From the NCBI RefSeq assembly GCF_014230055.1, contig NZ_JACHVA010000101.1, forward strand, positions 124,001 through 188,000: a stretch of 64,000 bases of DNA, read 5' to 3'. The first letter of the stretch is position 1, and each line of letters opens with the position of its first letter. The notes under the pieces are model-generated. The model ran no database searches, had not been told where the DNA came from, and saw nothing but the letters and a program-made list of their open reading frames with translations. Both the position numbers and the translations under genes were made by a program. Below, in pieces: positions 1 through 64,000 of the stretch. Source of the stretch: Puniceicoccus vermicola (GTDB lineage Bacteria; Verrucomicrobiota; Verrucomicrobiia; Opitutales; Puniceicoccaceae).

Positions 1-956
1 GGGGTGTGTCGACCTTGCGTGTTCCTTTCCAGCCTTGATGCGAGGGTCTCGATCGCCGCGTATCCCATGGCTATATAGTTGGGACGGAGTCCGGAGTCGG
101 GGCCGTTCATGGCGTCGATTCGGCATATCCCTACGTCGTCCGGCACGCATCTGCCTATCTGGTGGAGCCAACGTCCTAAGTGCGGGCCATTCGTTACAAT
201 TACATCCGGCTTCTCTCGCCGAAACCAAGGCGCGAGCAGTTCGTTCGACCAAGAGGCCGTCGGACTCTCCAAGGGTTGAAGTTTGTGAAGTTCCTTGTGT
301 TTGTGCTGAAATACCAGATAAGCTGACATCATCGCCCAATGGCGGCGGATTTCGTCGTGCTTCGTAATTGTAAAACCAATGCGATTGTACCCGCGTAATC
401 TGAGTTCTTCAAACATGTGCGCATAGTCATCGGGCACGTCGTGAATGATTTCGGGGAGATTGGGTTCGATCAGCGTTTGGCCGATTTCAACTGCGATGAA
501 GTTCTCCCAATCGATCGACAAACGAAACGGGCCCCGTTTCAGTGCGGGTGTGATCACCAAGCCGCGAATCCCCCGTGCTTTGAGCTGACGGTTGAGAACC
601 ATTTGTTGTTTCTTCTCATCCGGATACGGGTGGCGCTCCAGTTGGTAGCCATTGGCCCTTGCGTACTCCGAAGCACCTCGAAATTCCTCTTCTAGCCAAG
701 GGTACTCGCTGTATCTGGGGTTGGGGACGTCCGCCATAAAAGCCAAAGTTTCTCGGAAGATGGCTTTTTCTTTCTGTCGTACGAAAGTAAGTGCGCTCGC
801 GAGTTGCGGGTCGCGCACGTACCCGAGCTGACGAGCCGCTTCGAGCACTCGCTGTTTCGTTTCCGGTTTGATATTCTTCAGACCCCGCAAAGCAATCGAG
901 GCCGTAGCCACGGAAACACCCGCTTCGGCGGCAACCGTTCGCAAATTGACACGCAT
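1..956 (-). CDS. LacI-family transcriptional regulator, partial (runs off left edge)
   Basis: The minus-strand frame is open from the ATG at 954-956 to the window edge (about 318 codons), so the 3' end is missing. The N-terminus MRVNLRTVAAEAGVSVATAS is a typical LacI helix-turn-helix, followed by the hinge region and a periplasmic-binding-protein-like sensor domain (for example KARGIRGLVITPAL near residue 130). It is divergent from the PEP-CTERM gene at 1084. A 13-bp palindrome starts at its own start codon, which suggests autoregulation. The same palindrome stands at 11681, so I infer that it controls the locus between 1 and about 12 kb. The ligand is unknown; the neighbouring GH36 and GH5 genes hint at a galactoside or mannoside. 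Confidence 0.9.
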   Translation of the reverse strand, partial: MRVNLRTVAAEAGVSVATASIALRGLKNIKPETKQRVLEAARQLGYVRDPQLASALTFVRQKEKAIFRETLAFMADVPNPRYSEYPWLEEEFRGASEYARANGYQLERHPYPDEKKQQMVLNRQLKARGIRGLVITPALKRGPFRLSIDWENFIAVEIGQTLIEPNLPEIIHDVPDDYAHMFEELRLRGYNRIGFTITKHDEIRRHWAMMSAYLVFQHKHKELHKLQPLESPTASWSNELLAPWFRREKPDVIVTNGPHLGRWLHQIGRCVPDDVGICRIDAMNGPDSGLRPNYIAMGYAAIETLASRLERNTQGRHT

Positions 957-968
957 CTAACTGTTAGA
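956..968. promoter_or_regulatory. Putative LacI operator TCTAACTGTTAGA
   Basis: This is a 6-bp inverted repeat around a single central base, in the gap between the divergent LacI gene and the PEP-CTERM gene. It touches the LacI start codon and lies about 115 bp upstream of the PEP-CTERM ATG. An identical site, apart from the central base, is at 11681-11693. Recurrence in two intergenic gaps of one locus is the main support; a single 13-mer palindrome alone would be weak. Confidence 0.65.
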
Positions 969-1083
969 ATTCCAACTTCTTGTCGTAGCTCAAGAATAAT
1001 CCGATAGTTCTCGTCTCGGTTGGATCTACGATTGGTCCTTCTGTAGTTCGTTTACAACTCAACCCTCAAAAGACCCGATACCC

Positions 1084-1848
1084 ATGAAGTCTCTTACGAA
1101 ATCAATTGTTTCCCTGGGCCTGACCTCAGCGTTTTTCCTGACTCTCCCCACGGCTGCCCAGGCGGCATCCGGCACATTGGTTGATTTTAACTTTACCGAG
1201 AGTCCGTTCTCGACTCTTCCCTCGACGCAGGATGCTACTTACACGATCGGCTTCGCCGCCGGTTCAAATTTTGGATCCGGCAACTACAGTGGCAGCGGTA
1301 ACCTCTACGCTCGCGGAACAGGATCAGGTTCGCTTGCTTATTCTAGTACGGTCGGAGGCTCTGCGGATGTCGTGGATGCAGGAACGGGAAGCTATTTTGA
1401 CTTTTCGCTGACGCCCGCGGCGGATCAAGAAATGACCCTTACCTCGTTCTCTGTCGATGTGGGAGCGCAACGACTGGGGAATACCTCGGTAGACGACTTC
1501 ACGATATCGTACTTTATTCGTTCGAGTCAGGACTCATATGTTAGCAATCTTGCTACGGTGAATCGCTATGTGGGTGAGGGTTCTGGGACTACGGGGAATA
1601 ACTACACCAATCTGAGCGTCGACCTGATTGGCAACAGCGATTTTGAAAATATAGCGTCGCTGGAAGAGGTTACGTTTCGGGTCTATGCGGTGATTTCCAC
1701 CGGCACCGTAGATTCCAACCAGCTAATGCGAATGGATAATGTATTGATCACCGGTTCGACTTCATCAATTCCGGAGCCGACTTCGGTCGCCTTGGGGCTC
1801 GGAATGGTGGCTATGCTTTGGGTCGCTCGTCGCCGTTGCCGCGCCTAG
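1084..1848 (+). CDS. PEP-CTERM sorting domain-containing secreted protein
   Basis: 254 aa. The N-terminal signal peptide ends near TAAQAA. The body is rich in Ser, Thr and Gly and looks like a beta-sandwich. The C-terminus has the PEP-CTERM tripartite signal: SSIPEPTSVALG, a hydrophobic helix, then the basic tail ARRRCRA. By family knowledge such proteins are processed by an exosortase, which is not in this window. The body is clearly paralogous to the protein at 10882-11580 (shared blocks include FSLTP/FSLAP, RIGSQRLA/DVGAQRLG, YFIRSS/FFIRSS and DNVLITG/DDIVLTG), but that paralogue lacks the sorting signal. First gene after the LacI operator; probably cotranscribed with the glycosidase that follows. 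The function of the body is unknown. Confidence 0.88.
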   Translation: MKSLTKSIVSLGLTSAFFLTLPTAAQAASGTLVDFNFTESPFSTLPSTQDATYTIGFAAGSNFGSGNYSGSGNLYARGTGSGSLAYSSTVGGSADVVDAGTGSYFDFSLTPAADQEMTLTSFSVDVGAQRLGNTSVDDFTISYFIRSSQDSYVSNLATVNRYVGEGSGTTGNNYTNLSVDLIGNSDFENIASLEEVTFRVYAVISTGTVDSNQLMRMDNVLITGSTSSIPEPTSVALGLGMVAMLWVARRRCRA

Positions 1849-1883
1849 ACCCTTTTGACTCAGTTACGGTTTCGTTTTTCGCC

Positions 1884-4742
1884 ATGTCCGTTTCGTTCGT
1901 GGGTAGGAGTCCTTACTTTTTGCTCTTGGTCTTCTCTGCTTTCATCCCGGGATTAGTTCCGGAGGCAGTGGCTGGTCCCGAAGAGGCATTGTTCTGGAGC
2001 TATGATGAGCCGGGAGCTCTGCCGGAGGACTGGAACGGGATCATTTGCGAGCTGGATGAATCGGAGTCGACACCCGATGGGGGCCCGAGTCTCAAGGTCA
2101 CTCCTCTTCACGCCTTGGGAGAATTGAGATGGCCGCCCTATTTGGTGTTCTCGACCGATACCCGTTCCCTTCTAGGAGTAGGTGAGGTAGAGATTTCCTG
2201 TTGGGCGAAAAGTGATTCGAGCGCCCGGATAAGCATGCGCGTGACGAATGAGAACGCTCGTCCATTCAGCGAGACCCAACGCTTTGACTTGAGAAACGAT
2301 TGGGAGAAAATCGAGTTCTCGGCTCCGTTGACAGAAACCGTATCCGGGAAATGGGCCTCCGTTCCCCGCTTGATCTTCAGCCAGTATGAACCAGGCGAGA
2401 GCGTTTATCTCGGGCCCCTTACGGTCCGGTTTGTGGGGAGCGGATTGCAGGAAGATCCTTCGGAGATGCTGGATCTACCCAAAGGGTGGATCGGGGTGGA
2501 TATGGATAATCTCTATATTCAGCAGGGTTCAGCGTTGGATTTTACGGAGTTCGGTGGAACCTCTCAAGCAGGTATCCATGGCCGGGTGATCGCAAATTCT
2601 TCGGGTGAACTGGCATTCGCGGATCAGCCGAATGCGCCGGTCCGCTTCCTTTCTCTTCAATGGATCCCGAGATTTCCTCCCGGCTTTCGGAACTGGTCAG
2701 ATGAGCAAATCGAGAGCTTTGCGGCAGCAGTCGCCCGTCAGGGATACAATATGGTGCGTTTCCATTTTCTGGATGACTATCTGAGCGGAAACAATCGGGC
2801 TGCCGCGCTGAAATCCGCGTCGCCCGATTCTTTAGCTTTGGCGATGTTAGCCGAAGACGTGCATTGGGATGAAAAGGCGCTTGATCGGACCCATTATCTC
2901 ATGGCTCAGTTGAAAGAGCACGGCATCTACTGGAATATTGATTTGATGACGACCTATGTCGGTCATGGAAACGATCAATTCATTCTGAATGGTAGTGCTG
3001 CCTCGCTAGAGAACGCTCCATTCAACACGAAGGTGCAGATGTACGTCAATCCGATGTTTCGGTCCAATTGGAAGGCGGGAGCGCGCAAGTTGTTGAATGA
3101 AGTCAACCCTTACACAGGTTTAGCGCCGAAAGAGGATCCTGCACTCGCGATCGTAATGTGTTTGAATGAGCAGGAGATTCTCCTCCCTCACCGTGAATAT
3201 GGGTCGGAACTCAACGAACCATGGCATGTATTTTTGACGGAGAAGTACGGAGATTATGAGAATCTGAGAGAGGCTTGGGCGGGAAAATGTGGTTCAATTG
3301 AATTGCCGGAATCCGGCCGCATCGACACGGATGTTCCCTCGATCAATCGTACCGCACTCAGCGATACTCAGGCAGGTTTGGATATGGCCCGGTTCGTTGG
3401 AGAAATGGAGGTTGAAATGTCTGAGTTTTACCTCTCTTTCCTCAAGGAGTTGGAATACGAAGGCTTGGTCACCAACTGGAATATGCGCACCCGGATCGGA
3501 TCAGTTCCGGCAAGATCACTCTTTCCGGTGGTCAGCATGAATCAATATCACGCTCATCCGAAATACATCAAAGGAGGTGCAATTGTTTCCCAAGACAGTG
3601 CTCTGGCGAGTGGAGGGAACAGTTTTAAAGGCCAGTCGGTCGCCCGGTTCCTGGATCGACCCTTTCTCAATACAGAATTTGGACACCTTTTCTGGAATCG
3701 CTATCGTCACGAGCAGGGCATTCTTCATGGCGCAGGGGCAGCCCTTCAGGGGTGGGGGGCGTTGACTCGGCACGGAAATCAGGTCGTCGATGAAGTGGAA
3801 TCGATGAGTTATTTTAACGCGGGTTACGATCCCATTTCCCGTGCGTCTGAAGTGCAGGCTGCGTTTCTCTTTCGACGGGGGGACGTGCGGAGTTCTCCGC
3901 ATACCATTGAGATTCCGCTGACCGATGATTACATTTTTCGGGAAGGTCGCGCGTTGCGCGCATTAGATGATGAGCTGGCACGCATGTGGCCGTTGAGTCG
4001 GATTGGGATTACTTACGGTGAGCCACGCGTTGAGATTGACCCGGATCTCGTGGTTTTGCCGGGACAGACGGCCGAAATTAAAGGTGACCAAATGTTCTCC
4101 GTCGTCGAGGATGCTTCTTCCCGCGAGAGAATTGAGAGAATGGTGGGGGAGCTGCGTGAATTGCAGATCCTTGGGCCCGAAAATCGAACCGATCCAGCGG
4201 CTGGAATTTACGAAAGCGATACGGGTGAGGTTTTGGTGCGGACTGGTAATGGCGGCGAAATGATGGTGGAAACAACGCGTTTTCTTGGCGCCGTCATGAA
4301 GTTTGATAGGCCCTTGAGTGTGGGACCGATGCAGATTCTGCGATGCACGGAGCCCGCATCTATCTCCTTGATTTCGATTGATTCCGACCGCTCACGAGGA
4401 CTACCGGATTCGAGGCGGATCCTTCTGGTCTTGGCGACGGATGCCCGCAACTACGGGATGGAGTTCACGGATGCCACTGAGGATACCGCGAGCTCAATGG
4501 GAGAACTTCCGGTCCTTTTGCAAACGGCCGAACTCAAAGTTCTCCTGAGCGGAGTCCGGGCGGATCTCGGTTTCAAGCTCTTCGCATTGGGCATGGATGG
4601 GAGCCGACGAAGTGAACTCCCTATTTCGGTAGACGCTCAGGGCCGGTTATTGATTGAGCTTGATACTCAGGATCTAGGAGCGATGGGAGGAACTCCCTTC
4701 TTCGAAGTGGTCCGTGAAGATTGGGATAAGGAGAACGAATAA
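1884..4742 (+). CDS. Secreted clan GH-A (GH5-like) glycoside hydrolase
   Basis: 952 aa from the ATG at 1884, chosen because a signal peptide begins there (MSVSFVGRSPYFLLLVF to about AVAG). Residues about 30-200 look like a jelly-roll carbohydrate-binding region. From about residue 210 a TIM barrel follows. The likely acid/base Glu is in CLNEQE (about residue 435) and the likely nucleophile Glu in FLNTEFGH (about 600). A C-terminal beta-rich region completes it. The segment MVRFHFLDDY is typical of large bacterial endoglycosidase-like proteins that have not been assigned to an activity. It lies 35 bp after the PEP-CTERM gene and just before a pseudopilin gene. The substrate is not determined. 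Confidence 0.8.
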   Translation: MSVSFVGRSPYFLLLVFSAFIPGLVPEAVAGPEEALFWSYDEPGALPEDWNGIICELDESESTPDGGPSLKVTPLHALGELRWPPYLVFSTDTRSLLGVGEVEISCWAKSDSSARISMRVTNENARPFSETQRFDLRNDWEKIEFSAPLTETVSGKWASVPRLIFSQYEPGESVYLGPLTVRFVGSGLQEDPSEMLDLPKGWIGVDMDNLYIQQGSALDFTEFGGTSQAGIHGRVIANSSGELAFADQPNAPVRFLSLQWIPRFPPGFRNWSDEQIESFAAAVARQGYNMVRFHFLDDYLSGNNRAAALKSASPDSLALAMLAEDVHWDEKALDRTHYLMAQLKEHGIYWNIDLMTTYVGHGNDQFILNGSAASLENAPFNTKVQMYVNPMFRSNWKAGARKLLNEVNPYTGLAPKEDPALAIVMCLNEQEILLPHREYGSELNEPWHVFLTEKYGDYENLREAWAGKCGSIELPESGRIDTDVPSINRTALSDTQAGLDMARFVGEMEVEMSEFYLSFLKELEYEGLVTNWNMRTRIGSVPARSLFPVVSMNQYHAHPKYIKGGAIVSQDSALASGGNSFKGQSVARFLDRPFLNTEFGHLFWNRYRHEQGILHGAGAALQGWGALTRHGNQVVDEVESMSYFNAGYDPISRASEVQAAFLFRRGDVRSSPHTIEIPLTDDYIFREGRALRALDDELARMWPLSRIGITYGEPRVEIDPDLVVLPGQTAEIKGDQMFSVVEDASSRERIERMVGELRELQILGPENRTDPAAGIYESDTGEVLVRTGNGGEMMVETTRFLGAVMKFDRPLSVGPMQILRCTEPASISLISIDSDRSRGLPDSRRILLVLATDARNYGMEFTDATEDTASSMGELPVLLQTAELKVLLSGVRADLGFKLFALGMDGSRRSELPISVDAQGRLLIELDTQDLGAMGGTPFFEVVREDWDKENE

Positions 4743-4743
4743 T

Positions 4744-5463
4744 ATGCATGCTTTCAGAATTATATCGAGGAAGCGTGGTTTTACCCTCATCGAATTGCTT
4801 TCTGTAATTGCGGTGATCGGAATATTGGCTGGGATTATTATTCCAGTTGTAGGGCGAGTCCGTGAAAGCGCACGGAAGGCGGATTGTATCAATAATATTC
4901 GCCAGATAACGACGGGAATGTCGCTCTATGCCGGGGAGAATGGAAATAAAACTCCACCCCCGAGTATCTCTGGCGATGCTTCGAATCAGAAGAATACCTG
5001 GGGTTATATGCTTTGGCCCTATATCTACGGGAGCTATGACAATTACAATGACCGTGCATCTGATGGTCCGCAGAACTGTCTCCAAATGGGGACTCCCGTT
5101 TATGAGCCATGCCCGGATAACGTTTTCCGCTGCCCTGCGAACCGAATCGGCGATTACCCCGCATACGGTGGACGCGTACTGCCCTCGAGGCATTCTTATG
5201 GATTCAATTTTGGAGTGGGCAGTTCTCCGGTGGGAGGGAGTGCTCGTATGACGCCCGTTAACTTATTCCTCGTAACGGATCCGGCGAAGACCGCGATGAC
5301 TCTGGAGTGTTCGGCTCCGTTTGCGAATCGTGATGTCTTCCGCATGTTTGGGCTCGCTCCTCATGGGGGAGAACTAAACGTAGCCTTCTACGATGGCCAC
5401 ATCGAATCAATGACTCCCGAGAAAATTCCCAGTAGCAGTAGCGATCCTTTCTGGTCGCTGTGA
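4744..5463 (+). CDS. Type IV pseudopilin-like protein (prepilin-type N-terminal methylation motif)
   Basis: 239 aa. The ATG at 4744 is preceded by AAGGAG about 8 bases upstream and lies one base after the stop of the glycosidase gene, so translation is probably coupled. The N-terminus has the class III leader KRGFTLIELLSVIAVIGILA, with the prepilin peptidase site at G/F and Glu at +5. The body has the H-X9-DG type ending (APHGGELNVAFYDGHIESM) seen in the many G/H-domain pseudopilins of Planctomycetota and Verrucomicrobiota. It is not beside a pilus assembly cluster; its neighbours are glycosidases. The role is unknown; a surface or secretion function is inferred. Confidence 0.88.
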   Translation: MHAFRIISRKRGFTLIELLSVIAVIGILAGIIIPVVGRVRESARKADCINNIRQITTGMSLYAGENGNKTPPPSISGDASNQKNTWGYMLWPYIYGSYDNYNDRASDGPQNCLQMGTPVYEPCPDNVFRCPANRIGDYPAYGGRVLPSRHSYGFNFGVGSSPVGGSARMTPVNLFLVTDPAKTAMTLECSAPFANRDVFRMFGLAPHGGELNVAFYDGHIESMTPEKIPSSSSDPFWSL

Positions 5464-5473
5464 ACTCAGAAAG

Positions 5474-7540
5474 ATGAAGGAAGAGCGAACGAGAGGAATT
5501 GCGTCGTGGGGTGGGGGGAAGCTGACTCTCGGTAACGACTGTTTCGAGGAATCGTGGTCTCTCGTTTCGGATGGTTTTCTGCAGCCCACGGCTCTGCGGA
5601 GAGTCGATGGTCCTGAATGGTCCGGGAAAGAAGAATCCACCACTTCCTCAGATTCTCTTTGGAAAGCAGAGTTTCGTTGCGAACGCCAGTGTCTTCATCC
5701 GTGCGCAATCGAGGCCTTTGTCGTGACGTTGCGGCTTGAATCGCGCGTCGATTCCCGGCATTGGCGTATCTTTCGGTTTCAGGTCTATCCGGGTCTCGCG
5801 GGTTCAATTCTTGAGGTGTTCGGCCCCGGGGTAGAGGAATCTTTGGAAAAGTATGGGCAGGGAATATCCAGTATGGAAGTCCGCGAGGCGGATGGGGTCG
5901 AAATACGACCCAATGGACGATTGGATGTAAGTCTGCCGGATGAAATTCTGCCCCCTTTGGTCTTGAAGCAGAGGCATTGCACTCTGCGCCAGATCGAGTT
6001 CGTCGATCAGACCGATCACCATGCCGATTTCGTTTGTGAGCGAGAGTGGATGATGCATCCTTCCGAGAAAGCACTTCCGTTGCGCACGAATGTAATTTGC
6101 TTGGAACAGAACAGGGCGGAAAATGCAGGAGAGGGGATCCTCTGGGTTTTACTCGCTCCCTTGCGTCATGTGAGGGAGCCGTGGAGTCCTCCCTATGATT
6201 TTCTGATTTCTTTCGAGGTGGAAAGTCTAAAGGTCCGGGCGTTGGGGCTCGGTTATCCTATGGCGCGTCTGACCTATCGAGGAGGAAGGGTCGGGGCAGC
6301 ATTTGAGTTGCAGAAACTCCAGCGGGTTTTGCACGAGTGGGACCCATCCCGTGACGGCCTGATCGTGTCCAACACGTGGGGAGACCGTGCGGCAGCGTCC
6401 CATTTGAATGAAGCGTTTCTTCGGCGCGAGATCGAAGCTGCTCGAGCCCTTGGAGTCGAAGTTGTTCAGATTGACGATGGCTGGCAGAAAGGGGAAACCG
6501 TCAATACGGTCAAGGATCCTCAAGCGGGAGTTTGGAACGGTTTCTGGGCAGCAGATCCCGATTTTTGGAAGCCCCATCCGGAACGTTTCCCGGATGGGTT
6601 GCGACCTGTCGTGGATGCTGCTGAGGCAGCGGAATTGGAATTGGGTCTTTGGTTCGCACCAGACTCCAGTTCAGATTTCCAGAATTGGGAGAAAGATGCA
6701 GAAGTCTTGTTGGCACTTTGGCGGGAGCTGGGAGTTCGTCATTTTAAACTGGATGCAGTTAAACTCAGAAGCCGTCTGGCTGAGCAGCGGTTTCACCAGC
6801 TGTGCGATTATGTCCTGGCCTGTAGTCAGGGAAAGGTCCTCTTCGACTTTGATGCCACGGCGGAAAGGCGCCCTACCTACTGGGGTCGTTTGTCCGGCGG
6901 CCCCATGTTTCTGGAAAATCGGTATACGGATTTTGGGAATTATTATCCTCACCAAACGCTAAGGGCTCTCTGGGACCTTACCCGCTATGGGTTTCTCCCG
7001 TCACGACTGCGACTTGAGTTTCTAAATTCGGACCGGAATGAAGATCGGTATCCGAGTGACGATCCGTTGGCTCCCAAGCATTGGCCGGCTTCGTATCAGC
7101 TGGCGACCGTTTTGCCCACCTCGCCCTTGGCTTGGTTTGAAATGAGTGAAATCACGGCGGCAAGGCGAGATGAATGGGGACAGCTATTGGCTTGTTGGAA
7201 ACCGCATAGGATTGCTTTTCAGCGGGGAGAGATCCTGGCCATTGGGGAGCGCCCCAATGGATTCAGCTGGTGCGGATTTTTGTCCTATGACCTGAAATCG
7301 GAGGGGGCTCCGCTTTATGCCTTTGTTTTTCGGGAGCTGGCCCAAAATGAGGAGTTCGAATTTGATTTGCCCTCTGTATGGCGGTTGGCCCCGCGTGCAT
7401 TGGGGGCTGTTGAGCAGATCGCGGGCAACGCCCAGGTGAGCGTTTCGTCGGCAGAGAGAATCAGGATCAAACTGCCGGAGCAGCGGGATTTCTCGATCCT
7501 TCGATGGTCGATCGAAAAACGGAAGGAATTGTATGAATGA
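5474..7540 (+). CDS. GH36-type alpha-galactosidase-like protein
   Basis: 688 aa with no signal peptide, so probably cytoplasmic. An N-terminal beta-sandwich precedes a TIM barrel. GH36/GH27 hallmarks are VVQIDDGWQKG (about residue 330) and HFKLDAVK (about 425), where the Asp after KL is the expected nucleophile. Further motifs are LFDFDATAERR and GGPMFLENRYTD. It starts 10 bp after the pseudopilin stop, and its 3' end overlaps the next gene by 8 bp, indicating an operon. Together with the GH5-type enzyme downstream it suggests breakdown of an alpha-galactosyl-decorated glycan such as a galactomannan; that substrate is inference. Confidence 0.83.
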   Translation: MKEERTRGIASWGGGKLTLGNDCFEESWSLVSDGFLQPTALRRVDGPEWSGKEESTTSSDSLWKAEFRCERQCLHPCAIEAFVVTLRLESRVDSRHWRIFRFQVYPGLAGSILEVFGPGVEESLEKYGQGISSMEVREADGVEIRPNGRLDVSLPDEILPPLVLKQRHCTLRQIEFVDQTDHHADFVCEREWMMHPSEKALPLRTNVICLEQNRAENAGEGILWVLLAPLRHVREPWSPPYDFLISFEVESLKVRALGLGYPMARLTYRGGRVGAAFELQKLQRVLHEWDPSRDGLIVSNTWGDRAAASHLNEAFLRREIEAARALGVEVVQIDDGWQKGETVNTVKDPQAGVWNGFWAADPDFWKPHPERFPDGLRPVVDAAEAAELELGLWFAPDSSSDFQNWEKDAEVLLALWRELGVRHFKLDAVKLRSRLAEQRFHQLCDYVLACSQGKVLFDFDATAERRPTYWGRLSGGPMFLENRYTDFGNYYPHQTLRALWDLTRYGFLPSRLRLEFLNSDRNEDRYPSDDPLAPKHWPASYQLATVLPTSPLAWFEMSEITAARRDEWGQLLACWKPHRIAFQRGEILAIGERPNGFSWCGFLSYDLKSEGAPLYAFVFRELAQNEEFEFDLPSVWRLAPRALGAVEQIAGNAQVSVSSAERIRIKLPEQRDFSILRWSIEKRKELYE

Positions 7541-9509
7541 GTTGGAGAGGAAAATGGAGATCCAGAAAGACGGGAGTTTTGGGGCGGTTTCGATAGGGGT
7601 CAATTACTGGGCTTCACACGCTGGCATCTTCATGTGGCAAAAATGGCGCCCTGATGTGGTCGAAGCGGATTTTGCCAATCTGGCGGAGCAGGGAATGGAA
7701 GTGCTTCGTGTGTTCCCATTGTGGCCGGATTTTCAACCAGTCAACAATCTGAGGAAATGGCATGCGACTCACGTTGAATATCGCAATGGAGAGGAGCTTC
7801 TCCAGAGGCCTGACGGTTTGGCCGAGGAAATGCTCGAAAGGTTTTCCTTTGTTGCGAACTGCGCAGCAAAACATGGGTTGAAACTCGTGGTCGGGCTCAT
7901 AACCGGCTGGATGAGTGGCCGCCTTTTCGTTCCTCCCGCATTGGAAGGCTTGAATCCGATTACGGATCCCGAGGTGGTGAAGTGGCAACTACGGTTTGTT
8001 CACGGTATTGTTGATCGCTTCCGGTCAGAATCATCCATAGTCGCCTGGGATCTGGGGAATGAGTGCAACTGCATGGGAAAGGTGACGAGCGAGGAAGAAT
8101 CTTGGGCGTGGACGGCATCGATCGCCAATGCCATCCGGGCCGTCGATCCATCGCGGCCGATCATTTCGGGAATGCACTCGTTGAAAGCGGACCCGAAGAT
8201 GCCATGGTCGATTCGTGCACAAGGGGAACTGACCGATGTACTCACCGTGCACCCATATCCCCTCTTTACTCCACATTGTTTACGGGAACCCTTGAATACT
8301 ATGAGACCATTGCTGCATATCGCAGCAGAGAGTTGTTTTTACTCCGATCTTTCGGGGAGCCCGGTGATTGTCGAGGAATTCGGGACTTTGGGGCCGACGG
8401 TCTGCGATTCGAAGGTGGCTGCCCAACTGGCCCGGGTGAGCGTGTACGATTGCTGGGCCCATGGTGTTGGCTCAGCGCTTTGGTGGTGTGCTTATGATCA
8501 GAACGAGTTGGAAGAGGCTCCTTACGATTGGTTATCCATCGAAAGAGAGCTGGGCTTGTTTAAGCCGAACCGGGAACCCAAGCCGGAAGCACTCGCCCTG
8601 GCCTCGGCCAGGCAGGAAATTCGGGATGCGAGTTCTGGAATAGAACGGCTTCCGTCCCGGAAGGTTGAGGCGGTCTGCCTTTTGACACCGGGACAGGATC
8701 AATGGGGGGCGGGTTTTTCGGCGTTTGTTTTGGCCAAGCAAGCTGGCTTTGATCTCCGATTTCACTACAGCGACCAGCCGCTGCCGGATGCTCCTCTATA
8801 CATCCTGCCATCGGTCCACAACAAAGCTCCACTATCCCGACATCGTGAGCGTGAACTCTGGGAAAAGATCGAATCCGGTGCCGTTTTGTATCATTCGGTG
8901 GCTCTTATCGGGCTCGCGGAGACCAATCAACGGGCAGGATTCGATTTGATCCGTCATTCTGAACGCGCAAACACGTGTTCTTTTTCCTATGGGGGGCAAT
9001 CGTTCACAGTCGATAGTCCGATGCGCTTTGATTTAAATTTGCATTCTGGAACAGAGATCCTTGCCTCAGAGGAGGACGGAAGTCCCATCTTTCTTCGCTG
9101 CCCGCAGGGTGAAGGTGAGGTCTATACTCTCCTGTTTCCTTTAGAGACTTTTCTGGCCAATTCGGCAGAGGTATTTCTGCCAGGGAGGGAACCGGATTAT
9201 TGGAAACTCTATCGAAAGTTTTCCCAACGTTTCATTGATCGGAGAGTGATCCGAAAGGAGTCGCCATGGATTGGCGTGACGGAACACTTTCTGAAGAACG
9301 GAGATCTACTCGCGATTTTGACGAATTATTCTTCCGATCCGGTGCAAACCTCCTTGCAGATAGCCCCCGGTTGGGAACGAGATTTGAGTGACGGAATCGA
9401 CGTGGAGTTTGATCCTTGCTCCAGTCAGCTTTGGCGTCTCAAACAGGAGACTTCGAAGGTGGGAGAAGACTGCGGTGCTTTTGAACCGGGTGTAGCGAGA
9501 GCTGGATGA
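7533..9509 (+). CDS. GH5-like glycosidase with C-terminal beta-galactosidase-type domain
   Basis: 658 aa, start supported by GGAAGGA about 8 bases upstream. No signal peptide. The GH-A TIM barrel spans about residues 15-350. The acid/base Glu is in DLGNECNC (about residue 175) and the nucleophile Glu in PVIVEEFGT (about 280). Residues about 375-480 form a flavodoxin-like segment (VCLLTPGQDQWGAGFSAFVL, LYILPSVHNKAPLS), like the trimerisation domain of GH42-type enzymes. A small beta-domain ends the protein. The 8-bp overlap with the GH36 gene implies coupled translation. It could be a beta-mannosidase or a related exo-enzyme; specificity cannot be read from the sequence. Confidence 0.78.
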   Translation: MNELERKMEIQKDGSFGAVSIGVNYWASHAGIFMWQKWRPDVVEADFANLAEQGMEVLRVFPLWPDFQPVNNLRKWHATHVEYRNGEELLQRPDGLAEEMLERFSFVANCAAKHGLKLVVGLITGWMSGRLFVPPALEGLNPITDPEVVKWQLRFVHGIVDRFRSESSIVAWDLGNECNCMGKVTSEEESWAWTASIANAIRAVDPSRPIISGMHSLKADPKMPWSIRAQGELTDVLTVHPYPLFTPHCLREPLNTMRPLLHIAAESCFYSDLSGSPVIVEEFGTLGPTVCDSKVAAQLARVSVYDCWAHGVGSALWWCAYDQNELEEAPYDWLSIERELGLFKPNREPKPEALALASARQEIRDASSGIERLPSRKVEAVCLLTPGQDQWGAGFSAFVLAKQAGFDLRFHYSDQPLPDAPLYILPSVHNKAPLSRHRERELWEKIESGAVLYHSVALIGLAETNQRAGFDLIRHSERANTCSFSYGGQSFTVDSPMRFDLNLHSGTEILASEEDGSPIFLRCPQGEGEVYTLLFPLETFLANSAEVFLPGREPDYWKLYRKFSQRFIDRRVIRKESPWIGVTEHFLKNGDLLAILTNYSSDPVQTSLQIAPGWERDLSDGIDVEFDPCSSQLWRLKQETSKVGEDCGAFEPGVARAG

Positions 9510-9600
9510 AGGGGCGCCCTGCGTTCCATGCTCATGCCTATGGTCGGGCGAGAGCAGGGCAAGCGGAAGAAGGTTCGTAGCTTCTAGATTGAGGGGGAAA

Positions 9601-10794
9601 CTAGTTGGTCAGTCCGAGCACCTTGCGGATCCACTGCATATTCACAGCAGTAGTTTTCTCGACATACTCCATCGCCTGTCTGGCGGATTGCCGAGCGGAT
9701 TCGGGGTCTTGGTCGATCTTGGATAAGGTGTCGAGCACTCGGTCGGGTTGAACCTCCTCAATGTCTAATAACCAAGGGTGAAGCCCGATATCGGCAAACA
9801 TCTCTGCTTTCTGGCCATGTTTGGGAGTGTAGTAGTGAATAGATGGCGTATGAGCTCCGATTCCCAGAATACAGGAATGGGGTTCCATGGCTACCATTGC
9901 GCGTGCTTTCGCGTAGATTGACGCGGCTGTGTCTAAGTCCCAGAAGGTCTCGGGGCCAACGACGTGGGACTGGATTGCATGTGGAAGCGGGTCAAAAAGG
10001 TAGGTGCGAGCCATCTCCACTTCTTTCTCCACTTCGGGCGCGAGAAGAACGGGTCTTCCTGTATTCAGGACCCATCCGATGATCACTGCACGGAGTTGAT
10101 CGGCCCATCGATCGTTCTCGGCAATAAGTTCGGCAGAAAGGTGGGCAGGATTCAGGATGTTCTCGGCTTTGCCTTTGTTTGGGCTATTGGTCCGGAGCGT
10201 GACGGTCAGGTATTCTCCAGCCTTGAGGTGGAGTTTCTGGAGTAATTCGTTTGCACCCTCTTCGTTGCGTAGGTCCGTTCCGAAACAACCATCGGGACCA
10301 AATGCCAGTCGTCTTGGTTTCACCTCGCAGGATCGCAGGAATTGGAGGGAAAGTGTGTCACGGCAATAGATGAAGCTGGCATGGTTGAACAGTTCAACCA
10401 CTTCTGTTTTCTGATCGTTGGGAAAACCATCAAAGGACTGTCCGTAGAGACCAAAGGGTTTCCTAGCCTCGATACACATTTGCATAAGCCTGAGGTCTGG
10501 CTGAAAAAAACGGTTGTACAGCATCCCGGAGTTCTGAATGACCAGGTCTGCTTTTTCGAATGCAGAGACATGTTCCTTCATCGGCCTATAGTCTTTCCCT
10601 TCTCGGGGGATGAAGGTGATTCGGGGGAATCTTTGTCTCAGCATGGCGAGGACGCTCTCTGACCAATCATGCAGTAGAACGCTGACTGAGGCCTCAGGGA
10701 TATGTTGCTCGATGAAGCGGAGCGTCCCAGGGGTGTGACCCACGTCCCCGATATTTGTGGTTTGCCAGCCGGAATGAAGAAGAACGTGTTTCAC
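9601..10794 (-). CDS. Polysaccharide pyruvyl transferase family protein
   Basis: 397 aa. Family features are the N-terminal TTNIGDVGHTPGTL (the N-x-GD motif of the pyruvyltransferase fold), LVIQNSGMLYNRF, and the C-terminal segment AMVAMEPHSCILGIGAHTPSIHY, which corresponds to the conserved R/M-x-E/H...H region of CsaB/WcaK-like proteins. Known members transfer pyruvate ketals onto cell-surface glycans. Here the gene converges on a glycan-degradation operon, which is unusual. It may pyruvylate a surface glycan, or the fold may serve another purpose. The next upstream gene on the same strand is the soluble paralogue at 10882-11580, so both probably use the promoter near 11.68 kb. Confidence 0.8.
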   Translation of the reverse strand: MKHVLLHSGWQTTNIGDVGHTPGTLRFIEQHIPEASVSVLLHDWSESVLAMLRQRFPRITFIPREGKDYRPMKEHVSAFEKADLVIQNSGMLYNRFFQPDLRLMQMCIEARKPFGLYGQSFDGFPNDQKTEVVELFNHASFIYCRDTLSLQFLRSCEVKPRRLAFGPDGCFGTDLRNEEGANELLQKLHLKAGEYLTVTLRTNSPNKGKAENILNPAHLSAELIAENDRWADQLRAVIIGWVLNTGRPVLLAPEVEKEVEMARTYLFDPLPHAIQSHVVGPETFWDLDTAASIYAKARAMVAMEPHSCILGIGAHTPSIHYYTPKHGQKAEMFADIGLHPWLLDIEEVQPDRVLDTLSKIDQDPESARQSARQAMEYVEKTTAVNMQWIRKVLGLTN

Positions 10795-10881
10795 TGAAGT
10801 GTTGTTTCCTTTGTGAGAAAAAGATCTGGATTTTTCGGCAGCCTATCCTGCCGCTGCAATCCGCCTAATGATTGAGTCGCC

Positions 10882-11580
10882 TTAATGAATCGTTCCCGTC
10901 AGAACGATGTCATCCACTCGGGCGACCTGCAACCAGTTCGGTTCCGAAGTGGTGAGATAGATGTAGATACGGAATTGAACCTCTTTTGAAATATTCTCAA
11001 AGCTGGGGTCGGACCGGAGATCAACTTCGATCTCCTCCCAGTGCGTATTCGAAGCGCTACTAGCCGCTCCTAGATAAATTCTTCCCGCTCCCAGTGTGTT
11101 CTGGTAATCATCGACGCTGGAGCGAATAAAAAACTGAGTGGTAAAGGATTCGGTGCGCTTCTCATTCTGTGCTAATCGTTGGCTGCCAATGCGCACTCGA
11201 AGCTCATCGAGAGATATTCTTTGATCCTCTTTCGGCGCGAGGGAAAACTCGATGAAACTAGCGGTTTCGATTACTCTATCTTCATCTTCCGGAAGATTTT
11301 TACTCGATTTTCCGAGGGCCAGAATCGGCTCACCGCTTAGTTGCATGGCCCGGGCGAATAGGGTGCCGGAGCTTTGACTCCAGCCCGCATCGGCTCCCGC
11401 ACTCACGAGACTAGGGCCATAGTTCAACTTAAGGGTCAAATCTTGGTTGGAGGTGCTTGAGGAGGACTGGAAAGGGTCGCTTTGAAAATCGATCTGAGCG
11501 ATCTCGACCGATTGAGCAGCCAATGGAACCGAGAGTAAAAAGGGAAGAGCTACCGGAATCAGGAAATGGGAGAGCTTCAT
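10882..11580 (-). CDS. Secreted paralogue of the PEP-CTERM protein at 1084, lacking the sorting signal
   Basis: 232 aa with signal peptide MKLSHFLIPVALPFLLSVPL to AAQS. The mature part aligns over its length with the PEP-CTERM protein at 1084-1848: FIEFSLAPKEDQRISLDELR against FDFSLTPAADQEMTLTSFS, FFIRSSVDDYQNTL against YFIRSSQDSYVSNL, and VDDIVLTGTIH near the end. It stops exactly where the PEP-CTERM tail would begin, so it should be released rather than anchored. The operator TCTAACAGTTAGA lies about 100 bp upstream of its start, matching the spacing at the paralogue. The function is unknown. Confidence 0.78.
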   Translation of the reverse strand: MKLSHFLIPVALPFLLSVPLAAQSVEIAQIDFQSDPFQSSSSTSNQDLTLKLNYGPSLVSAGADAGWSQSSGTLFARAMQLSGEPILALGKSSKNLPEDEDRVIETASFIEFSLAPKEDQRISLDELRVRIGSQRLAQNEKRTESFTTQFFIRSSVDDYQNTLGAGRIYLGAASSASNTHWEEIEVDLRSDPSFENISKEVQFRIYIYLTTSEPNWLQVARVDDIVLTGTIH

Positions 11581-11680
11581 TGGTTTTCTTTCAATTTGGA
11601 GGGTCTGTTTGGCGTAGAAACCACTCTACGCGATGGTTGTGATCTTGCTTCGCATCCCGGGAGTCTCAAGATTTGGGTTT

Positions 11681-11693
11681 TCTAACAGTTAGA
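11681..11693. promoter_or_regulatory. Putative LacI operator TCTAACAGTTAGA (second copy)
   Basis: Same inverted repeat as at 956-968, differing only in the central base. It lies in the gap between the minus-strand secreted paralogue (start 11580) and the plus-strand truncated araA (start 11816). It is the second member of the shared operator pair for the LacI regulator at the left edge. Confidence 0.65.
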
Positions 11694-11815
11694 TATTGCG
11701 GCGGAATACGTTTCCCGATAAACAACGATGGAAAAGCTATTGGGATCGACGCGGCCTTTGGAGTAACTGCGCCCGACGGCAGGGCGCTGAAGCAACCCTG
11801 CTACTTTTTAATCCT

Positions 11816-12652
11816 ATGAAAGAAAACTCCTCGAAAAAAGTTTGGTTCATCACCGGCAGCCAGCACCTCTACGGGCCGGAAACCCTGAAACAAGTTGCCG
11901 CGAACGCCGAGACCATTGCCAAGGCTTTGAACGCCGACGATTCCATTCCGGTGGAAGTAGTCTTCAAGCCGATCGTGACGACGCCGGATGAGATTCGGTC
12001 GACCTGCGTGGCGGCGAGCAGCGAAGAGGATTGCATCGGGCTGATCACTTGGATGCATACCTTTTCTCCGGCCAAGATGTGGATCAGCGGTCTCAACGTG
12101 CTGACCAAGCCGATCTGTCACCTCCACACCCAGTTCAACCGGGATATTCTCTGGGACGGGATCGACATGGAATTCATGAACCTGAGCCAGTCGGCCCACG
12201 GCGGGCGGGAGTATGGCCATATGCTGACGCGCATACGGATTCCGCGCAAGGTGGTCGTCGGACACTGGGAGGAATCCTCCGTGCGGGCCCAAGTAGCCAG
12301 CTGGGCGGGAGTCGCCCTGGGCTGGGATGAGGTGCGTCACCTCAAGGTGGTCCGCTTCGGAGACAACATGCACTACGTCTCCGTCACCGATGGCGACAAG
12401 GTCGAGGCCGAGCGGGTTTTTGGATTCGAGGTCAATACCCATGGGATCGGCGACCTGGTGGCCGTGATCAAGGAAGCCAGCAATAAAGAAGTGGCCGCCG
12501 TCTGCGAAGAGTATGCAGACTTGTACGAACTAACACCCGAGTTGGCGAAAGGCGGCGACCGACACGACTCCCTTCGCGAAGCGGCCCGGATCGAGATCGG
12601 ATTGCGACGGTTTCTTGTCGAGGGGGGTTACGGGGCTCTCTCCGGAGCGTGA
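11816..12652 (+). pseudogene. araA: Truncated L-arabinose isomerase (araA')
   Basis: 278 residues remain of an enzyme usually about 500 aa. The ATG at 11816 gives MKENSSKKVWFITGSQHLYG, matching the family N-terminus (WFVTGSQHLYG). The blocks LITWMHTFSPAKMWI, LHTQFNRDILW and INLNQSAHG-like MNLSQSAHGGREYG are conserved. The frame ends after EIGLRRFLVEGGYGALSGA. The whole C-terminal half is gone, including the metal-binding residues known from E. coli AraA (Glu306, Glu333, His350, His450), so the product cannot isomerise arabinose. The sequence runs out of frame into a fragment of another gene (next entry), showing a deletion junction near 12.62-12.65 kb. Confidence 0.85.
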
Positions 12653-12654
12653 AC

Positions 12655-12918
12655 GGAGGACCGGTTTTCCTCGCGATCCAGGTGGATTACTATGCCAAGA
12701 TGTGGGTCAATGGGGACCTTGTCGCGGACATTGACGGGGGGCATGGGAGTCCGAAAGGATATATTTACGTCCCCGTAACGTTGGAGCCGGGCGAGAATCA
12801 GGTTTTTGTGAAGGTGGCTGCGGGAAGCAAAGGACACAAGTTTGCGCTGGCAGTCTCGGAGGTGGATTCCTCGGTCGGAACTTCGGGGTTTATGAGTGAT
12901 CTCAATGAAGGGAAATAG
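12655..12918 (+). pseudogene. C-terminal fragment of a glycosidase-associated jelly-roll domain protein
   Basis: About 87 codons in a frame different from the araA' frame just upstream. The translation contains GGPVFLAIQVDYYAKMWVNG, GGHGSPKGYIYVPVTLEPGE and NQVFVKVAAGSKGHKFALAV. This is the 'x-VWVNGxxV...LKxGxNxVLVKV' pattern of accessory beta-sandwich domains in secreted glycosidases. It has no start signal of its own and ends at a TAG at 12916-12918. I read it as the surviving 3' end of a deleted gene, fused to araA' by a deletion. Whether any fusion peptide is made is unknown. Confidence 0.6.
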
Positions 12919-13017
12919 AAGCTGGAGGATTGGAGCGTCGACTACACTGCGTTCACGCTGGATTGGAAGAGCCTGAGTTTCAATACAGTCCTGACTTGTT
13001 GATGGATCAACTCAAGA

Positions 13018-13060
13018 GCCGCCGCCCATAGCGGCATGGTCCGCTTACGCGCTCAAGCGG
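13018..13060. terminator. Two small hairpins between the araA' scar and the RraA-like gene
   Basis: GCCGC-CCATA-GCGGC is followed by CCGCTT-ACGCGCTC-AAGCGG. Both lie downstream of the minus-strand aldolase gene and downstream of the plus-strand remnants, a place where a bidirectional terminator would be expected. There is no clear U-tract, so this is tentative. The rest of 12919-13162 shows nothing recognisable. Confidence 0.3.
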
Positions 13061-13162
13061 GTGTTGGACATTTGGTAGTTCAACGAAAGATGGGTCTTTG
13101 AATCTTGCGATTCGTCAGTGGTCCCGGTTGAGGTCAGACCGGATTCCTTGGCTTTCTGGTGC

Positions 13163-13882
13163 TCAAAAGTAGCCGCCGCGGTCGTGGATCTCTTCGGCGG
13201 TGAGGCCTGCGGCAACCCATTCCTTGATCTCGCCTTCGTTCCGTTCGATCTGTTCGGCGCGCTCCAGGACGGCGACGGCGATCTTGCGCGGGATGACGAG
13301 GGCACCGTCGATATCGGCGAGCAGGATGTCGCCGGGCTTGATGATGACTTCACCGACGAAGATCGGCACTTGGTAGTTGACGATCTTGGTGTGGGAGAGG
13401 GCCCCGTTGCTCGTGCGGTAACGGTACCAGATCGGGAACTTCTGACTGAGGATGTCCTTGGTGTCACGGATGCCGCCGTCTACGATGGCGCCGCGGCAGC
13501 CGCGCTTCATGGAGGCTTGGGTCATGACGCCTCCCCAGTGCGAGGCGTGGTCGTCTCCGTTGGCATTCCAAATGACGACGTGGCCGGGGCGCAATTCGTC
13601 GAGCATTTCGACGCGCACTTCCATTTCGCCGCCCATGGTGGGGTCCTTCACTGCTTTGACGGTGAAGGCTTCTCCGCAAACAACCATCTCGTCGCGCAGG
13701 GGCATGATGCTTGTCGGTAGGCCCTGATTGGGGAGGCACATTTCTCTGAGGACGTCGTTGACTGCACCTGTATACAGTTTTTCGAAGCGCTTGCAGAGTT
13801 CTTCTAGAGGGATACTCAGTTCAATGTTCTCCACCGTGTCGCGGATTTCCTTGAGTTTATCGACATGCATTTGCTTGCTCAT
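13163..13882 (-). CDS. RraA-like protein, putative sugar-acid aldolase (HMG aldolase family)
   Basis: 239 aa, of the RraA / 4-hydroxy-4-methyl-2-oxoglutarate aldolase family. Diagnostic blocks are AVNDVLREMCLPNQGLP, GEAFTVKAV, GHVVIWNANGDDHASHWGGV, RGCRGAIVDGGIRDTKDI (the G-x-x-x-DG-x-x-RD substrate and metal site) and PGDILLADIDGALVIP. Family enzymes are metal-dependent class II pyruvate aldolases. It lies downstream of the SDR and enolase-superfamily genes on the same strand, so I infer that it cleaves a keto-deoxy sugar acid made by those two. RraA itself (the RNase E inhibitor) is shorter; the context favours an enzyme. Confidence 0.82.
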   Translation of the reverse strand: MSKQMHVDKLKEIRDTVENIELSIPLEELCKRFEKLYTGAVNDVLREMCLPNQGLPTSIMPLRDEMVVCGEAFTVKAVKDPTMGGEMEVRVEMLDELRPGHVVIWNANGDDHASHWGGVMTQASMKRGCRGAIVDGGIRDTKDILSQKFPIWYRYRTSNGALSHTKIVNYQVPIFVGEVIIKPGDILLADIDGALVIPRKIAVAVLERAEQIERNEGEIKEWVAAGLTAEEIHDRGGYF

Positions 13883-13920
13883 AATAATTGTTGATTGGGT
13901 TGTGTGTATCGAAAAGTTAG

Positions 13921-14688
13921 TTAGAGACTCATGCCGCCATCGACGAAGATGTTTTGTCCTGTGATGTATGCACCGGCGTCACTGCAGAGGAGCAGGGCGG
14001 TGGCGGCGCAGTCTTCGGGCTTCCCGATTTTAGCGACGGGAATCCAGCTGAGGACTCGATCGAGATAATCCTTATCGGCCAGTCGGTCGAGGTTCCGATC
14101 GGTGCCGATCACGCCTGGTGCAAGGTTATTGATGGTTATGCCCGACGGTCCGAGTTGCTTGGCCAGGTTTTGCGCCATGCTGGTCTGGGCGCACTTGGTG
14201 GCGGCGTAGACCAGCATGTCGGGGTGCGGTTTACTTTCCTGCACGCTGCCTACGGTGAGGATCCGTCCCCATCCGCGTTCCTGCATGGCGGGGACCGACA
14301 TCTGGATCAGCTCGTAGCTGCAGCGGAAGTTGACCTGGACCTGAAGTTCGAAGTCCTCGCGAGTGCCCTCTAGCCACGGCTTGGGCAGTTGGACCGAGGC
14401 ATTCGTGACGAGAATGTCGAGTTTGCCAAGGGATGCGCCGACCTGTTCGAGAAGATACTTTGCCGCATCATGCTCGGCGAGGTTCTTGAGAATGACGGCA
14501 CATCGGACGCCTTTGGCAAGGATTTCGTCGCGCACCTGTTGGACACGCTCGCCGTCAGAAGTGCCATGGAGCGCGATATCCGCGCCGGCCTCGGCCAATG
14601 CCAAGGCGATCGAGCGGCCGATACCGCGCGACGAACCGGTGACGAGCGCGGTGCGCCCGGTTAGATTAAGGAGTGCGGGAAGATTCAT
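13921..14688 (-). CDS. SDR-family NAD(P)-dependent oxidoreductase
   Basis: 255 aa classical short-chain dehydrogenase/reductase. It has the cofactor motif TGSSRGIG at about 16-23, a NAS motif (normally NAG) at about 95, Ser in TVGSVQES at about 146, catalytic YAATK at about 159-163, and the C-terminal LLCSDAGAYITGQNIFVDGG. The gap to the aldolase gene is 38 bp and about 155 bp to the dehydratase gene upstream. The likely role is oxidation of a sugar acid or 2-keto-3-deoxy sugar acid, as in oxidative fucose/rhamnose-type pathways; the exact substrate is inference. Confidence 0.88.
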   Translation of the reverse strand: MNLPALLNLTGRTALVTGSSRGIGRSIALALAEAGADIALHGTSDGERVQQVRDEILAKGVRCAVILKNLAEHDAAKYLLEQVGASLGKLDILVTNASVQLPKPWLEGTREDFELQVQVNFRCSYELIQMSVPAMQERGWGRILTVGSVQESKPHPDMLVYAATKCAQTSMAQNLAKQLGPSGITINNLAPGVIGTDRNLDRLADKDYLDRVLSWIPVAKIGKPEDCAATALLLCSDAGAYITGQNIFVDGGMSL

Positions 14689-14844
14689 GACAGGGTCGTG
14701 TTTCAGAGTAATGGTTCGTTGCCGATCGGGTGCGCCGCCGGACGCTTTCGATGATGGAAAAGGGAAGCCCGCTCGTCGCTCATTTTCTTGGAGTGGTGCT
14801 CGTATTTTAGGATTCTATTTCGATCGAACCGATGGTCGCATGCA

Positions 14845-16197
14845 CTAGCTCCATTGGCGATCGTTGGCCCACTCTTTATCCCACTCGTCTGTTGGGGCCC
14901 ATGCGTCCGGGAAATCCGGGTGCAGCTTTTCGGCAATCAGTTCTTCGTTCAGCGCTTCAATGCCGAGGCCGGGTGTGTTCGGCACATCGATGTAGCCGTT
15001 GTCGACCAGAGGCTTCGGCAGGCCGATTGCAATATCTTCCCACCAGGGGATATCGACGGAGTGTACTTCCAATGCCATAAAGTTGCGCGTGGCTGCGGCG
15101 ACGTGAACGGCCGCCATACAAGCAATGGGACTTTCAGCCATGTGGATCGCCATGGAGACGCCGTAGTCCTCCGCTATGTCGCCGATCTTCTTGGTTTCCA
15201 GAATACCCCCCGTGGAGAGCACATCCGGATGAGCCACCGCCAGATTGCCGGACTCGAATAGTGGGATGAAGTTCTCTTTTAGGTAAATGTCCTCACCGGT
15301 TCCGATGGGAACCGTTGTCGCGTTTCCGAGACGGGTGTATTGCTCGGTCATTTGCCAGGGAATGGGATCTTCCATCCACGCCAGGTTGAATTTTTCCAGG
15401 CGCTTGGCCAACTTAATGCAGTCCTCGAGCGGAATGTGTCCAAGGTGATCGATTGCCAGTGGAATCTCATAGCCAATTTCGGCGCGCACATCGGCCATGT
15501 ATTGTTCCAGATAGTCGAGACCTTTTTCGGTTAGATGGATCCCGGTGAAAGGGTGGGCGGTATTGAAGAGGTCATAGGCTTCTCCCCGCATCGCGCGTGG
15601 ATCGATGGAGCCGCCCGGTGTGCTGAAGACCGTCTTCTTGTATTCTTTCATCTTCTCCAGAAAGCCGAGCGGCGCGCTCAAACAACCCGGTTGATCGATC
15701 AGCAGTTCCAATCCCAGATCCATCTTGAGGTAAGTGAAGCCCTGAGCCATTCGTGCTTTCAACGCCTTGCCCATATCACGTCCGCCACCTTCCGAGTCGG
15801 TATCGCAGTAGATGCGGATCTGGTCGCGGAATTTTCCGCCTAATAATTGCCAGACGGGGACGCCCCAAGCCTTGCCGGCCAAATCCCAGCAGGCCACCTC
15901 GATGCCGCTCACGCCACCACCTTGACGTGAGTGTCCACCGAATTGTTTGATGCGCCGAAAGATCTTTTCCACGTTGCATGGGTTCTCGCCGATGATCCGA
16001 CTCTTGAGCATCGCCGCATAGGTTCGACTGGAGGCATCGCGGACCTCACCGAATCCAACGAGACCCTGGTTCGTGTAGAGCTTGATGAGCGTGCAGCGCT
16101 TCGGTGCGCCGTCGATGTCGGCAAAGCGCATATCGGTGATCTTTAACGTGGCGGGATCCACTGCGCCATCAGTGTCTCTGGGGTTGGTTTGAGTCAT
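14845..16197 (-). CDS. Mandelate racemase/muconate lactonizing (enolase superfamily) acid-sugar dehydratase
   Basis: 450 aa. The N-terminal capping domain is followed by the barrel with YLKMDLG (about 157), the metal ligands in AIDHLGHIP (about 250), WMEDPIPW (about 276) and GTGEDIYL (about 302), and His in MAIHMAESP (about 353). This set fits the MR subgroup sugar-acid dehydratases (fuconate, rhamnonate, galactonate and similar). It is divergent from an IclR regulator and followed by the SDR and RraA-like genes. The three genes make a plausible dehydratase-dehydrogenase-aldolase route from a sugar acid to pyruvate plus a small aldehyde or acid. Confidence 0.88.
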   Translation of the reverse strand: MTQTNPRDTDGAVDPATLKITDMRFADIDGAPKRCTLIKLYTNQGLVGFGEVRDASSRTYAAMLKSRIIGENPCNVEKIFRRIKQFGGHSRQGGGVSGIEVACWDLAGKAWGVPVWQLLGGKFRDQIRIYCDTDSEGGGRDMGKALKARMAQGFTYLKMDLGLELLIDQPGCLSAPLGFLEKMKEYKKTVFSTPGGSIDPRAMRGEAYDLFNTAHPFTGIHLTEKGLDYLEQYMADVRAEIGYEIPLAIDHLGHIPLEDCIKLAKRLEKFNLAWMEDPIPWQMTEQYTRLGNATTVPIGTGEDIYLKENFIPLFESGNLAVAHPDVLSTGGILETKKIGDIAEDYGVSMAIHMAESPIACMAAVHVAAATRNFMALEVHSVDIPWWEDIAIGLPKPLVDNGYIDVPNTPGLGIEALNEELIAEKLHPDFPDAWAPTDEWDKEWANDRQWS

Positions 16198-16268
16198 GGT
16201 GATTCCTTTTTCTGTTGAGCAGCCTGAGGCTTGAATAAGTTAGGTCAAAATAATATTGATAAAATAAA

Positions 16269-16282
16269 TATCATATATGATA
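16269..16282. promoter_or_regulatory. Palindrome TATCATATATGATA before the IclR gene
   Basis: A perfect 14-bp palindrome ending 8 bp before the IclR start codon, in the AT-rich divergent gap shared with the dehydratase gene. IclR proteins bind palindromes of this size, so autoregulation and control of the dehydratase are plausible. The AT-rich composition makes chance occurrence easier. No second full copy was noticed. Confidence 0.4.
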
Positions 16283-16290
16283 AAAAAGAA

Positions 16291-17022
16291 ATGACGCGTT
16301 CGCAAACTATACCTGCCTTGCACAAAGCGGTTTCGATCCTCGAATATCTCGCTGATCGTAACGTCCCGATTCCTGTTAAGGAATTGAGCTTTGCCCTTAA
16401 CATTCCGCCAGCCTCTTGCTACCGGATGGTCAACACTTTGCTGGAGCACAACTGGCTCTGCGAAGAGCCTTCCGGTGGGCTGCGGATCGCCTTCGGTCTG
16501 GCGCACGTGGCCCGGACCTACTCGGGGTTGGAAACACGCCTTCGAGAGTTCGAGCCAACGATGCGCGTGTTCGCGGAAGAGTTGCAAATGTCGGTTAAGG
16601 TATCTCTGCGAGAAGGACATTTCGCGACGACGGCTTTACGGGCGGAGCCATCGTCGCCAAACGCGATTACCAGCCCGATCGGATCGCGCATTCATCTCGC
16701 GATCGGTTCGGCTGCGGCGGTCTTATTGGCGCAAATGCCCGACCACGAAATCAAGACCGTGCTCGACTCCGCGCCGAAAGAGGCCTGGGCGCGCCAACAG
16801 CCGGATGACGTCTGGAAGCGCATCCGCGACTGTCGGGAGCGGGGCGTCTGCTTTGAGCTCGGCCAATACCACCCCTCAGTTTACGCATGTTCTGTGCCTC
16901 TGCAGTTGACGGGTACGGATTGGGTGTCGCTCACCGCCGTCGGCTGGCCTGAGCATTTTGCGGGAGCGAGGCAGGTGAAGATTGCCAAGGCCTTGCGTCA
17001 GCGGGTGGAGACTCATAACTAG
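16291..17022 (+). CDS. IclR-family transcriptional regulator
   Basis: 243 aa from the ATG at 16291. A longer reading from a TTG at 16231 adds 20 AT-rich codons with no conserved sequence. The winged helix HTH is at residues about 5-65 (IPALHKAVSILEYLADRNVP, KELSFALNIPPASCYRMVNT), followed by the IclR effector-binding domain (SPIGSRIHLAIGSAAAVLLA). It is divergent from the enolase-superfamily dehydratase and probably responds to a sugar acid or its keto-deoxy product. The C-terminal domain is slightly short for the family but shows no sign of disruption. Confidence 0.9.
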   Translation: MTRSQTIPALHKAVSILEYLADRNVPIPVKELSFALNIPPASCYRMVNTLLEHNWLCEEPSGGLRIAFGLAHVARTYSGLETRLREFEPTMRVFAEELQMSVKVSLREGHFATTALRAEPSSPNAITSPIGSRIHLAIGSAAAVLLAQMPDHEIKTVLDSAPKEAWARQQPDDVWKRIRDCRERGVCFELGQYHPSVYACSVPLQLTGTDWVSLTAVGWPEHFAGARQVKIAKALRQRVETHN

Positions 17023-17098
17023 AGGCGGACGCTCTAAATGGATGTCCGTCCCGACCCGCTCGAAAGAAGCCAGTCCTAAGCCGGTCTGCGGAATGACC

Positions 17099-18550
17099 TC
17101 AGATCAACTCAATCAGTGCCCGATCCGTCAGCAGCAATGGCGAATTGCAGATGGGAAGATCTTTGAAGACGCGGACGCCTTCGGCCTCGGGATCGGGATC
17201 CATCCAAGTTTCGGCGCAGGTGCGTTTGTCCCAGGAGCAGCTAACTTCGTAGACCTTTTGAGTGATGGGCTCGATGAGCACGGGGTCGTCGAGTTTGAGG
17301 CCGTCCTCGATCCAGTAGGTGAGTTCCATTTCGAGAATCTCGGGATCCACCTCAACCGACTCGGGAATCCACCAAGCGAGCACGGGAATATCGCCGCAGA
17401 CGAAGTTGGCCTGCCAAGTAGCGATCTTGGTGTTTCGAGGATCTTCGGCATCCTCCATGACGCTGATGTGCGAGGAGGTGCGACCGAGGGCGGGCTCCAT
17501 CGGGTCCGCGAGGAGGGTCGCTAGTGTTTGCAGGGCGTAGTAGGCCGGTTTGGGCGAGCCGTCCTCGAGACGAACCAGCCCGTAGTGGAAGGTTTCCTTG
17601 AAGGATGCATAGTGGGCGAAGTCCGCCATGTGGAAGTAGCTGCACATCTTGGTGTCGTTGTGCAGTTCGAGGAGGAAGCGGCGTAGGAGCATGCGCGCTT
17701 GGATGTCCTCGCTGAATTTCATCTTTGAGAGAGCGCCGACACCAACCGCCTTGGGCGGTACGTAGGACTGGAAGCCGGATTCGCCCTGCCAGTAGACCAG
17801 ATCCGGGTTGTATTTTTTGCAGATGTGCTGGAAGGCGGGAAATTCTTGGGTCGAATGTCGCTCGGGCACGGATTTGTAGCCGTGGTAGGTGACGATGTCG
17901 ATGAGGTCACCCATGCCGGCTTTCATGCAGTCCTCCAGAAACTTGATGCTCCAAGGCGTCATTCCCCAGGCGATGGCACCCCCGATCAATTTGGCTTCGG
18001 GTTGGATCTTGCGAAGGGGTTCGGCGCTGAGGCGGACGAGATCGACGTAGTCGGCTGCTTTGGGGCCACGTTTCCAGAAGGAGGTGAGGTCCGGCTCATT
18101 CCAGACTTCGTAGTGGTCGATGCGGTCCTTGAAGTGTTCGACCACGGCGGCGACATAGTTTTGCCAGGCCTCGCGTTCGGCTTCGGTCTCGATGGGAGGA
18201 TAGCCGACTCCGGTGTCGCCAGCTCCTTCCGTGTAGAGTTGATTGCCGTAGCTGAGACTCAGCCACGGGGTGACACCTTTCTCAATCAGGGTATCGACCA
18301 CTTCATCAAGCCAGGCGAAGTCATAGACGCCGACTTCCTTTTCGGTCTTGGTCCAGCCGGTCTGCACGCGGGCCCATTTGACGCCGAGTTCGCTGAGAAC
18401 CGGCCAGGCTTGGTGGGGTTCCCACATGTCGCGGTCCAAGGTCTCGAATCCCACGCCGAGACGCGAGGAAGTGATCTCCGTGCTCTTCTTGGGCTTCACT
18501 CTGCCGAGTTTTTTCAGTCCGAAATAGGTGGGGGAGGCGGTTGTTGTCAT
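17099..18550 (-). CDS. GH39-like (clan GH-A) glycoside hydrolase
   Basis: 483 aa with no signal peptide. The TIM barrel has acid/base Glu in VWNEPDLTSFW (about residue 175) and nucleophile Glu in YWQGESGFQ (about 270). The N-terminus carries KPKKSTEITSSRLGVGFETL, and a nearly identical N-terminal stretch survives in the chimera at 37522-37809, so a paralogue once existed there. It is divergent from the SGNH esterase. The gap contains a LacI-type operator matching the one before the LacI regulator at 22356-23420. The glycosidic activity cannot be named from sequence; beta-xylosidase or alpha-L-iduronidase-like members occur in GH39. Confidence 0.75.
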   Translation of the reverse strand: MTTTASPTYFGLKKLGRVKPKKSTEITSSRLGVGFETLDRDMWEPHQAWPVLSELGVKWARVQTGWTKTEKEVGVYDFAWLDEVVDTLIEKGVTPWLSLSYGNQLYTEGAGDTGVGYPPIETEAEREAWQNYVAAVVEHFKDRIDHYEVWNEPDLTSFWKRGPKAADYVDLVRLSAEPLRKIQPEAKLIGGAIAWGMTPWSIKFLEDCMKAGMGDLIDIVTYHGYKSVPERHSTQEFPAFQHICKKYNPDLVYWQGESGFQSYVPPKAVGVGALSKMKFSEDIQARMLLRRFLLELHNDTKMCSYFHMADFAHYASFKETFHYGLVRLEDGSPKPAYYALQTLATLLADPMEPALGRTSSHISVMEDAEDPRNTKIATWQANFVCGDIPVLAWWIPESVEVDPEILEMELTYWIEDGLKLDDPVLIEPITQKVYEVSCSWDKRTCAETWMDPDPEAEGVRVFKDLPICNSPLLLTDRALIELI

Positions 18551-18597
18551 TGGAAATGAACTCCGCTAAGTCGCTGATCAAAGTCAAACCACAATCT

Positions 18598-18612
18598 ATC
18601 GAACTGTTCGAA
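18598..18612. promoter_or_regulatory. Putative LacI operator ATCGAACTGTTCGAA
   Basis: The inverted repeat TCGAAC-T-GTTCGA sits in the divergent gap between the GH39-like gene (start 18550) and the SGNH esterase (start 18658). It matches the 15-mer at 23451-23465 except for the central and last bases. This links the two genes to the LacI regulator at 22356-23420. Confidence 0.6.
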
Positions 18613-18657
18613 GCCGTGTTGCTTGTGAAACGGTCCGGATTTGTGGAAGTTTACGAT

Positions 18658-19989
18658 ATGTTTGTTACTTCCAAATTTTCATTTCTAACACTTCTGTTTG
18701 TGTTGATCGGCACGTTTTGTATGGCTGAAGATTCGTCGGCTTGGCGGGATTTAAAAGAGTCGAGTGTCCGAAACGGACTACCGAATGTGGCTGCCAAGCT
18801 TGCGGCGGGAGAACCGGTCAAGATCGCTTATCTTGGCGGTAGTATCACGTCCCAGCAGGGCTGGCGTATCTACAGTGAGGCATGGTTCGAGGAGCGCTAT
18901 CCAGACTCGGAAATCACGGGGATCAATGCTGCGATCGGCGGCACAGGATCGACCTTGGGAGTGTTTCGGCTGGAACGGGATGTCCTCCAGCATGAGCCGG
19001 ATTTGCTTTTCGTCGAGTTCGCTGTCAACGACCGTGCCGGATTGGAATACCAGTTGGCGATGGAAGGGATTGTCCGGAAGACTTGGAAGCGTTTTCCGGA
19101 TACTGATATTTGTTTTGTCTATACCATTACAAACCACGAGATTGAGCATTTGAGGACTGGGAAGATGAAGCGCACTTCCAGTAACATGGAAGCCATTGCC
19201 GACTACTATGGGATTCCGACCGTGCACATGGGAGTCGAGATCGTGGAGATGGAGAAAGCCGGACGGCTCGTGATGAAAGAACCGGAGGCCAATATGGAAG
19301 CAGTGTCCGGGGATGATTTGAATCAATCTTCAGAGCTGCCGGCTTCGGCCGGTCGCCCCGTCGTGTTTTCCAAAGACGGCGTGCATCCCTACGTGGATAC
19401 CGGGCACAGGCTCTACATGGATGCGCTTGCGCGATCCTTGCCGCAGGCTTTGGCGGTTGGAGAAGCCTTTCCGCATCGGTTGTCTGATCCGATGTTTGAA
19501 AACAATTGGGAGCAGGCCACCATAGTGAAGATTTCCGAACTGGGGCCGGATTCACTGGAGGGGGCATGGCAGCAGTTGAAAGCACCGGAAGATCCCTTGG
19601 CCAAGCGGTTTCTGATGCGTATGCCGGAGCTATGGCGCGCCGAACCCGGATCCACATTGTCCTTTCAATTCAAGGGCACACGAGTGGCTGTTTACGATCT
19701 GCTCGGTCCCGGTTGCGGTATGATCCGAGTGACGGTCGATGGCAAATCACGCATGTTGAAGCGTATGGATGGGTATTGCCACTACTACAGGCTAGGGACA
19801 GTGGAGCTGGCGGGCAACTTGGAAGACACTGTGCATGACGTTGTGGTCGAAGTGTCAACCGAGACGTTTGACAAGCGCTCAGTGTTGTTCGAGCGAGTCC
19901 GCAATAAATTCGACGAATCGCCCGAGAGATTCGAAGCGATGGATTGGTACCCCGGAGCTGTTTTTTTGCTCGGAGAGCTGGTGCACTGA
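18658..19989 (+). CDS. Secreted SGNH/GDSL-type hydrolase (carbohydrate esterase-like)
   Basis: 443 aa from the ATG at 18658, chosen because MFVTSKFSFLTLLFVLIGTF begins a signal peptide (cleavage near CMAED); the in-frame region upstream has no conserved features. SGNH blocks are IAYLGGSITSQQGW (nucleophile Ser in GGS), NAAIGGTGSTLG (Gly), FVEFAVND (Asn) and DGVHPYVDTGH (DxxH). The C-terminal 120 residues form a beta-rich domain. It probably removes acyl groups from a polysaccharide. The putative LacI operator lies about 45-60 bp upstream, and a GH71-like gene follows on the same strand. Confidence 0.83.
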   Translation: MFVTSKFSFLTLLFVLIGTFCMAEDSSAWRDLKESSVRNGLPNVAAKLAAGEPVKIAYLGGSITSQQGWRIYSEAWFEERYPDSEITGINAAIGGTGSTLGVFRLERDVLQHEPDLLFVEFAVNDRAGLEYQLAMEGIVRKTWKRFPDTDICFVYTITNHEIEHLRTGKMKRTSSNMEAIADYYGIPTVHMGVEIVEMEKAGRLVMKEPEANMEAVSGDDLNQSSELPASAGRPVVFSKDGVHPYVDTGHRLYMDALARSLPQALAVGEAFPHRLSDPMFENNWEQATIVKISELGPDSLEGAWQQLKAPEDPLAKRFLMRMPELWRAEPGSTLSFQFKGTRVAVYDLLGPGCGMIRVTVDGKSRMLKRMDGYCHYYRLGTVELAGNLEDTVHDVVVEVSTETFDKRSVLFERVRNKFDESPERFEAMDWYPGAVFLLGELVH

Positions 19990-20007
19990 GGCTCGACCAA
20001 ACGATTA

Positions 20008-20020
20008 TTGAACTGTGCGA
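20008..20020. promoter_or_regulatory. Degenerate LacI operator TTGAACTGTGCGA
   Basis: It lies between the SGNH esterase (end 19989) and the GH71-like gene (start 20089). Over 15 bases it matches the site at 23451-23465 in 12 positions, and the half site GAAC and outer CGAT are kept. It could be a third operator of the same LacI regulator; the weaker symmetry lowers confidence. Confidence 0.4.
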
Positions 20021-20088
20021 TCGTCTCCAACTTGTTTGTCTCCTTAGCTCTGAGAGGGACCGGCATCTATTCTGTAAAACCCTAAAAA

Positions 20089-22311
20089 ATGACATATCAT
20101 AAAAAAATCCAAATGACTGCCTCGTTAAGAATCGCGGTGTCTTGTCTGACCTTGATTGGCGCATCGGGTCCTTGTGGAGCCGAGGTGGCAGAGGGGGAGA
20201 TAGCGTCATGCGGCTTGCCACGCGCCCGGAGTGTCGAGCAACTGCCGGTGGATCGTTTCGATCTATACGTTCCCGGGAAGTTGCCGCCTTATCCATGGGA
20301 AGCATTTGGAGACTTGGAGCCGGAGTCCGTTCACTTTTCACTGGAGGCCTCGGGCGAGTCGCCTTTCAAAGGCAATGAAGTCACCGGAAAAGGTTTGCTG
20401 ATGCAGGTGGATGATCCGGGAACGGGGCAGGGCTGCGGCATTCGCTATCGTTTCGCACCGCCACCGGAGGGTCCGCTTTATCTCGGCTTTGATTTTCGCC
20501 TGGGCGTTGAGGGCGATCCGTCGCAAGCACTGGGTTTTGATGTCGAGTTGACCGATTGCGAAGGAAAGGGCGTCATTGTGTCAGTCCATCAGTCGGGGCG
20601 GATGCAAATTGGATCGATTGGAGAAGTACTGCGCGATCTGACCACAGTGGATCCGGGGGTGTGGTATCACGTTGCATTGAATTTTCGCGAAGGCGGTGGC
20701 CTTGACGTGGCCTTGACGGACGAACGCAAACGCAAGGAGACGGTCGGCGGGGCTTTTGATTTGGGTGTCATCAAGACGGATCGCTTCCAGAGCCTGACTG
20801 TTACGAATGCGAATGATGACGATGCTTGGGGCAGCTGGGTGCTGGATAATATCTTGATGGCGGGTAAGGTGGACGCCTCACGCGCGGAATGGTTTCCCTT
20901 TGAGCGCGGCAACGTCCGTGAAATGGAAGAGACGAAGGCGAAGAAGGTCTTTGCCTACTACTATGAAATTTATACCTCCGGTTACAATGATGAGGATCCC
21001 GGCCTCGGCTACTACACCTTGAAAACGTTCAATCCATCCAAGACGCCCCAGTCGCGAATCGAATCCGGGACGGAGTATCTGGCCCGTCCGCTGCCTCGTG
21101 CGCCCATGGAGCCGGGGCTGGATGCGGACGAAGTTTTGATCCGGGCGATGGAGGAAGAAGTGCGTCTGGCGATTCAAATGGGGCTCGACGGCTTCCTGCT
21201 GGATTTTTTCGCCTTGCCGGAGGTGTATTCGAATCCCGCCGGGCAACGCATGTATAACAGGCGGTCCTTCGCACTGATGGACGCCGCCAAGAGAGTCGAT
21301 CCGCAGTTCAAGATCATACCCGCCGTCTATGCCGGCTGGGTCCCTGAAAAAAATCCGGGACCTACTTGGGAATTGCAGGAGCAATGGGCAAACGACTATG
21401 GGGATTCGCCGGTGCTCCACCGGATCCTGCAGCATCCTCAGGTCTATCGGCTAGAAGATGGACGGGTCTTGTTCAGCAAGTGGGGGACGGAACTGTATAC
21501 GCCCGAGTGGTGGGCGCATGCCATGCGGCGTCTGGAATCGCATGGTTTCGAGGTGGCACTGCTCGGACAGTTTAATGGCTTGAGCCGGGAACGTTTGCAG
21601 GCATACGCTCCGGTTTCTTATGGTATGTCCGACTGGGGGCCGCGTTCGCCGGTTTCCTACGACTGGCCGGACAAGGTTCGCGATATCACGGAACTGGTGG
21701 TAGCGCCCGCTGTTTTCCAGGACGTCCGAACACGCGGTAGCAGTTATTGGGAAGCCTGCAACAGTGGGGCGCTCCGGAATATGTGGGAATCGGCCATCGA
21801 AAACGATTCCGACTGGATCTTCATCCATACATGGTCGGACTATTCCGAGCAGGCGCAGGCACCCTCCACCGCATTCGGATATGCCATTTACGACCTGAAT
21901 GCCTATTATACGAAGTGGTTCAAGTCCGGGCAGGAGCCGGAAGTCGTTCGCGACACGCTGTACTATTTCCATCGGATCAACCATTCCGAGGTGGAGTCCC
22001 TCCGGGGGCCGCAGTGGACGTTACGAAAGGATGGTCAGGGCTTTGAAACGCGCAACGAGATCGAGTTGCTTGCTTTCCTTGAGGAACCCGGACAAATCGG
22101 CATCCGAATTGGCGAAACGTGGCATACGATGGATGCCGATGCCGGCATGACATCTTTGACTGTTCCTTTTGAGCCGGGACAGGCTTTCACGCCGGAGTTC
22201 CGTTTGATGCGTCAGGGGGAAAGTATCGTATCCGAGCTTGGGCGTTACACGGTTCTTCCGGAGATTGAGTACGGCAACATGCTGTATCATGGCGGTGTCA
22301 TCGTTCCTTGA
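20089..22311 (+). CDS. Secreted GH71-like glycoside hydrolase with N-terminal lectin-like domain
   Basis: 740 aa. The ATG at 20089 gives MTYHKKIQMTASLRIAVSCL, a signal peptide; the ATG at 20113 would also work. Residues about 45-260 resemble a concanavalin-type beta-sandwich (PLYLGFDFRLG, VWYHVALNF). From about residue 280 KVFAYYYEIYTSGYNDEDPG begins a barrel that resembles GH71/GH99-type proteins, with MGLDGFLLDFFALPE, FKIIPAVYAGWVP and SDWIFIHTWSDYSE. GH71 contains alpha-1,3-glucanases, but the similarity seen is only to motifs, so the activity is unassigned. It converges with the LacI gene at 22356. Confidence 0.65.
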   Translation: MTYHKKIQMTASLRIAVSCLTLIGASGPCGAEVAEGEIASCGLPRARSVEQLPVDRFDLYVPGKLPPYPWEAFGDLEPESVHFSLEASGESPFKGNEVTGKGLLMQVDDPGTGQGCGIRYRFAPPPEGPLYLGFDFRLGVEGDPSQALGFDVELTDCEGKGVIVSVHQSGRMQIGSIGEVLRDLTTVDPGVWYHVALNFREGGGLDVALTDERKRKETVGGAFDLGVIKTDRFQSLTVTNANDDDAWGSWVLDNILMAGKVDASRAEWFPFERGNVREMEETKAKKVFAYYYEIYTSGYNDEDPGLGYYTLKTFNPSKTPQSRIESGTEYLARPLPRAPMEPGLDADEVLIRAMEEEVRLAIQMGLDGFLLDFFALPEVYSNPAGQRMYNRRSFALMDAAKRVDPQFKIIPAVYAGWVPEKNPGPTWELQEQWANDYGDSPVLHRILQHPQVYRLEDGRVLFSKWGTELYTPEWWAHAMRRLESHGFEVALLGQFNGLSRERLQAYAPVSYGMSDWGPRSPVSYDWPDKVRDITELVVAPAVFQDVRTRGSSYWEACNSGALRNMWESAIENDSDWIFIHTWSDYSEQAQAPSTAFGYAIYDLNAYYTKWFKSGQEPEVVRDTLYYFHRINHSEVESLRGPQWTLRKDGQGFETRNEIELLAFLEEPGQIGIRIGETWHTMDADAGMTSLTVPFEPGQAFTPEFRLMRQGESIVSELGRYTVLPEIEYGNMLYHGGVIVP

Positions 22312-22353
22312 TTTGCTTCGAGCAGACTTTTGACGTGTCTTGGACGGGACAAT

Positions 22354-22371
22354 GCTCACGAAGCTGTGAGC
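22354..22371. terminator. Hairpin GCTCAC-GAAGCT-GTGAGC in a convergent gap
   Basis: A 6-bp stem with a 6-base loop at the junction of two convergent genes. It overlaps the last codons of the LacI gene on the minus strand. There is no T-run, so termination is only suggested by position. Confidence 0.3.
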
Positions 22372-23420
22372 TTCGATCGAATGCTTGGCCCCGGAACCCA
22401 ATAGGCCATGACGGAGGTTCCGGATTGGTAGGCCGGAATGCCTGATTCCCTTCGGTTTACCTTGCCGATCAGGATGTCCGCGGCATTGATGCCGACTTCC
22501 TTTCGTTGCTGATTCATGCCTGCGGCAATTTTACGCGTTTCTTCGTTTAAATCCACAAAGGCGACGCCCATTTTCGCCGGCACATCGAGTCCCATCTCGA
22601 TGATCCAATCCAGAATGAACTGGTTGATGCATAAACAGGCATCCGGTCGATCACGTTCGATCCACTCCCTGAATTGTTGTTTCCCTTTTATTCGGTTTTT
22701 CTCCGGCTCTTCCGGCAAGTAGAGTATGGAGGGCCATTCGGGGTGGCGCAACTTATGCACCAGATAGCCCCCCGTGAGTTGATGCTGCATGATGGCATCC
22801 ACCCAGTAGTCGAGAACGATCCCGATTCGCCGGTAACCCGCCTCAAGGATGCTATTGCAGGCTTCCCGCGCCATCTCGAAGTGATTGCTGCTCACGAAGT
22901 TCAATGCGGGATTTCTTAATCTGGGGCCGAGGACGACACTTGGAAAGTTTTCCCAAAGTGCTTCACATTCAACCAGTTCGCTGTTGTCGCGAATGTCATA
23001 AAAGACAATGCCCTTTATGTTTCTGGCTTTCATGACTCTGTAGATGTGTTCGGCGTTCTGCCTCACGCTGTGCTTCGTCTCATGGAGCCAGAAGTTGTCC
23101 ACTTGATAGCCCTGTGAATGTGCCCGTTCGGTGAACCCTTGGGTCCATTCTTTCGCCGCCAGATTCAACAGGCTGGGATGAAAGCTGGAGACTTGGATGC
23201 AAGCCAATGTCGCTTGGTATTTCTTCGTCTGGGACTTCCTCAATTCCGACATCAGTTGCGATACTATCGGATTGCTTTGGTAGCCCAATTTTTCGGCCAT
23301 TTTCCGGATGCGCAGACGCAGGGGCTTCTTGACGCGCGGATCATTTCTCAGCGCCAGGCAGACCGTTGATTTTGCAACGCCTGCTTTCTCTGCGATCACA
23401 GCTAAAGTGACTTTTTCCAT
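22356..23420 (-). CDS. LacI-family transcriptional regulator
   Basis: 354 aa. The N-terminal HTH reads TLAVIAEKAGVAKSTVCLAL and is followed by RKMAEKLGYQSNPIVSQLMS, the hinge and first sensor strand. The rest is a periplasmic-binding-protein-like sensor (AGYRRIGIVLDYW near residue 180, PDACLCINQFILDWI near 255). It is divergent from a PEP-CTERM gene; the gap holds the palindrome ATCGAACGGTTCGAT. Related sites precede the GH39-like/SGNH pair and the GH71-like gene, so this regulator probably controls those hydrolases together with the surface-protein module. The effector is unknown. Confidence 0.92.
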   Translation of the reverse strand: MEKVTLAVIAEKAGVAKSTVCLALRNDPRVKKPLRLRIRKMAEKLGYQSNPIVSQLMSELRKSQTKKYQATLACIQVSSFHPSLLNLAAKEWTQGFTERAHSQGYQVDNFWLHETKHSVRQNAEHIYRVMKARNIKGIVFYDIRDNSELVECEALWENFPSVVLGPRLRNPALNFVSSNHFEMAREACNSILEAGYRRIGIVLDYWVDAIMQHQLTGGYLVHKLRHPEWPSILYLPEEPEKNRIKGKQQFREWIERDRPDACLCINQFILDWIIEMGLDVPAKMGVAFVDLNEETRKIAAGMNQQRKEVGINAADILIGKVNRRESGIPAYQSGTSVMAYWVPGPSIRSKLTAS

Positions 23421-23450
23421 GGTAAGCGGGGCTCGGGGGGGATGCGATCC

Positions 23451-23465
23451 ATCGAACGGTTCGAT
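23451..23465. promoter_or_regulatory. Putative LacI operator ATCGAACGGTTCGAT
   Basis: A 7-bp inverted repeat around one central base, in the divergent gap between the LacI regulator (start 23420) and the PEP-CTERM gene (start 23593). It is the best-matching member of a set of three similar intergenic sites (18598, 20008, 23451). Confidence 0.68.
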
Positions 23466-23592
23466 AACCTTCTCGTTGAGAACACCCGAGATTCAACTAG
23501 AGTCAAGTCTGTTCCCTAAGTTGTGCCTGTCGGCATCTATTTACGGGAGTTTTCTGCCTCATCCATTATTCAACCAACCTCAGGATAATCAT

Positions 23593-24438
23593 ATGAAAAC
23601 CACACTGACAAAGTCTCTCGTCGCTTCCCTGGGAATCGCGGTTCTTCCGCAACTCTCATTCGCCGCAGTCCAAGCCGTCACCGCATATACCGACGATGCG
23701 TCCATAAGCACCGGAGCAACGGGTAATGGCACCTACGGGAACCTGACTTCGGTGACGATTGGTGGCATCCAGTATACGAACTTAACGGGCTCGACCGCAA
23801 ATCTTAACATTTCCTCCTCCCAATCGTCCGGCACGCTTCTTGGGCTCTGGATCAATGATGCCCCGACGGAACCACCGCGGTTTGATCCGACTGGGCTGAA
23901 CCCTGCCAACGCTACAGACCGCCAAAACATGTATGACCAAATCAGTGGCGGTGTCTCCGGTTTGAGTAACTTTGAGGGTGCGGCAAACATCTTGGATGAT
24001 TCATTCTTCCAGTTCGACCGGACGATCACTGCGGGTGATCGGATCTTTATCTTCGATATGGGGACTGGCGATGACGTTACTTTCGAACTGGTCGACAGCA
24101 TCGGAAACGCAATCGGCGATTATACAATCACCCTGACAGCAGCAAGTTTTGGAGGTGGGCTTACTTCGTTTGATCGCGTTAGAACCATTCGCGGTGATTT
24201 TGTGAATTCGGAAGTTGGTACCGTCACATCCTTTGCGGGGGCGTCTTTTCAGCTTTCCGACTTTAGCGGAACCACCGGCGATTTATCTCAGGCGACCGGG
24301 TTGCGTTCCGTCGGGAACAGCAATATTGACCCCTCATTGATCGGTCTTGCCTCCATCCCCGAGCCGAGTGCTTCTGCCATGATTTTCGGAGTGCTCTGTG
24401 GGGCTGCGGTCATTTTCATTCGCCGTTCCAAACGCTGA
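23593..24438 (+). CDS. PEP-CTERM sorting domain-containing secreted protein
   Basis: 281 aa from the ATG at 23593. The signal peptide MKTTLTKSLVASLGIAVLPQ ends near SFAA; the open frame extends upstream but without a plausible start. The mature part is rich in Thr, Ser, Asn and Asp. The C-terminus is a full PEP-CTERM signal: SIPEPSASAMIFGVLCGAAV, then IFIRRSKR. First gene of the module divergent from the LacI regulator, followed after 140 bp by a Verru_Chthon-type protein. It shows no obvious similarity in body sequence to the other two PEP-CTERM proteins in the window. Function unknown. Confidence 0.87.
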   Translation: MKTTLTKSLVASLGIAVLPQLSFAAVQAVTAYTDDASISTGATGNGTYGNLTSVTIGGIQYTNLTGSTANLNISSSQSSGTLLGLWINDAPTEPPRFDPTGLNPANATDRQNMYDQISGGVSGLSNFEGAANILDDSFFQFDRTITAGDRIFIFDMGTGDDVTFELVDSIGNAIGDYTITLTAASFGGGLTSFDRVRTIRGDFVNSEVGTVTSFAGASFQLSDFSGTTGDLSQATGLRSVGNSNIDPSLIGLASIPEPSASAMIFGVLCGAAVIFIRRSKR

Positions 24439-24578
24439 ACCCGGAAACCAGCGTGGGGAATGTTTCCTCGGCCAATGTTTACTGGAACTTCATCCCGCTC
24501 CAGGGGCGTCAACGTTGGCTGGCTCGATTGGATACTCTACGATTACGGCCTCTCGCCTGACAATAACGGACACCCTCT

Positions 24579-27500
24579 ATGATTTTCAGACGACAGCGTC
24601 GTGAGTGCGATTCGGGGTTTGCGCTAGTCGTGGCCTTGAGCTTGATGGCTTTTGTTCTCTTGCTGCTTCTCAGTTTGAGCTCCCTGATATCGGTGGAACG
24701 CAAATCGGTCGCCATTACCACCAACGAACTTCAGGCCAGATCGACCGCTCTTTTGGCGATGCAGAATGCGCTTGGAGAGTTGCAGAAGCATGCCGGACGC
24801 GACCAGCGAGTGTCGGCCGGTGCTTCGATCTTAGACACAGACCCGGAGACAATGGCTGTCGAGTGGGGCGGGGAGGAATTCGAGGAGGAATATTGGACCG
24901 GGATTTGGGATGAGAACGGTCAGCTAAAAACATGGCTGGTTAGCGGTAACGAGGGCTTGTCACCTGCTGATGCCGATTTTGTCAGTCCGGTCGACGAGGT
25001 CGTTAATGGCGCATCTTTTTACGATGATGATTCCGTGCAAGCACCACTTGTGCTGATCGAGCAGGGGGCCTATGCATTTTGGGTTGGAGACGAAGGTGTG
25101 AAGGCAAAGCTGCCTTTGCTTCAAGGCGCCACTGCATCGACCTCGCCGCTCGCATCCGCCCAGAAAGTCGAAGTCTCCCTGATGACGGATCTGGATTGGC
25201 TGGACGGTTCGTCGGTTTCCCCGGGCGAACTCGAGAAAGTCGTCACCACGGAGACCATGAAATTGCTGGGAAGCACTCCGGATCAAGTCGCGAGTTTGGA
25301 TGCGCACCGCCACGATTTAAGCCACTATGGTTACGGGCTTTTGACTGATCCGGTCGAGGGCGGTCTGAAGAAAGATTTAACATTGGCCCTGTTCGATGGC
25401 TCCGATTTACCCTCCGGCCAGATTTTCGAACCAGTTGGCGGTGGAGCCCCTTCGTTGACCGACCCCGGTGGGCCGCTCTGGGGTCAATTGCAGAGCTGGG
25501 CACAGGCCGGTTCGAGTGCGGTCAATTCGGATGGCAGTGCAAACGTCCGCCCGGCGACGGATGTGCAGACCGGTATTTTTCCGGTCGTGACGCAGATGCA
25601 ATTCTATGTCGCGCCCAGATACGTGAAGGATACGGACGCGCAAACACTACGGGTCTATTTGGAGATCTACCCGGCCATCACATTGTGGAATCCCTACGAC
25701 AGACCTTTGACAGGTAATGATTTCAAAATCGATATTGGGCGGAACTTCTGGGATTACTCAAAAGCATCGCCGGAATATAATCATTACAACAGCACCTTCT
25801 ATGCATGGAAATTGACACTGTGGGATTCAACCGGGGCATCTGAGGAGTACAACCATCAATCGACACAGAAATTCCCCAGTGCCGGAGCCGTGTATGGAGC
25901 TATGCACTTCGACCTCGGCAGTGTGAGGCTCAATCCCGGAGAATCCATGGTTTTCAGTGCTCCTGCGGGGAATGGCAGCATGGATATCCAGACAACCGGA
26001 TACAGCTATTATCCACTGGCCCCGGGCTTCCGGCCGACGGCTTATTACTCGCTGGAAACCGATGTCGAGCGGCCGTATGATCCGGCCGATCCGGACTCGG
26101 AGGACTATGAATTTGTTCTGGCCGCTTGGCGGACCATTACTTTGAGCCTCCGCTTGCGGAATGGGGATGACATACTGCAGCAAGTCTTCTGGCTGGGAGG
26201 TGTTCAAGAGGCGACCCCCGCAAGAACGGCTCTACTGGAGTTGGGAAGCACCGATATTTTGGTCAATCCGAAAGGAGTGGTCGGTGTGAAATCGGTGCGT
26301 AATTTTACGGATTCGCTTGGTAATGCGGGCGAGGATGAATCGATTCAGTGGCTGGCGCACCAGAATCCAAGGGGTGGCAGCCAGGGGCTTATACCGATTT
26401 TCCTCTATAACGAAACGCCTTTGAATATTCAAACCAGCCACATCCTGAACCCGTCATTCTATGCATCCAGTTATCTCAATGGCTACGAGTATGACTTTGG
26501 CCTGACTAACATTGGCAATGGCCTGAGTGTCGATTCCGCCACGATTGATGAAACGGTGCTTTTTGAGACACCTCCGGGCCGGGATCGCCTGCATGGGGTC
26601 GGGCAATTGATGCATGCACCCTTGTATTACTCCGGAGCGGATGTTTCCCGGGCGGATGCGGCAAACTCGGAAAACAAAAATGACACAGCCAACCGCTTGC
26701 GCTGGTGGCGTTTTGACAACAGCATGCCCGCCTATGCCGTCGGCAACAGCGAGGCGGATCCACGTATTCCGCTCGACGCCCTGTTTGTGGATTGGAATAG
26801 CGGCCTCTATGATACGGCATGGACTACAACATACGCGATGGTCGAGGGGCGCCACTATGACCATTCTTATCTGCTCAACCGCTCTCTTTGGGATGGCTAT
26901 TTTTTCTCGGCACTTCCCAATGTCACCAGCCGCACATCCGGAAATTCGCGCGTGGTCGCATTGGATGAGACCCGGACGAGTGTGATGACGGGCGATGAGG
27001 CCGCTGCGGAGTTCATGATCGATGGCGCGTTCAACATCAACTCGACCTCGGAGGAAGCCTGGCGTGCTGTTTTGGGAGCCTTCTTTGGCGTGGAGGTCGA
27101 GTCGTCGGCGACGGATGCTTCGCCGTTTCTGCGCGTGCATGACAACCCGGGCGATCTTTTTGATGCCGCCAACGATGACTCGGAGGACGAGCCCGCCTAC
27201 CATGGCTATCGTGCTTTGACCGAAGAGCAGATCGCCAATCTGGCCCGGCAAATTGTCAAACAGGTCAAATGGCGGGCACTGGGACGTGACCGGCCATTTA
27301 CCTCGATGGCCGACTTTGTGAATCGCGATCCAACCGCTGCCGCACCCTCGGGATTGGGCGACGCCGACGCATTTCGTCTGCGGGGGGCTTTGAGTTCCGC
27401 GATCGCGGCTGCGGATCAGATTTCGACCGTGGATGCCGGCGAGCTTGGCATTGCACCAGCGGATGCAGTCATCAATGAAGCCCTCTCGGAATCGGCTTAC

Positions 27501-27854
27501 GAGGCGACGCCGCGCAATGAGCCCGCATTCACCCAAGAAGCACAGGAAGGCTGGCGCACGGAATCCCTTCCGGGCTGGCTGACGCAGGGGGACTTACTGG
27601 CTCGGCTGGGTCCTGTTTTGAACGTCCGTTCCGATACGTTTACGATTCGTGCCTATGGGGAAACCCGTGACCCGATTACCGATACACCCACCTCCAAGGC
27701 GTGGTGTGAGGCCACCGTGCAGCGTGTGCCGGAGTTTGTCGATGTCGACGCCGACTCGCCCGAGACTCCGCTTGCCAGCTTGAACGGCCCCGCCAACGCC
27801 GAATTCGGTCGGCGTTTTGTCCTCGTCGACTTTCGTTGGCTCGCAGAACTCTAG
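24579..27854 (+). CDS. Verru_Chthon cassette protein A-like (pilin-like N-terminus)
   Basis: 1091 aa. The N-terminus RRECDSGFALVVALSLMAFV is a pilin-like leader with a Gly-Phe junction and a hydrophobic helix. It continues ARSTALLAMQNALGELQKHAGRDQRVSA, the signature of the Verru_Chthon cassette protein A family, known as a large helix-anchored protein from Verrucomicrobiota. Most of the protein is extracytoplasmic. Near the C-terminus FTIRAYGETRDPITDTPTSK and WCEATVQRVPEFVD are also typical. Canonical cassettes hold A, B, C and D; here only A is recognisable, followed by an unrelated secreted protein. The role is unknown; secretion or a surface structure is the usual guess. Confidence 0.82.
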   Translation: MIFRRQRRECDSGFALVVALSLMAFVLLLLLSLSSLISVERKSVAITTNELQARSTALLAMQNALGELQKHAGRDQRVSAGASILDTDPETMAVEWGGEEFEEEYWTGIWDENGQLKTWLVSGNEGLSPADADFVSPVDEVVNGASFYDDDSVQAPLVLIEQGAYAFWVGDEGVKAKLPLLQGATASTSPLASAQKVEVSLMTDLDWLDGSSVSPGELEKVVTTETMKLLGSTPDQVASLDAHRHDLSHYGYGLLTDPVEGGLKKDLTLALFDGSDLPSGQIFEPVGGGAPSLTDPGGPLWGQLQSWAQAGSSAVNSDGSANVRPATDVQTGIFPVVTQMQFYVAPRYVKDTDAQTLRVYLEIYPAITLWNPYDRPLTGNDFKIDIGRNFWDYSKASPEYNHYNSTFYAWKLTLWDSTGASEEYNHQSTQKFPSAGAVYGAMHFDLGSVRLNPGESMVFSAPAGNGSMDIQTTGYSYYPLAPGFRPTAYYSLETDVERPYDPADPDSEDYEFVLAAWRTITLSLRLRNGDDILQQVFWLGGVQEATPARTALLELGSTDILVNPKGVVGVKSVRNFTDSLGNAGEDESIQWLAHQNPRGGSQGLIPIFLYNETPLNIQTSHILNPSFYASSYLNGYEYDFGLTNIGNGLSVDSATIDETVLFETPPGRDRLHGVGQLMHAPLYYSGADVSRADAANSENKNDTANRLRWWRFDNSMPAYAVGNSEADPRIPLDALFVDWNSGLYDTAWTTTYAMVEGRHYDHSYLLNRSLWDGYFFSALPNVTSRTSGNSRVVALDETRTSVMTGDEAAAEFMIDGAFNINSTSEEAWRAVLGAFFGVEVESSATDASPFLRVHDNPGDLFDAANDDSEDEPAYHGYRALTEEQIANLARQIVKQVKWRALGRDRPFTSMADFVNRDPTAAAPSGLGDADAFRLRGALSSAIAAADQISTVDAGELGIAPADAVINEALSESAYEATPRNEPAFTQEAQEGWRTESLPGWLTQGDLLARLGPVLNVRSDTFTIRAYGETRDPITDTPTSKAWCEATVQRVPEFVDVDADSPETPLASLNGPANAEFGRRFVLVDFRWLAEL

Positions 27855-27882
27855 TGCGATTCTATCATAGGCCGATTTAATA

Positions 27883-28644
27883 ATGAATGCCCCCCGTTTT
27901 CATCCGATCTGGTTGCTGCTCCTGACGTTCTCAATTCTTTCCGTGGAAGGTTCCCGCGTTCTGCCGTTTCAGGTCTACCTATGGCCCGGGGGGCCGAACC
28001 CGAATATGGAGGCAAGGTTGAGGGCGCAGGCGTCTTCGACGGATTACGACTCGATGGTCATGGTCGAGTATGTGCCGCCCACGATTCAATTCAGTCCGAC
28101 CGGGGGGGAGGAAGTCGAAACGATCCGGGCTGCGGAAAGTCGTCTCTCGCCCGTCTACCGCTATGAGGGAGAAGGGCCGTTGTTTTTCTTTCGGGAGATC
28201 CAATCGGGCGAAGAAGTGGTTCGCCGTGTTCCTTTGGGATCGGTTGTCGTTCCGGAGACGATCGAAAGAGCGCTGCTCTTGTTCATGCCCAACCCGACGA
28301 GTCCCGATACTTTCAGGATCTATCCGATCGACAACTCCCTCTCGAAAACCAAACCGGGAGAAGCCTGTCTCCACAACGTGACTCAAAGCGAGATCGGCTG
28401 CCTATTCAATGAAGAGCAAGTGCTGCTCGGCCCCGGAGAACAGAAAATCGTCTCAATCGGTGCCTCGGAGCGCATTACGATTGTGGTCCGAATCGCCGCC
28501 CAGGATGACGATGGAGACTGGAAGCAACGCCATGCCAGACAACTCTCCGTCCAGCCCGACGATAGCTTGACGATTCTAATCTACAACAAACCCGAAAAGG
28601 CCAACGCCTTCCGCATCTTGAAATTGGAGAACCCAAAACAGTAG
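27883..28644 (+). CDS. Secreted protein of unknown function in the Verru_Chthon module
   Basis: 253 aa. The signal peptide is MNAPRFHPIWLLLLTFSILS to about VEGS. The remaining sequence is predicted mostly beta (for example FQVYLWPGGPNPNMEARLRA, RALLLFMPNP, ERITIVVRIAAQDDDGDW). I do not recognise a family. It starts 28 bp after the Verru_Chthon A-like gene, so the two are very likely cotranscribed and may work together. It lacks a PEP-CTERM or pilin signal, so it could be periplasmic or released. Confidence 0.7.
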   Translation: MNAPRFHPIWLLLLTFSILSVEGSRVLPFQVYLWPGGPNPNMEARLRAQASSTDYDSMVMVEYVPPTIQFSPTGGEEVETIRAAESRLSPVYRYEGEGPLFFFREIQSGEEVVRRVPLGSVVVPETIERALLLFMPNPTSPDTFRIYPIDNSLSKTKPGEACLHNVTQSEIGCLFNEEQVLLGPGEQKIVSIGASERITIVVRIAAQDDDGDWKQRHARQLSVQPDDSLTILIYNKPEKANAFRILKLENPKQ

Positions 28645-28720
28645 TCGTTGGAGAGGCAGTTCCCGGACAGTGTAGTCACGGTGGTTTCACTGAATATACG
28701 GCGATGAGTGACGGGCGTGT

Positions 28721-29833
28721 TTATTGGGTGGGCACAAAAGGAGCACAGGATTGGCGTTCGATGAGCTGGGTGTTCACCAGGGCGTGCCGGACGATGGAGT
28801 CGGGGGTGCGCATGCGCTCTTCGAGCAGATCCACTGCAGCGCGACCGAGTTCTTCTTCGTTGAGTGAAACGCTGGTCAGCGGCGGGGTGGCGTCTTCGCA
28901 GTAGGGCGTGTTCATGAATCCGGTCAGGCTCATATCGCGGGGAAGTGAAAGGCCTTGCCGGGACAAAGTGCGCTGGAAGCATAGCGCGTAGGTGTCCGCC
29001 GCGCAGACGATGGCGGTCGGACGTTGGTCGTCCATAGCCAGGAAATCGCGGCTCGTGCGTTCAATCAGTTGGTCGTAGCTTTCGCCAGTGGCGGCGTTGC
29101 GGCGGGGGACTTTTATCAGCCGGGGATCGGTGGACAGCCCGAACTCGCCCCGCATGCGCTCAAAGCATAGCAGGCGTTCGGTATGGATCGGTGTGGTGCG
29201 TGCGCCTTCGTCCTCACTGTAAAAACCGATACGGCGGTGCCCCAGGTCCATGAGGTGTTTCAGGACTTGGGCCATCCCTCCGTAGTTGTCGCACATCACC
29301 GAAGGAACCGAGTGGAGGAGGTCGCGATGCATCAGCATGACGGTCGGCAAGCGTTGCGCGACTTCCTGAATCCAGGTGTCGGGGATGCCGCGGTTGACCC
29401 GGAGGATGACGGATTTGACCAGATTATCCTCAATCATTGCAGGAAGTACGCCACTCCGGGCGTCTTCCTCGCAGCAGGCGATGACGAGGTGTCCGCCCCG
29501 TTCGCGGACTCGCCGTTCCACTCCATGGATCAGGCTCGTCTGAAACGAGGTCGACTGGCGTTTTGAGTAGGTGATCTCGTCCATGAGCATTCCGATAGGC
29601 CCCAAGCGCTGCCCGTTCTTGTGGGTAATGCCTGAATTGACGCGAGGCTGATAACCCTTGTCCTGGACAACCCGCATGACGCGTTGGGTGAGGGTCGGGT
29701 TAACGTCGGCTTTGCCGTTGAGAACCCGGCTTACGGTGCCCAGTGACACCCCGGCCTGCTGTGCGATGTCACGCATGCGTAGTTGTGGGGATCGACTTTT
29801 CTTGTTCATGAACATATTGAAGTCGTCTGTCAT
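28721..29833 (-). CDS. LacI-family transcriptional regulator
   Basis: About 370 aa. The HTH is MRDIAQQAGVSLGTVSRVLN, followed by GKADVNPTLTQRVMRVVQDK. The sensor domain includes LMDLGHRRIGFYSEDEG and AIVCAADTYALCF, and the C-terminus VSLNEEELGRAAVDLLEERM is classic LacI. The start is uncertain: a TTG at 29845 and ATGs at 29833, 29815 and 29809 are all in frame. The last two overlap the palindrome TGTTCATGAACA, which would let the protein block its own start region. It is divergent from the heparinase-like lyase and probably controls it. Confidence 0.9.
   Translation of the reverse strand: MTDDFNMFMNKKSRSPQLRMRDIAQQAGVSLGTVSRVLNGKADVNPTLTQRVMRVVQDKGYQPRVNSGITHKNGQRLGPIGMLMDEITYSKRQSTSFQTSLIHGVERRVRERGGHLVIACCEEDARSGVLPAMIEDNLVKSVILRVNRGIPDTWIQEVAQRLPTVMLMHRDLLHSVPSVMCDNYGGMAQVLKHLMDLGHRRIGFYSEDEGARTTPIHTERLLCFERMRGEFGLSTDPRLIKVPRRNAATGESYDQLIERTSRDFLAMDDQRPTAIVCAADTYALCFQRTLSRQGLSLPRDMSLTGFMNTPYCEDATPPLTSVSLNEEELGRAAVDLLEERMRTPDSIVRHALVNTQLIERQSCAPFVPTQ
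29803..29814. promoter_or_regulatory. Palindrome TGTTCATGAACA at the LacI start region
   Basis: A perfect 12-bp palindrome overlapping the alternative start codons of the LacI gene at 28721-29833. Half sites TGTTCA (29871-29876) and TGAACA (29908-29913) and a near-copy (29914-29925) follow within 120 bp, all in the divergent regulator/lyase gap. The clustering is the argument for an operator. Confidence 0.5.
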
Positions 29834-29906
29834 CCTGTGTTGCAACTGTTATTTGCTTCCTCGGGTGGATTGTTCATAGTGGGTGTGCTTGACGAATTGG
29901 ATTTTT

Positions 29907-32000
29907 ATGAACACATTCATGAACAAAATGATTTTTGTATATTCTATGTCTGCCCGCGGTCTCTGCCTTGCTGTGGCAGGGGTCGCATTTTTTATCGCCA
30001 TGGTTAGTGATTGTTGTGCATCGGAGAGAGAAGTGGGCGCTTCGTCGTCGCAGTCTTACTACGCCAGCCGGATGGATGAACTCAAGCGACGAGCCGAGGC
30101 GGATCCTACGCTCCAAGCCAAGATCGATTCCACGCTTGAGTTGGCACGAGCGATCGTCCGGCGGCCAATCGTCGAGCGGGCCAGTTCGCTGGATGAGCTG
30201 AAAAACCCGGACGGACGTCGCCTCGGCACGATCGATGGGCGTACTGGGAATCTGGAGGCCGCCGTCCCGGAAAAAGCCGAGATCTTCGCTCTGGCCATGG
30301 CGGACACCACGGCAACGGGTATCATCATTGATGAAATGCCTTTGGTCGCCAGTGCCTATCGCCTGACGGGCGATAAGTCATTTCTTGACTACGTCATTGC
30401 CCAGATCGATGAATTATGTACCTGGGAGCCTTTGCAACGGCCGGGTTGGACGCTGCTCAAGCCCAGCAGTGTATTGCCCGCTGGCGGTGACGGTGTCTGG
30501 CTGGCGACGGGGCAGGGGCTTCTCGCCCTTTGCCAAACGCTCGATGTGTTACCTCCGGATTCTTTGCCGGAGTCCACTCAAGCTGCGGTGCGTGCCTTGC
30601 TGGATCGTGAGATCGGCTTCATTGTAAAGGATTGGGCCGACGAACGTCCCTGGTACGTGCGCAAGCAGGCCGTGGGTTCGAATCAATGGGTCGTTCCGGC
30701 GTCAGGGCTGGTCGCCGCTAGCGTGGCCGCAGGTAAAGACAGCTATCCGGAAGCCTACCGGCTGGGCATCGACAGCCTGCTCAAGACAAAGAACTCGCTC
30801 GGCCCCGATGGTTCGGTTTCCGAAGGTATCGTGTATGCCGCCTATTGGACGGTGCCGTATTACGCCATGGCTGCTATCGCCGCCCGGGACGCGGGCGACA
30901 CTCGTCTATCCGACGCCGCGTTCTTGAAGAATTTCCCACTCTGGTACGTGCAGTCCTTTCAGCCCGGCGAGAGTATCATCAACTGCTTCGATGGTTACGG
31001 CGGCTCCCGCGGGATCTACCACGTTTTCACGCCCCGTCTGGTGCGTGTGAACGCCCTGGTTCCGAACCCTTACATGACTTGGCTCATCCGAAATGAATTC
31101 GCCGACTGGATCCAGCCGGGCTTTTTCAGTCTGCTCGCCTGGAGCATCCCGCCCAGTGAGGCCAAAGAGCCCCCGCTCTGGGGGTCTTACGAGCGGGCGC
31201 GCTGGGTCGTGTGGCGCAGCAGTTGGACTGACGATGCTTCCGGCGTGTGGGTGCGCGGCGGGGATGTGCGCGACGGTCACTCGCACCATGATCGTGGGCA
31301 CGTAAATTTTATCCTCCATGGAAAGCCTCTCCTGATTGAAGCGGGCACGCCCGGTTATGACGAACCGCTTAAGCGCGAGAGTTACGATTCGGTGGTCGGA
31401 CATAATGTGCTTCAAGTCGGCGACGAGATCTATCCGAAAAAAGCCGCCGCACCCACCTCCGTCATCCGACTCGATTCAGATGGAGGCGAGGTGACCGTCG
31501 ATGCGGGGCAGGGGTATCCCGGGGTGCAAAGTTGGGAGCGAAACATCATCTGGACGGCGGACGAAATCAGCGTGACCGACCGGATCGTCCCGAAAAAGCC
31601 CGAGCATGTGAAACTACGTTGGCATTTGGCTTCCGAGGAGTCTCTTTCCATTCAGTCTTCGGGAGGCACCGTCACGACGGCCTCCCTGCCGGCCGGGGAG
31701 ATCGGTTTCGCAGGTTGGATCGGCAAGCTGCCGGAAGGCTCTGCCTGGACGCCTCCCGACTTCGATGTCGTGCACACTCCGGCTGCCGTGATCACGGTGA
31801 AGTCGGACCAGCCGGTGACGGTTTCCCAGGAGAAAAATTACGACCATACGATGAAATTCCGCCAGTGGCGGCACGAGCACACGACCTTGCTTGTGGACTC
31901 TGTCGAGCCCGTCGAAGCCATCACTATTTTCAGTCAATTTCGGAGGCCGCCTGTGGCATCCGGATCCTCCACCACCAACCCCATGTCGATGTTTGATTAA
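29907..32000 (+). CDS. Secreted heparinase II/III-like polysaccharide lyase
   Basis: About 697 aa from the ATG at 29907; a GTG at 29883 and ATGs at 29919, 29928 and 29946 are alternatives, and all leave the hydrophobic signal segment ARGLCLAVAGVAFFIAMVSD intact. The N-terminal half is an alpha/alpha toroid (PWYVRKQAVGSNQWVVPASG, GPDGSVSEGIVYAAYWTVPY). The C-terminal half is a beta-sandwich with the heparinase II/III signature GHSHHDRGHVNFILHGKPLL. Such enzymes cleave uronic-acid polysaccharides by beta-elimination. It sits next to its own LacI regulator, and a mutarotase-fold secreted protein follows after 62 bp. The substrate (alginate, ulvan, heparinoid or other) is open. Confidence 0.8.
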   Translation: MNTFMNKMIFVYSMSARGLCLAVAGVAFFIAMVSDCCASEREVGASSSQSYYASRMDELKRRAEADPTLQAKIDSTLELARAIVRRPIVERASSLDELKNPDGRRLGTIDGRTGNLEAAVPEKAEIFALAMADTTATGIIIDEMPLVASAYRLTGDKSFLDYVIAQIDELCTWEPLQRPGWTLLKPSSVLPAGGDGVWLATGQGLLALCQTLDVLPPDSLPESTQAAVRALLDREIGFIVKDWADERPWYVRKQAVGSNQWVVPASGLVAASVAAGKDSYPEAYRLGIDSLLKTKNSLGPDGSVSEGIVYAAYWTVPYYAMAAIAARDAGDTRLSDAAFLKNFPLWYVQSFQPGESIINCFDGYGGSRGIYHVFTPRLVRVNALVPNPYMTWLIRNEFADWIQPGFFSLLAWSIPPSEAKEPPLWGSYERARWVVWRSSWTDDASGVWVRGGDVRDGHSHHDRGHVNFILHGKPLLIEAGTPGYDEPLKRESYDSVVGHNVLQVGDEIYPKKAAAPTSVIRLDSDGGEVTVDAGQGYPGVQSWERNIIWTADEISVTDRIVPKKPEHVKLRWHLASEESLSIQSSGGTVTTASLPAGEIGFAGWIGKLPEGSAWTPPDFDVVHTPAAVITVKSDQPVTVSQEKNYDHTMKFRQWRHEHTTLLVDSVEPVEAITIFSQFRRPPVASGSSTTNPMSMFD
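29914..29925. promoter_or_regulatory. Near-copy CATTCATGAACA at the lyase start
   Basis: Matches 10 of 12 bases of the palindrome at 29803-29814. It lies at the first codons of the heparinase-like gene, next to another TGAACA half site. With the upstream palindrome it could allow repression by looping; this is inference. Confidence 0.4.
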
Positions 32001-32062
32001 CAGACGATTATCCACCCTCTGATGAATCCTTTTCCGCCGCAGCATTAGTCTACCTGGCTGAC

Positions 32063-33064
32063 ATGACCTTTTCCGGTTACTTTCTCTTCTCCGCGTTGCT
32101 GGCAATCGTCTGGCCCGTGTCCGGGGCTGTGACTTTGCGGCAGCAGTACGTGCCCAAGCTTCCCGGCACGCGGCAGCTGCACAGTGACCGGTTGGCCGTG
32201 GAGGTGATGGACCCGGAAGCACCGGACCGCTACAACCAAGGCGTGCGCTTTTCGCCGGTGGCGAATATCCTGCGTGTAAGCATGGACGGTCAGGATTTCC
32301 TCTATGCCCCGATTGAACACAACCCGATTACTCAGAACGGTGGGCTGGCCATGGAGTTTGACATCAAGGCCGATGAAAATCCGCCGCCCGGATTCCAGGA
32401 AGCCTCCTGGGGGGAGGGCTTCCTGAAAGTGGGTGTGGGGATTCTCGCGCGTCACGGCGACGCATATGATTTCTACGCGCAGTACCCACTGCTCGAAGCC
32501 GCGAACACGACGGCCGAGTGGGGCGAAGACCGTGCGAGGTTTCATCAAGATAGCGGGGATGTGCGGGGCTATGCCTACTCGCTGGATTCGGAAGTCTTGG
32601 TCGTCGGCAACGAAGTTCGCATTCACCATCGTCTGACGAATGCCGGAGAGCGTTCTTTCACGACGATTAACTATGCGCACAATTTCTTCCGCTTCGATGG
32701 TCGCGACTGTGGGCCTGGGGACTATGTGGTGGAACCCCATTACGGCTTTTACGCGGTCACCATGAATCCGCCGATGAAACGACAGGGAAATTCCTTGGTC
32801 ATCGTCGGCGGCTACTTGCCGGAGTTGCCCGTGTCGCGAACCTACGTTTTCCCCTTCGATCCCGGGCGCCCTTCCGACGAGATGGTCGTCCGCCACCCTT
32901 CGTCGGGCATGAGCGTGGAGGTGGAGACCTCGCCCAATAGCGGATATTCGGTGATTCATGCCGAACCACTATTTATTAGCCCGGAACAGTTCATCCGGCT
33001 GGAACTGGAACCTGGCGAATCCGCCGAGTGGACACGCGTTTACCGCTTTGAATGCGACAGATAA
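32063..33064 (+). CDS. Secreted protein with galactose-mutarotase-like fold
   Basis: 333 aa with signal peptide MTFSGYFLFSALLAIVWPVS to about GAVT. Motifs are ARFHQDSGDVRGYAYSLDSE, VRIHHRLTNAGERSFTTINY and AHNFFRFDG. This pattern, with a conserved YxHNF, resembles aldose-1-epimerase-like beta-sandwich proteins. It may handle sugars released by the lyase gene just upstream; the enzymatic residues were not identified, so a binding role is equally possible. The last in a two-gene set with the lyase. Confidence 0.6.
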   Translation: MTFSGYFLFSALLAIVWPVSGAVTLRQQYVPKLPGTRQLHSDRLAVEVMDPEAPDRYNQGVRFSPVANILRVSMDGQDFLYAPIEHNPITQNGGLAMEFDIKADENPPPGFQEASWGEGFLKVGVGILARHGDAYDFYAQYPLLEAANTTAEWGEDRARFHQDSGDVRGYAYSLDSEVLVVGNEVRIHHRLTNAGERSFTTINYAHNFFRFDGRDCGPGDYVVEPHYGFYAVTMNPPMKRQGNSLVIVGGYLPELPVSRTYVFPFDPGRPSDEMVVRHPSSGMSVEVETSPNSGYSVIHAEPLFISPEQFIRLELEPGESAEWTRVYRFECDR

Positions 33065-33246
33065 GGAGTATCTCGAATTGCTCGTAGTTCCGAATAAGCT
33101 TCAACCCCTGATTCTAATGAGCTCCATGCCCCAAGTTCGTCGCACCCGCAGCCCGCCCTGAACTCTGCCAACCTTATAATATTGAAACAGGGCAAACGAG
33201 GAATTTACTATTTGCACACAGACGTCCATATGTAAATATTATATTC

Positions 33247-34404
33247 ATGATTGAAAGACCAGAATGGGTAGGTCGGATCGAAAAGGCTTGGAAAAAGGTG
33301 TCGGTGGTCTGGCTGACGGGTGTACGCCGTGTGGGCAAAACGACGCTCACCCGGCACTGGGGAGGTGCACACTATCTGAACTGCGACCTTCCACGAGTCC
33401 GGAACCAACTTGCCGACCCTGAGCTGTTTCTTGGGCAAATACCCTCCGGAATCGTGATCTTTGATGAGATTCATCGCACCGCCGATCCCGCCGAAATCCT
33501 GAAAATTGCCGCCGATGAGTTTCCGCATTTGAAAGTTCTGGCCACAGGTTCGTCAACCCTTACGGCCAGTCGCAAATTTTCGGATACCCTGACGGGGCGC
33601 AAGCGTTCCGTCCATCTCCTGCCGGTCCTCGCATCGGAGATGGATCGGTTCGGCATCCCGGATCTGACCTACCGACTCCAGCGCGGCGGCCTCCCCCCCG
33701 CGTTGTTGTCGGACGAGGTCGACCTCGAGTTCTATTCCGAATGGCTCGATTCGTATTTCGCACGCGATATCCAGGAACTCTTCAATGTCGGCAAACGCGG
33801 TGGATTTCTCCGGCTCTGCGCACTCGTTCTGCGACAAAGCGGAGGGTTGGCGCAGATAACTTCCTTTGCGAAGCATACAGGCCTCAGCCGACCGACGGTG
33901 ATGAGTTATCTCGACATCCTTGAGGCGACTCATTTCGCGCGAACGCTCCGCCCGTATCACGCGGGAGGACGAAGGGAACTCCTCGCCCAGCCGAAGATCT
34001 ATGCCTTTGATACGGGATTCGTGGCTCACCAGCGGGGATGGGAAACTTTGCGACCGGAGGATTGCGGAGGGCTGCTTGAGCATTTGGTCCTCGATGAATT
34101 GGCGGCATCCCCGACCCTCCGCGAGGTCCACTTCTGGAGGGATAAGCAGGGGAGGGAAATCGATTTCGTGCTCCCGCTGTCCCCCGGCAACGTCGTCGCG
34201 ATCGAATGCAAGTGGAGTGAAAGAGCGTTCGACACCCGTAATCTCGACGCTTTTCGGGCCAACTATCCCGATGGCGAGACGATTCTGATGACTGGCGGGA
34301 ATGAGGCGGGTTTGCTGCGCCGTTTCGGCGACAAGCAGATCCGAGTCTGCGGAATCCGTCATTTCGCTTCTTTGATCGATCAGATCCAAGCCGATTCTCC
34401 GTGA
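33247..34404 (+). CDS. AAA ATPase with C-terminal DUF4143 domain
   Basis: 385 aa. Walker A is in GVRRVGKTTLTRHW (about residues 25-38), and the Walker B-like segment is IPSGIVIFDEIHRT (about 65-78). A sensor-like LATGSSTLTASR follows. The C-terminal DUF4143 nuclease-like region includes LDSYFARDIQELFNVGKRGG, PTVMSYLDILEATHF and the segment EIDFVLPLSPGNVVAIECKW, which has the E/D...E-x-K pattern of the PD-(D/E)XK fold. These proteins are common, often mobile, and of uncertain role. It has an AT-rich promoter region (33180-33246) and no evident functional tie to the glycan genes around it. Confidence 0.88.
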   Translation: MIERPEWVGRIEKAWKKVSVVWLTGVRRVGKTTLTRHWGGAHYLNCDLPRVRNQLADPELFLGQIPSGIVIFDEIHRTADPAEILKIAADEFPHLKVLATGSSTLTASRKFSDTLTGRKRSVHLLPVLASEMDRFGIPDLTYRLQRGGLPPALLSDEVDLEFYSEWLDSYFARDIQELFNVGKRGGFLRLCALVLRQSGGLAQITSFAKHTGLSRPTVMSYLDILEATHFARTLRPYHAGGRRELLAQPKIYAFDTGFVAHQRGWETLRPEDCGGLLEHLVLDELAASPTLREVHFWRDKQGREIDFVLPLSPGNVVAIECKWSERAFDTRNLDAFRANYPDGETILMTGGNEAGLLRRFGDKQIRVCGIRHFASLIDQIQADSP

Positions 34405-34428
34405 CCTGCGGTTCGCCGTAATAAGGAA

Positions 34429-34590
34429 TCAAAACTCGATATTTGGAAAAAATCCGGCGATCATCACCGAGCAGTTGTGCGTGATTACCCGGTCTGTATA
34501 ACTGACGATGTGCTGACCATAAAATTCCCGGAGATTTCGGTGAACCAGGCCATCATTTTTGCGATAGAGATCTTTCAAATCAAACCCGGA
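34429..34590 (-). other. Open frame of 53 codons without a start, possible gene remnant
   Basis: In the 225-bp gap between the ATPase and the large secreted protein, the minus strand reads GFDLKDLYRKNDGLVHRNLR and continues to a TGA at 34429-34431. A TGA (34591-34593) precedes it directly, and no start codon is well placed. Residue composition looks protein-like, but I recognise no family. It may be a decayed 3' end, as seen elsewhere in this part of the window, or chance. Confidence 0.25.
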
Positions 34591-34629
34591 TCATAGGGGT
34601 GTCCTGTTCTCTGATTCGCGATTTTCTCA

Positions 34630-37503
34630 TCATTTTTTCGAAAGCGTGTGGCGTATGATTTCGTTGTAGCTGACGGGTTTGAACGAGATCCAAGTCCATT
34701 CCCCATCGCTGCCGATGGGGATGACCAGGCGCTCGATTTCTTTTCTTGCGGAGGTGGCCAACTCGCCGGGTTTTCCTGCGGCCCAGTTGATTCGGACGCA
34801 GCCGGTATCTGTCGTGAACACAGCGCCTCCCGGGCTCGCGATCTGAATCCGGGTGCTGTCCATATTGCGATACAGCGGCAGGTTGACATAGCATTCCTGA
34901 ACCGGTTCGTGAGCTTTGAAGCGGACGCCGATTTTAAGCGGTGATTCCGAATAATCGTATCGCCAAGTGAGGGTGCCTTTCGGCGATTTCACTTCGGAGG
35001 TGATGGTATGCACATTGTTTTGCGCGTTGCTCTCCGTCGATGCCCGTTCTTTTCCGGAATGGAAGAAGTCTCCGGATGGAGTGGTCCCGTAGATGGCGGC
35101 AAAGGTTAGATCCTCGGGTTTCGTTTGATGTTTCGACGTCGGATCCCCGGACGGAATAACGGAACTGAGGAATGTTCCGGTGCCGGGGGTCCAGAGTGCG
35201 GACGGTGCGCCCCCGGTGATACTGTTGTGGTTCTTGACCTTGGTGCCGGCCACGTCACTAAAAACCATACCGTAGATGCCGTTTTGATTCCATGCCAGCA
35301 AACCGGGGAGTGCCCAGGTTGCGCCGTCCTCTTCGTAGGGGAGTCGGTCCGGTTCGACGATCTTGGGCTGGGTGTAGCATTTGACAATGCCGGACACCCA
35401 GGTGCCACCACCGGCGTCATAGCCATCGGCACCCTTTTCGAGTCCGTTTTCAATGGATTGGCGGATCCAGCCTTCCCGGTTGGCGGCGAATGAAAATGTG
35501 CCCGCAATGCCGAGGCCTCGTTCAGGGGCCGGAGTCAGGGCGAAACGAGCCGCGGAGAGTGGAAAATCGGACTTTGTCATCAAGGTGCCGGGGTAGCCCA
35601 AGTCTCCAATGTAGGCCGATTTTCGTGCGTTCATATGATTCGGACCGGCAAGACTGCCATCCGGTTGTGGCAGCCAGAAAAAGCTATTGAAGCGGAGGTT
35701 GCGTTGGATCGCGTCCTCGATCAGGGCGAGCAGTTCCGGATCGGCGTCCGGGAGTTCGCGGTATTTGTAATAGGAGATGGCGACACAGAAGGAGTTGAGC
35801 TTGTCGTAATTGCCGTCGGGGCCGTAATTTTCCAGGTAATAGCCCGTCGGATGGATGCCGAATTTGGAATTCGGACCATAGGTATTGCCATAGTAGGCAC
35901 GTGCCTGCCGCTCGAAGTATCCCAGGAAGCGCTTTTCGCCAGTCGCCAGATACGTATCCAAGTGCGCGAGCAGCATGTGCGACCATTGGTTGGATTGGTA
36001 CGCCTGATAGTCGGCGATCTTATCACCCAAGGCAATCAAGCCTTGGCGCCAGACTTCGCGCACCTCCTCATCGAGCAGCGGCTGGAGTTCGAGGAAGGGC
36101 TCCGCGAACGAACCTCCGTAAGCAAAGAAAATATGAGTGATGGGATAGACGCTCTTCAGTAGCGACCCCTCCCGCATGAGATCGTCTCCCTGCAGGTTGC
36201 TGATGTTTACTAAAGAGCCGAGTGCGGCTCGTTTGGTTAATTCCCGACTGTGGTAGGCCGGATTGAGGGGAGAATCGAAAGTGACGGCTCCGGCGAAGGC
36301 AGCGGGATCGAAGTTCGTTGCCCCTCCGATGGGGCGAAAGTCCTCTTCCGAACTTGGCGCTTCGCGAGGAGTATCCCGGGTGCTGCCGAAATTGAGATCC
36401 ATCGGATCCAAATACCGGTTCTGTTGCTTCACCTTGAAATCGATGGTGTTCAAGGCACCATACTTGCCGAAGCCGAGGACATGATAGGGCAGATTCGTCA
36501 AGTCGTCGGGTATCGTTTGGGGAAATTCAAAGGATACATCACGGTCCAAGCCGGATGCGATTTCCGCCGCCAGTTCCCGGGCGCGCGCTTGGAGTGGTCC
36601 GGCGACCCATTTGCCCAGGCTCTCGACCATGCCGCCCCTGAGCCTCGCGGCGGCCTCCGGCGAAGGGCAGAGCAGACCGGGGACGCCCTCCACAGTCAAG
36701 ACCCCGTTGAACTCTTCGGGGAGCGTGAGCTGAAGCACTTCCCCTGTGGGCGTGGGACGGGGGATCAAGCGTCCGGCGCGTCTTGTCGGATCCGATTCCA
36801 CTTCGGCTAAGGTGTCCCCCCGTAGGTTCAGGATCCGGGCTCCCCGGGTGTTTCCCCGGTCGATTCCCACCATCATCAGGAAGGCCGAAGGAGGTGTCCA
36901 AATGAAGGCTTTCCCGGAGACGCCGGGGGTGCTGTCGGTCGTGCCGAGGGACATCTCCCCCCGAACCCCCCAGATCTCCGTTTCGGGGAGACGGAACTCG
37001 ATCAAATCGTTACTGCGCCCGCCGGAAAAGGAGACACGCCAAATGCCGGGCGCGGCATCCTTTGCGGTGAGTTCCCGCACGCTGATGGAATCCGGCTGAT
37101 CCGTGAATTCGGCGTAGTCGGCGAGGGAGCCATCCGGTGCGATCAGGCGGGCGAGGGCGATCGGCGTATAGGGCTCGTTTTCCTGGTTGGAGATATTGGT
37201 TTGGCGTGCAACGACTACGCGGACCGTCCCGTCCGCATCCGGTTGCAGTTCGGCCAGCATGCCGGCCCCCCGGACGGAGCCGCCGAGCGTATAAATCCGG
37301 GCTTGCTGGGCGACGGGATATCTCAGGGAAAGGGATTCAGAAACAAGGGAATCGCCTTTGAGTGTGAAAGTGTTGTCACCGTAGACGGCAGGACCGCCAT
37401 CTTCCTGCGCATTCAAGTGCGCATAGGGTGAAGAGGTCGCCGCGATGGTGCTAACGCCTAGAATCATTGCGGAACCTAGAAGAGATTGAATCAGGATGTG
37501 CAT
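34630..37503 (-). CDS. Large secreted protein with predicted alpha/alpha-barrel, possible polysaccharide lyase
   Basis: 957 aa with signal peptide MHILIQSLLGSAMILGVSTI to about AATS. The N-terminal 300 residues are beta-rich. A central helical part holds YQSNQWSHMLLAHLDTYLAT, YYGNTYGPNSKFGIHPTGYY and NYDKLNSFCVAISYYKYREL, reminiscent of toroid lyases. The C-terminal part is a beta-sandwich (TFAAIYGTTPSGDFFHSG, NNVHTITSEVKSPKGTLTWR). That layout fits alpha/alpha-toroid polysaccharide lyases, but I cannot place it in a known family. Its start lies only 18 bp after the end of the GH39'/LacI' relic, so it may be driven by a captured promoter. Confidence 0.6.
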   Translation of the reverse strand: MHILIQSLLGSAMILGVSTIAATSSPYAHLNAQEDGGPAVYGDNTFTLKGDSLVSESLSLRYPVAQQARIYTLGGSVRGAGMLAELQPDADGTVRVVVARQTNISNQENEPYTPIALARLIAPDGSLADYAEFTDQPDSISVRELTAKDAAPGIWRVSFSGGRSNDLIEFRLPETEIWGVRGEMSLGTTDSTPGVSGKAFIWTPPSAFLMMVGIDRGNTRGARILNLRGDTLAEVESDPTRRAGRLIPRPTPTGEVLQLTLPEEFNGVLTVEGVPGLLCPSPEAAARLRGGMVESLGKWVAGPLQARARELAAEIASGLDRDVSFEFPQTIPDDLTNLPYHVLGFGKYGALNTIDFKVKQQNRYLDPMDLNFGSTRDTPREAPSSEEDFRPIGGATNFDPAAFAGAVTFDSPLNPAYHSRELTKRAALGSLVNISNLQGDDLMREGSLLKSVYPITHIFFAYGGSFAEPFLELQPLLDEEVREVWRQGLIALGDKIADYQAYQSNQWSHMLLAHLDTYLATGEKRFLGYFERQARAYYGNTYGPNSKFGIHPTGYYLENYGPDGNYDKLNSFCVAISYYKYRELPDADPELLALIEDAIQRNLRFNSFFWLPQPDGSLAGPNHMNARKSAYIGDLGYPGTLMTKSDFPLSAARFALTPAPERGLGIAGTFSFAANREGWIRQSIENGLEKGADGYDAGGGTWVSGIVKCYTQPKIVEPDRLPYEEDGATWALPGLLAWNQNGIYGMVFSDVAGTKVKNHNSITGGAPSALWTPGTGTFLSSVIPSGDPTSKHQTKPEDLTFAAIYGTTPSGDFFHSGKERASTESNAQNNVHTITSEVKSPKGTLTWRYDYSESPLKIGVRFKAHEPVQECYVNLPLYRNMDSTRIQIASPGGAVFTTDTGCVRINWAAGKPGELATSARKEIERLVIPIGSDGEWTWISFKPVSYNEIIRHTLSKK

Positions 37504-37521
37504 GGTTGTGTTGGGGCAGAG

Positions 37522-37809
37522 TTATTTGACTGGGGGGCAGGATTGACGTTCGACCAATCGAGTGGGAATGGTCGCATGCCGTGTCGGAGCCGATGGATTG
37601 CGCATTCTTCAGTCAAGAAGCTCAAAGGCAACCCTGCCGATTTCCTGAGCGCCGAGTGTGATACTGATCAAGGGCGGATAAGAGTGTTCACAGGCCTGGG
37701 TATTCATCACGCCGATGCGGGATGAGGCAATCTCGGTGCTTCGTTTGGGCTTGAGCGTTCCGACGGTGGGGAATTTTGAAAATTCAGGAATAGATGGTTT
37801 GGTATTCAT
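37522..37809 (-). pseudogene. Chimeric relic: GH39-like N-terminus fused to a LacI C-terminus
   Basis: 96 codons in one frame with one internal TGA at 37609-37611. The first part reads LKPKRSTEIASSRIGV and matches KPKKSTEITSSRLGV at the N-terminus of the GH39-like protein encoded at 17099-18550. It then switches to CEHSYPPLISITLGAQEIGR, VAFELLD, stop, RMRNPSAPTRHATIPTRLVE and RQSCPP, which is the C-terminal end of a LacI-type regulator. The join therefore removed most of both genes, keeping the first 5' end and the second 3' end. The TGA replaces the usual Glu/Asp before R-M. No function is expected for the product. Confidence 0.72.
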
Positions 37810-37977
37810 TTCAGTGGATAACGACTCTTAGTGTGGAGATGTTGCTGGCGGTGGCACGCTTCGACGATTAACCGACTTCTGCGATGACTTAATAAATATG
37901 GGCGTTGACCGGGGATCTTGATTCGGGTGCCGGACAAGCACTAGATTAAGGACCAATCCGAACTGCGGAACCTCCCC

Positions 37978-38083
37978 ATCCCGCGTCCGCGGGATCCCCC
38001 CCTCCTACGAGTAGGAGGGGAATTGTATTTTTGATTTAGACTCCTCTCCTGCATGCAGGGGAGGGGGACCAGCGACAGCTGGT
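37978..38083. repeat. Cluster of four adjacent hairpins, REP-like element
   Basis: In the 360-bp gap at 37810-38169 four inverted repeats follow each other. They are ATCCCGCG-TC-CGCGGGAT (37978-37995), CCCCTCCTAC-GA- and its complement (37999-38020), TCTCCTGCA/TGCAGGGGA (about 38045-38062) and ACCAGC-GACA-GCTGGT (38068-38083). Such a dense GC-rich array resembles REP/BIME elements mobilised by RAYT transposases, but no RAYT gene is in the window. It lies between two gene relics, at a likely rearrangement site. The rest of the gap shows nothing recognisable. Confidence 0.55.
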
Positions 38084-38169
38084 GGAGGAGGTCCGACCCA
38101 GTCTTATTCTCTGCAACCAAGCCTCGCAACTCGGCCTAATCTACCTGCCATTCGGGTTTATCCTCAGCC

Positions 38170-38479
38170 CTATTTCTTCGCGTAGAATGAACTGAGGAAG
38201 GCAATGATTTGATTTTCGAGTTTCTCATGCAGATCCGGCTCGGCCTTGCCGTTGCGCCAGATGTTGTGTCCGCGTTCTTTACTGCCTTCATAAAGAAACA
38301 AGTTCCCGTAGGCTTTTTCGCCAGCGATTTCGCTGTATTGAATATCGCGTAAGATCTTCAGGGTTTCGGTACTTTCAGTGGTCATGGGGCGGAGCTGCGT
38401 TTGCGCTTAGGCTGAACATTGTGGAGAGAAGGCCTATGAGGGCCATCTTTTGTCGCTTGATGAGGAATTTTTGTGCCAT
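38170..38479 (-). pseudogene. Internally deleted secreted alpha/beta-hydrolase (esterase) remnant
   Basis: Two overlapping minus-strand pieces. From the ATG at 38477-38479, MAQKFLIKRQKMALIGLLST begins a signal peptide that ends APPHDH, then stop at 38375. In the next frame 71 codons read ILRDIQYSEIAGEKAYGNLF, LYEGSKERGHNIWRNGKAEP and ENQIIAFLSSFY. This is the C-terminal end of an alpha/beta-hydrolase, with the His-containing GHN turn and the final helix. A functional esterase would be about 280-320 aa, so the core, including the nucleophile, is missing. It is consistent with an internal deletion plus a frameshift. Confidence 0.6.
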
Positions 38480-38534
38480 GTCTTTTGAGTTTGGATGGGG
38501 CGGTTGGGAGATCTGAGGATCTCGAAAGGCGCGG

Positions 38535-41500
38535 TTAGTTGCTGTGCAAGTTTTCTTGAAGCTCTTGGAGATCGATCCAGGCGTGAAGCTTCCCCGGGTC
38601 AAAGCTCTGGCTGACTTCCAGATCTTTTTGAGCTCCCTCGGTGTCCCCAAGCGCCCATTTTGCTTTGCCAGTGAGGTATTTAAAATGAGCCGTGCGGGCC
38701 TCACTTTCCTGTTCTACGTAGGAGATGAAGAAGGGCGTTGTCCCAAAGAATCCGGCACTTTGCTCCTGCAGGGATTGGTTCCAGTCTCGAAGGCAATTGC
38801 GTAGTATTCGCTCGGCACGGGCGGATTGTCCCAGCGCTTGCAGGGCTCGGGCTTGGTAAACGGGAAGTTCGGGGAGGTGCATGTTCGAGAAGTAATCGAT
38901 CTCGAGCTTGAGAATGTCTTGGTAGAAGGGGAGTGCTTCCTCGCGGCGATCCAAGGCTTCGAGGCATTGTGCTTCGAAAATCTGATGTGGCACCGCCAAG
39001 TTTCACTCCAGAGGCCGGTTTTCACGCTCTGTGGCAGGTCTTGGGCGTCCCGAAAATGTTGCAGGGCTGCGACATAGTTGCCCTTTCGAATCTAAATCCG
39101 TCCCATCATGTGGTGAGAGAACATGTATTGTTCCACAACAGCGTGCTCTCCCCCTTCACAGGGAACGAAGTTATAAACGTTGAGCAGAGCGAGGGCACCC
39201 TGAGGGTCGACAGCTTGGTTGTGAGCGCGGGCCCATTCGAGAATCAGATCGTCCCGGATCGTCTTGGTTGGGTCGACGTGACTCTTGAGAAACTGTAGGC
39301 GCTCGGACGGTGGGAGCCCCAACTTGGTCATGACGTAGGCGATTTCGTAGGTTAGCTGCTCGTCTCCGGGGGCACAGGCCAAGGCCTTGTGCAATAAGGG
39401 GAGAACCTCCAGCTTTCGGTCGAGATGGCTGAAGTAGGCGACGGCCAGATTTCGATGGATCGGAGCAAAGCCGTCATTGAGTGACTTCGACTGTTCCCAG
39501 TGGAAGGCCGCTTCGTCGTAGCGGCACTTATCATACAGAAGGCATCCCAAGTAGTATTGGGCTTTTGCGGTCTGCTGAGGATTGTGCCCAATGACGGCTT
39601 CCAATATCGCCATTTCTTCCAGGCGGAAAGGGTAGGTTTGTGGATCGTTGACCGCTTCCCCGCGAGCGATGGCACTCTCCGCGGCTCGGTTTTTACCGAG
39701 CTCCAGCTCGATTCCGGCAACGGTGTAGTATACCATTGGGTCAGCTCCTTCGGGCAGGGCTTCCAGAAGATCTTTTGCTTCGTTAAGGAAACCAGCTCCA
39801 AGGAGTTCAAAGGCCAGATCCAGTGAGGTTTGCGAGGGCGAACTTTTCAGGGTGTTGACGAATGTTGTTACGTCATCGCCTTCGGCGAGCGTGCGTAGGT
39901 AGCGGACCATCCAGTGAAGCGGATCCTTCTGAAGCGCTATGTCTATGCGCTGTCGTGCACGTTTGATTCGACCGGTTTTCAGGTCGGCTAGAATCGTCAA
40001 GGACGTGGCCAGAGGGTTGTCTGAGGCATGATCGAGGGCGGCTTCGGCATGCTCAAGCATGCGATCATATTCGCAGCGGATGCCGTCGATACTAGAGATC
40101 TGAGTCAGCGCTTTGGAGCGCATGGCTTCATCCCAACTCGCTTTGTAGAAGGTGTCGTAGGCTGAGTCGGTTTCGCCTAGGGCCTTCAGTACAAGCCCTA
40201 AGGTGTAGAAGATCTGTCCGTTGCATGGATTGCCGTTGTGTCGAGTGAGCACATCGCGTGCGTGTTCCAGTTGTTCTCGGGCTTCGCGGAAGCATCCTTG
40301 TTTATAGCGCAAGGCTCCGAGGTCAATGAGGGCCGGTGCATAATCCGGATCGCGTTTGAGGGCGGTTTCCCAATAGACCTCCGGAAGGTCTTTAGGGCTG
40401 CGATATTGGTCCACATGGGTGCCGGCGAGATGGAGCTCTTGAGCACTGTGGAAATAGGACGGGCCGGGGAGGTCGGTCCATGGTTCCGGAATTTCTTCGG
40501 CCACTTTTGGGGTAGTCTGGTAGAACGCGATGCGATTTCCCTCCTTTGTCAGAACCTCGATCTTTAGGGCTTCCGGATGGATTGGCTTTTCGATCCTCAA
40601 CTCGAGCGCTTCTGCGGGGCTGAGATCGCGTTGAATGTCGAGGATACATTTGTCCTCAGAGGTCAGGCGTATATTCGCTCCTTCGAAGGCGCGTGTCGAC
40701 AGAATGGATAGGCGTGCATGCTCCTGATCGAGATTGAGTGCGCACTGGGTATTCGCGTAGGTAGGGGCGCCGATCTTATGGATGGGATACCAGAACTGGG
40801 AGAACTTCTTCGTTTCGTAGGGCTTTAGCCAGGCAAAGTCGGGTTGGTTGTCGGTATAGCTGCCGGCCATAAGCTCCGCATATTCGCCATCCGTGTCGGT
40901 CAGTGCGCGCTCCCAGGTTTGGGAGAGCTGGTTGTATGCCCAGGTAAAAAGCTTCTTACCGGGCGAAACGTGATGGTTGGCTACGTGGACGACGCCGCAT
41001 TCCTTTCCGTGGTCGTAGCCGCCGAAGAAGTCATATTGGGAGGCGGCCGAGAAGTAGGAGGTCGGGCTCTTGGTGTTGGCGTGCTGCTGGATGTCGATAT
41101 CTTCACCGAGGCGGATGCCGTTATAGGTGCCAGAGTTCTTCGGCCAGGTGCCAACGGAGCGGTGGTAGTGAAAGTTCACATAGGAGACATCCTTAGGGAA
41201 GAAGATCTGGTAGTTTTCGTTGACCGGCACCGCGGCGTTCTCCCACCAGAGGAAAGAGCGTGTGAGAGGGGTTCGGTTGCATACTTGAACGCGAGTTTCG
41301 AAGATGGCTTCGCCGGGTGCCAGTCGGATTCCGACCATTCCTTTCATCCTTTCGATGGGGTCGTGTTCGGAGAGCCAGACGGTTACCGCGCCATCCTCGC
41401 CGTGCTGGATCTCATAGTCTACCGGCATGAAGGTCGAGGGGCGGTGATGGTAGGGCCAGTTAAACTCGACTCCCCCCGAGATCCAATTTCCCAGAGCGCC

Positions 41501-41815
41501 AATGAGCGCGGGTTTGATGACACTTTGCTTGTAGAAAAAGTCGTAGCCCGTGGTTTTATCAAGAGCGGAGAAGATGCGTCCTCCGATCTCCGGAAGAATC
41601 TCGATTTTGAGAAACTCGTTTTCGAGACAGATAATCTCGTATTCCCGGTCGACCTTCTCCGCGCGTAGAGTTTTCAGGACGACCCGGTTAGGGTAGGGAC
41701 GCCCACTGGTACGTTGATGCACTCGGTTTTCCGCGAACATGGGGAGCTCCTCGGCTTCCGCCTGAGGGTAGGTCGGGATGGCACGACGAAGGACTCGGAC
41801 AGAGGTGGAATTCAT
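38535..41815 (-). pseudogene. DUF5107/TPR protein gene, broken by a TAG stop and a frameshift
   Basis: From the ATG at 41813-41815 (MNSTSVRVLRRAIPTYPQAE) about 907 codons run to a TAG at 39092-39094. The N-terminal DUF5107 beta-sandwich has EIICLENEFLKIEILPEIGG, GGVEFNWPYHHRPSTFMPVD and FLWWENAAVPVNENY. TPR-like repeats follow (ALIDLGALRYKQGCFREARE). After the TAG the same frame continues with KGNYVAALQHFRDAQDLPQS, a normal TPR helix. Near 39003 the coding signal shifts to another frame (PHQIFEAQCLEALDRREEAL) and ends at 38535. The full gene would encode about 1,090 aa. The truncated protein may still carry the DUF5107 domain. It is divergent from a GntR/LacI-type regulator. Confidence 0.8.
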
Positions 41816-41890
41816 AGGCTGAAGATGTTTGAACAGGTCTGGTAAGCTACAGGTAGATTTTGACCTAAATTCGGGAATTGTTAGAATTGA

Positions 41891-41903
41891 ATCGGATTCC
41901 GAT
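41891..41903. promoter_or_regulatory. Palindrome ATCGGATTCCGAT in the DUF5107/regulator gap
   Basis: A 6-bp inverted repeat around one central base, 24 bp before the regulator start at 41928. It is a candidate operator for that regulator. No second copy was found in the window, so the evidence is only symmetry and position. Confidence 0.35.
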
Positions 41904-41927
41904 GAGAAAAGTTGTATGAACAAGTGA

Positions 41928-42974
41928 ATGGGGGAAATGCGTGAATCGAATTCTCAGAAAGCAAAGGTGATTGCCGCTTTAGAGCAAAAACTGGCTTCTC
42001 CGGATCTGGATCTGTCGCAAGCATTGCCCAGTGAAACAGAGCTGCAGCGTCGGCTTGGTGTCAGTCGAGGGACGGTGCGGGAGGCGTTGAGCGACTTGGA
42101 GCGCCGCCACTTGATCGATCGGGTGAAAGGGAAGGGAACCTTTCCGAGGCGGTTGGAGGATCGTTCGTCGAAGCCTGTCGCGTTTTTGCTGCGGGAGCCG
42201 TGGAAGGTGAGCAATTTTCACAATTCGGAACTTCTCCGTGGGATGCAAATAGCGGTGGCAGAGCAAGGAACCGATCTCCTCATTACGAGTCGAACTCCTG
42301 GCGAGTGGACGTCCGAGTTTCTTCACTCTCTGGCGGGGGTGGTCGTATTACCCCGACTGCTGGTTGACGGTGATCTCAGCGTATTGCGCCGCAACCGGAT
42401 CCCTTTCTGCTTGGCGATGGAATCCGACCTCAGTGGCCCGACCATTGTCGATCAAATCGAAGAGGCTGCCTTTGCTTTGGCGGAGGGGCTTATTCGGCAA
42501 GGGCATCGTAGTATTGCTCTCCTGAGTGGACATTTCGAGCACTCGGATCGACTGAAGAAGAGAGGCATGGCTCGGGCTGCCGAGGAGGTGGGAATCGATT
42601 TCGCGGCTTGGCCGGACTATTGCACCAATTATGATGTCACTTTGGCATATGAAATTTGTCAGGATATTCTGCGGCAATCCAAGCGGCCGACCGCCATCAT
42701 TGGATTTGACAACGGCTTGGCTGTTCAGGCGATTCGAGCGGCCAGGGAAGTAGGGGTACGAGTGCCGGAGGCCCTTAGCGTCGTCGGCTTTGGGGGAAGG
42801 GATTTTAGTGACCTGATAAATCCTCCCCTGTCGAGTGTGAACCTCCGTGGAGAGGAAGCGGGAAAGAGGGCGGTGCAGTTTCTGTATCGAGCTGACCCAT
42901 CCCAGGTCGAGCGGTTGCGAGTCGGATATGATCTGGTCTGGCGGGAGAGTAGTGGAAATATTTCGGTTTCATGA
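41928..42974 (+). CDS. GntR-type HTH regulator with LacI-type sensor domain
   Basis: 348 aa. The N-terminal winged helix has LPSETELQRRLGVSRGTVRE, ALSDLERRHLIDRVKGKGTF (GntR family). The C-terminal part is a LacI-like sugar sensor: SIALLSGHFEHSDRLKKRGM, AIIGFDNGLAVQAIRAAREV and LSVVGFGGRDFSDLINPPLS. This hybrid architecture matches AraR-like regulators. An ATG at 41937 is an alternative start. It is divergent from the broken DUF5107 gene, so its main target may be lost. The effector is unknown. Confidence 0.88.
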   Translation: MGEMRESNSQKAKVIAALEQKLASPDLDLSQALPSETELQRRLGVSRGTVREALSDLERRHLIDRVKGKGTFPRRLEDRSSKPVAFLLREPWKVSNFHNSELLRGMQIAVAEQGTDLLITSRTPGEWTSEFLHSLAGVVVLPRLLVDGDLSVLRRNRIPFCLAMESDLSGPTIVDQIEEAAFALAEGLIRQGHRSIALLSGHFEHSDRLKKRGMARAAEEVGIDFAAWPDYCTNYDVTLAYEICQDILRQSKRPTAIIGFDNGLAVQAIRAAREVGVRVPEALSVVGFGGRDFSDLINPPLSSVNLRGEEAGKRAVQFLYRADPSQVERLRVGYDLVWRESSGNISVS

Positions 42975-43460
42975 TTTTCAAAGAAGATTCAATGTTCACC
43001 GTGATGAATTTTCACTCATGAGGTTAGGTTTTGAGGTATAGATGACATCCCAATTAGAAACCTGATTGGGAGGCTCGTGACCTTTTCTGATTGGCAATGC
43101 CAACGGGGCTTCATCGGATCCTTTGAAGCCGGGAGGGTAACCCGGGACCATTTATATCATTCTGCTTGTTGGATAGATCCGCGGTGTAATCACTTGCTTG
43201 GGTATGTGACGTATTCATCAATGAACCCACTGCGACTCGTATCAATCAGCAGGTCCAGATCCTGTCCGACATACGGAGGGGATTATATTGGCGTCGCCAC
43301 CATTCGAGAATTGCAATCATGAGAAATCCCTTGGTTTGCTTCCCCTTAAACCTTGCAAAGACAGAGTGCCTTTCGTTTTTCGCCGAATTTTAATCGACCC
43401 AAACTATGGACCGCGATCCTCGCAAAGAATAGGGAGGCGTTTCTTGCACTAAATTCGGTA
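42975..43460. other. 486-bp gap between regulator and sulfatase, no gene recognised
   Basis: Short open frames exist on both strands but none has a start signal or a recognisable product. On the minus strand the segment YVGQDLDLLIDTSRSGFIDE looks protein-like over about 25 codons and is bounded by stops, so it might be a relic. An imperfect inverted repeat around CCCGGGTTACCCTCCCGG lies near 43.13 kb. Nothing can be assigned. Confidence 0.3.
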
Positions 43461-44927
43461 TTAGCCGTTGCATCCAACACGGGCAAGCTGCTCAGCCGGG
43501 GCGTCACATTCGCGCATGAGTTTCGCCATAAGCTGACTCAAACGTTCAACCACCTCAGGGTCATCTAACGGAGTAGATTGAGTAGGATCTTCCTGCACAT
43601 CATAGAGGTATCCTTTCCTTCCAAAGGAATCGCCTTGCTCAATATTGGTTTGTCCAATCTTTAGCGTATTCATGCCCTTGGTGAAGGAGAATGGTTTGGC
43701 GAGGGTCGCCGTCTCGAGGTTTGGCTTAGCGCCCCTCATGGTGAGAGGGAGCAAAGTATATAGATAAATATCTCCGGTTTCCTCAAGGGCTGAGTAATAG
43801 ACGTAACGCCCGTCCGTTATATTCATACGCTGGCCATGATAACCAAAAATTCCGGCATCCCGGACGGGTGTGTCGTTTTCAATCGCACCTGCCAAATCCT
43901 TCCCCGTCATGTCAGGTGTCGAATCCAATCCAAAATATCCCAGCAATGTTGGGCCTAAATCGATGGATGGTTGCACGAGAGACGAGCGTCGTTTACCCGC
44001 AGTATCTGGGCGACGTGGGTCGGCAATAAAGAATGGGGTATGCGCAATTTCCTCCCAAGTGATTGGCCAGTTTTTCGCCCACTTACCATGTTCACCCAGC
44101 AAGTAGCCGTGGTCGGTCCAGACAATCAACAGCGTGTCTTTCCACATGTCATGGCGATCCATGGCATCCAGTATTTTGCCTAGGCTGGCATCGCATTTGG
44201 AAACGAGGGCTGAGTAATTGTTTTTCGCGACCTGAGCTTCCTCTGGCGATTCCGTAACATCCGCATAGTCGGGCCAGTCGAACAATGCACCGTCAATGTC
44301 CGGTGAGGGATATTTTTTCTGCCACTCAGGATCGACTGTGAATGGCTCATGGGGGTCGAAGCATTCGATTTGTACGAACCAGTTGTCTTCCGTATTGTTT
44401 TGCTCAATGAACTCCAACCCCGCTTCAAATGTCTTCGACTGAGGGTAGTCTGCGTCGCAGTGGAGTTGTGCCCGATTTACCCAATCTGCACGACGACCTT
44501 TTCCGTTAATGTTCTTGGGGATCTCTGGTTCCTTGACCATTCCTTTCCACGGGTCGCCTTCCTGTCCGCGGAAAACCTCCCAGCTGGAATACTTCGTATG
44601 GTAGGTCGCTCCACCTTCTTCAAAGTAATGATAGTGGTCCGTGCAGAGGTGCGAATAGACCCCCGAGTCCCTCAGCATTGCAGGCACCGAATCATCGAAA
44701 GGCTCTATTGGTCCCCAGTTGCAATGCAGAAAATTAGGACGTCCCGTATGAAAGTCCCGGCGGGCCGGCATACAGGGCATCGAACAGACATAGCTGGTGT
44801 CAAAAGTCGTCGAGTGCTCAGCGAGTCGTTGAAAATTTGGCGCCTGAACATTGGTATTTGGATTGTAAGGGGGGAGCATGTGTCGATTCAGCGAATCGAA
44901 CATTACCATAATGCATCGTTTCATCAT
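43461..44927 (-). CDS. Sulfatase (alkaline phosphatase superfamily, Cys-type)
   Basis: 488 aa. The N-terminal RCIMVMFDSLNRHMLPPYNP carries the metal-binding Asp. The formylglycine motif is CMPARRDFHTGR (C-x-P-x-R, Cys at about residue 52). Further metal and active-site blocks are NWFVQIECFDPHEPFT, DTLLIVWTDHGYLLGEHGKW and RDAGIFGYHGQRMN. No signal peptide is evident, so it may act in the cytoplasm or need another export route. Activation needs a formylglycine-generating enzyme, which is not in the window. It is bordered on both sides by relic-containing gaps; a polysaccharide-sulfate substrate is inferred from the context. Confidence 0.9.
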   Translation of the reverse strand: MMKRCIMVMFDSLNRHMLPPYNPNTNVQAPNFQRLAEHSTTFDTSYVCSMPCMPARRDFHTGRPNFLHCNWGPIEPFDDSVPAMLRDSGVYSHLCTDHYHYFEEGGATYHTKYSSWEVFRGQEGDPWKGMVKEPEIPKNINGKGRRADWVNRAQLHCDADYPQSKTFEAGLEFIEQNNTEDNWFVQIECFDPHEPFTVDPEWQKKYPSPDIDGALFDWPDYADVTESPEEAQVAKNNYSALVSKCDASLGKILDAMDRHDMWKDTLLIVWTDHGYLLGEHGKWAKNWPITWEEIAHTPFFIADPRRPDTAGKRRSSLVQPSIDLGPTLLGYFGLDSTPDMTGKDLAGAIENDTPVRDAGIFGYHGQRMNITDGRYVYYSALEETGDIYLYTLLPLTMRGAKPNLETATLAKPFSFTKGMNTLKIGQTNIEQGDSFGRKGYLYDVQEDPTQSTPLDDPEVVERLSQLMAKLMRECDAPAEQLARVGCNG

Positions 44928-45217
44928 CTAAGGATGATGCTGTGGAGAGGGGGCGATCAATCCTAAACCATATCCTAAACCCTTTGTGACAAGGTTATGA
45001 GCATTTACTTTGACGGACTGCCTCAATTCTAATGATTCAAAGCAGGCTAAGACTTGGTGCCCCGATATGGATGCGTTTGGTTGAGGATTCCTGTGACTTC
45101 TGATGCGGGAGGTCGAGTTGTCGTCAATCCAGGCCTATTGATTTTTGAGGGTGCTGGAATCTCTCAAGGTGATTTCCGTCGCTCGAAGGGCAAATCGTCG
45201 GGGTGGAGTTTTTTTTC

Positions 45218-45376
45218 ATGCTAATTCGATTTCGAAAGCTACGAACATTGGGAGTCGTAGCTACGTTCATTTCGACTTTGACCGGGATTGCTCGTGTTTT
45301 GAATTTTCCAGCGGCGTTTAGTTTCGTTCGAGCCGCATGGAATCTTGTCGGGCAACAGCTTGGAAATCGGTCATAA
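45218..45376 (+). CDS. Small open frame, 52 aa, doubtful
   Basis: In the 497-bp gap 44928-45424 the plus strand has an ATG with GGAG about 11 bases upstream. The product begins MLIRFRKLRTLGVVATFIST and resembles a signal peptide followed by about 30 residues. It contains a hairpin-forming repeat (AGCTACGA / TCGTAGCT at about 45237-45262). It may be a leftover 5' end of a secreted-protein gene, or chance. The rest of this gap shows nothing recognisable. Confidence 0.25.
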   Translation: MLIRFRKLRTLGVVATFISTLTGIARVLNFPAAFSFVRAAWNLVGQQLGNRS

Positions 45377-45424
45377 GTTGCTGATGGCTAGAGGGAGCCA
45401 ATGACTCTCCCATCGTGCAGAGAA

Positions 45425-45716
45425 CTATGTCCGATTCTCAGCCTTAGGTTGCGTTGTGCAGGCGGTCACTGAATCGCGGCAAACCCATTCTGACTGCAAA
45501 GTGATATTTTCTGATTGGCTGTTGGGGCGCTCTAGAAGTTTTTCGAGCATCCGTACGGCTTCCGTACCCGAGGAAATACGCGGTTGGCGAATTGTGGAAA
45601 GTTCCGGATAGGCATAGTAGGCCTTCTCAGAGTCTCCGACGCCGATGATGGATATGTCTTCGGGAAGGCGGTAGCCGTTTTTGCGAAACCATTTGTACGC
45701 CAAGAGAGCCGCTTGC
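45425..45716 (-). pseudogene. C-terminal remnant of a LacI-family regulator
   Basis: About 97 codons of the LacI sensor C-terminus: AALLAYKWFRKNGYRLPEDI, SIIGVGDSEKAYYAYPELST, IRQPRISSGTEAVRMLEKLL, ending in SEWVCRDSV. The 5' side of the gene is absent: coding similarity ends at the T7/G6 homopolymer (45717-45729), and plus-strand sialidase sequence begins immediately beyond it. The HTH domain is missing, so it cannot work as a regulator. Confidence 0.78.
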
Positions 45717-45723
45717 TTTTTTT

Positions 45724-45865
45724 GGGGGGACCTTCGAAAGTCTCTTTTCCGGATGGAACCAAGTCACCCGATGGCACTGTTTATATTGCCTACGACAATA
45801 GTGGGCTGACAGATAAGCCGATCCTGGCGGCAAGCTTTACTGAGTCGGATGCCCTTGCAGTTTGA
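45724..45865 (+). pseudogene. C-terminal remnant of a BNR-repeat/sialidase-like protein
   Basis: The plus strand reads GPSKVSFPDGTKSPDGTVYI, AYDNSGLTDKPILAASFTES and DALAV, then TGA at 45863-45865. The pattern SPDG-x-IYI-x-YD...K-x-IL-x-A-x-FTE-x-D is the C-terminal beta-blade of bacterial exo-sialidase-like proteins. There is no upstream part and no start codon. It abuts the LacI remnant tail-out at a homopolymer tract, a clear deletion or inversion junction. Confidence 0.68.
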
Positions 45866-45965
45866 TTCGAGTCACCGGCTGCACGTCAACGGGTTCTAGC
45901 GATTCAAGCCACAGCGTCGAACCGCAACTTGAAGTTAAAGGCTTTTATTCCCAAGGCATGAGAGC

Positions 45966-46190
45966 CTATCCCGGCAATTCCACCTTCATATAGATCGCAT
46001 CGTGCCGATTGTAGTCGAAGGCGAAGTGGAGGAAGATGCCTTCGTCGGTTTCCTCGATTTCACCATCGGGATAGGAGAGGGCGCCGGGGAAGGTGCAGAG
46101 GTCGCGTTGGTAGGACCAGGTCTTGAGGTCGTCGTCGGAAATCCAGACCGAGAGGGGATTACGGCCGGTCGGGCTATTGCGTATCCGTAT
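45966..46190 (-). pseudogene. C-terminal remnant of a second BNR/sialidase-like protein
   Basis: About 73 codons on the minus strand: NSPTGRNPLSVWISDDDLKT, WSYQRDLCTFPGALSYPDGE and IFLHFAFDYNRHDAIYMKVE, ending LPG and TAG at 45966-45968. The NRNPLSIWIS...YPDG...HFAYDYNR pattern belongs to sialidase-like beta-propellers. It begins within the last codons of the sulfatase gene (46174-47544) in another frame. The 3' part of a lost gene has therefore been joined to, or has replaced, the end of the sulfatase. Confidence 0.68.
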
Positions 46191-47544
46191 TGGGATAAGA
46201 CGCGGTCCGCTGACCGGAATTGCTGGATGGCGCGAATTTGATTTCTGCCGACGGTTCTCCGATTTCCGTCATTCTAGTAATGAGACGTCGGCGAAGATCC
46301 TCGCGAATGGCCGAGTGAGACTCGAGGTGAACGAGGTTGTCGAGTTCATAGGGGTCGCATTCCAGGTCGAAAAGATGGGATTCGGTGTAAACAGGGGCGG
46401 CACCTTTTGATTTGAATTCGAGGGCAGAGGTGACGACGTACTTCCAGCGATTCGTTCGGATGGCCCTTCCCGGCGGGAGGGAATTGTCTCCGAACTGGAT
46501 GAAGCTTTCCTCGGGCCAGCCTTTGGTTGCGTTCCTCGATAGCGGGAGTAGGGATCGCCCTTGAACATCGCCTGGGATTTGAACTCCAGCGGAGTCAAGA
46601 AGGGTTGGCATTAAGTCGACAAGACTTACTGCTTCGTTTCGTTCACCGCCTCCGTCCCATCCGGGGCCCCATATGGCGAAAGGGACACGGACGGAGGATT
46701 CATGTGCCGTTCGTTTGTATTCGTTATTTCTCGTTTTGAAGTGATTTCCGTGGTCGCTGATGAAAACAACGATCGTATTTTTGTCCAACCCCTCGGAGAT
46801 CAGGGCGTCCATCGTGCGTCCGAGTGCTTCGTCCAAGCGTTTGATCATGCCACAATATCCCGGCCAATGTTGTGCGCCGGTGCCTCCGAGGGATCTTAGG
46901 TCGGGCGGCAGTGGAGCGTCTCGATACTGTTCCTCGTAGCCTCGGGGGGCCGGATAGGAGTCGTTTGTGTTCTGGTGATGGGGTTCGATGTACGAATTAA
47001 ATAGCAGGAATGGCTTTCGGGATTCTTTCGGTTCCGAGGCGCGGTCGTAGAGGTAGCGGATCATGGCGTCGGTTTGGGCATCGACGCGGTAGCCCGGGAG
47101 TTGTACCTCCTGGTCGTTGACATCCCAGAGGCGGGCTGAGTAGGGCCCGCTGATGATCTCTGTGGCGTTGGCGGCGAGCCAATCTTGGTATCCGGCCCGA
47201 GACTCAAGAGGAACGGGACCCTCGTCTTTGGAGGGAGAAAGATGCCACTTCCCGATATATCCGGTGCGATAACCTCCGTCTGCGAGAAGTTCGGCGAGCT
47301 TCGGAGATTCCTCTTTCAAGCCAAGACCATTACGCCAGACTCCACTGGTCGTTGCGTATTGGCCAGTTTGTATGCAACTGCGGGCGGGGCCGCAGACGGG
47401 TTGTGGAGTGACGGCTTGCTTGAAAAAGGTTCCCTGTCGGGCGAGTCGATCAAAGTTCGGGGTGAGTCCGGATTTGTTTCCGTTCAGTCCGAGGGTGTCC
47501 CAACGCTGTTGGTCCGTGAAAAAGACAATGATGTTTGGTTGCAT
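46174..47544 (-). CDS. Sulfatase (Cys-type), possibly with altered C-terminus
   Basis: 456 aa. It begins MQPNIIVFFTDQQRWDTLGL (metal-binding Asp), followed by the formylglycine motif VCGPARSCIQTGQ (C-x-P-x-R, Cys at about 51). Further blocks are YIGKWHLSP, NTIVVFISDHGNHFKTRNNE and EESFIQFGDNSLPPGRAIRT. No signal peptide is seen. The last residues (SSNSGQRTASYPNTDTQ) overlap the sialidase remnant, so the original C-terminal end may be lost; the catalytic domain is complete. Upstream on the same strand lie the beta-helix and GH36-like genes, probably one operon attacking a sulfated galactose-containing glycan (inference). Confidence 0.88.
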   Translation of the reverse strand: MQPNIIVFFTDQQRWDTLGLNGNKSGLTPNFDRLARQGTFFKQAVTPQPVCGPARSCIQTGQYATTSGVWRNGLGLKEESPKLAELLADGGYRTGYIGKWHLSPSKDEGPVPLESRAGYQDWLAANATEIISGPYSARLWDVNDQEVQLPGYRVDAQTDAMIRYLYDRASEPKESRKPFLLFNSYIEPHHQNTNDSYPAPRGYEEQYRDAPLPPDLRSLGGTGAQHWPGYCGMIKRLDEALGRTMDALISEGLDKNTIVVFISDHGNHFKTRNNEYKRTAHESSVRVPFAIWGPGWDGGGERNEAVSLVDLMPTLLDSAGVQIPGDVQGRSLLPLSRNATKGWPEESFIQFGDNSLPPGRAIRTNRWKYVVTSALEFKSKGAAPVYTESHLFDLECDPYELDNLVHLESHSAIREDLRRRLITRMTEIGEPSAEIKFAPSSNSGQRTASYPNTDTQ

Positions 47545-47700
47545 GATTTCTTTGTCAGGGATTAGGTAATCGCGTGGTCGGCAGTTCTTACTGCTGGGAT
47601 AAGATTGTCCCGTCCGACCTGGGGATTGAAAGAGCGTAGAGTCGGGGAAGATCTTGCGCCAGTCAAATCGGCCATTAAATCCCCTTTTGACGTGTTAGGC

Positions 47701-49464
47701 TTACGGATTCCTCACCACCTCGTTTTTGCAGAAGGGGCCGAAAGGGCCGAATCGATTGTCCTCGAGGACTACATTTGTGCAGTGATTGAGGGATATTGCC
47801 CCGTTGCATTGGAGCCTCATTCGAGATCCTACACCTTTCGTATTCAACTGTTGGGTTTGACCGATGAGATTGCTGCGAATGATGAGTTCGTCGGCAGAGA
47901 TTGCAAGAATGCCGGCGGCTCCAGTGTTCCAGATCGTATTATTTTCGATGGTAATATTTCGATTCCCTTGACTGTACTCGACATTCTTATTCGGAAGAAA
48001 GTGCTGAACCACAATGGCTCCTCCCTGGTAACTCCCGGATTCGAAGACTCGGTCGTCGAAACCAATGTTTTTGAATGTATTCCCCCTGACGGTAATATCC
48101 TGAACCCAATTGCCTTCGTGGTGAATCGCATGGGGCCCCAGGGAGATCCCCGTTTGTTTAATTCGTTCGAAGGTATTGTTTTCAATCAACCCATGCGAGG
48201 CGCCGATACGGAGACCGCGCGCGCGGTGGTCGTGGAAGTAGTTGCTGCGAAACACAAAGTCGGGGCTGGCTACCGAGGGGAATCCAAGGTGGTCCCCTGC
48301 CTGAGCTTCGACAGGATCCTCGAGTTCAATCCGGACGCAGTAGAGCTTTTGGTCGTCATCCAGACCCAACTGCTTTCTGATGGAGAAATCCACCGATTCG
48401 GGAGGCGTTTCGCGTTTTGCCGATTTGATGGGGACTTCAGCCAGAATCTGGTAGGAATCTCTTTGCATGAATTGGGCAATATCGCCCGCTTGCAGTGAGA
48501 TGCTATATTCGGGCCAGAACTTCGATGAGGTCCAGTATACCGTTTCGCTTTCTTTGAAGCCCACGTTCACGATAGTTCCGTGCAGATTGATTGCATCATC
48601 ACCCATGTAGGAAAAGTCGCAATCTTCCATAATCGGTCCTTGGCGGGTGTAGGCGATATTGAAGCCGTCCGCTGTAGTGCTTAGCAAACGTGGAACTATG
48701 GCTCCTTGTGGAGGCGGACCCGGTTTGATCGTGCAATTGGTGATATGAGGAGCGCCAACGCCTCGCCGGTAAATCATACCAGCCCCGGGACAGGTGTACA
48801 CAGTAAGGTCTTTGAGGTCGATTCGTTCGCTGTCGTGAACCCCGATACCTGCGCCAATGAAATGTTTGAATGCTAGATAGTCTCCAATCTCGATGTTCTG
48901 GTAACCGGGAAGATTTGGCGTGCTGATGCGAAATTTTCCCTTCTTTGGACTCAGTACCTCGCTGCTTTCCAGATAAAGATCGGGGACATTTGATCTCCAA
49001 AATAGAGTTTTCGGATCGTAAACGAAAACACCATGGCGTCCGGGCTTGATGGTGTCATCCAATTCAGGATACCCGTCGAGAACCTTATACTCTAGGGTTC
49101 GATGGTCTTCGCTGATGCTGGTGACTACTCCTTGAGTGAAAGGCAGAGGGTTGCAGTCGATCGTGAAGCCTTCGAGCGTCACATGGCTGGAGCGAGTTAC
49201 TTTGATCAGGCTGTTGGTATAGGAAGTAAAAACCAATTCCGTGTTTTCTCCACGTATCGTTAGGTGGCTGGCTTCGGAGATTTCTATGGGTTCTACCAGT
49301 AAACGACCTTCGGGTAGTTCCAGCACTCTTTCTTTCTCCTTAATCGCTTCATTGATAGCCGCCTGGAGATCAAAAATTTGCGTTTCGACGGGAGACGCCG
49401 CTGTGGTTGAGTAGCTGCAGGCAAAGAACATTATTAGTTTTGCTAGGAATAGTCGGATTTTCAT
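47701..49464 (-). CDS. Secreted right-handed parallel beta-helix protein
   Basis: 587 aa. Signal peptide MKIRLFLAKLIMFFACSYST to about TAAS. Pectate-lyase-type coils are visible throughout: HLTIRGENTELVFTSYTNSL, HVTLEGFTIDCN, GLRIGASHGLIENNTFERIK, ITVRGNTFKNIG, ITIENNTIWNTGAAGI and NVVLEDNRFGPFG. The opening FDLQAAINEAIKEKERVLEL resembles proteins of the GH28/GH110 and PL-like beta-helix class. The catalytic residues were not identified. It is between the GH36-like gene (25 bp upstream) and the sulfatase (156 bp downstream), so it belongs to the same operon. A role as an alpha-galactosidase (GH110-like) or lyase is possible. Confidence 0.75.
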   Translation of the reverse strand: MKIRLFLAKLIMFFACSYSTTAASPVETQIFDLQAAINEAIKEKERVLELPEGRLLVEPIEISEASHLTIRGENTELVFTSYTNSLIKVTRSSHVTLEGFTIDCNPLPFTQGVVTSISEDHRTLEYKVLDGYPELDDTIKPGRHGVFVYDPKTLFWRSNVPDLYLESSEVLSPKKGKFRISTPNLPGYQNIEIGDYLAFKHFIGAGIGVHDSERIDLKDLTVYTCPGAGMIYRRGVGAPHITNCTIKPGPPPQGAIVPRLLSTTADGFNIAYTRQGPIMEDCDFSYMGDDAINLHGTIVNVGFKESETVYWTSSKFWPEYSISLQAGDIAQFMQRDSYQILAEVPIKSAKRETPPESVDFSIRKQLGLDDDQKLYCVRIELEDPVEAQAGDHLGFPSVASPDFVFRSNYFHDHRARGLRIGASHGLIENNTFERIKQTGISLGPHAIHHEGNWVQDITVRGNTFKNIGFDDRVFESGSYQGGAIVVQHFLPNKNVEYSQGNRNITIENNTIWNTGAAGILAISADELIIRSNLIGQTQQLNTKGVGSRMRLQCNGAISLNHCTNVVLEDNRFGPFGPFCKNEVVRNP

Positions 49465-49488
49465 AGGGGAGGGGTCGATACAAGGTAT

Positions 49489-51576
49489 TTATTGTTTGTA
49501 GATGTCGAAGAGCCGGGCGCAGTGAGGGTCCAGTTTGACCGTGATGAAATTTGGGTTCCAAGTTTCGGTGGCTCCGTTCCAGAAGTCCTTTGCGATGACA
49601 GGTTCGTTTTGTCCGATTGCCCGGAGGTCAATCGATATGGCCCGAGGATGATCGTGCCAGTTGAAGAAGGCGATGGATTGCCGAATGCCGCTTTGAGCGG
49701 TGGGACTTCCGGGCGGAAAAGTTACGTAGAGGGATTCTGGATGAGGGTCCCCGGAGTAGGCGCGGAGGTCCGGGCAGCGGGTGGGGTAGCCCCGGTCGCA
49801 TCGCCGCAGGAGTTTCCGGAGGGCGCTGAGATCTTCAGGGCTCAAATCTTCGAGTCGCCCGCCGGTTTCGATCAGGCCCATCGTAATGTAGGCCCAGGTG
49901 AGGCGAAAGTTGGTTTCGTTTTCGGGAATCTTAGGATTAAAGCCGATGCTATCTGTGTTCAGGAGGATTCCGGTTCGTCGTCCGCCAAATCCCAGGATGG
50001 GAAGCATCCAATTGCAGTTGTTGACTTGGTCTTCCCAGTATCCTTCGTGGATATCCATCGAGCAGCGGTAGGTATCGACGAATTCGGAGAGAAAGGGATT
50101 TCCCATTCCCATTGCAATGCAGCTCATGACGACTCCATCTTTGGGGAGATGCTTGCGAACGGTCTCAAAAAATTTGCGTCGTAAATCGATTCCGGAACAA
50201 TCGGAGTTTTGGAGTCGAGCTTGGTTTGTTTCGAAATTTTGGCTCCAAAAATCAATCTTAACGGCGTCGATTCCCCACTCTCCCTGGATATGAGCGAGGG
50301 TGCGATCAAGAAACGCGAGGGCCTCCGGGTGGGAGTAGTCGAGGTAGGCAAGCTTCTCTCCGATGAGAAAAAGTTTTCCGTTGGCTTTGCGGAGAAACCA
50401 CTCGGGGTGATCGTCGTGCAAGCGGCAGGGGAGTTGGATCATGGGCGTCCACCAAAGGCCCGGACGAAGCCCGAGATTGCGGAGCTTATCGGTAAATCCC
50501 CGTATTCCCGTTGGCCAGCTGTCCGGGCAGACTCTAGCGTTTTCTGGGTCCGGATAGAATCGATTAAGATGAACCCGTGTCGACTTTTCCTCATGCTCAA
50601 GGTAGCCGTCGTCGATGAGAAAAAAGCGAATCTCCGGGAGGTTCTTTGCGATAAAGCGGGCCGTGTCGATTAGAGTCTCCTCTTTCTGGTCATCGAATAC
50701 CCCATAGTTCCAGGTGCAGTGGAGCGCGTTGGTAAATACCGGATTCTCGGTATCTTTTCCGGGAGTGATTTCGGCGATGTAGTCGAGGTAATCTTCGAAA
50801 GCGGAGTCTACCTCGCGATCCTTCCCGATTTGAATATAGAGTGATTCGGGGGTGAAGGTTTCGCCGGGCTTGAGGGTGTAGCCGCCCGACTGTGGAAAAT
50901 GCCAACGAATCTCAAAGGTTTCGAACACAGCCTCGGAAAAATGATTCCGCCGTTGGAATTCGAAGACGGGAACGGCCCGCTCCTGTCGGGTAAAGGCAAA
51001 GACGAGATACTCCTTCGAAATGGCATTGCCGAGAAAGAGGGCGGGAAAGGGCTGGTCCTCGGTGTCTCCGAGAATTCGTTTTTCGGGAGGGAGCTGACGT
51101 AGATAAGGGTAGTCAGCGGCGCAGAACGGGTAGCGTTCGGTGCGGAGGTTGCCGGTGTGGGCATAACGCATCCCCCACCCGAGAACGTGACCCGGGCCTT
51201 GACGAAATCTGGCTTGGTCTCCGAACTGGCCGAATTTGATTCCTTTCAGCAATCGAGGAAATGATCCCTCGTTGAGGATCGATAAATCGATGCGATACTG
51301 GCCGTTTTTCCCCAGTTTCACCCAATCGAGAGCAATTTGAAGGGCCATGTCATTCCGGGCCGTTCCTCGCTGATGCGATGGGGCCATCGTCCAGTGAGGA
51401 ATGGTCCATTCTCCACTCTCGGTGGTGAGAGAAAGGCTGTAGCCTTCAAATCCAAAACCATCTGGCCCGCAATTCGCCGAAATGCCTGCCTCCGAAAACC
51501 GACCCAGCACCGTATCTGGTAAAGATTCTCCGGTTCTCGGGGTTGTGGAGAGAGTAGGGAGGGTCTCGGTCTGCAT
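49489..51576 (-). CDS. GH36-like alpha-galactosidase family protein
   Basis: 695 aa from the ATG at 51574-51576 (MQTETLPTLSTTPRTGESLP). The frame extends 28 codons further upstream without conserved sequence, and that extension overlaps the operator motif. No signal peptide. The TIM barrel holds IRFFLIDDGYLEHEEK, GLRPGLWWTPMI and WGIDAVKIDFWSQNFETNQA; the Asp in KIDFW is the expected nucleophile. SMDIHEGYWEDQ (about residue 515) holds the likely acid/base Asp. It is paralogous in layout to the protein at 5474-7540 but clearly diverged. The first gene of the GH36/beta-helix/sulfatase set, with RAATATAGATTY just upstream. Confidence 0.8.
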   Translation of the reverse strand: MQTETLPTLSTTPRTGESLPDTVLGRFSEAGISANCGPDGFGFEGYSLSLTTESGEWTIPHWTMAPSHQRGTARNDMALQIALDWVKLGKNGQYRIDLSILNEGSFPRLLKGIKFGQFGDQARFRQGPGHVLGWGMRYAHTGNLRTERYPFCAADYPYLRQLPPEKRILGDTEDQPFPALFLGNAISKEYLVFAFTRQERAVPVFEFQRRNHFSEAVFETFEIRWHFPQSGGYTLKPGETFTPESLYIQIGKDREVDSAFEDYLDYIAEITPGKDTENPVFTNALHCTWNYGVFDDQKEETLIDTARFIAKNLPEIRFFLIDDGYLEHEEKSTRVHLNRFYPDPENARVCPDSWPTGIRGFTDKLRNLGLRPGLWWTPMIQLPCRLHDDHPEWFLRKANGKLFLIGEKLAYLDYSHPEALAFLDRTLAHIQGEWGIDAVKIDFWSQNFETNQARLQNSDCSGIDLRRKFFETVRKHLPKDGVVMSCIAMGMGNPFLSEFVDTYRCSMDIHEGYWEDQVNNCNWMLPILGFGGRRTGILLNTDSIGFNPKIPENETNFRLTWAYITMGLIETGGRLEDLSPEDLSALRKLLRRCDRGYPTRCPDLRAYSGDPHPESLYVTFPPGSPTAQSGIRQSIAFFNWHDHPRAISIDLRAIGQNEPVIAKDFWNGATETWNPNFITVKLDPHCARLFDIYKQ

Positions 51577-51589
51577 CGGGGTGCGTATT

Positions 51590-51601
51590 AAATATAGATT
51601 T
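51590..51601. promoter_or_regulatory. Putative GntR operator AAATATAGATTT
   Basis: It lies 14 bp upstream of the GH36-like start at 51576. It has AAAT/ATTT arms around the core ATAG and matches GAATATAGATTC at 52875-52886 in 10 of 12 bases including the core. The two sites flank the GntR-type regulator gene. Confidence 0.5.
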
Positions 51602-51720
51602 AGATGGGTGGAAAGTTGTAAAGATCTAGAGTTTTGAGCGGGGGAGCTGCGTGAGTGCAAGTTTTTATTTAAATTTTCTTGAGAATTGCGGAATGCCGCA
51701 CTTCCTACGGAAGCTCCGAG

Positions 51721-52857
51721 CTAGGACGGAATGGTCGATCCCAGCGTGGAAGTTCCCGGGTCGAAGGACCGAATTGCAGGGTGACGACGGATCTCGTCGT
51801 CGATGAAAGTCCGCCGGGTGCTTTCACGATTGTTGATCAGCTCAACCCCCGAGTATAGTCGTGAGAACATATCGGACATGCGGAAGGCGAAAATCTGGGG
51901 ATCCGTTTCCATGATGATGGAAGGCACGCTGCAGGGGGTCGTATTCCCGCGGGTGCGGTGGCGAATGATTAGAATATCCTCGGGAGAGGAAATTCCCAGC
52001 TCGGTGAGCGAACGCTCCAGATCGGGCATCATATGTTCGTCGTTGACGATGAGGGCGTCGGGCTTCTCATTCCCCGAAGTCCAGATTTCGCGGAATTCCG
52101 TCGATCCCGCCCGTGGAGTTTCCGGGTGGATGTCGTGCTTGATCCATTCGCGGCGAAGATTCTCCGGATAGCACCGGACTAGTTGATCGAGGTGAGGGGG
52201 TAGGACGCCCTTCTCGGTGGATTCTACCCAACCCATGTAGGCGATTCTGCGACGTCCGAAATCGAGCAAGGTGCGCACGGCTCGCTGGGTATCCGAGGCG
52301 TCGTCGGTGGCGACGCTGTAGTGAAACTTGTGATTGGAACCGATCACCGGGATGCCTTGTTTCTGGAGCTTATGAATCCACTGGTCGTCGGAACTTACGG
52401 ACAGGGCGATCACCCCGGCCAGCCGATTGGCTTCGATGTCGGCGATGAAGTCGAGTGAGGTCAGGTTGCTGTCCGGAACGGAGCCCGGTTCGGATTCTCC
52501 GATCGAGACACGGGAGGGAATTCTGTTTTCCCGTAAATATTTGCGAAGATGGTAGATCACGCTTCGATGGAAAAGACTGTGGCTGGTCGGGGAGAAAACG
52601 TTCATTTCGCAGATGATGCCGACCCAGTTGCCTCCGAGGGGATTCAGCACGGTTGTACCGACGGCGCGTTGGCGCTGGATCACCCCACCTTCCTGTAGCA
52701 CCTTCAACGCCTCGCGAATGGTCATGAAGTGAACGTTGAAACGCTCCGCCAGTTGCAATTCGGTGGGGAGCTTGTCGCCCGGACCTTTCGTTTCGCGAAT
52801 CTCGGTGAGCAGTTGCTGCGCTATCTGGCGGTACTTGGTGCGGGAAGGCTCTTTCAT
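51721..52857 (-). CDS. GntR-type HTH regulator with LacI-type sensor domain
   Basis: 378 aa. The winged helix has KYRQIAQQLLTEIRETKGPG and LPTELQLAERFNVHFMTIRE, ALKVLQEGGVIQRQRAVGTT (GntR). A LacI-like sensor follows: WVGIICEMNVFSPTSHSLFH, LDFGRRRIAYMGW and DALIVNDEHMMPDLERSLTE. It lies between the GH36-like gene downstream on its own strand and a divergent PEP-CTERM gene. Shared motifs upstream of it and of the GH36-like gene point to autoregulation and control of both sides. The effector is unknown. Confidence 0.88.
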   Translation of the reverse strand: MKEPSRTKYRQIAQQLLTEIRETKGPGDKLPTELQLAERFNVHFMTIREALKVLQEGGVIQRQRAVGTTVLNPLGGNWVGIICEMNVFSPTSHSLFHRSVIYHLRKYLRENRIPSRVSIGESEPGSVPDSNLTSLDFIADIEANRLAGVIALSVSSDDQWIHKLQKQGIPVIGSNHKFHYSVATDDASDTQRAVRTLLDFGRRRIAYMGWVESTEKGVLPPHLDQLVRCYPENLRREWIKHDIHPETPRAGSTEFREIWTSGNEKPDALIVNDEHMMPDLERSLTELGISSPEDILIIRHRTRGNTTPCSVPSIIMETDPQIFAFRMSDMFSRLYSGVELINNRESTRRTFIDDEIRRHPAIRSFDPGTSTLGSTIPS

Positions 52858-52874
52858 ACGAATAAGTATCGTAA

Positions 52875-52886
52875 GAATATAGATTC
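52875..52886. promoter_or_regulatory. Putative GntR operator GAATATAGATTC
   Basis: It has AGAAT/ATTCT arms around ATAG, in the divergent gap between the GntR gene and the PEP-CTERM gene. It is directly followed by TTGACA (52889-52894), a consensus -35 box reading toward the PEP-CTERM gene, so binding here would affect that promoter. It matches the site at 51590-51601. Confidence 0.52.
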
Positions 52887-52940
52887 TCTTGACAATCGAA
52901 TAAAAACTCTAGAAGAAGAGAGTAGTAATTATCTGAACCG

Positions 52941-52953
52941 GTCCGAATCGGAC
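52941..52953. promoter_or_regulatory. Palindrome GTCCGAATCGGAC upstream of PEP-CTERM gene
   Basis: A 6-bp inverted repeat around one central base, 25 bp before the PEP-CTERM start. Its central-base style matches the LacI-type operators elsewhere in the window, but no second copy was seen. It might be a second binding site in this gap, or part of the 5' untranslated region. Confidence 0.35.
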
Positions 52954-52978
52954 TCAACCTCAACACCCTGATAGCCCT

Positions 52979-54052
52979 ATGAAAAATTTATCTCTTGCAC
53001 TCTGCTTTTTCTTCTTCGCGGGAGGGCAACTGACCGCAGAGTCATATCTTTGGACAGGAGCCGCCGACACGAATTGGAACAATACTGCAAACTGGAGTCC
53101 TTCGGGAGTGCCGAATGGAAATTCGGATATTTCACAGTTCGGTGACTTCGGAGAATCGCCTTTAACCGTGGGGATCAGCGGGTCTAGCCCGCGTTCTTAC
53201 ATGTACTTCGGCGATTTGTCGGTCACTTCGGCCGCTCAGGCTGATTTGACCTTCAACGCACCGAACGATTCGGTTGTGAACAACATCACATTGGCGAGTG
53301 GAGGTGGTTACTCCACGGTAATGCTTACGGGATCGAATCGCTTGCGTCAGTCCAGTTTGAGTATGACTTACGACATCGGCCTGGGAAAGAGACTGGTGAC
53401 CACTCAATCTTTTACGAGTACCGGAGGGAATGCTCGCGAGATCGATAAGATCGGAGGGGGAACCTTCGACTTTCAGGGCGATTCCATCGGAATTGCATGG
53501 GGAGACAATGACAACCGTTCGTCTTCGATAAGCATCTCGGAAGGGACAATGGCTTTCCATGAGGGAGTCGGGCAGACGGTGAGCTACGTTTCTTCCGCCA
53601 CGGCCGGTCGCCAGCCGACACTGACGATCGGATCGCAGGGGACACTGGTGATGGATGTCGGGACGGGAGGTGACCTGATCGAATATGTCCGTGCGACGGG
53701 TCTGGCTACGACGGAAGCCTACAGTTTGGATTGGTTGGTTGTCGAAGAAGGGGCCTCGTTGGATTTGAACCCAATCGCTGGCTTCTCCGAAGACAATTGG
53801 TATTCACTCTTTCGCAATCTCTCGTCGGCACCCGAGCACGAATTCGATGTGATCGGGTTGGAGCCGGGGCAAACGGCATCCTTTCGACTCAACGAATATG
53901 ATCCGGGTCTATACGATTATCAGGTAATGGTGACAAGTATTCCGGAAAGCTCGCAGATCTCTTTCATTTTCGGGGGAATGGTGCTCATGATGACGGGTTT
54001 ACGTCGATCTTTCTCTTTGCGAAGAGCGAAGTCCGAACGGTCCCATCGATAG
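52979..54052 (+). CDS. PEP-CTERM-type secreted protein with autotransporter-like passenger repeats
   Basis: 357 aa. Signal peptide MKNLSLALCFFFFAGGQLTA. It begins SYLWTGAADTNWNNTANWSP and SGVPN, the 'W-x-G...W-N-x-x-NW' start of autotransporter- or dockerin-like beta-helix passengers common in Verrucomicrobiota. The C-terminus is a PEP-CTERM variant: TSIPESSQISFIFGGMVLMM, then a basic tail with RRSFSLRRAKSERSHR. The 'PES' in place of 'PEP' is a known degenerate form. It is the first gene of the module divergent from the GntR regulator; its stop overlaps a possible GTG start of the next gene. Confidence 0.8.
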   Translation: MKNLSLALCFFFFAGGQLTAESYLWTGAADTNWNNTANWSPSGVPNGNSDISQFGDFGESPLTVGISGSSPRSYMYFGDLSVTSAAQADLTFNAPNDSVVNNITLASGGGYSTVMLTGSNRLRQSSLSMTYDIGLGKRLVTTQSFTSTGGNAREIDKIGGGTFDFQGDSIGIAWGDNDNRSSSISISEGTMAFHEGVGQTVSYVSSATAGRQPTLTIGSQGTLVMDVGTGGDLIEYVRATGLATTEAYSLDWLVVEEGASLDLNPIAGFSEDNWYSLFRNLSSAPEHEFDVIGLEPGQTASFRLNEYDPGLYDYQVMVTSIPESSQISFIFGGMVLMMTGLRRSFSLRRAKSERSHR

Positions 54053-54075
54053 TGCATCTCCGATTTTTGGAATCG

Positions 54076-55149
54076 ATGAAGCGCGGGATGCTTATGCCGA
54101 AGAAGCGAGAGGCTGTTTGGATTTTATGGTTTATAATGGGGTCCGTTGCGGTTGCCGGGGATTTCTATGTCAGTTCGAGTGTCGGAGACGATTCGTTTCC
54201 GGGGAGCGAACAGCAACCGTTTCGAACCATTCAAAGGGCCATGACCGAAGTAGATGGGGCTGGAGGGACGGTTCACCTCATGCCGAACGAAATTTTCCGG
54301 GAAAAAATCAATATACGTTCGGGAGGTACGGAAACCCACCCGTTAATCATCGAGGGGAATGGTGCCGTCGTTCATCTCGGTCGTAATGTGTCGAACGGTC
54401 CTTGGACTAAAATTGGCGAGGAATATCGATTGGAGCAAGAGGTGCCGCCGCATCAACGCCATTATACGACCTCGCCTCTTTTTATCGACGGGTTGCCTGT
54501 CTGGGCTGAGCATCCGAAAGGGCTTGGCAAGCCGGCTTGGCACGGCGGTTCTCTTCGTTACGATGAAGCTGGGAAGATGGTCGTCAGGTTTCCGAAAGGC
54601 CTATCACCCGAGAATTCTTCGATTGTTCTGGTTGGACGCGATCTGGACCCGGTTGTTCATGGGTCCGGAGGAAAGCACGTGATCATTCGCGATCTAACCG
54701 TGGCCTTTGCGGGGAATGACGGGTTCAACTTTCACAATCGCTGTATTGGGTTTAAATTGGTGCGAGTTCGAGCATTGTTTAATGGAGATCAAGGGATTAG
54801 CTCGCATGGTGAAAGCGAGGTTGTCGTCGAACTGTCTGAAGTGGCGTTCAATGGATCGCAGTCGGCGGGCGTTGTGGATATCAATAACGCTCGGACCGGC
54901 TACCGGGACCTGTTGAATCATCAAAATCGGAATGCAGGCTTTCTGTTGAAGGGAAGTCGTCATCGTTTGGAGGCCGTAGTTTCTTTCGGGAATCCTGGGG
55001 GGGACTTACCAGAAGAAACCGATTCCGTGGTCCTCGTTGATTGCAGTGCAGGAGTGGAAAAGCTGCCAAAACATTTCCCCGAGTGGGGGAGTCCTGAGGA
55101 CTTAAGTAACCGAATGGCGCGGTTCGAAGAATTGATGCCCGTCGACTGA
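54076..55149 (+). CDS. Secreted parallel beta-helix protein (pectate-lyase-like)
   Basis: About 357 aa. Possible starts are a GTG at 54052 (overlapping the previous stop) and ATGs at 54076, 54088 and 54094; the shortest gives signal peptide MPKKREAVWILWFIMGSVAV. After cleavage, DFYVSSSVGDDSFPGSEQQP and FRTIQRAMTEVD form the classic opening of right-handed beta-helix proteins. Later coils include HVIIRDLTVAFAGNDGFNFH, GDQGISSHGESEVVVELSEV and AGVVDINNARTGYRDLLNHQ. No catalytic Lys/Arg set could be assigned. It is cotranscribed with the PEP-CTERM and pseudopilin genes, so it may be part of a surface complex as well as an enzyme. Confidence 0.75.
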   Translation: MKRGMLMPKKREAVWILWFIMGSVAVAGDFYVSSSVGDDSFPGSEQQPFRTIQRAMTEVDGAGGTVHLMPNEIFREKINIRSGGTETHPLIIEGNGAVVHLGRNVSNGPWTKIGEEYRLEQEVPPHQRHYTTSPLFIDGLPVWAEHPKGLGKPAWHGGSLRYDEAGKMVVRFPKGLSPENSSIVLVGRDLDPVVHGSGGKHVIIRDLTVAFAGNDGFNFHNRCIGFKLVRVRALFNGDQGISSHGESEVVVELSEVAFNGSQSAGVVDINNARTGYRDLLNHQNRNAGFLLKGSRHRLEAVVSFGNPGGDLPEETDSVVLVDCSAGVEKLPKHFPEWGSPEDLSNRMARFEELMPVD

Positions 55150-55180
55150 ATTGTCGGAGAGGTAGGCAGACATATACCAG

Positions 55181-55933
55181 ATGCGACATTCCATGTTGGG
55201 AATCCAATCCAGACGTCATTCAGGTTTTACGTTGATCGAGTTGCTCGCAGTGTTGGCTGTGATCGCGATTCTCGCAGGGTTGATTTATGTGGGAGTGGGT
55301 AAGGTTCTTCAATCGGCTCGCACGACTCAGCTCTCGTCCCATATGCGCAACGTGCATATGGGATTGATGTCTTATGTTGCCGAGAATAAAGGTGTTTTTC
55401 CCGGCGCTGCAGGGCATGTGAATACTCCGGGAGACAATTCATGGCAGGCTGCCGTTGCCCCTTATTTGGGGGAAGGCTCGATCAGTCCACAGAATTGGTA
55501 TAGTGCCAAGGTGATCGAAAATTCCGTTTTCCACGACCCTTTGGATACTAGTCTGAAAACGTCGGGAAGTGAGCGTCCTATTCGAAATATCGCGATCAAT
55601 GGTATGTCGGGAGAAGGAGATATTCCGACGGGAGTGACCAATCGGAGAGCGAATACAATTGAGTTCCCCGCCCGTTTGATGGCCCTGACCACGGGCATTT
55701 CCTCGAAGTATGGCGATGAGTTCTCGAAAGGGGGAATGCGAGTTAACCATAACTATTACAAAGACGAAATCTTCGTGGATCAATTGACCCGCATCCCAGG
55801 CGAGTATTATTGTGTCTTTGTCGACGGTCATTTGGAAGTGCGGACACTCGACGAGATGTTGGAAGAGGCGAGCTTGGGGGCGAATTCGGTTTTCTTCGAT
55901 CCCGCAGGGAGCAATGGCAAGGGATGGCCTTGA
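55181..55933 (+). CDS. Type IV pseudopilin-like protein
   Basis: 250 aa. The leader RRHSGFTLIELLAVLAVIAI has the prepilin peptidase site G/F with Glu at +5, followed by the hydrophobic helix. The body SSHMRNVHMGLMSYVAENKG and the late segment FVDGHLEVRTLDEM resemble the pseudopilin at 4744-5463 in layout, and the two are likely related. It lies 31 bp after the beta-helix gene. No secretin, ATPase or platform gene is nearby, so it must rely on machinery encoded elsewhere or form a minor structure of its own. Confidence 0.87.
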   Translation: MRHSMLGIQSRRHSGFTLIELLAVLAVIAILAGLIYVGVGKVLQSARTTQLSSHMRNVHMGLMSYVAENKGVFPGAAGHVNTPGDNSWQAAVAPYLGEGSISPQNWYSAKVIENSVFHDPLDTSLKTSGSERPIRNIAINGMSGEGDIPTGVTNRRANTIEFPARLMALTTGISSKYGDEFSKGGMRVNHNYYKDEIFVDQLTRIPGEYYCVFVDGHLEVRTLDEMLEEASLGANSVFFDPAGSNGKGWP

Positions 55934-55988
55934 GTCGGTAACTTGCCGAGGTTGTTCTGGCAGCACTTGAAATTCCCGTTCTCGGGGG

Positions 55989-56870
55989 TTACGCCAGTGA
56001 TCCCTGCTTCCTGAATTGCAGTGGGGTCGTGTCGGTGCGTTTTTTAAACCAGCTGTTGAAGTGGGCCGGCGAGGAGAATCCGAGGGCGTAAGCAATGGCT
56101 TTTATACTGTCTTGATCCGCGAGGAGGGCGTCTTGGGCCGTGCGGAGGCGTCGGGTGTCGATGTGCTGGAAGATTGTGCGGCCCGTTTCGGCGACCATGA
56201 GGCGATCGAGATGGTTCGGGCTGACGGCTACTTCTTGGGCGATGCTGCGGGCGGAGACGCCTTTTCCGAGATCGCGGGTCATTGCGGTGTTGATGATCTC
56301 CAGGGCCCGCATCACTTGGGGGTGCTCCTGATTCATCGTCTGCGGGCGGACTCCGTGCTCATGAAGAATGCCCGCCAGTTCGATGAGAAAGGTTCGGAGG
56401 GCGTTCTGCGAGAGAAGGTAGTCCCGCATGTCGATTACCTGGTTGGAGAGTAGAAAGCCGGAGCCGATGTGCTTCTCCGTCAACCGGAGGACTTGGCGCG
56501 CTTCCTTCTCGAGCTGTGGATGGGATTTCGCCGGGAAGGCTAAGGGCAGTCCCTCATCGTAGAGGGCTTCTCCGGTCGGGAGCTGGAAACGGAAACCGAT
56601 GGAGAGGAGTTCGCAGTCCGAAGTGAACCGTTGCCAGCGTTTCCCTTGCTTGAAGATCAACCACTCGCCCGCTTGCGCCTGGACCCGACGCGACTTGCCC
56701 TGATCGACCTCGGCCATGCCTTTGAGGACGAGAGCGGCGGTTTGAAAGTGATAGGTTTGGCTTGTGGGTGAGTCGGGTATATCGAGGCGTTTCCGGTAGG
56801 CCCATAAGAGCTGGATACGCATGCTCGTCCATTGATCGAGTCGGAATTCGGGAAAGCCAGGGGAGTCCAT
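55989..56870 (-). CDS. AraC-family transcriptional regulator
   Basis: 293 aa. The N-terminal cupin-like sensor (TYHFQTAALVLKGMAEVDQG, AGEWLIFKQGKRWQRF) is followed by a C-terminal double HTH with GVSARSIAQEVAVSPNHLDR, LMVAETGRTIFQHIDTRRLR and AIAYALGFSSPAHFNSWFKK. It is divergent from the FAD oxidoreductase (97-bp gap, AT-rich) and is likely its activator. It also converges on the pseudopilin gene. The effector is unknown. Confidence 0.92.
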   Translation of the reverse strand: MDSPGFPEFRLDQWTSMRIQLLWAYRKRLDIPDSPTSQTYHFQTAALVLKGMAEVDQGKSRRVQAQAGEWLIFKQGKRWQRFTSDCELLSIGFRFQLPTGEALYDEGLPLAFPAKSHPQLEKEARQVLRLTEKHIGSGFLLSNQVIDMRDYLLSQNALRTFLIELAGILHEHGVRPQTMNQEHPQVMRALEIINTAMTRDLGKGVSARSIAQEVAVSPNHLDRLMVAETGRTIFQHIDTRRLRTAQDALLADQDSIKAIAYALGFSSPAHFNSWFKKRTDTTPLQFRKQGSLA

Positions 56871-56967
56871 TCGGGAAAAGTGCTAGAGTGAGATATTGAT
56901 ATAAAATGTGAAATTCTTGATAGTGTGTCGAATTGATTCCCACTTCGTTTTCTCGAACCTAGATGGC

Positions 56968-58851
56968 ATGAATTCCAAACTTTTTTCCGAAGAACACAAA
57001 GCCGATGTCTGCGTCGTAGGTGGCGGTATGACCGGTCTCATCGCCGCCGTGGCCGCAGCCCGTCGTGGAGCGCAGGTTGTCTTAATCCATGATCGTCCGG
57101 TTCTCGGAGGCAACGCCTCGTCGGAAGTCCGAATGTGGATCTGCGGAGCGCATGGGCATGATCGGAAGGAGACTGGGATTCTGGAAGAAATTCAGCTCCT
57201 GAATCTATCGCGCAACCCGAAAGGCAACTACTCCGTTTGGGACAGTGTTCTTTTCGAGTTCGCCAAGATGACCCCGGGATTGACGACGCTTTTGAACTGC
57301 AGTTGCAACGACGTGACCATGGACGGCGACCGCATTACCGGTGTCAACGCATGGCAGCTCACGACCCAAACCTGGCATTCGGTGAAGGCCGACATTTTCA
57401 TCGATTGCTCGGGGGACTCGATTTTGGCGCCACTCACCGGTGCAGAGGTACGCTGGGGTCGGGAGTCCCGTGAGGAAACGGGCGAGCCGATCGCGCCCCT
57501 GAAGTCGGATTTGAAGACCATGGGGAACACCATTCTTCTGCAGCTGGAAGAAACGAATGAGCCTCAGGAGTTTACCCCTCCGGAATGGGCTTATGTTTTT
57601 GACGACGAGTCGAACCTTCCCTCACGCGTCGGGAGTGGTTTCGGGCACAACTTCTGGTGGTTGGAGATCGGGGGCCTTCAGGACACGATTCGCGATTCTG
57701 AGGTGATCTATGAGGAGTTGGTCAAGGCTGCGTGGGGCGTCTGGGACTACATGAAGAACCGGGGTCCGCAGGCCGAAAAGCTGAAAAACTGGCGTCTCGG
57801 TTGGTTGGGCTCTCTGCCCGGCAAGCGGGAGAATCGCCGGTATGTGGGACCTCACGTCCTGACCCAGATGGACGTGGAATCCGAGGGGCAGTTTGATGAC
57901 ATCGTCGGGTACGGCGGGTGGAGTATGGATGACCATCACCCGGCGGGTATCTACTATCCGGGCAAGGCGACGATCTTTCATCCAGCTCCCTCTCCCTACG
58001 GTATTCCGTTTCGCTGTTTGTATTCGAAATCCATCCCCAACTTGCTCTGTGCAGGGCGAAACATTTCGGCGACGCATGCGGCCCTTTCCTCCACTCGGGT
58101 GATGGCAACCTGTTCGATTCTCGGTCAGGCGGTCGGCACGGCGGCCGCAATTTGTGTGGAGGACGGTTGTCTTCCGGCCGAAGTGAGTGCGAGCAAAGTC
58201 GATCGGTTGCAGTCTCAACTCATGGAGGATGATTGTTGGCTACCAGGCCGCACCCGTGAAGTTTCGCCTTTGATGAAGGCGGCCAAGCTATCGGCTTCGA
58301 GCGGGCAAGATCCTGCGGTGCTTCTCGACGGGCATGAGAGAGAGCCGGACAAAGAAGTCCACGCTTGGACGGGTCCCTTTGGTGCTTCCGTGGAGATGCA
58401 GTGGGAGGCCCCGCAGGAGATCGAATGCCTGCGTTTGGTCTTCGACAGTGACCTCCGTAACGACAAACGGATGCTCTGCCGCTACGGATTGAAGGATAAG
58501 CCCATGCAAGTCCCGGAGACGATGGTTCGCGAGTTTAGCATTTCGGTGAAGACCTCCGAGGACGACTGGACCGAGCTCCATCGGATTCAGGATAACGCCC
58601 GTCGCCTTTGGGTTCTTCCAGTGGGGCAAAAAGTAGTCGGAATCCGCTGGACAGGAGATTCTTCCTGGGGGGATCCTGAACTACGTCTCTATAGTCTGGA
58701 AGCGTCTTCCACGCCTATGCCTTTGACGAAAACGCATGAGACCGGCAAACGCTGGACCGAGGTCGTGGGTGCGCTTCCGGCTGCAGATTTGGCCGAACCC
58801 GACCACGGGCTGGAAAACAAAGGTCGTGGCACTTCACGGGTGGGGGCGTAG
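56968..58851 (+). CDS. FAD-dependent oxidoreductase with C-terminal discoidin-like domain
   Basis: 627 aa from the ATG at 56968 (MNSKLFSEEHKADVCVVGGG); the 20 upstream codons are not conserved. The Rossmann FAD site is CVVGGGMTGLIAAVAAARRG, followed by HDRPVLGGNASSEVRMWICG, typical of the FAD_oxidored family (PF12831). A second cofactor segment is NLLCAGRNISATHAALSSTR. The C-terminal 150 residues (ASVEMQWEAPQEIECLRLVF, VVGIRWTGDSSWGDPELRLY) look like an F5/8-type beta-sandwich. No signal peptide. These proteins often occur in polysaccharide loci, but their substrates are largely undefined. It is regulated from the divergent AraC gap by inference. Confidence 0.83.
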   Translation: MNSKLFSEEHKADVCVVGGGMTGLIAAVAAARRGAQVVLIHDRPVLGGNASSEVRMWICGAHGHDRKETGILEEIQLLNLSRNPKGNYSVWDSVLFEFAKMTPGLTTLLNCSCNDVTMDGDRITGVNAWQLTTQTWHSVKADIFIDCSGDSILAPLTGAEVRWGRESREETGEPIAPLKSDLKTMGNTILLQLEETNEPQEFTPPEWAYVFDDESNLPSRVGSGFGHNFWWLEIGGLQDTIRDSEVIYEELVKAAWGVWDYMKNRGPQAEKLKNWRLGWLGSLPGKRENRRYVGPHVLTQMDVESEGQFDDIVGYGGWSMDDHHPAGIYYPGKATIFHPAPSPYGIPFRCLYSKSIPNLLCAGRNISATHAALSSTRVMATCSILGQAVGTAAAICVEDGCLPAEVSASKVDRLQSQLMEDDCWLPGRTREVSPLMKAAKLSASSGQDPAVLLDGHEREPDKEVHAWTGPFGASVEMQWEAPQEIECLRLVFDSDLRNDKRMLCRYGLKDKPMQVPETMVREFSISVKTSEDDWTELHRIQDNARRLWVLPVGQKVVGIRWTGDSSWGDPELRLYSLEASSTPMPLTKTHETGKRWTEVVGALPAADLAEPDHGLENKGRGTSRVGA

Positions 58852-59024
58852 GAACACTGGGCAGGCCGAGTCTTTCTCAGGAATTTCGGATAGTGAAAAT
58901 CAATCGAACCCCTTTTCGTAATTCGTGAAGGAGCAGCCTCCCGAACCGCGCCTGCGGGATGTGCGGTACGGAGAAATTGTTTGGCCTGGGTGTCGAGCCG
59001 GAAAAGTGAGGAATCTTCAAAGTA

Positions 59025-59045
59025 GCGCGAGCTTCCAGCTCTCGC
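59025..59045. other. Hairpin in the 300-bp gap before the kinase gene
   Basis: GAGCT-TCC-AGCTC with imperfect flanking GCG/CGC pairs, located between the FAD oxidoreductase and the phosphotransferase. It could end transcription of the oxidoreductase or be part of a dispersed repeat; there is no T-tract. Otherwise 58852-59151 holds nothing recognisable. Confidence 0.3.
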
Positions 59046-59151
59046 ACGTTGGAGCGGATCCAGTCTTTGGCAAAGGCGGACAGTCACAAAGTGCCCGGTC
59101 TCAGGACTCGACTTTTGACATCGTCCGCCCGTGCATCAGTCTGCTGCGGAA

Positions 59152-60147
59152 ATGCAGCAATCCATCGAGTCCATCGTCCAGCACGCCACTGGAGCAGTCC
59201 GGGTAGAGGAATCCAGTGTCCTGCAAACGCTCTGGAGCGGCTATGGTTCGATTGTGCGTTATCGAGTCGAGGGCGCAAAGGTGCCTTCGGTGATCGTGAA
59301 GCACGTTTCGCCCCCGAGCGATGCGACTCATCCACGGGGTTGGAATACGGATATTTCGCATCGGCGGAAGCTGCATTCCTATGAAGTAGAAACGACTTGG
59401 TATCGGGACTTCGCCAACCGATGTCGCGAAAATTGCCGGGTGCCGCATTGTTGGGCGGTCGTGAAAGACGGGGATGAGGTGGTGATGGTTCTGGAAGATC
59501 TGGATGCCTCGGGCTTTCCCGGTCGGAGGGCCTCTGTGTCCGAAGGAGAACGGAAGGCTTGTCTCCACTGGCTCGCGCACTTCCATGCTCAGTTTCTCGG
59601 GGAAAAGCCATCGGGCTTGTGGTCCAGTGGCACCTACTGGCATCTGGAAACCCGACCCGACGAATTGAAGGTATTGGCCGAGGAAGATGCCGAGCTTCAT
59701 GCGGCTGCCGAGGCGATTGATACACGGCTTAAAGCGAGCCCCTTTCAGACCTGGGTGCACGGCGATGCGAAGTTGGCGAATTTTTGCTTTTCCGAAACGG
59801 GAAGTGCAGTGGCGGCCGTCGATTTTCAGTACGTTGGGGGTGGATGCGGGATGAAGGACGTCGCCTATTTCATTGGGAGTTGTCTCCGTGAGGAGGAATG
59901 TGATGCCGCGGAAGAGAGCCTCTTGGATTTCTACTTTCAAAGCCTGCGCGAAGCGGTGCTTGCAAACGGCAAAGGAGTCGACCCCGACGCGTTGGAGTCC
60001 GATTGGCGGGCGTTGTATCCCGTCGCTTGGACTGATTTTCATCGTTTTCTCAAAGGCTGGAGTCCGGGCCATTGGAAGATTCACAGCTATAGCGAACGAC
60101 TCGCTCGTTCGGTGGTGGCCGCATGGAAGAAGGGAACCACTAAATGA
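59152..60147 (+). CDS. APH/ecdysteroid-kinase-like phosphotransferase
   Basis: 331 aa from the ATG at 59152; a GTG at 59131 is in frame. The kinase N-lobe has [10 protein letters not shown], where the Lys is the likely ATP ligand, and [10 protein letters not shown] as the hinge. The catalytic loop is [14 protein letters not shown] (HGD-x-x-x-x-N, about residue 200), and the metal site is [12 protein letters not shown] (DFQ in place of DFD/DFE). This is the aminoglycoside/choline/ecdysteroid kinase fold, so it phosphorylates a small molecule that cannot be named. The stop overlaps the next start (ATGA), so it is translationally coupled to an inositol-phosphatase-like enzyme. Confidence 0.82.
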
Positions 60148-61004
60148 GGTTGAGCTCTCAACAACTCTCAGAGTTAGCCAATCTTGCCTGTGAAGCTGCG
60201 GAAGGGGCGGGTGCCTTGATCGCTGGCTATGATGTGGGGGATTTTACCGTACAGCAAAAAGCTGGCGGCGACAGTCTCGCATCCCAGGTCGTGACCGAGG
60301 TCGACGAGAAGAGTCAGGCATTCATTCTGGATCGCTTGGAGTCGAGTTTTCGCCGCTATGATCTCGCTCTTTTGGCTGAGGAGGAGGCGGACGATGGCAG
60401 TCGACTGGAAAAGGACTACTTCTGGTGTATTGATCCCCTGGACGGCACCTTACCTTTCACTCGTGGGCTTCCCGGATATGCGGTCGCGATCGCCTTGGTG
60501 AGCCGGGCGGGGGAGGCCGTTATCGGTGTAGTCTATGATCCGGTCGAGAAATGTCTCTACCGTTCCGTTCAGGGACAGGGAATGACGATCAACGGGGATC
60601 GCTTTCGAGTCGATCCGATCGCCAACCGGGGTGACCAGCCGTTGAATATCTATTGCGACTGCGGACTTGCCGATTTCCCGGAAAAAGAAGCCCGCTTTCA
60701 GGAATGGGACCGTTTGGCTCGTGCGCTCGGCTACTCGGGAGCCCACTGTATCATCAGTGGTGGTGCGGTAATGAACGCATGTGCCGTCTTACAAAATCCT
60801 CCTGCGGTGTACTTCAAAAAGCCTAAAGCGCAGGCGGGTGGGGGCTCAATCTGGGATTTTGCGGCGACGGCCTGCTTGTTTCGTGAGGCTGGTGCCGTGG
60901 CTACGGATTTCGCCGGGGAGCCTTTACTCCTGAACTCGCCAGATTCAACTTTTATGAATCATTGTGGCGTCTGGTTTGGAACGGACGCGAAATCGCCGAG
61001 TTAA
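60144..61004 (+). CDS. Inositol monophosphatase/CysQ-like phosphatase
   Basis: 286 aa. The IMPase motifs are [10 protein letters not shown] (metal-binding Glu-Glu), [20 protein letters not shown] (D-P-x-D-G-T) and [20 protein letters not shown] (W-D-x-A, C-terminal metal Asp). The family hydrolyses inositol phosphates, 3'-phosphoadenosine compounds or sugar phosphates with Mg2+. It overlaps the kinase gene by 4 bp, so the two enzymes may act on one metabolite in opposite or consecutive steps. The repeat array begins 35 bp after its stop. Confidence 0.88.
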
Positions 61005-61038
61005 CTTTTGGCGCCTGGCGGATATTTTGATCAAGAGA

Positions 61039-61606
61039 GATCCGTTGCCTTCGTGGTAAACCTTGTAGCGGAATGGCGATAGCCATTTCTACGGACAGGC
61101 GATCGGAGAAAGGGATTTCAGCGGAGGGCAACGAAATCGCTATCGCGCTTCCGTTCCGAAAGATCCGTTGCCTTCGTGGTAAACCTTGGAGAGGAATGGC
61201 GATAGCCATTTCTACGGACAGGCGATCGGAGGAAGGGATTTCAGTGGAGGGCAACGAAATCGCTATCGCGCTTCCGCTCCGGTAGATCCGTCGCCTTCGT
61301 GGTAGTCCTTGGAGAGGAATGGCGATAGCCATTTCTACGGACTGGCGGTCGGAGAAAGGGTTTTTAGCGGAGGGCAACGAAATCGCTATCGCGCTTCCGC
61401 TCCGAAAGATCTGTTTCCTTCGTGGTATTCCTTGTAGAGGAATGGCGATAGCCATTTCTACGGACTGGCGGTCGGAGAAAGGGTTTTCAGCGGAGGGCAA
61501 CGAAATCGCTATAGCGCTTCCGCTCCGAAAGATCCGTTGCCTTCGTGGCAATCGTTGTAGAGGAATGGCGATAGCCGTTTCTACGGTAAGGCGGTTGGAG
61601 AAAGGC
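61039..61606. repeat. 123-bp tandem repeat array, about 4.6 copies
   Basis: Unit starts (gatccgttg-like) are at 61039, 61162, 61285, 61408 and 61531, exactly 123 bp apart; the last unit is partial. Units differ by a few substitutions but by no indels. Each full unit contains an inverted repeat of about 20 bp matching in 17 of 20 positions: GGAATGGCGATAGCCATTTC (61070-61089 in unit 1) and GAAATCGCTATCGCGCTTCC (61133-61152). The arms are separated by 43 bases, so transcripts would fold into a chain of hairpins. Because 123 is 41 codons, long frames stay open on both strands. The array fills the gap between the convergent phosphatase and oxidoreductase genes. Confidence 0.92.
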
Positions 61607-61613
61607 TGATCCC

Positions 61614-63899
61614 TTACCGATGTGCAGCCACGGTGATGACGATCGACTTTGAGGTCGGGGTTTGGCTCGTTTCGGCGGCGGACTCTACGGGGACGAGAAC
61701 ATTGGCCTCCGGGTAATAGGCAGCGGCGCATCCCTTCGGGGTATCGTAGGGAATGACGAGGAAGAGTTCGGCGGTTCGTTCGACTCCTTGAAAGTGACTG
61801 GTGATATTAACGGGTTGTTCGGCGACGAGGTTCCGTTCCTTCATGTCCTCGCGGTTCATGAAGATTATGCGGCGTTCATTCTGGATTCCGCGGTAGCGGT
61901 CGTTGTTTCCGTAAATAGTGGTGTTGAACTGGTCGTGGCTGCGGAAGGTTTGCAGCAGGAGTTGGCCCTCCTCCAATTGAATCGGCGAGAGCGGATTGAT
62001 CGAGAATTCTGCCTTGCCACTATCGGTTTCAAAAACTCGTTCCTTGACCCCGTTGGGGAGATAGAATCCTCCCTTGCGACGGGCTCTTTGGTTAAAATCC
62101 TCAAACCCGGGAACGACTGCCTCGATCTTTTCGCGAATGCGGTCGTAGTTCTCCTCAAAGGATTCCCATGGGGTTGTTGATCGTTCTCCCAAGGTCGCGC
62201 GAGCGAGTCGGCAGATGATCGCGGGCTCGCTGAGGAGGTCAGGGGAGGCTGGTTCAAGACGTCCCTCGGAGCTTTGAATGACGCCCATTGAGTTCTCGGT
62301 GGTAACGAATTGCGGGCCACTGGCTTGAAGGTCGGTCTCGGTTCGTCCCAGGCAGGGGAGGATGAGGGCTCGATCGCCCGTGACCAAGTGTCCTCGATTG
62401 AGCTTTGTGGACACTTGGACCGTGAGGCGACATTTGCGGAGGGCGGCTGCGGTATAGTGGGTGTCCGGTGAGGCGGAGAGAAAATTCCCTCCGAGGCCGA
62501 AGAACACCTGAACTTGGCCGGCGTGCATGGCTCGAATCGCGTCGACCGTGTCGTAGCCATGTTCTCGGGGTGCCTGAAAGTCGAATACATTTTCCAAGGT
62601 TTGGAGGAAGGATTCTGGCATTTTCTCCCAGATGCCCATGGTGCGATCACCCTGAACGTTGCTGTGGCCCCGGACGGGGCAAAGTCCACTGCGGGGACGC
62701 CCAATTTTGCCGGTGATGAGATGGAGGTTTACGACTTCGCGGATCGTGGCTACGGAGTTTCGGTGTTGGGTGAGGCCCATCGCCCAGCAGGTGATGGCCT
62801 CCTCGGACTCCGTGAAAGTGCGGGTCGCCCGTCGGATCTCTTCTTCGCTGAGGCCGGATTGTTCGACGATCGTGGACCAAGAGACCTTTTCCAGATCGTC
62901 GACCATCGCTTCGTATCCACAGGTGTGTTCGGCGATGAACTTCTGGTCGATGACGCCTCCGGGGGAAGTAGCTTCGTTTTCGAGGATGCACTTGAGCATG
63001 CCTTTCAGCAGCGCGAGGTCCCCGTTGAGTCTCACAGGCAAATGCTGTGAGGCCAGAGGGGTGGCTTTGCCGAGAATGCCGGAAAGTTTTTGGGGGTGGG
63101 AGAAGGCCTTGAGTCCGGTCTCGAAAAGAGGGTTTACGGAGATGATTTTACCGCCGTTCTGAACCGTCTTTTCCAGGGAGGAGAGCATCCGCGGGTGGTT
63201 CGTTCCCGGATTTTGACCGAAGATCATGAGGCAGTCGGTCTTTTCGATATCCTCCAGAGTCACGGTGCCTTTTCCGACGCCAATCGTCTCGGTCAGGGCG
63301 CTACCGCTGGACTCATGGCACATGTTGGAGCAGTCCGGTAGGTTATTGGTGCCGAACTGGCGGGCGAAGAGCTGATAAAGGAATGCGGCCTCGTTGCTGG
63401 CTCTCCCGGAGGTATAGAAGGCCGCTTCATCGGGGCTATCCAGTGACTGGAGCTCTTCGGCAATGAGGGAGAAGGCATCGTCCCATGAGATCGGGCGGTA
63501 GTGGCTGGCCTCCTTCTCGAGAACCATGGGAGTGGTCAGCCGGCCAACATCGTTGAGCCAGTAATCCGACTGTTCCGCGAGTTCGGTTACGGAGTATTTT
63601 TCGAAAAACTCGGCCCCGATGCGCTTGCGGGTGGTTTCGGTGGCCACCGCCTTCGCCCCATTCTCGCAGAACTCAAATCGTGAGCGCTCGTCGTCCGGAT
63701 CGGGCCAGGCGCAGCTCGGGCAGTCGAAACCGCCTTTCTGGTTCAGTCGGTAGAGGGCTTGGGCACTCCGCTTCGTGCCAGCCTGTCCATGAAGATGTTT
63801 GAGGGAGTTCGTAACTGCCTTCCGGCCAACCGCTTTCTCTTTGGGAGCACCACGTTCGAGGTTCAGGAGTTTGCGAGGCGGTTCGGCGTCGGGTTGCAT
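61614..63899 (-). CDS. FdhF/YdeP-type molybdopterin oxidoreductase
   Basis: 761 aa, the usual length for the YdeP-like family. It has GGFDCPSCAWPDPDDERSRF near residue 60, with the two Cys of the family's reduced metal-binding region. Molybdopterin blocks are PISWDDAFSLIAEELQSL, FYTSGRASNEAAFLYQLFAR, DCSNMCHESSGSALTETIGV, MIFGQNPGTNHPRML, GLCPVRGHSNVQGDRTMGIW and the C-terminal RGIQNERRIIFMNREDMKER. No twin-arginine signal, so cytoplasmic. Family members are linked to acid tolerance or formate-like oxidation, but the substrate is unproven. Its stop lies within 8 bp of the end of the repeat array. An FdhD-like partner is not in the window. Confidence 0.88.
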   Translation of the reverse strand: MQPDAEPPRKLLNLERGAPKEKAVGRKAVTNSLKHLHGQAGTKRSAQALYRLNQKGGFDCPSCAWPDPDDERSRFEFCENGAKAVATETTRKRIGAEFFEKYSVTELAEQSDYWLNDVGRLTTPMVLEKEASHYRPISWDDAFSLIAEELQSLDSPDEAAFYTSGRASNEAAFLYQLFARQFGTNNLPDCSNMCHESSGSALTETIGVGKGTVTLEDIEKTDCLMIFGQNPGTNHPRMLSSLEKTVQNGGKIISVNPLFETGLKAFSHPQKLSGILGKATPLASQHLPVRLNGDLALLKGMLKCILENEATSPGGVIDQKFIAEHTCGYEAMVDDLEKVSWSTIVEQSGLSEEEIRRATRTFTESEEAITCWAMGLTQHRNSVATIREVVNLHLITGKIGRPRSGLCPVRGHSNVQGDRTMGIWEKMPESFLQTLENVFDFQAPREHGYDTVDAIRAMHAGQVQVFFGLGGNFLSASPDTHYTAAALRKCRLTVQVSTKLNRGHLVTGDRALILPCLGRTETDLQASGPQFVTTENSMGVIQSSEGRLEPASPDLLSEPAIICRLARATLGERSTTPWESFEENYDRIREKIEAVVPGFEDFNQRARRKGGFYLPNGVKERVFETDSGKAEFSINPLSPIQLEEGQLLLQTFRSHDQFNTTIYGNNDRYRGIQNERRIIFMNREDMKERNLVAEQPVNITSHFQGVERTAELFLVIPYDTPKGCAAAYYPEANVLVPVESAAETSQTPTSKSIVITVAAHR

Positions 63900-64000
63900 A
63901 GTCGGTTAGTCCAGAAAAAAGAATGAAGATTTATGGGGCGGTGCGGATGCGCTCTGGGCAGCTGTATAAATTGTATCGGTGATCCCGAAGGAAACCAATG

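Follow-up and report, generated by a model that had tools for sequence, protein, structure and literature searches.

The window analysed here, a stretch of 64,000 nucleotides from the genome of Puniceicoccus vermicola, contains on its minus strand, at positions 34630-37503, an open reading frame of 957 codons with an ATG start; the product is referred to below as P0001. A preliminary description had recorded this frame and its 957-residue product without naming a strand. The frame is present on the minus strand, and the plus-strand frame of the same interval is interrupted by stops. Among 200 mononucleotide shuffles of the locus, read in three frames, the longest open frame had 272 codons, and the mean of the longest frames was 142 codons, lengths that the 957-codon frame far exceeds. 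Codon-position base composition was similar to that of five neighbouring genes. That the frame is coding is shown by similar proteins, at 34-42% identity, in two other places. The features of the gene and its surroundings are as follows.

34630..37503, minus strand: gene for P0001, 957 aa (open reading frame, translation, relatives)
37441..37503, minus strand: likely Sec signal peptide, residues 1-21 (hydrophobic N-terminus, by eye)
36604..37314, minus strand: beta-rich N-terminal region, residues 64-300 (strands in the AlphaFold model)
35548..36606, minus strand: helical middle domain, residues 300-652, predicted alpha/alpha toroid (domain model, comparison with PDB chains, hhalign)
35974..35994, minus strand: SNQWSHM, residues 504-510, with Asn505 as proposed carboxylate neutraliser
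35806..35844, minus strand: GYYLENYGPDGNY, residues 554-566, holding Gly554, Glu558, Asp563 and Tyr566 (proposed acid/base)
35623..35625, minus strand: Arg627 (35/35 aligned rows)
35272..35274, minus strand: Tyr744, possible second catalytic Tyr from the C-terminal domain (34/35 aligned rows; spacing of PL33 Tyr470)
34669..35346, minus strand: beta-rich C-terminal region, residues 720-945 (model strands from residue 804 on)
29883..32000, plus strand: heparinase II/III-like toroid lyase gene (Pfam PF07940, E 4e-17)
39092..41923, minus strand: DUF5107 and TPR protein (Pfam)
41928..42974, plus strand: GntR-type regulator with sugar-binding domain (Pfam)
43461..44927, minus strand: sulfatase with CMPAR active-site motif (Pfam, motif)
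46174..47544, minus strand: sulfatase with CGPAR active-site motif (Pfam, motif)

Gene surroundings and domain layout

P0001 lies in the company of polysaccharide degradation. Besides the genes listed, the window holds GH39, GH71 and melibiase-type genes, a beta-helix protein and a LacI regulator. The same contig encodes a second copy, P0002 (42% identity), about 98 kb from P0001, and each of the two copies has a heparinase II/III-like gene at a distance of at most about 3 kb, with two frames between. Matches to PF07940, whose lyases we take to be of the PL12/PL21 type, number nine genome-wide. Between P0002 and its heparinase II/III-like gene are a LacI regulator and a polysaccharide pyruvyl transferase, with a sulfatase further on. 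Of the 30 neighbours scanned, 11 were without a Pfam match at an E limit of 0.001. A pilin-like pair beside both own-genome copies was considered as a linked module and rejected; for the larger of the two proteins there are about 30 related frames genome-wide, and the pair is therefore no evidence of a link.

A signal peptide and a beta, helix, beta order of regions had both been proposed from the sequence, and both were recovered: residues 1-21 read, by eye, like a likely signal peptide, and the order of regions is seen in an AlphaFold model of low confidence. In the C-terminal region of this model, pLDDT is mostly 30-76 over ten-residue blocks. Residues 64-179 of the full model gave jelly-roll-like matches (Z about 7, 99 residues aligned, 2.8 A). 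By hmmsearch, profile positions 91-237 or 102-237 are the sole part common to the P0001 family and L045-L047, which are beta-helix proteins (PF13229; L046 just below the cut-off, 24.8 vs 25.9). The N-terminal part therefore contains a portable module, estimated by eye as the second half of the N-terminal region (about residues 145-290).

Searches of Pfam, NCBIfam and PHROGs gave no match of weight to P0001, and PDB sequences gave unrelated matches only (best E 0.15 for P0001 alone and 1.2 for a 21-row family profile), in agreement with the earlier failure to assign the protein to a known family. At E up to 1, P0001 matched neither PF07940 nor the Pfam families of PL8 (Lyase_8) and PL5 (Alginate_lyase); one match to AdoMetDC_leader (E 0.091, 13.1 bits against a cut-off of 25) was rejected as chance. 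Lyases of solved structure, including PL33, PL35, PL39 and PL40, gave no match up to E 10 when PDB sequences were searched by phmmer and with the family profile. A BLASTP match between P0001 and its heparinase-like neighbour (E 0.026) fell on a stretch outside the toroid and was discarded. None of the 17 full-length relatives scanned (L045-L047 apart) scored above any Pfam cut-off, that of PF07940 included, and their sub-cut-off matches, such as TM1586_NiRdase (0.1-0.22) and KptA_kDCL (0.0086), were taken as chance. No description of the family was found in the open-licence literature under the few wordings covered.

Relatives and conserved residues

Searched as a single protein against 132 genomes selected for their relatedness, with its own among them, P0001 had matches in its own genome only. 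An 84,980-species collection, scanned by exact short peptide patterns, yielded at least one relative, a 34%-identical protein carried by a Clostridia MAG from goat caecum; the count is a lower bound because the patterns were short and exact. This relative is directly preceded by a sugar-binding-protein gene and two permease-like frames, identified by eye. No relative was found on plasmids. On viral contigs P0001 gave none either, and query A2 gave 50 pattern matches and no relative. A three-sequence profile (P0001, P0002 and the Clostridia relative) detected the family in 21 of 387 genomes sampled from the phylum, its own among them. The 21-row profile had matches in 13 of 36 genomes belonging to one family. 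For one class it matched 37 of 197 genomes, and 26 of these reached E below 1e-100; several of the weaker matches in this class extend over a part of the profile only. Members of the family are thus more frequent in a different class of the phylum than among genomes close to that of the window, and transfer or loss could have produced this uneven distribution. P0001 and P0002 are sisters in a 25-row tree (support 100/99), in which long branches leave the other joins unsure.

Relatives were placed in two tiers, with 25 sequences in tier A and 10 in tier B after exclusion of near duplicates and fragments; for the profiles, P0003 was trimmed by its first 230 residues. Tier A is matched along its full length (hmmsearch over frames). 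In tier B the matched pieces follow one another in the same order, but the stretch holding the motifs is matched only weakly in most rows (i-E 0.07 to 12; L022 is an exception), so residue counts for this tier lean on the MAFFT alignment. The two tiers are related at the profile level (100%, hhalign), and tier-B frames directly adjoin tier-A frames at L005, L027, L044, L053, L054 and L056. One relative has two tandem tier-A genes with a LacI regulator directly upstream, and a DUF4962/heparinase-like gene is near one relative.

Both motifs quoted in the preliminary description are present in P0001, SNQWSHM spanning residues 504-510 and HPTGYYLENYGPDG spanning residues 551-564. Across the 35 aligned rows (25 tier A and 10 tier B), which are mutually non-independent, Gly554, Asp563, Tyr566, Arg627 and Pro722 are found in all 35, Asn505, Glu558 and Tyr744 in 34, and Gln506 in 33. 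L022 is among the exceptions at Asn505, Gln506, Glu558 and Tyr744, with Asp at 505 and 558. No His is invariant in the 35 rows; His509, the one most often present in tier A, occurs in 22 of 25 and is replaced in the ten tier-B rows. The Asn, His, Tyr and Trp residues that had looked conserved in the single sequence therefore divide, with Asn505 and Tyr566 holding up and His509 and Trp507 only partly conserved.

The spacing of the conserved residues recalls known toroid lyases. The separation of 61 residues between Asn505 and Tyr566, the putative neutraliser and acid/base, lies within the range of 53-63 given by the rows of Table 4 of PMC12088678 that list both residues, together with PL33 (PMC11848413); the PL8 AC lyase has 59 and PL23 has 63 in that table. 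The Tyr of PL39 is numbered differently in the two sources (239 and 259), and the range holds without PL39. For PL33, the key catalytic residues are reported as N238, Y291 and H444, topped by Y470, and in PL12, PL15, PL17, PL21 and PL39 the acid and/or base is an orthologue of Y291 (PMC11848413). As in BtPL33HA of that family, the Asn and Tyr of P0001 are followed by a second Tyr, Tyr744 lying 178 residues beyond Tyr566 compared with 179 between Tyr291 and Tyr470 (PMC11848413).

A conserved His is missing. All 12 toroid lyases of Table 4 in PMC12088678 have a catalytic His, and His444 of PL33 is described as invariant and important (PMC11848413), whereas the P0001 family has no invariant His, be it in the C-terminal domain, before the Tyr or beside the Asn. 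The alginate lyases have a conserved His beside the Asn (PMC12088678), where Asn505 is flanked by Ser504 and Gln506; in the PL5 enzyme PanPL, the pair Asn171-His172, known from mutant names in PDB titles, can be set against Asn505-Gln506 as another case of a polar neighbour at the neutraliser. Glu558 stands eight residues before Tyr566, the position of the His in PL23 (PMC12088678, Table 4). Taken together, the sequences suggest an active site that would consist of Asn-Gln, Glu/Asp, Tyr, Arg and a second Tyr.

Predicted fold and profile comparisons

Two AlphaFold models were built, one of the full length from three sequences (pLDDT 42, pTM 0.47) and one of residues 279-652 from two sequences (pLDDT 49, pTM 0.58). 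In both, pLDDT stays below 50 over residues 499-506 and 540-571, where the proposed Asn and Tyr lie. For the full model, 9 of the 13 best Foldseek chains were PL33 (best E 0.0024), and in VIA-align the best 12 of 50 listed entries were all lyases (Z 9.7 to 8.0), consisting of eight PL5, two PL35 GAGases, one hyaluronate lyase and one chondroitinase. For the domain model, the best 21 of 50 listed VIA-align entries were all PL17, PL5 or PL39 (Z 14.4 to 13.2; 218-257 residues aligned at 3.6-4.6 A), led by alginate lyases of PL5 and PL17 at Z about 14, and GH76 came next (Z 12.7). Foldseek also placed PL5 first for this model, but at E 0.18 and with GH9 and GH76 chains intermixed. PL33, which headed the Foldseek list for the full model, was absent from the 50 listed entries for the domain model, and no single toroid family is favoured here. 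We take Alg17c to be PL17 and AlgL to be PL5. The assignments of 7FHU to PL5, 6JP4 to PL39 and the GAGases to PL35 follow PMC12088678; the remaining family labels of the fold matches are entry titles.

According to the tool's own note, predominantly helical models may score Z about 14 in VIA-align even when nothing clearly matches them, and VIA-align moreover covers only Foldseek's 1000 best chains; weight is therefore placed on the uniform top list and not on Z. The preliminary description had seen the layout of toroid lyases in P0001 and named structure prediction and a fold search as a check. Lyases do head the resulting lists, and fold and profile comparisons alike point to toroid polysaccharide lyases, but mean pLDDT was only 42 and 49 and no Foldseek match reached E 0.001 with either model. 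Overall, an alpha/alpha-toroid fold for the middle domain is fairly likely.

Profile-profile comparison (hhalign) was applied to sets of heparinase II/III-like proteins (29 of 30 loci, L088 having been removed by hand), PL5 (20 of 20) and PL8 (20 of 20), with GH88 (18 of 20) and GH127 (20 of 20) as non-lyase toroid controls. Tier A matched the heparinase II/III-like set at 67% with a score of 52.6 (25 vs 29 sequences), and at 80% when the toroid alone was used. The other lyase sets gave 1.2-1.6% (PL8) and 0.4% (PL5, despite its place among the best fold matches). GH88 gave 19% (30% toroid alone; score 40.7) and GH127 20% (14% toroid alone), the latter match falling in the C-terminal part, outside the toroid. 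When tiers A and B were joined, the heparinase set reached 50% and PL8 41%, or 72% and 52% with the toroid alone. Tier B by itself gave 0.1% for heparinase, 7.5% for PL8 and 0.1% for PL5, scores that speak against a direct link to the lyases from that side. For scale, the heparinase set matched PL5 at 97%, PL8 at 78% and GH88 at 41%, and PL5 matched PL8 at 0.3%.

The score of 52.6 compares with a maximum of 23.8 in 240 column-shuffle comparisons, which were restricted to columns no more than half gapped (40 shuffles of each of two alignments, three families). An earlier null shuffled every column, gaps and all, 20 times for each pair and added a single reversal; there, one shuffle of the joined tiers against heparinase and one against PL8 were unexplained outliers with a score of about 133 (98%). 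Judged by these sequence profiles, heparinase II/III ranks first, only moderately above the GH88 control.

The heparinase II/III-like proteins have the order of toroid and C-terminal beta domain that is predicted for P0001, and in the alignment an Asn motif and then a DG motif coincide: Asn505 is paired with the Asn column of the heparinase II/III-like proteins, as it is with that of the PL8 proteins, and GPDG falls on the DG motif. They differ in that no match is seen at the sequence level (Pfam, HMMER), P0001 has an extra N-terminal beta region and lacks their conserved C-terminal His, and Tyr566 is off the lyases' Tyr in the alignment. The occurrence of SNQW and GPDG in the neighbouring heparinase-like protein was considered as further support and dropped; no weight is given to it because the pattern missed 23 of the 31 heparinase-like sequences and found the pair in this neighbour alone.

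Candidate lyase activity and alternative explanations

Layout, fold class and residue invariance are supported by computation, and the reading we lean towards, with somewhat more confidence than doubt, is that P0001 is a secreted member of the alpha/alpha-toroid plus beta-sandwich superfamily of polysaccharide lyases and founds an uncatalogued sequence family. Residue roles, reaction and lyase activity would then be as follows. An anionic polysaccharide would sit in the cleft between the toroid and the C-terminal sandwich, where Asn505 with Gln506 would neutralise the carboxylate of the +1 uronate. Tyr566 would act as acid and/or base in beta-elimination, and Arg627 may aid orientation or activation. 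The second proton carrier, a role of His in most known toroid lyases, would perhaps be Tyr744 of the C-terminal domain; Glu558 and Asp563 might shape the site or tune Tyr566. The substrate would presumably be a uronate-containing, perhaps sulfated, polysaccharide. The proposal of a new lyase family made in the preliminary description thus keeps its two main elements, the lack of any described family and the toroid-lyase layout, while the catalytic His of such lyases has no invariant counterpart.

The main rival is an alpha/alpha-toroid glycoside hydrolase in which Glu558 and Asp563 would provide the acid and the base or water activator. Glu558 (34/35) and Asp563 (35/35) are conserved like Tyr566, no His is invariant, and P0001 shares its predicted general helical architecture and conserved carboxylates with GH88, GH127, GH76 and GH9. 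GH76 follows directly after the lyases at Z 12.7, GH9 and GH76 are mixed with PL5 in the Foldseek list of the domain model, and the GH88 profile score of 40.7 is close to 52.6. Against this, the best 21 of the 50 listed fold entries are lyases, with GH76 below them, and heparinase II/III is favoured over GH88 and GH127 in the profile rank; a hydrolase would also have no obvious need for an invariant Asn-Gln, Tyr and Arg at lyase-like spacing. We regard this reading as unlikely, though deserving of more weight than the remaining ones. A uronate epimerase, or another non-cleaving enzyme on the lyase fold, would be compatible with the fold and the Asn/Tyr chemistry (PMC11848413), PL33 being related to mammalian glycosaminoglycan epimerases according to the Significance section of that paper, and the polysaccharide pyruvyl transferase gene adjoining P0002 is a hint of synthesis. 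P0001 is, however, likely secreted and lies amid degradative genes, and its Clostridia relative sits behind a sugar-import gene, so that this explanation is improbable.

A non-catalytic, carbohydrate-binding surface protein that retains the toroid fold would agree with the portability of the N-terminal module, which is also found on beta-helix proteins, and with the divergent paralogues that are often side by side. Binding alone would not be expected to keep seven nearly invariant polar residues in relatives down to 17-24% identity with P0001, and we give this reading slightly less credence than the epimerase. Least probable of all, and hardly to be expected, is a helical domain of another, non-toroid fold: model confidence is low and the Foldseek E-values are not significant, but two models and a sequence-profile method concur on toroid lyases.

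Beyond the lyase reading of P0001 itself, a wider proposal may be made, which we put forward tentatively and hold to be rather less probable than its opposite. The near, middle and remote subfamilies, the remote often beside the near, could form a large unrecognised lyase superfamily without the catalytic His, in which Asn-Gln would neutralise the carboxylate, the toroid Tyr and a Tyr of the C-terminal sandwich would carry the proton, and a Glu/Asp pair would replace His in tuning them.

If P0001 is a lyase as proposed, the known polysaccharide lyases would be joined by a family that has an active-site variant and a substrate of its own, and proteins that are unlabelled in the libraries searched would gain a name and a function. 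The P0001 family would then also probe whether the His of toroid lyases is essential to their chemistry.

Genes adjoining the two lyase-like copies

The genes adjoining the lyase-like protein P0001 and its second copy P0002, together with a gene pair in the window, are as follows.

Window 33247-34404, strand opposite to that of the adjoining P0001 gene: AAA_14/DUF4143 ATPase gene
L175:13090-14451 (L175, the locus of P0002), directly preceding P0002: polysaccharide pyruvyl transferase gene
Window 24579-27854: 1091-aa protein with a pilin-like N-terminus, judged by eye
Window 27883-28644: 253-aa partner of the 1091-aa protein

The ATPase has no obvious role in sugar use, and the pyruvyl transferase gene hints at polysaccharide synthesis or at a pyruvylated polymer. 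In the heparinase II/III-like neighbour (window 29883-32000), SNQW and GPDGSVSEG strikingly resemble motifs of P0001; no convincing relation between the two proteins was found by BLASTP.

Neither member of the pilin-like pair had a match in Pfam. Approximately 30 frames across the genome are related to the 1091-aa protein (67 matched stretches), and P0002 is likewise trailed by a pair resembling this one. The pair is reminiscent of Verru_Chthon cassettes; no model was matched.

Shared N-terminal module and adjoining family members

The beta-helix proteins of three loci in other genomes (L045, L046 and L047) share an N-terminal module with the lyase-like family (profile positions 91-237), which Pfam scans left without a label and which is perhaps a carbohydrate-binding domain. 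In several genomes, near members (full-length profile matches) and remote members (the same order of matched pieces, mostly with a weak match over the motif stretch) of the lyase-like family adjoin, at L005, L027, L044, L053, L054 and L056, as if the two might function as a pair.

Follow-up and report, generated by a model that had tools for sequence, protein, structure and literature searches.

The polysaccharide-use locus of Puniceicoccus vermicola described here carries a chimeric pseudogene which is probably the scar of a gene loss, left by one deletion that ran from a glycoside hydrolase gene of family GH39 into a LacI-type regulator gene. The chimera takes up 288 bases (37809-37522, minus strand) of the window, as the whole stretch of 64,000 nucleotides analysed is called, and in it a GH39-type start is followed by a LacI end with no gap between them. 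Its eroded codon usage and the lack of any homologue found mark it as a pseudogene and not a small gene, a record of ordinary gene loss. It is very probably without function, being at most transcribed as leader DNA before the gene for a secreted protein of 957 aa.

Structure of the chimeric frame

The frame starts with an ATG at 37809-37807 and, on translation, comprises 66 codons up to a TGA at 37611-37609 (66-aa ORF 37809..37609, minus strand). Past the TGA it runs for 28 further codons to a TAA at 37524-37522, which is the natural LacI stop position, and 18 nt lie between this TAA and the ATG of the 957-aa gene. The initial annotation had described the stretch as an in-frame fusion of GH39-like and LacI sequence, with a single TGA further along the frame and with intact relatives of both parents in the window. 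This description proved right, coordinates included, since both pieces are significant, the change point between them is sharp, one TGA precedes the natural TAA, and both relatives are present: an intact GH39 gene (17099-18550, minus strand; Pfam PF01229, E 5e-19), the closest relative found of the N-terminal remnant, and an intact LacI regulator gene (28721-29845, minus strand; Pfam LacI and Peripla_BP_3), the closest relative found of the C-terminal one.

The GH39-type remnant consists of codons 1-34 (37708..37809, minus strand). Residues 2-34 of the chimera align, with no gaps, to residues 2-33 of the protein encoded at 17099-18550 (KPKRSTEIASSRIGV / KPKKSTEITSSRLGV), with a score of 74 that none of 3000 shuffles reached (shuffle maximum 51), and a family profile built from 31 GH39 relatives gave an E value of 0.0033 (nominal database of 10,000 proteins). 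Taken on its own this piece is modest, with 34 codons and an own-genome E value of 0.015; it becomes convincing because the ATG stands in register with the GH39 start and because the match ends exactly where the LacI match begins. The likeness to GH39 glycoside hydrolases (PF01229) is thus confined to the start of the same-genome protein, whereas any catalytic domain is missing: the frame departs from GH39 after codon 34, and the TIM barrel is absent, with no Pfam match.

The regulator remnant, of LacI/PBP type, covers codons 35-95 including the TGA (about 61 codons; 37525..37707, minus strand). Residues 30-93 of the chimera are 52% identical to the C-terminus of the LacI protein encoded at 28721-29845 (own-genome E 1e-16); the score of 161 was reached in 0 of 3000 shuffles, the best of which scored 53, and a profile from 21 LacI relatives gave an E value of about 1e-16, again for a nominal database of 10,000 proteins. 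No close relatives of this LacI gene were found in GTDB contigs. When set against LacI/GalR-family regulators (PF00356, PF13377), the last 61 codons or so correspond to the final part of the sugar-binding domain, natural C-terminus included, but the DNA-binding domain is lacking, most of the sensor domain is gone and the frame is broken by an internal stop. The N-terminal helix-turn-helix is not found in the chimera, and the GH39 piece stands in its place.

The two pieces meet between codons V34 and M35 (37705..37710, minus strand), the best change point by the two-parent gap-free score; it is sharp and is placed after residue 34, at window positions 37708/37707. Gly33, the neighbour of the join, is common to both parents, and at the join itself distant relatives have just one Gly codon in common. 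That the join is in frame is a one-in-three chance and proves nothing.

Relic or small gene

The homology in the chimera is disrupted, each parent being cut off at the join and the frame being interrupted by the TGA. In agreement with this internal stop, 98.7% of window-gene pieces of the same length have a higher codon-usage score than the chimera (1.3 percentile), and the contrast between GC3 and GC2 is lower than in 98.2% of such pieces, both figures being indicative, as they come from 96 codons only. Conserved homologues of the 66-aa chimera had been named beforehand as the observation that would argue for a real gene; none was found, which favours a relic. In fact, no homologue of the chimera turned up in the genus (two other genomes), in the family, in the order (273 genomes) or in 10 genomes of the family with the closest GH39, and the same searches return only the LacI tails of ordinary regulators. 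A search of Rfam gave no match either. Two places in the own genome (C101:68246 and C139:15916) were considered as a second chimera and rejected as chance matches overlapping other frames.

A survey of prokaryotic pseudogenes from 2004 describes disabled copies of known genes, many of them from failed horizontal transfer (PMC522871). The chimera resembles the surveyed pseudogenes in being a disabled, lineage-specific fragment of known families, placed beside genes of scattered distribution, and differs from them in joining two families at one sharp, readable point. No published account of a comparable GH39-LacI relic was found.

The competing reading, that of a real 66-aa small gene serving a separate function, such as a truncated sensor or a leader peptide, can appeal to a frame that is open from its ATG and lies directly ahead of the 957-aa gene. 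It is nevertheless highly improbable, since the chimera has no homologue in any genome searched, its codon usage is eroded, its homology extends past the TGA as far as the natural end of LacI, and the 66 aa have no Pfam match. Equally slight is the chance that a transcript or short peptide of the chimera was retained after the loss of the local regulator, as a leader controlling the lyase-like 957-aa gene.

Origin of the join

The proposed course of events is as follows. An ancestral locus would have held two genes on one strand, first GH39 and then a LacI-type regulator, upstream of the lyase-like 957-aa gene. One deletion, which analogy with related loci puts at some 7-9 kb, would then have fused codon 34 of the GH39 gene to the last 61 codons or so of the regulator gene, in frame by chance, and the remnant would subsequently have decayed, gaining the TGA and losing its codon bias. 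The two pieces, their join, the stop, the eroded codon usage and the absence of homologues of the chimera are observed; a single deletion in cis as the cause of the join, and the size given for it, are what we infer as likeliest.

The order needed for this exists in the same genome, in a paralogous locus (L057), where a GH39 gene at 3779, a LacI gene at 10972 and a homologue of the 957-aa gene at 13555 follow one another, all on the plus strand, with heparinase-like, pyruvyl-transferase-like and other genes between. In two further loci (L055 and L080) a LacI gene lies 5-7 kb downstream of GH39 on the same strand. Moreover, four planctomycete loci have a LacI gene just upstream of the homologue of the 957-aa gene, on the same strand and with a pseudopilin-like gene between, so that a regulator is to be expected at the very spot where its tail remains here. 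The GH39-LacI order is not conserved, since most other GH39 loci have no LacI gene nearby or have it placed elsewhere.

An intact allele, with both GH39 and LacI genes at this exact position, was found neither through the 957-aa gene (in the order, the phylum and GTDB) nor through the DUF5107-TPR gene on the other side of the relic. The homologues of the 957-aa gene in these three sets are only distant, the planctomycete ones having LacI upstream and, by the comparison made, no GH39; the loci of DUF5107-TPR homologues contain neither GH39 nor LacI in 20-kb stretches. Looking for relatives with an intact locus, as had been suggested, thus yielded only the paralogous L057 with the needed order, and any size or limits given for the deletion are accordingly conjectural. 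The initial proposal that a regulator-plus-glycosidase locus was deleted stands in part: it is the best explanation of the relic and agrees with the synteny in L057 and in the planctomycetes, but the intact allele that would complete it was not found.

The main rival to the deletion is a joint left by an old tandem duplication or by a translocation, since the LacI and GH39 genes of the window are arranged as this kind of joint requires: on the minus strand LacI (28721-29845) precedes GH39 (17099-18550), so that a tandem duplication of the stretch would also bring the beginning of a GH39 gene up against the end of a LacI gene. No more than 13 kb separates these closest relatives of the two pieces, and their orientation is the required one. 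We consider this origin unlikely. With an identity of only about 50% to each of the two window genes, the relic does not come from a recent copy of them; its flanks, the 957-aa gene and a dispersed repeat, differ from those of the window GH39 and LacI genes, and the DNA at 37504-37937 occurs just once in the genome. As the genome is in 143 contigs, an assembly artefact joining two real genes might also be suspected, and this has very little probability because the supposed parents are missing from the assembly, which, besides short chance matches and the relic itself, has nothing more than 52% identical to either piece. The join also lies inside a 369-kb contig, and its frame has a decay mutation. 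A deletion within the ancestral locus thus remains the preferred origin.

Surroundings of the relic

The 957-aa gene (34630..37503, minus strand) encodes a secreted protein with no sequence match in Pfam, NCBIfam or PDB, for which AlphaFold2 and fold matches predict a polysaccharide-lyase-like fold, a helical barrel plus a beta sandwich. In the model (pLDDT 81.7, pTM 0.86), residues 335-945 or thereabouts resemble PL33, heparinase III and PL17 lyases (Z 16-18.6, rmsd 4-5 A over about 490 residues), though likeness of fold is no proof of lyase activity. Relatives of the gene are absent from the 272 other searched genomes of the order; across the phylum and GTDB, members of its family occur in planctomycetes, Paenibacillus and clostridia, all of them distant outside the own genome. 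On the strength of the model, the family is possibly an undescribed one of lyases or epimerases. The relic had also been credited with leaving a promoter before this gene, a claim that found no support: 0 sigma-70-like sites, for 0.8 expected by chance, were seen on both strands of 37450-38540, a scan which concerns this promoter type and no other.

Upstream of the relic, the DUF5107-TPR gene (39092-41923, minus strand) is broken as well. It ends in a TAG at 39092-39094 with homology going on to about 39023, a frameshift lies near 39000-39022, and the C-terminus resumes in an ORF at 38535-38999, the whole pseudogene spanning 38535-41923 on the minus strand; the homologues are intact, with 1081-1349 codons. 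With this gene broken beside the relic, the interval of 37.5-39.1 kb can be taken as a small decaying zone. A copy of a palindromic dispersed repeat (37938-38134; 65 genome matches, many partial) is placed between the two broken genes.

Elsewhere in the window, the gene at 24579-27854 (plus strand) encodes a long protein that matches no Pfam family and whose N-terminus is hydrophobic and pilin-like; it is adjoined by a gene at 27883-28644 (plus strand). Counterparts of the long protein, about 36% identical, lie near the GH39 genes of L055 and L057, the latter being a second polysaccharide-use locus (contig C101:246000-265900), and a counterpart of the product of the adjoining gene, about 30% identical, lies near the GH39 gene of L055.

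Biological meaning

The kind of event recorded here is ordinary bacterial gene decay. It would mean that a sugar-use locus has lost a glycosidase and a regulator but has retained its large lyase-like gene, for which local regulation may now be missing.
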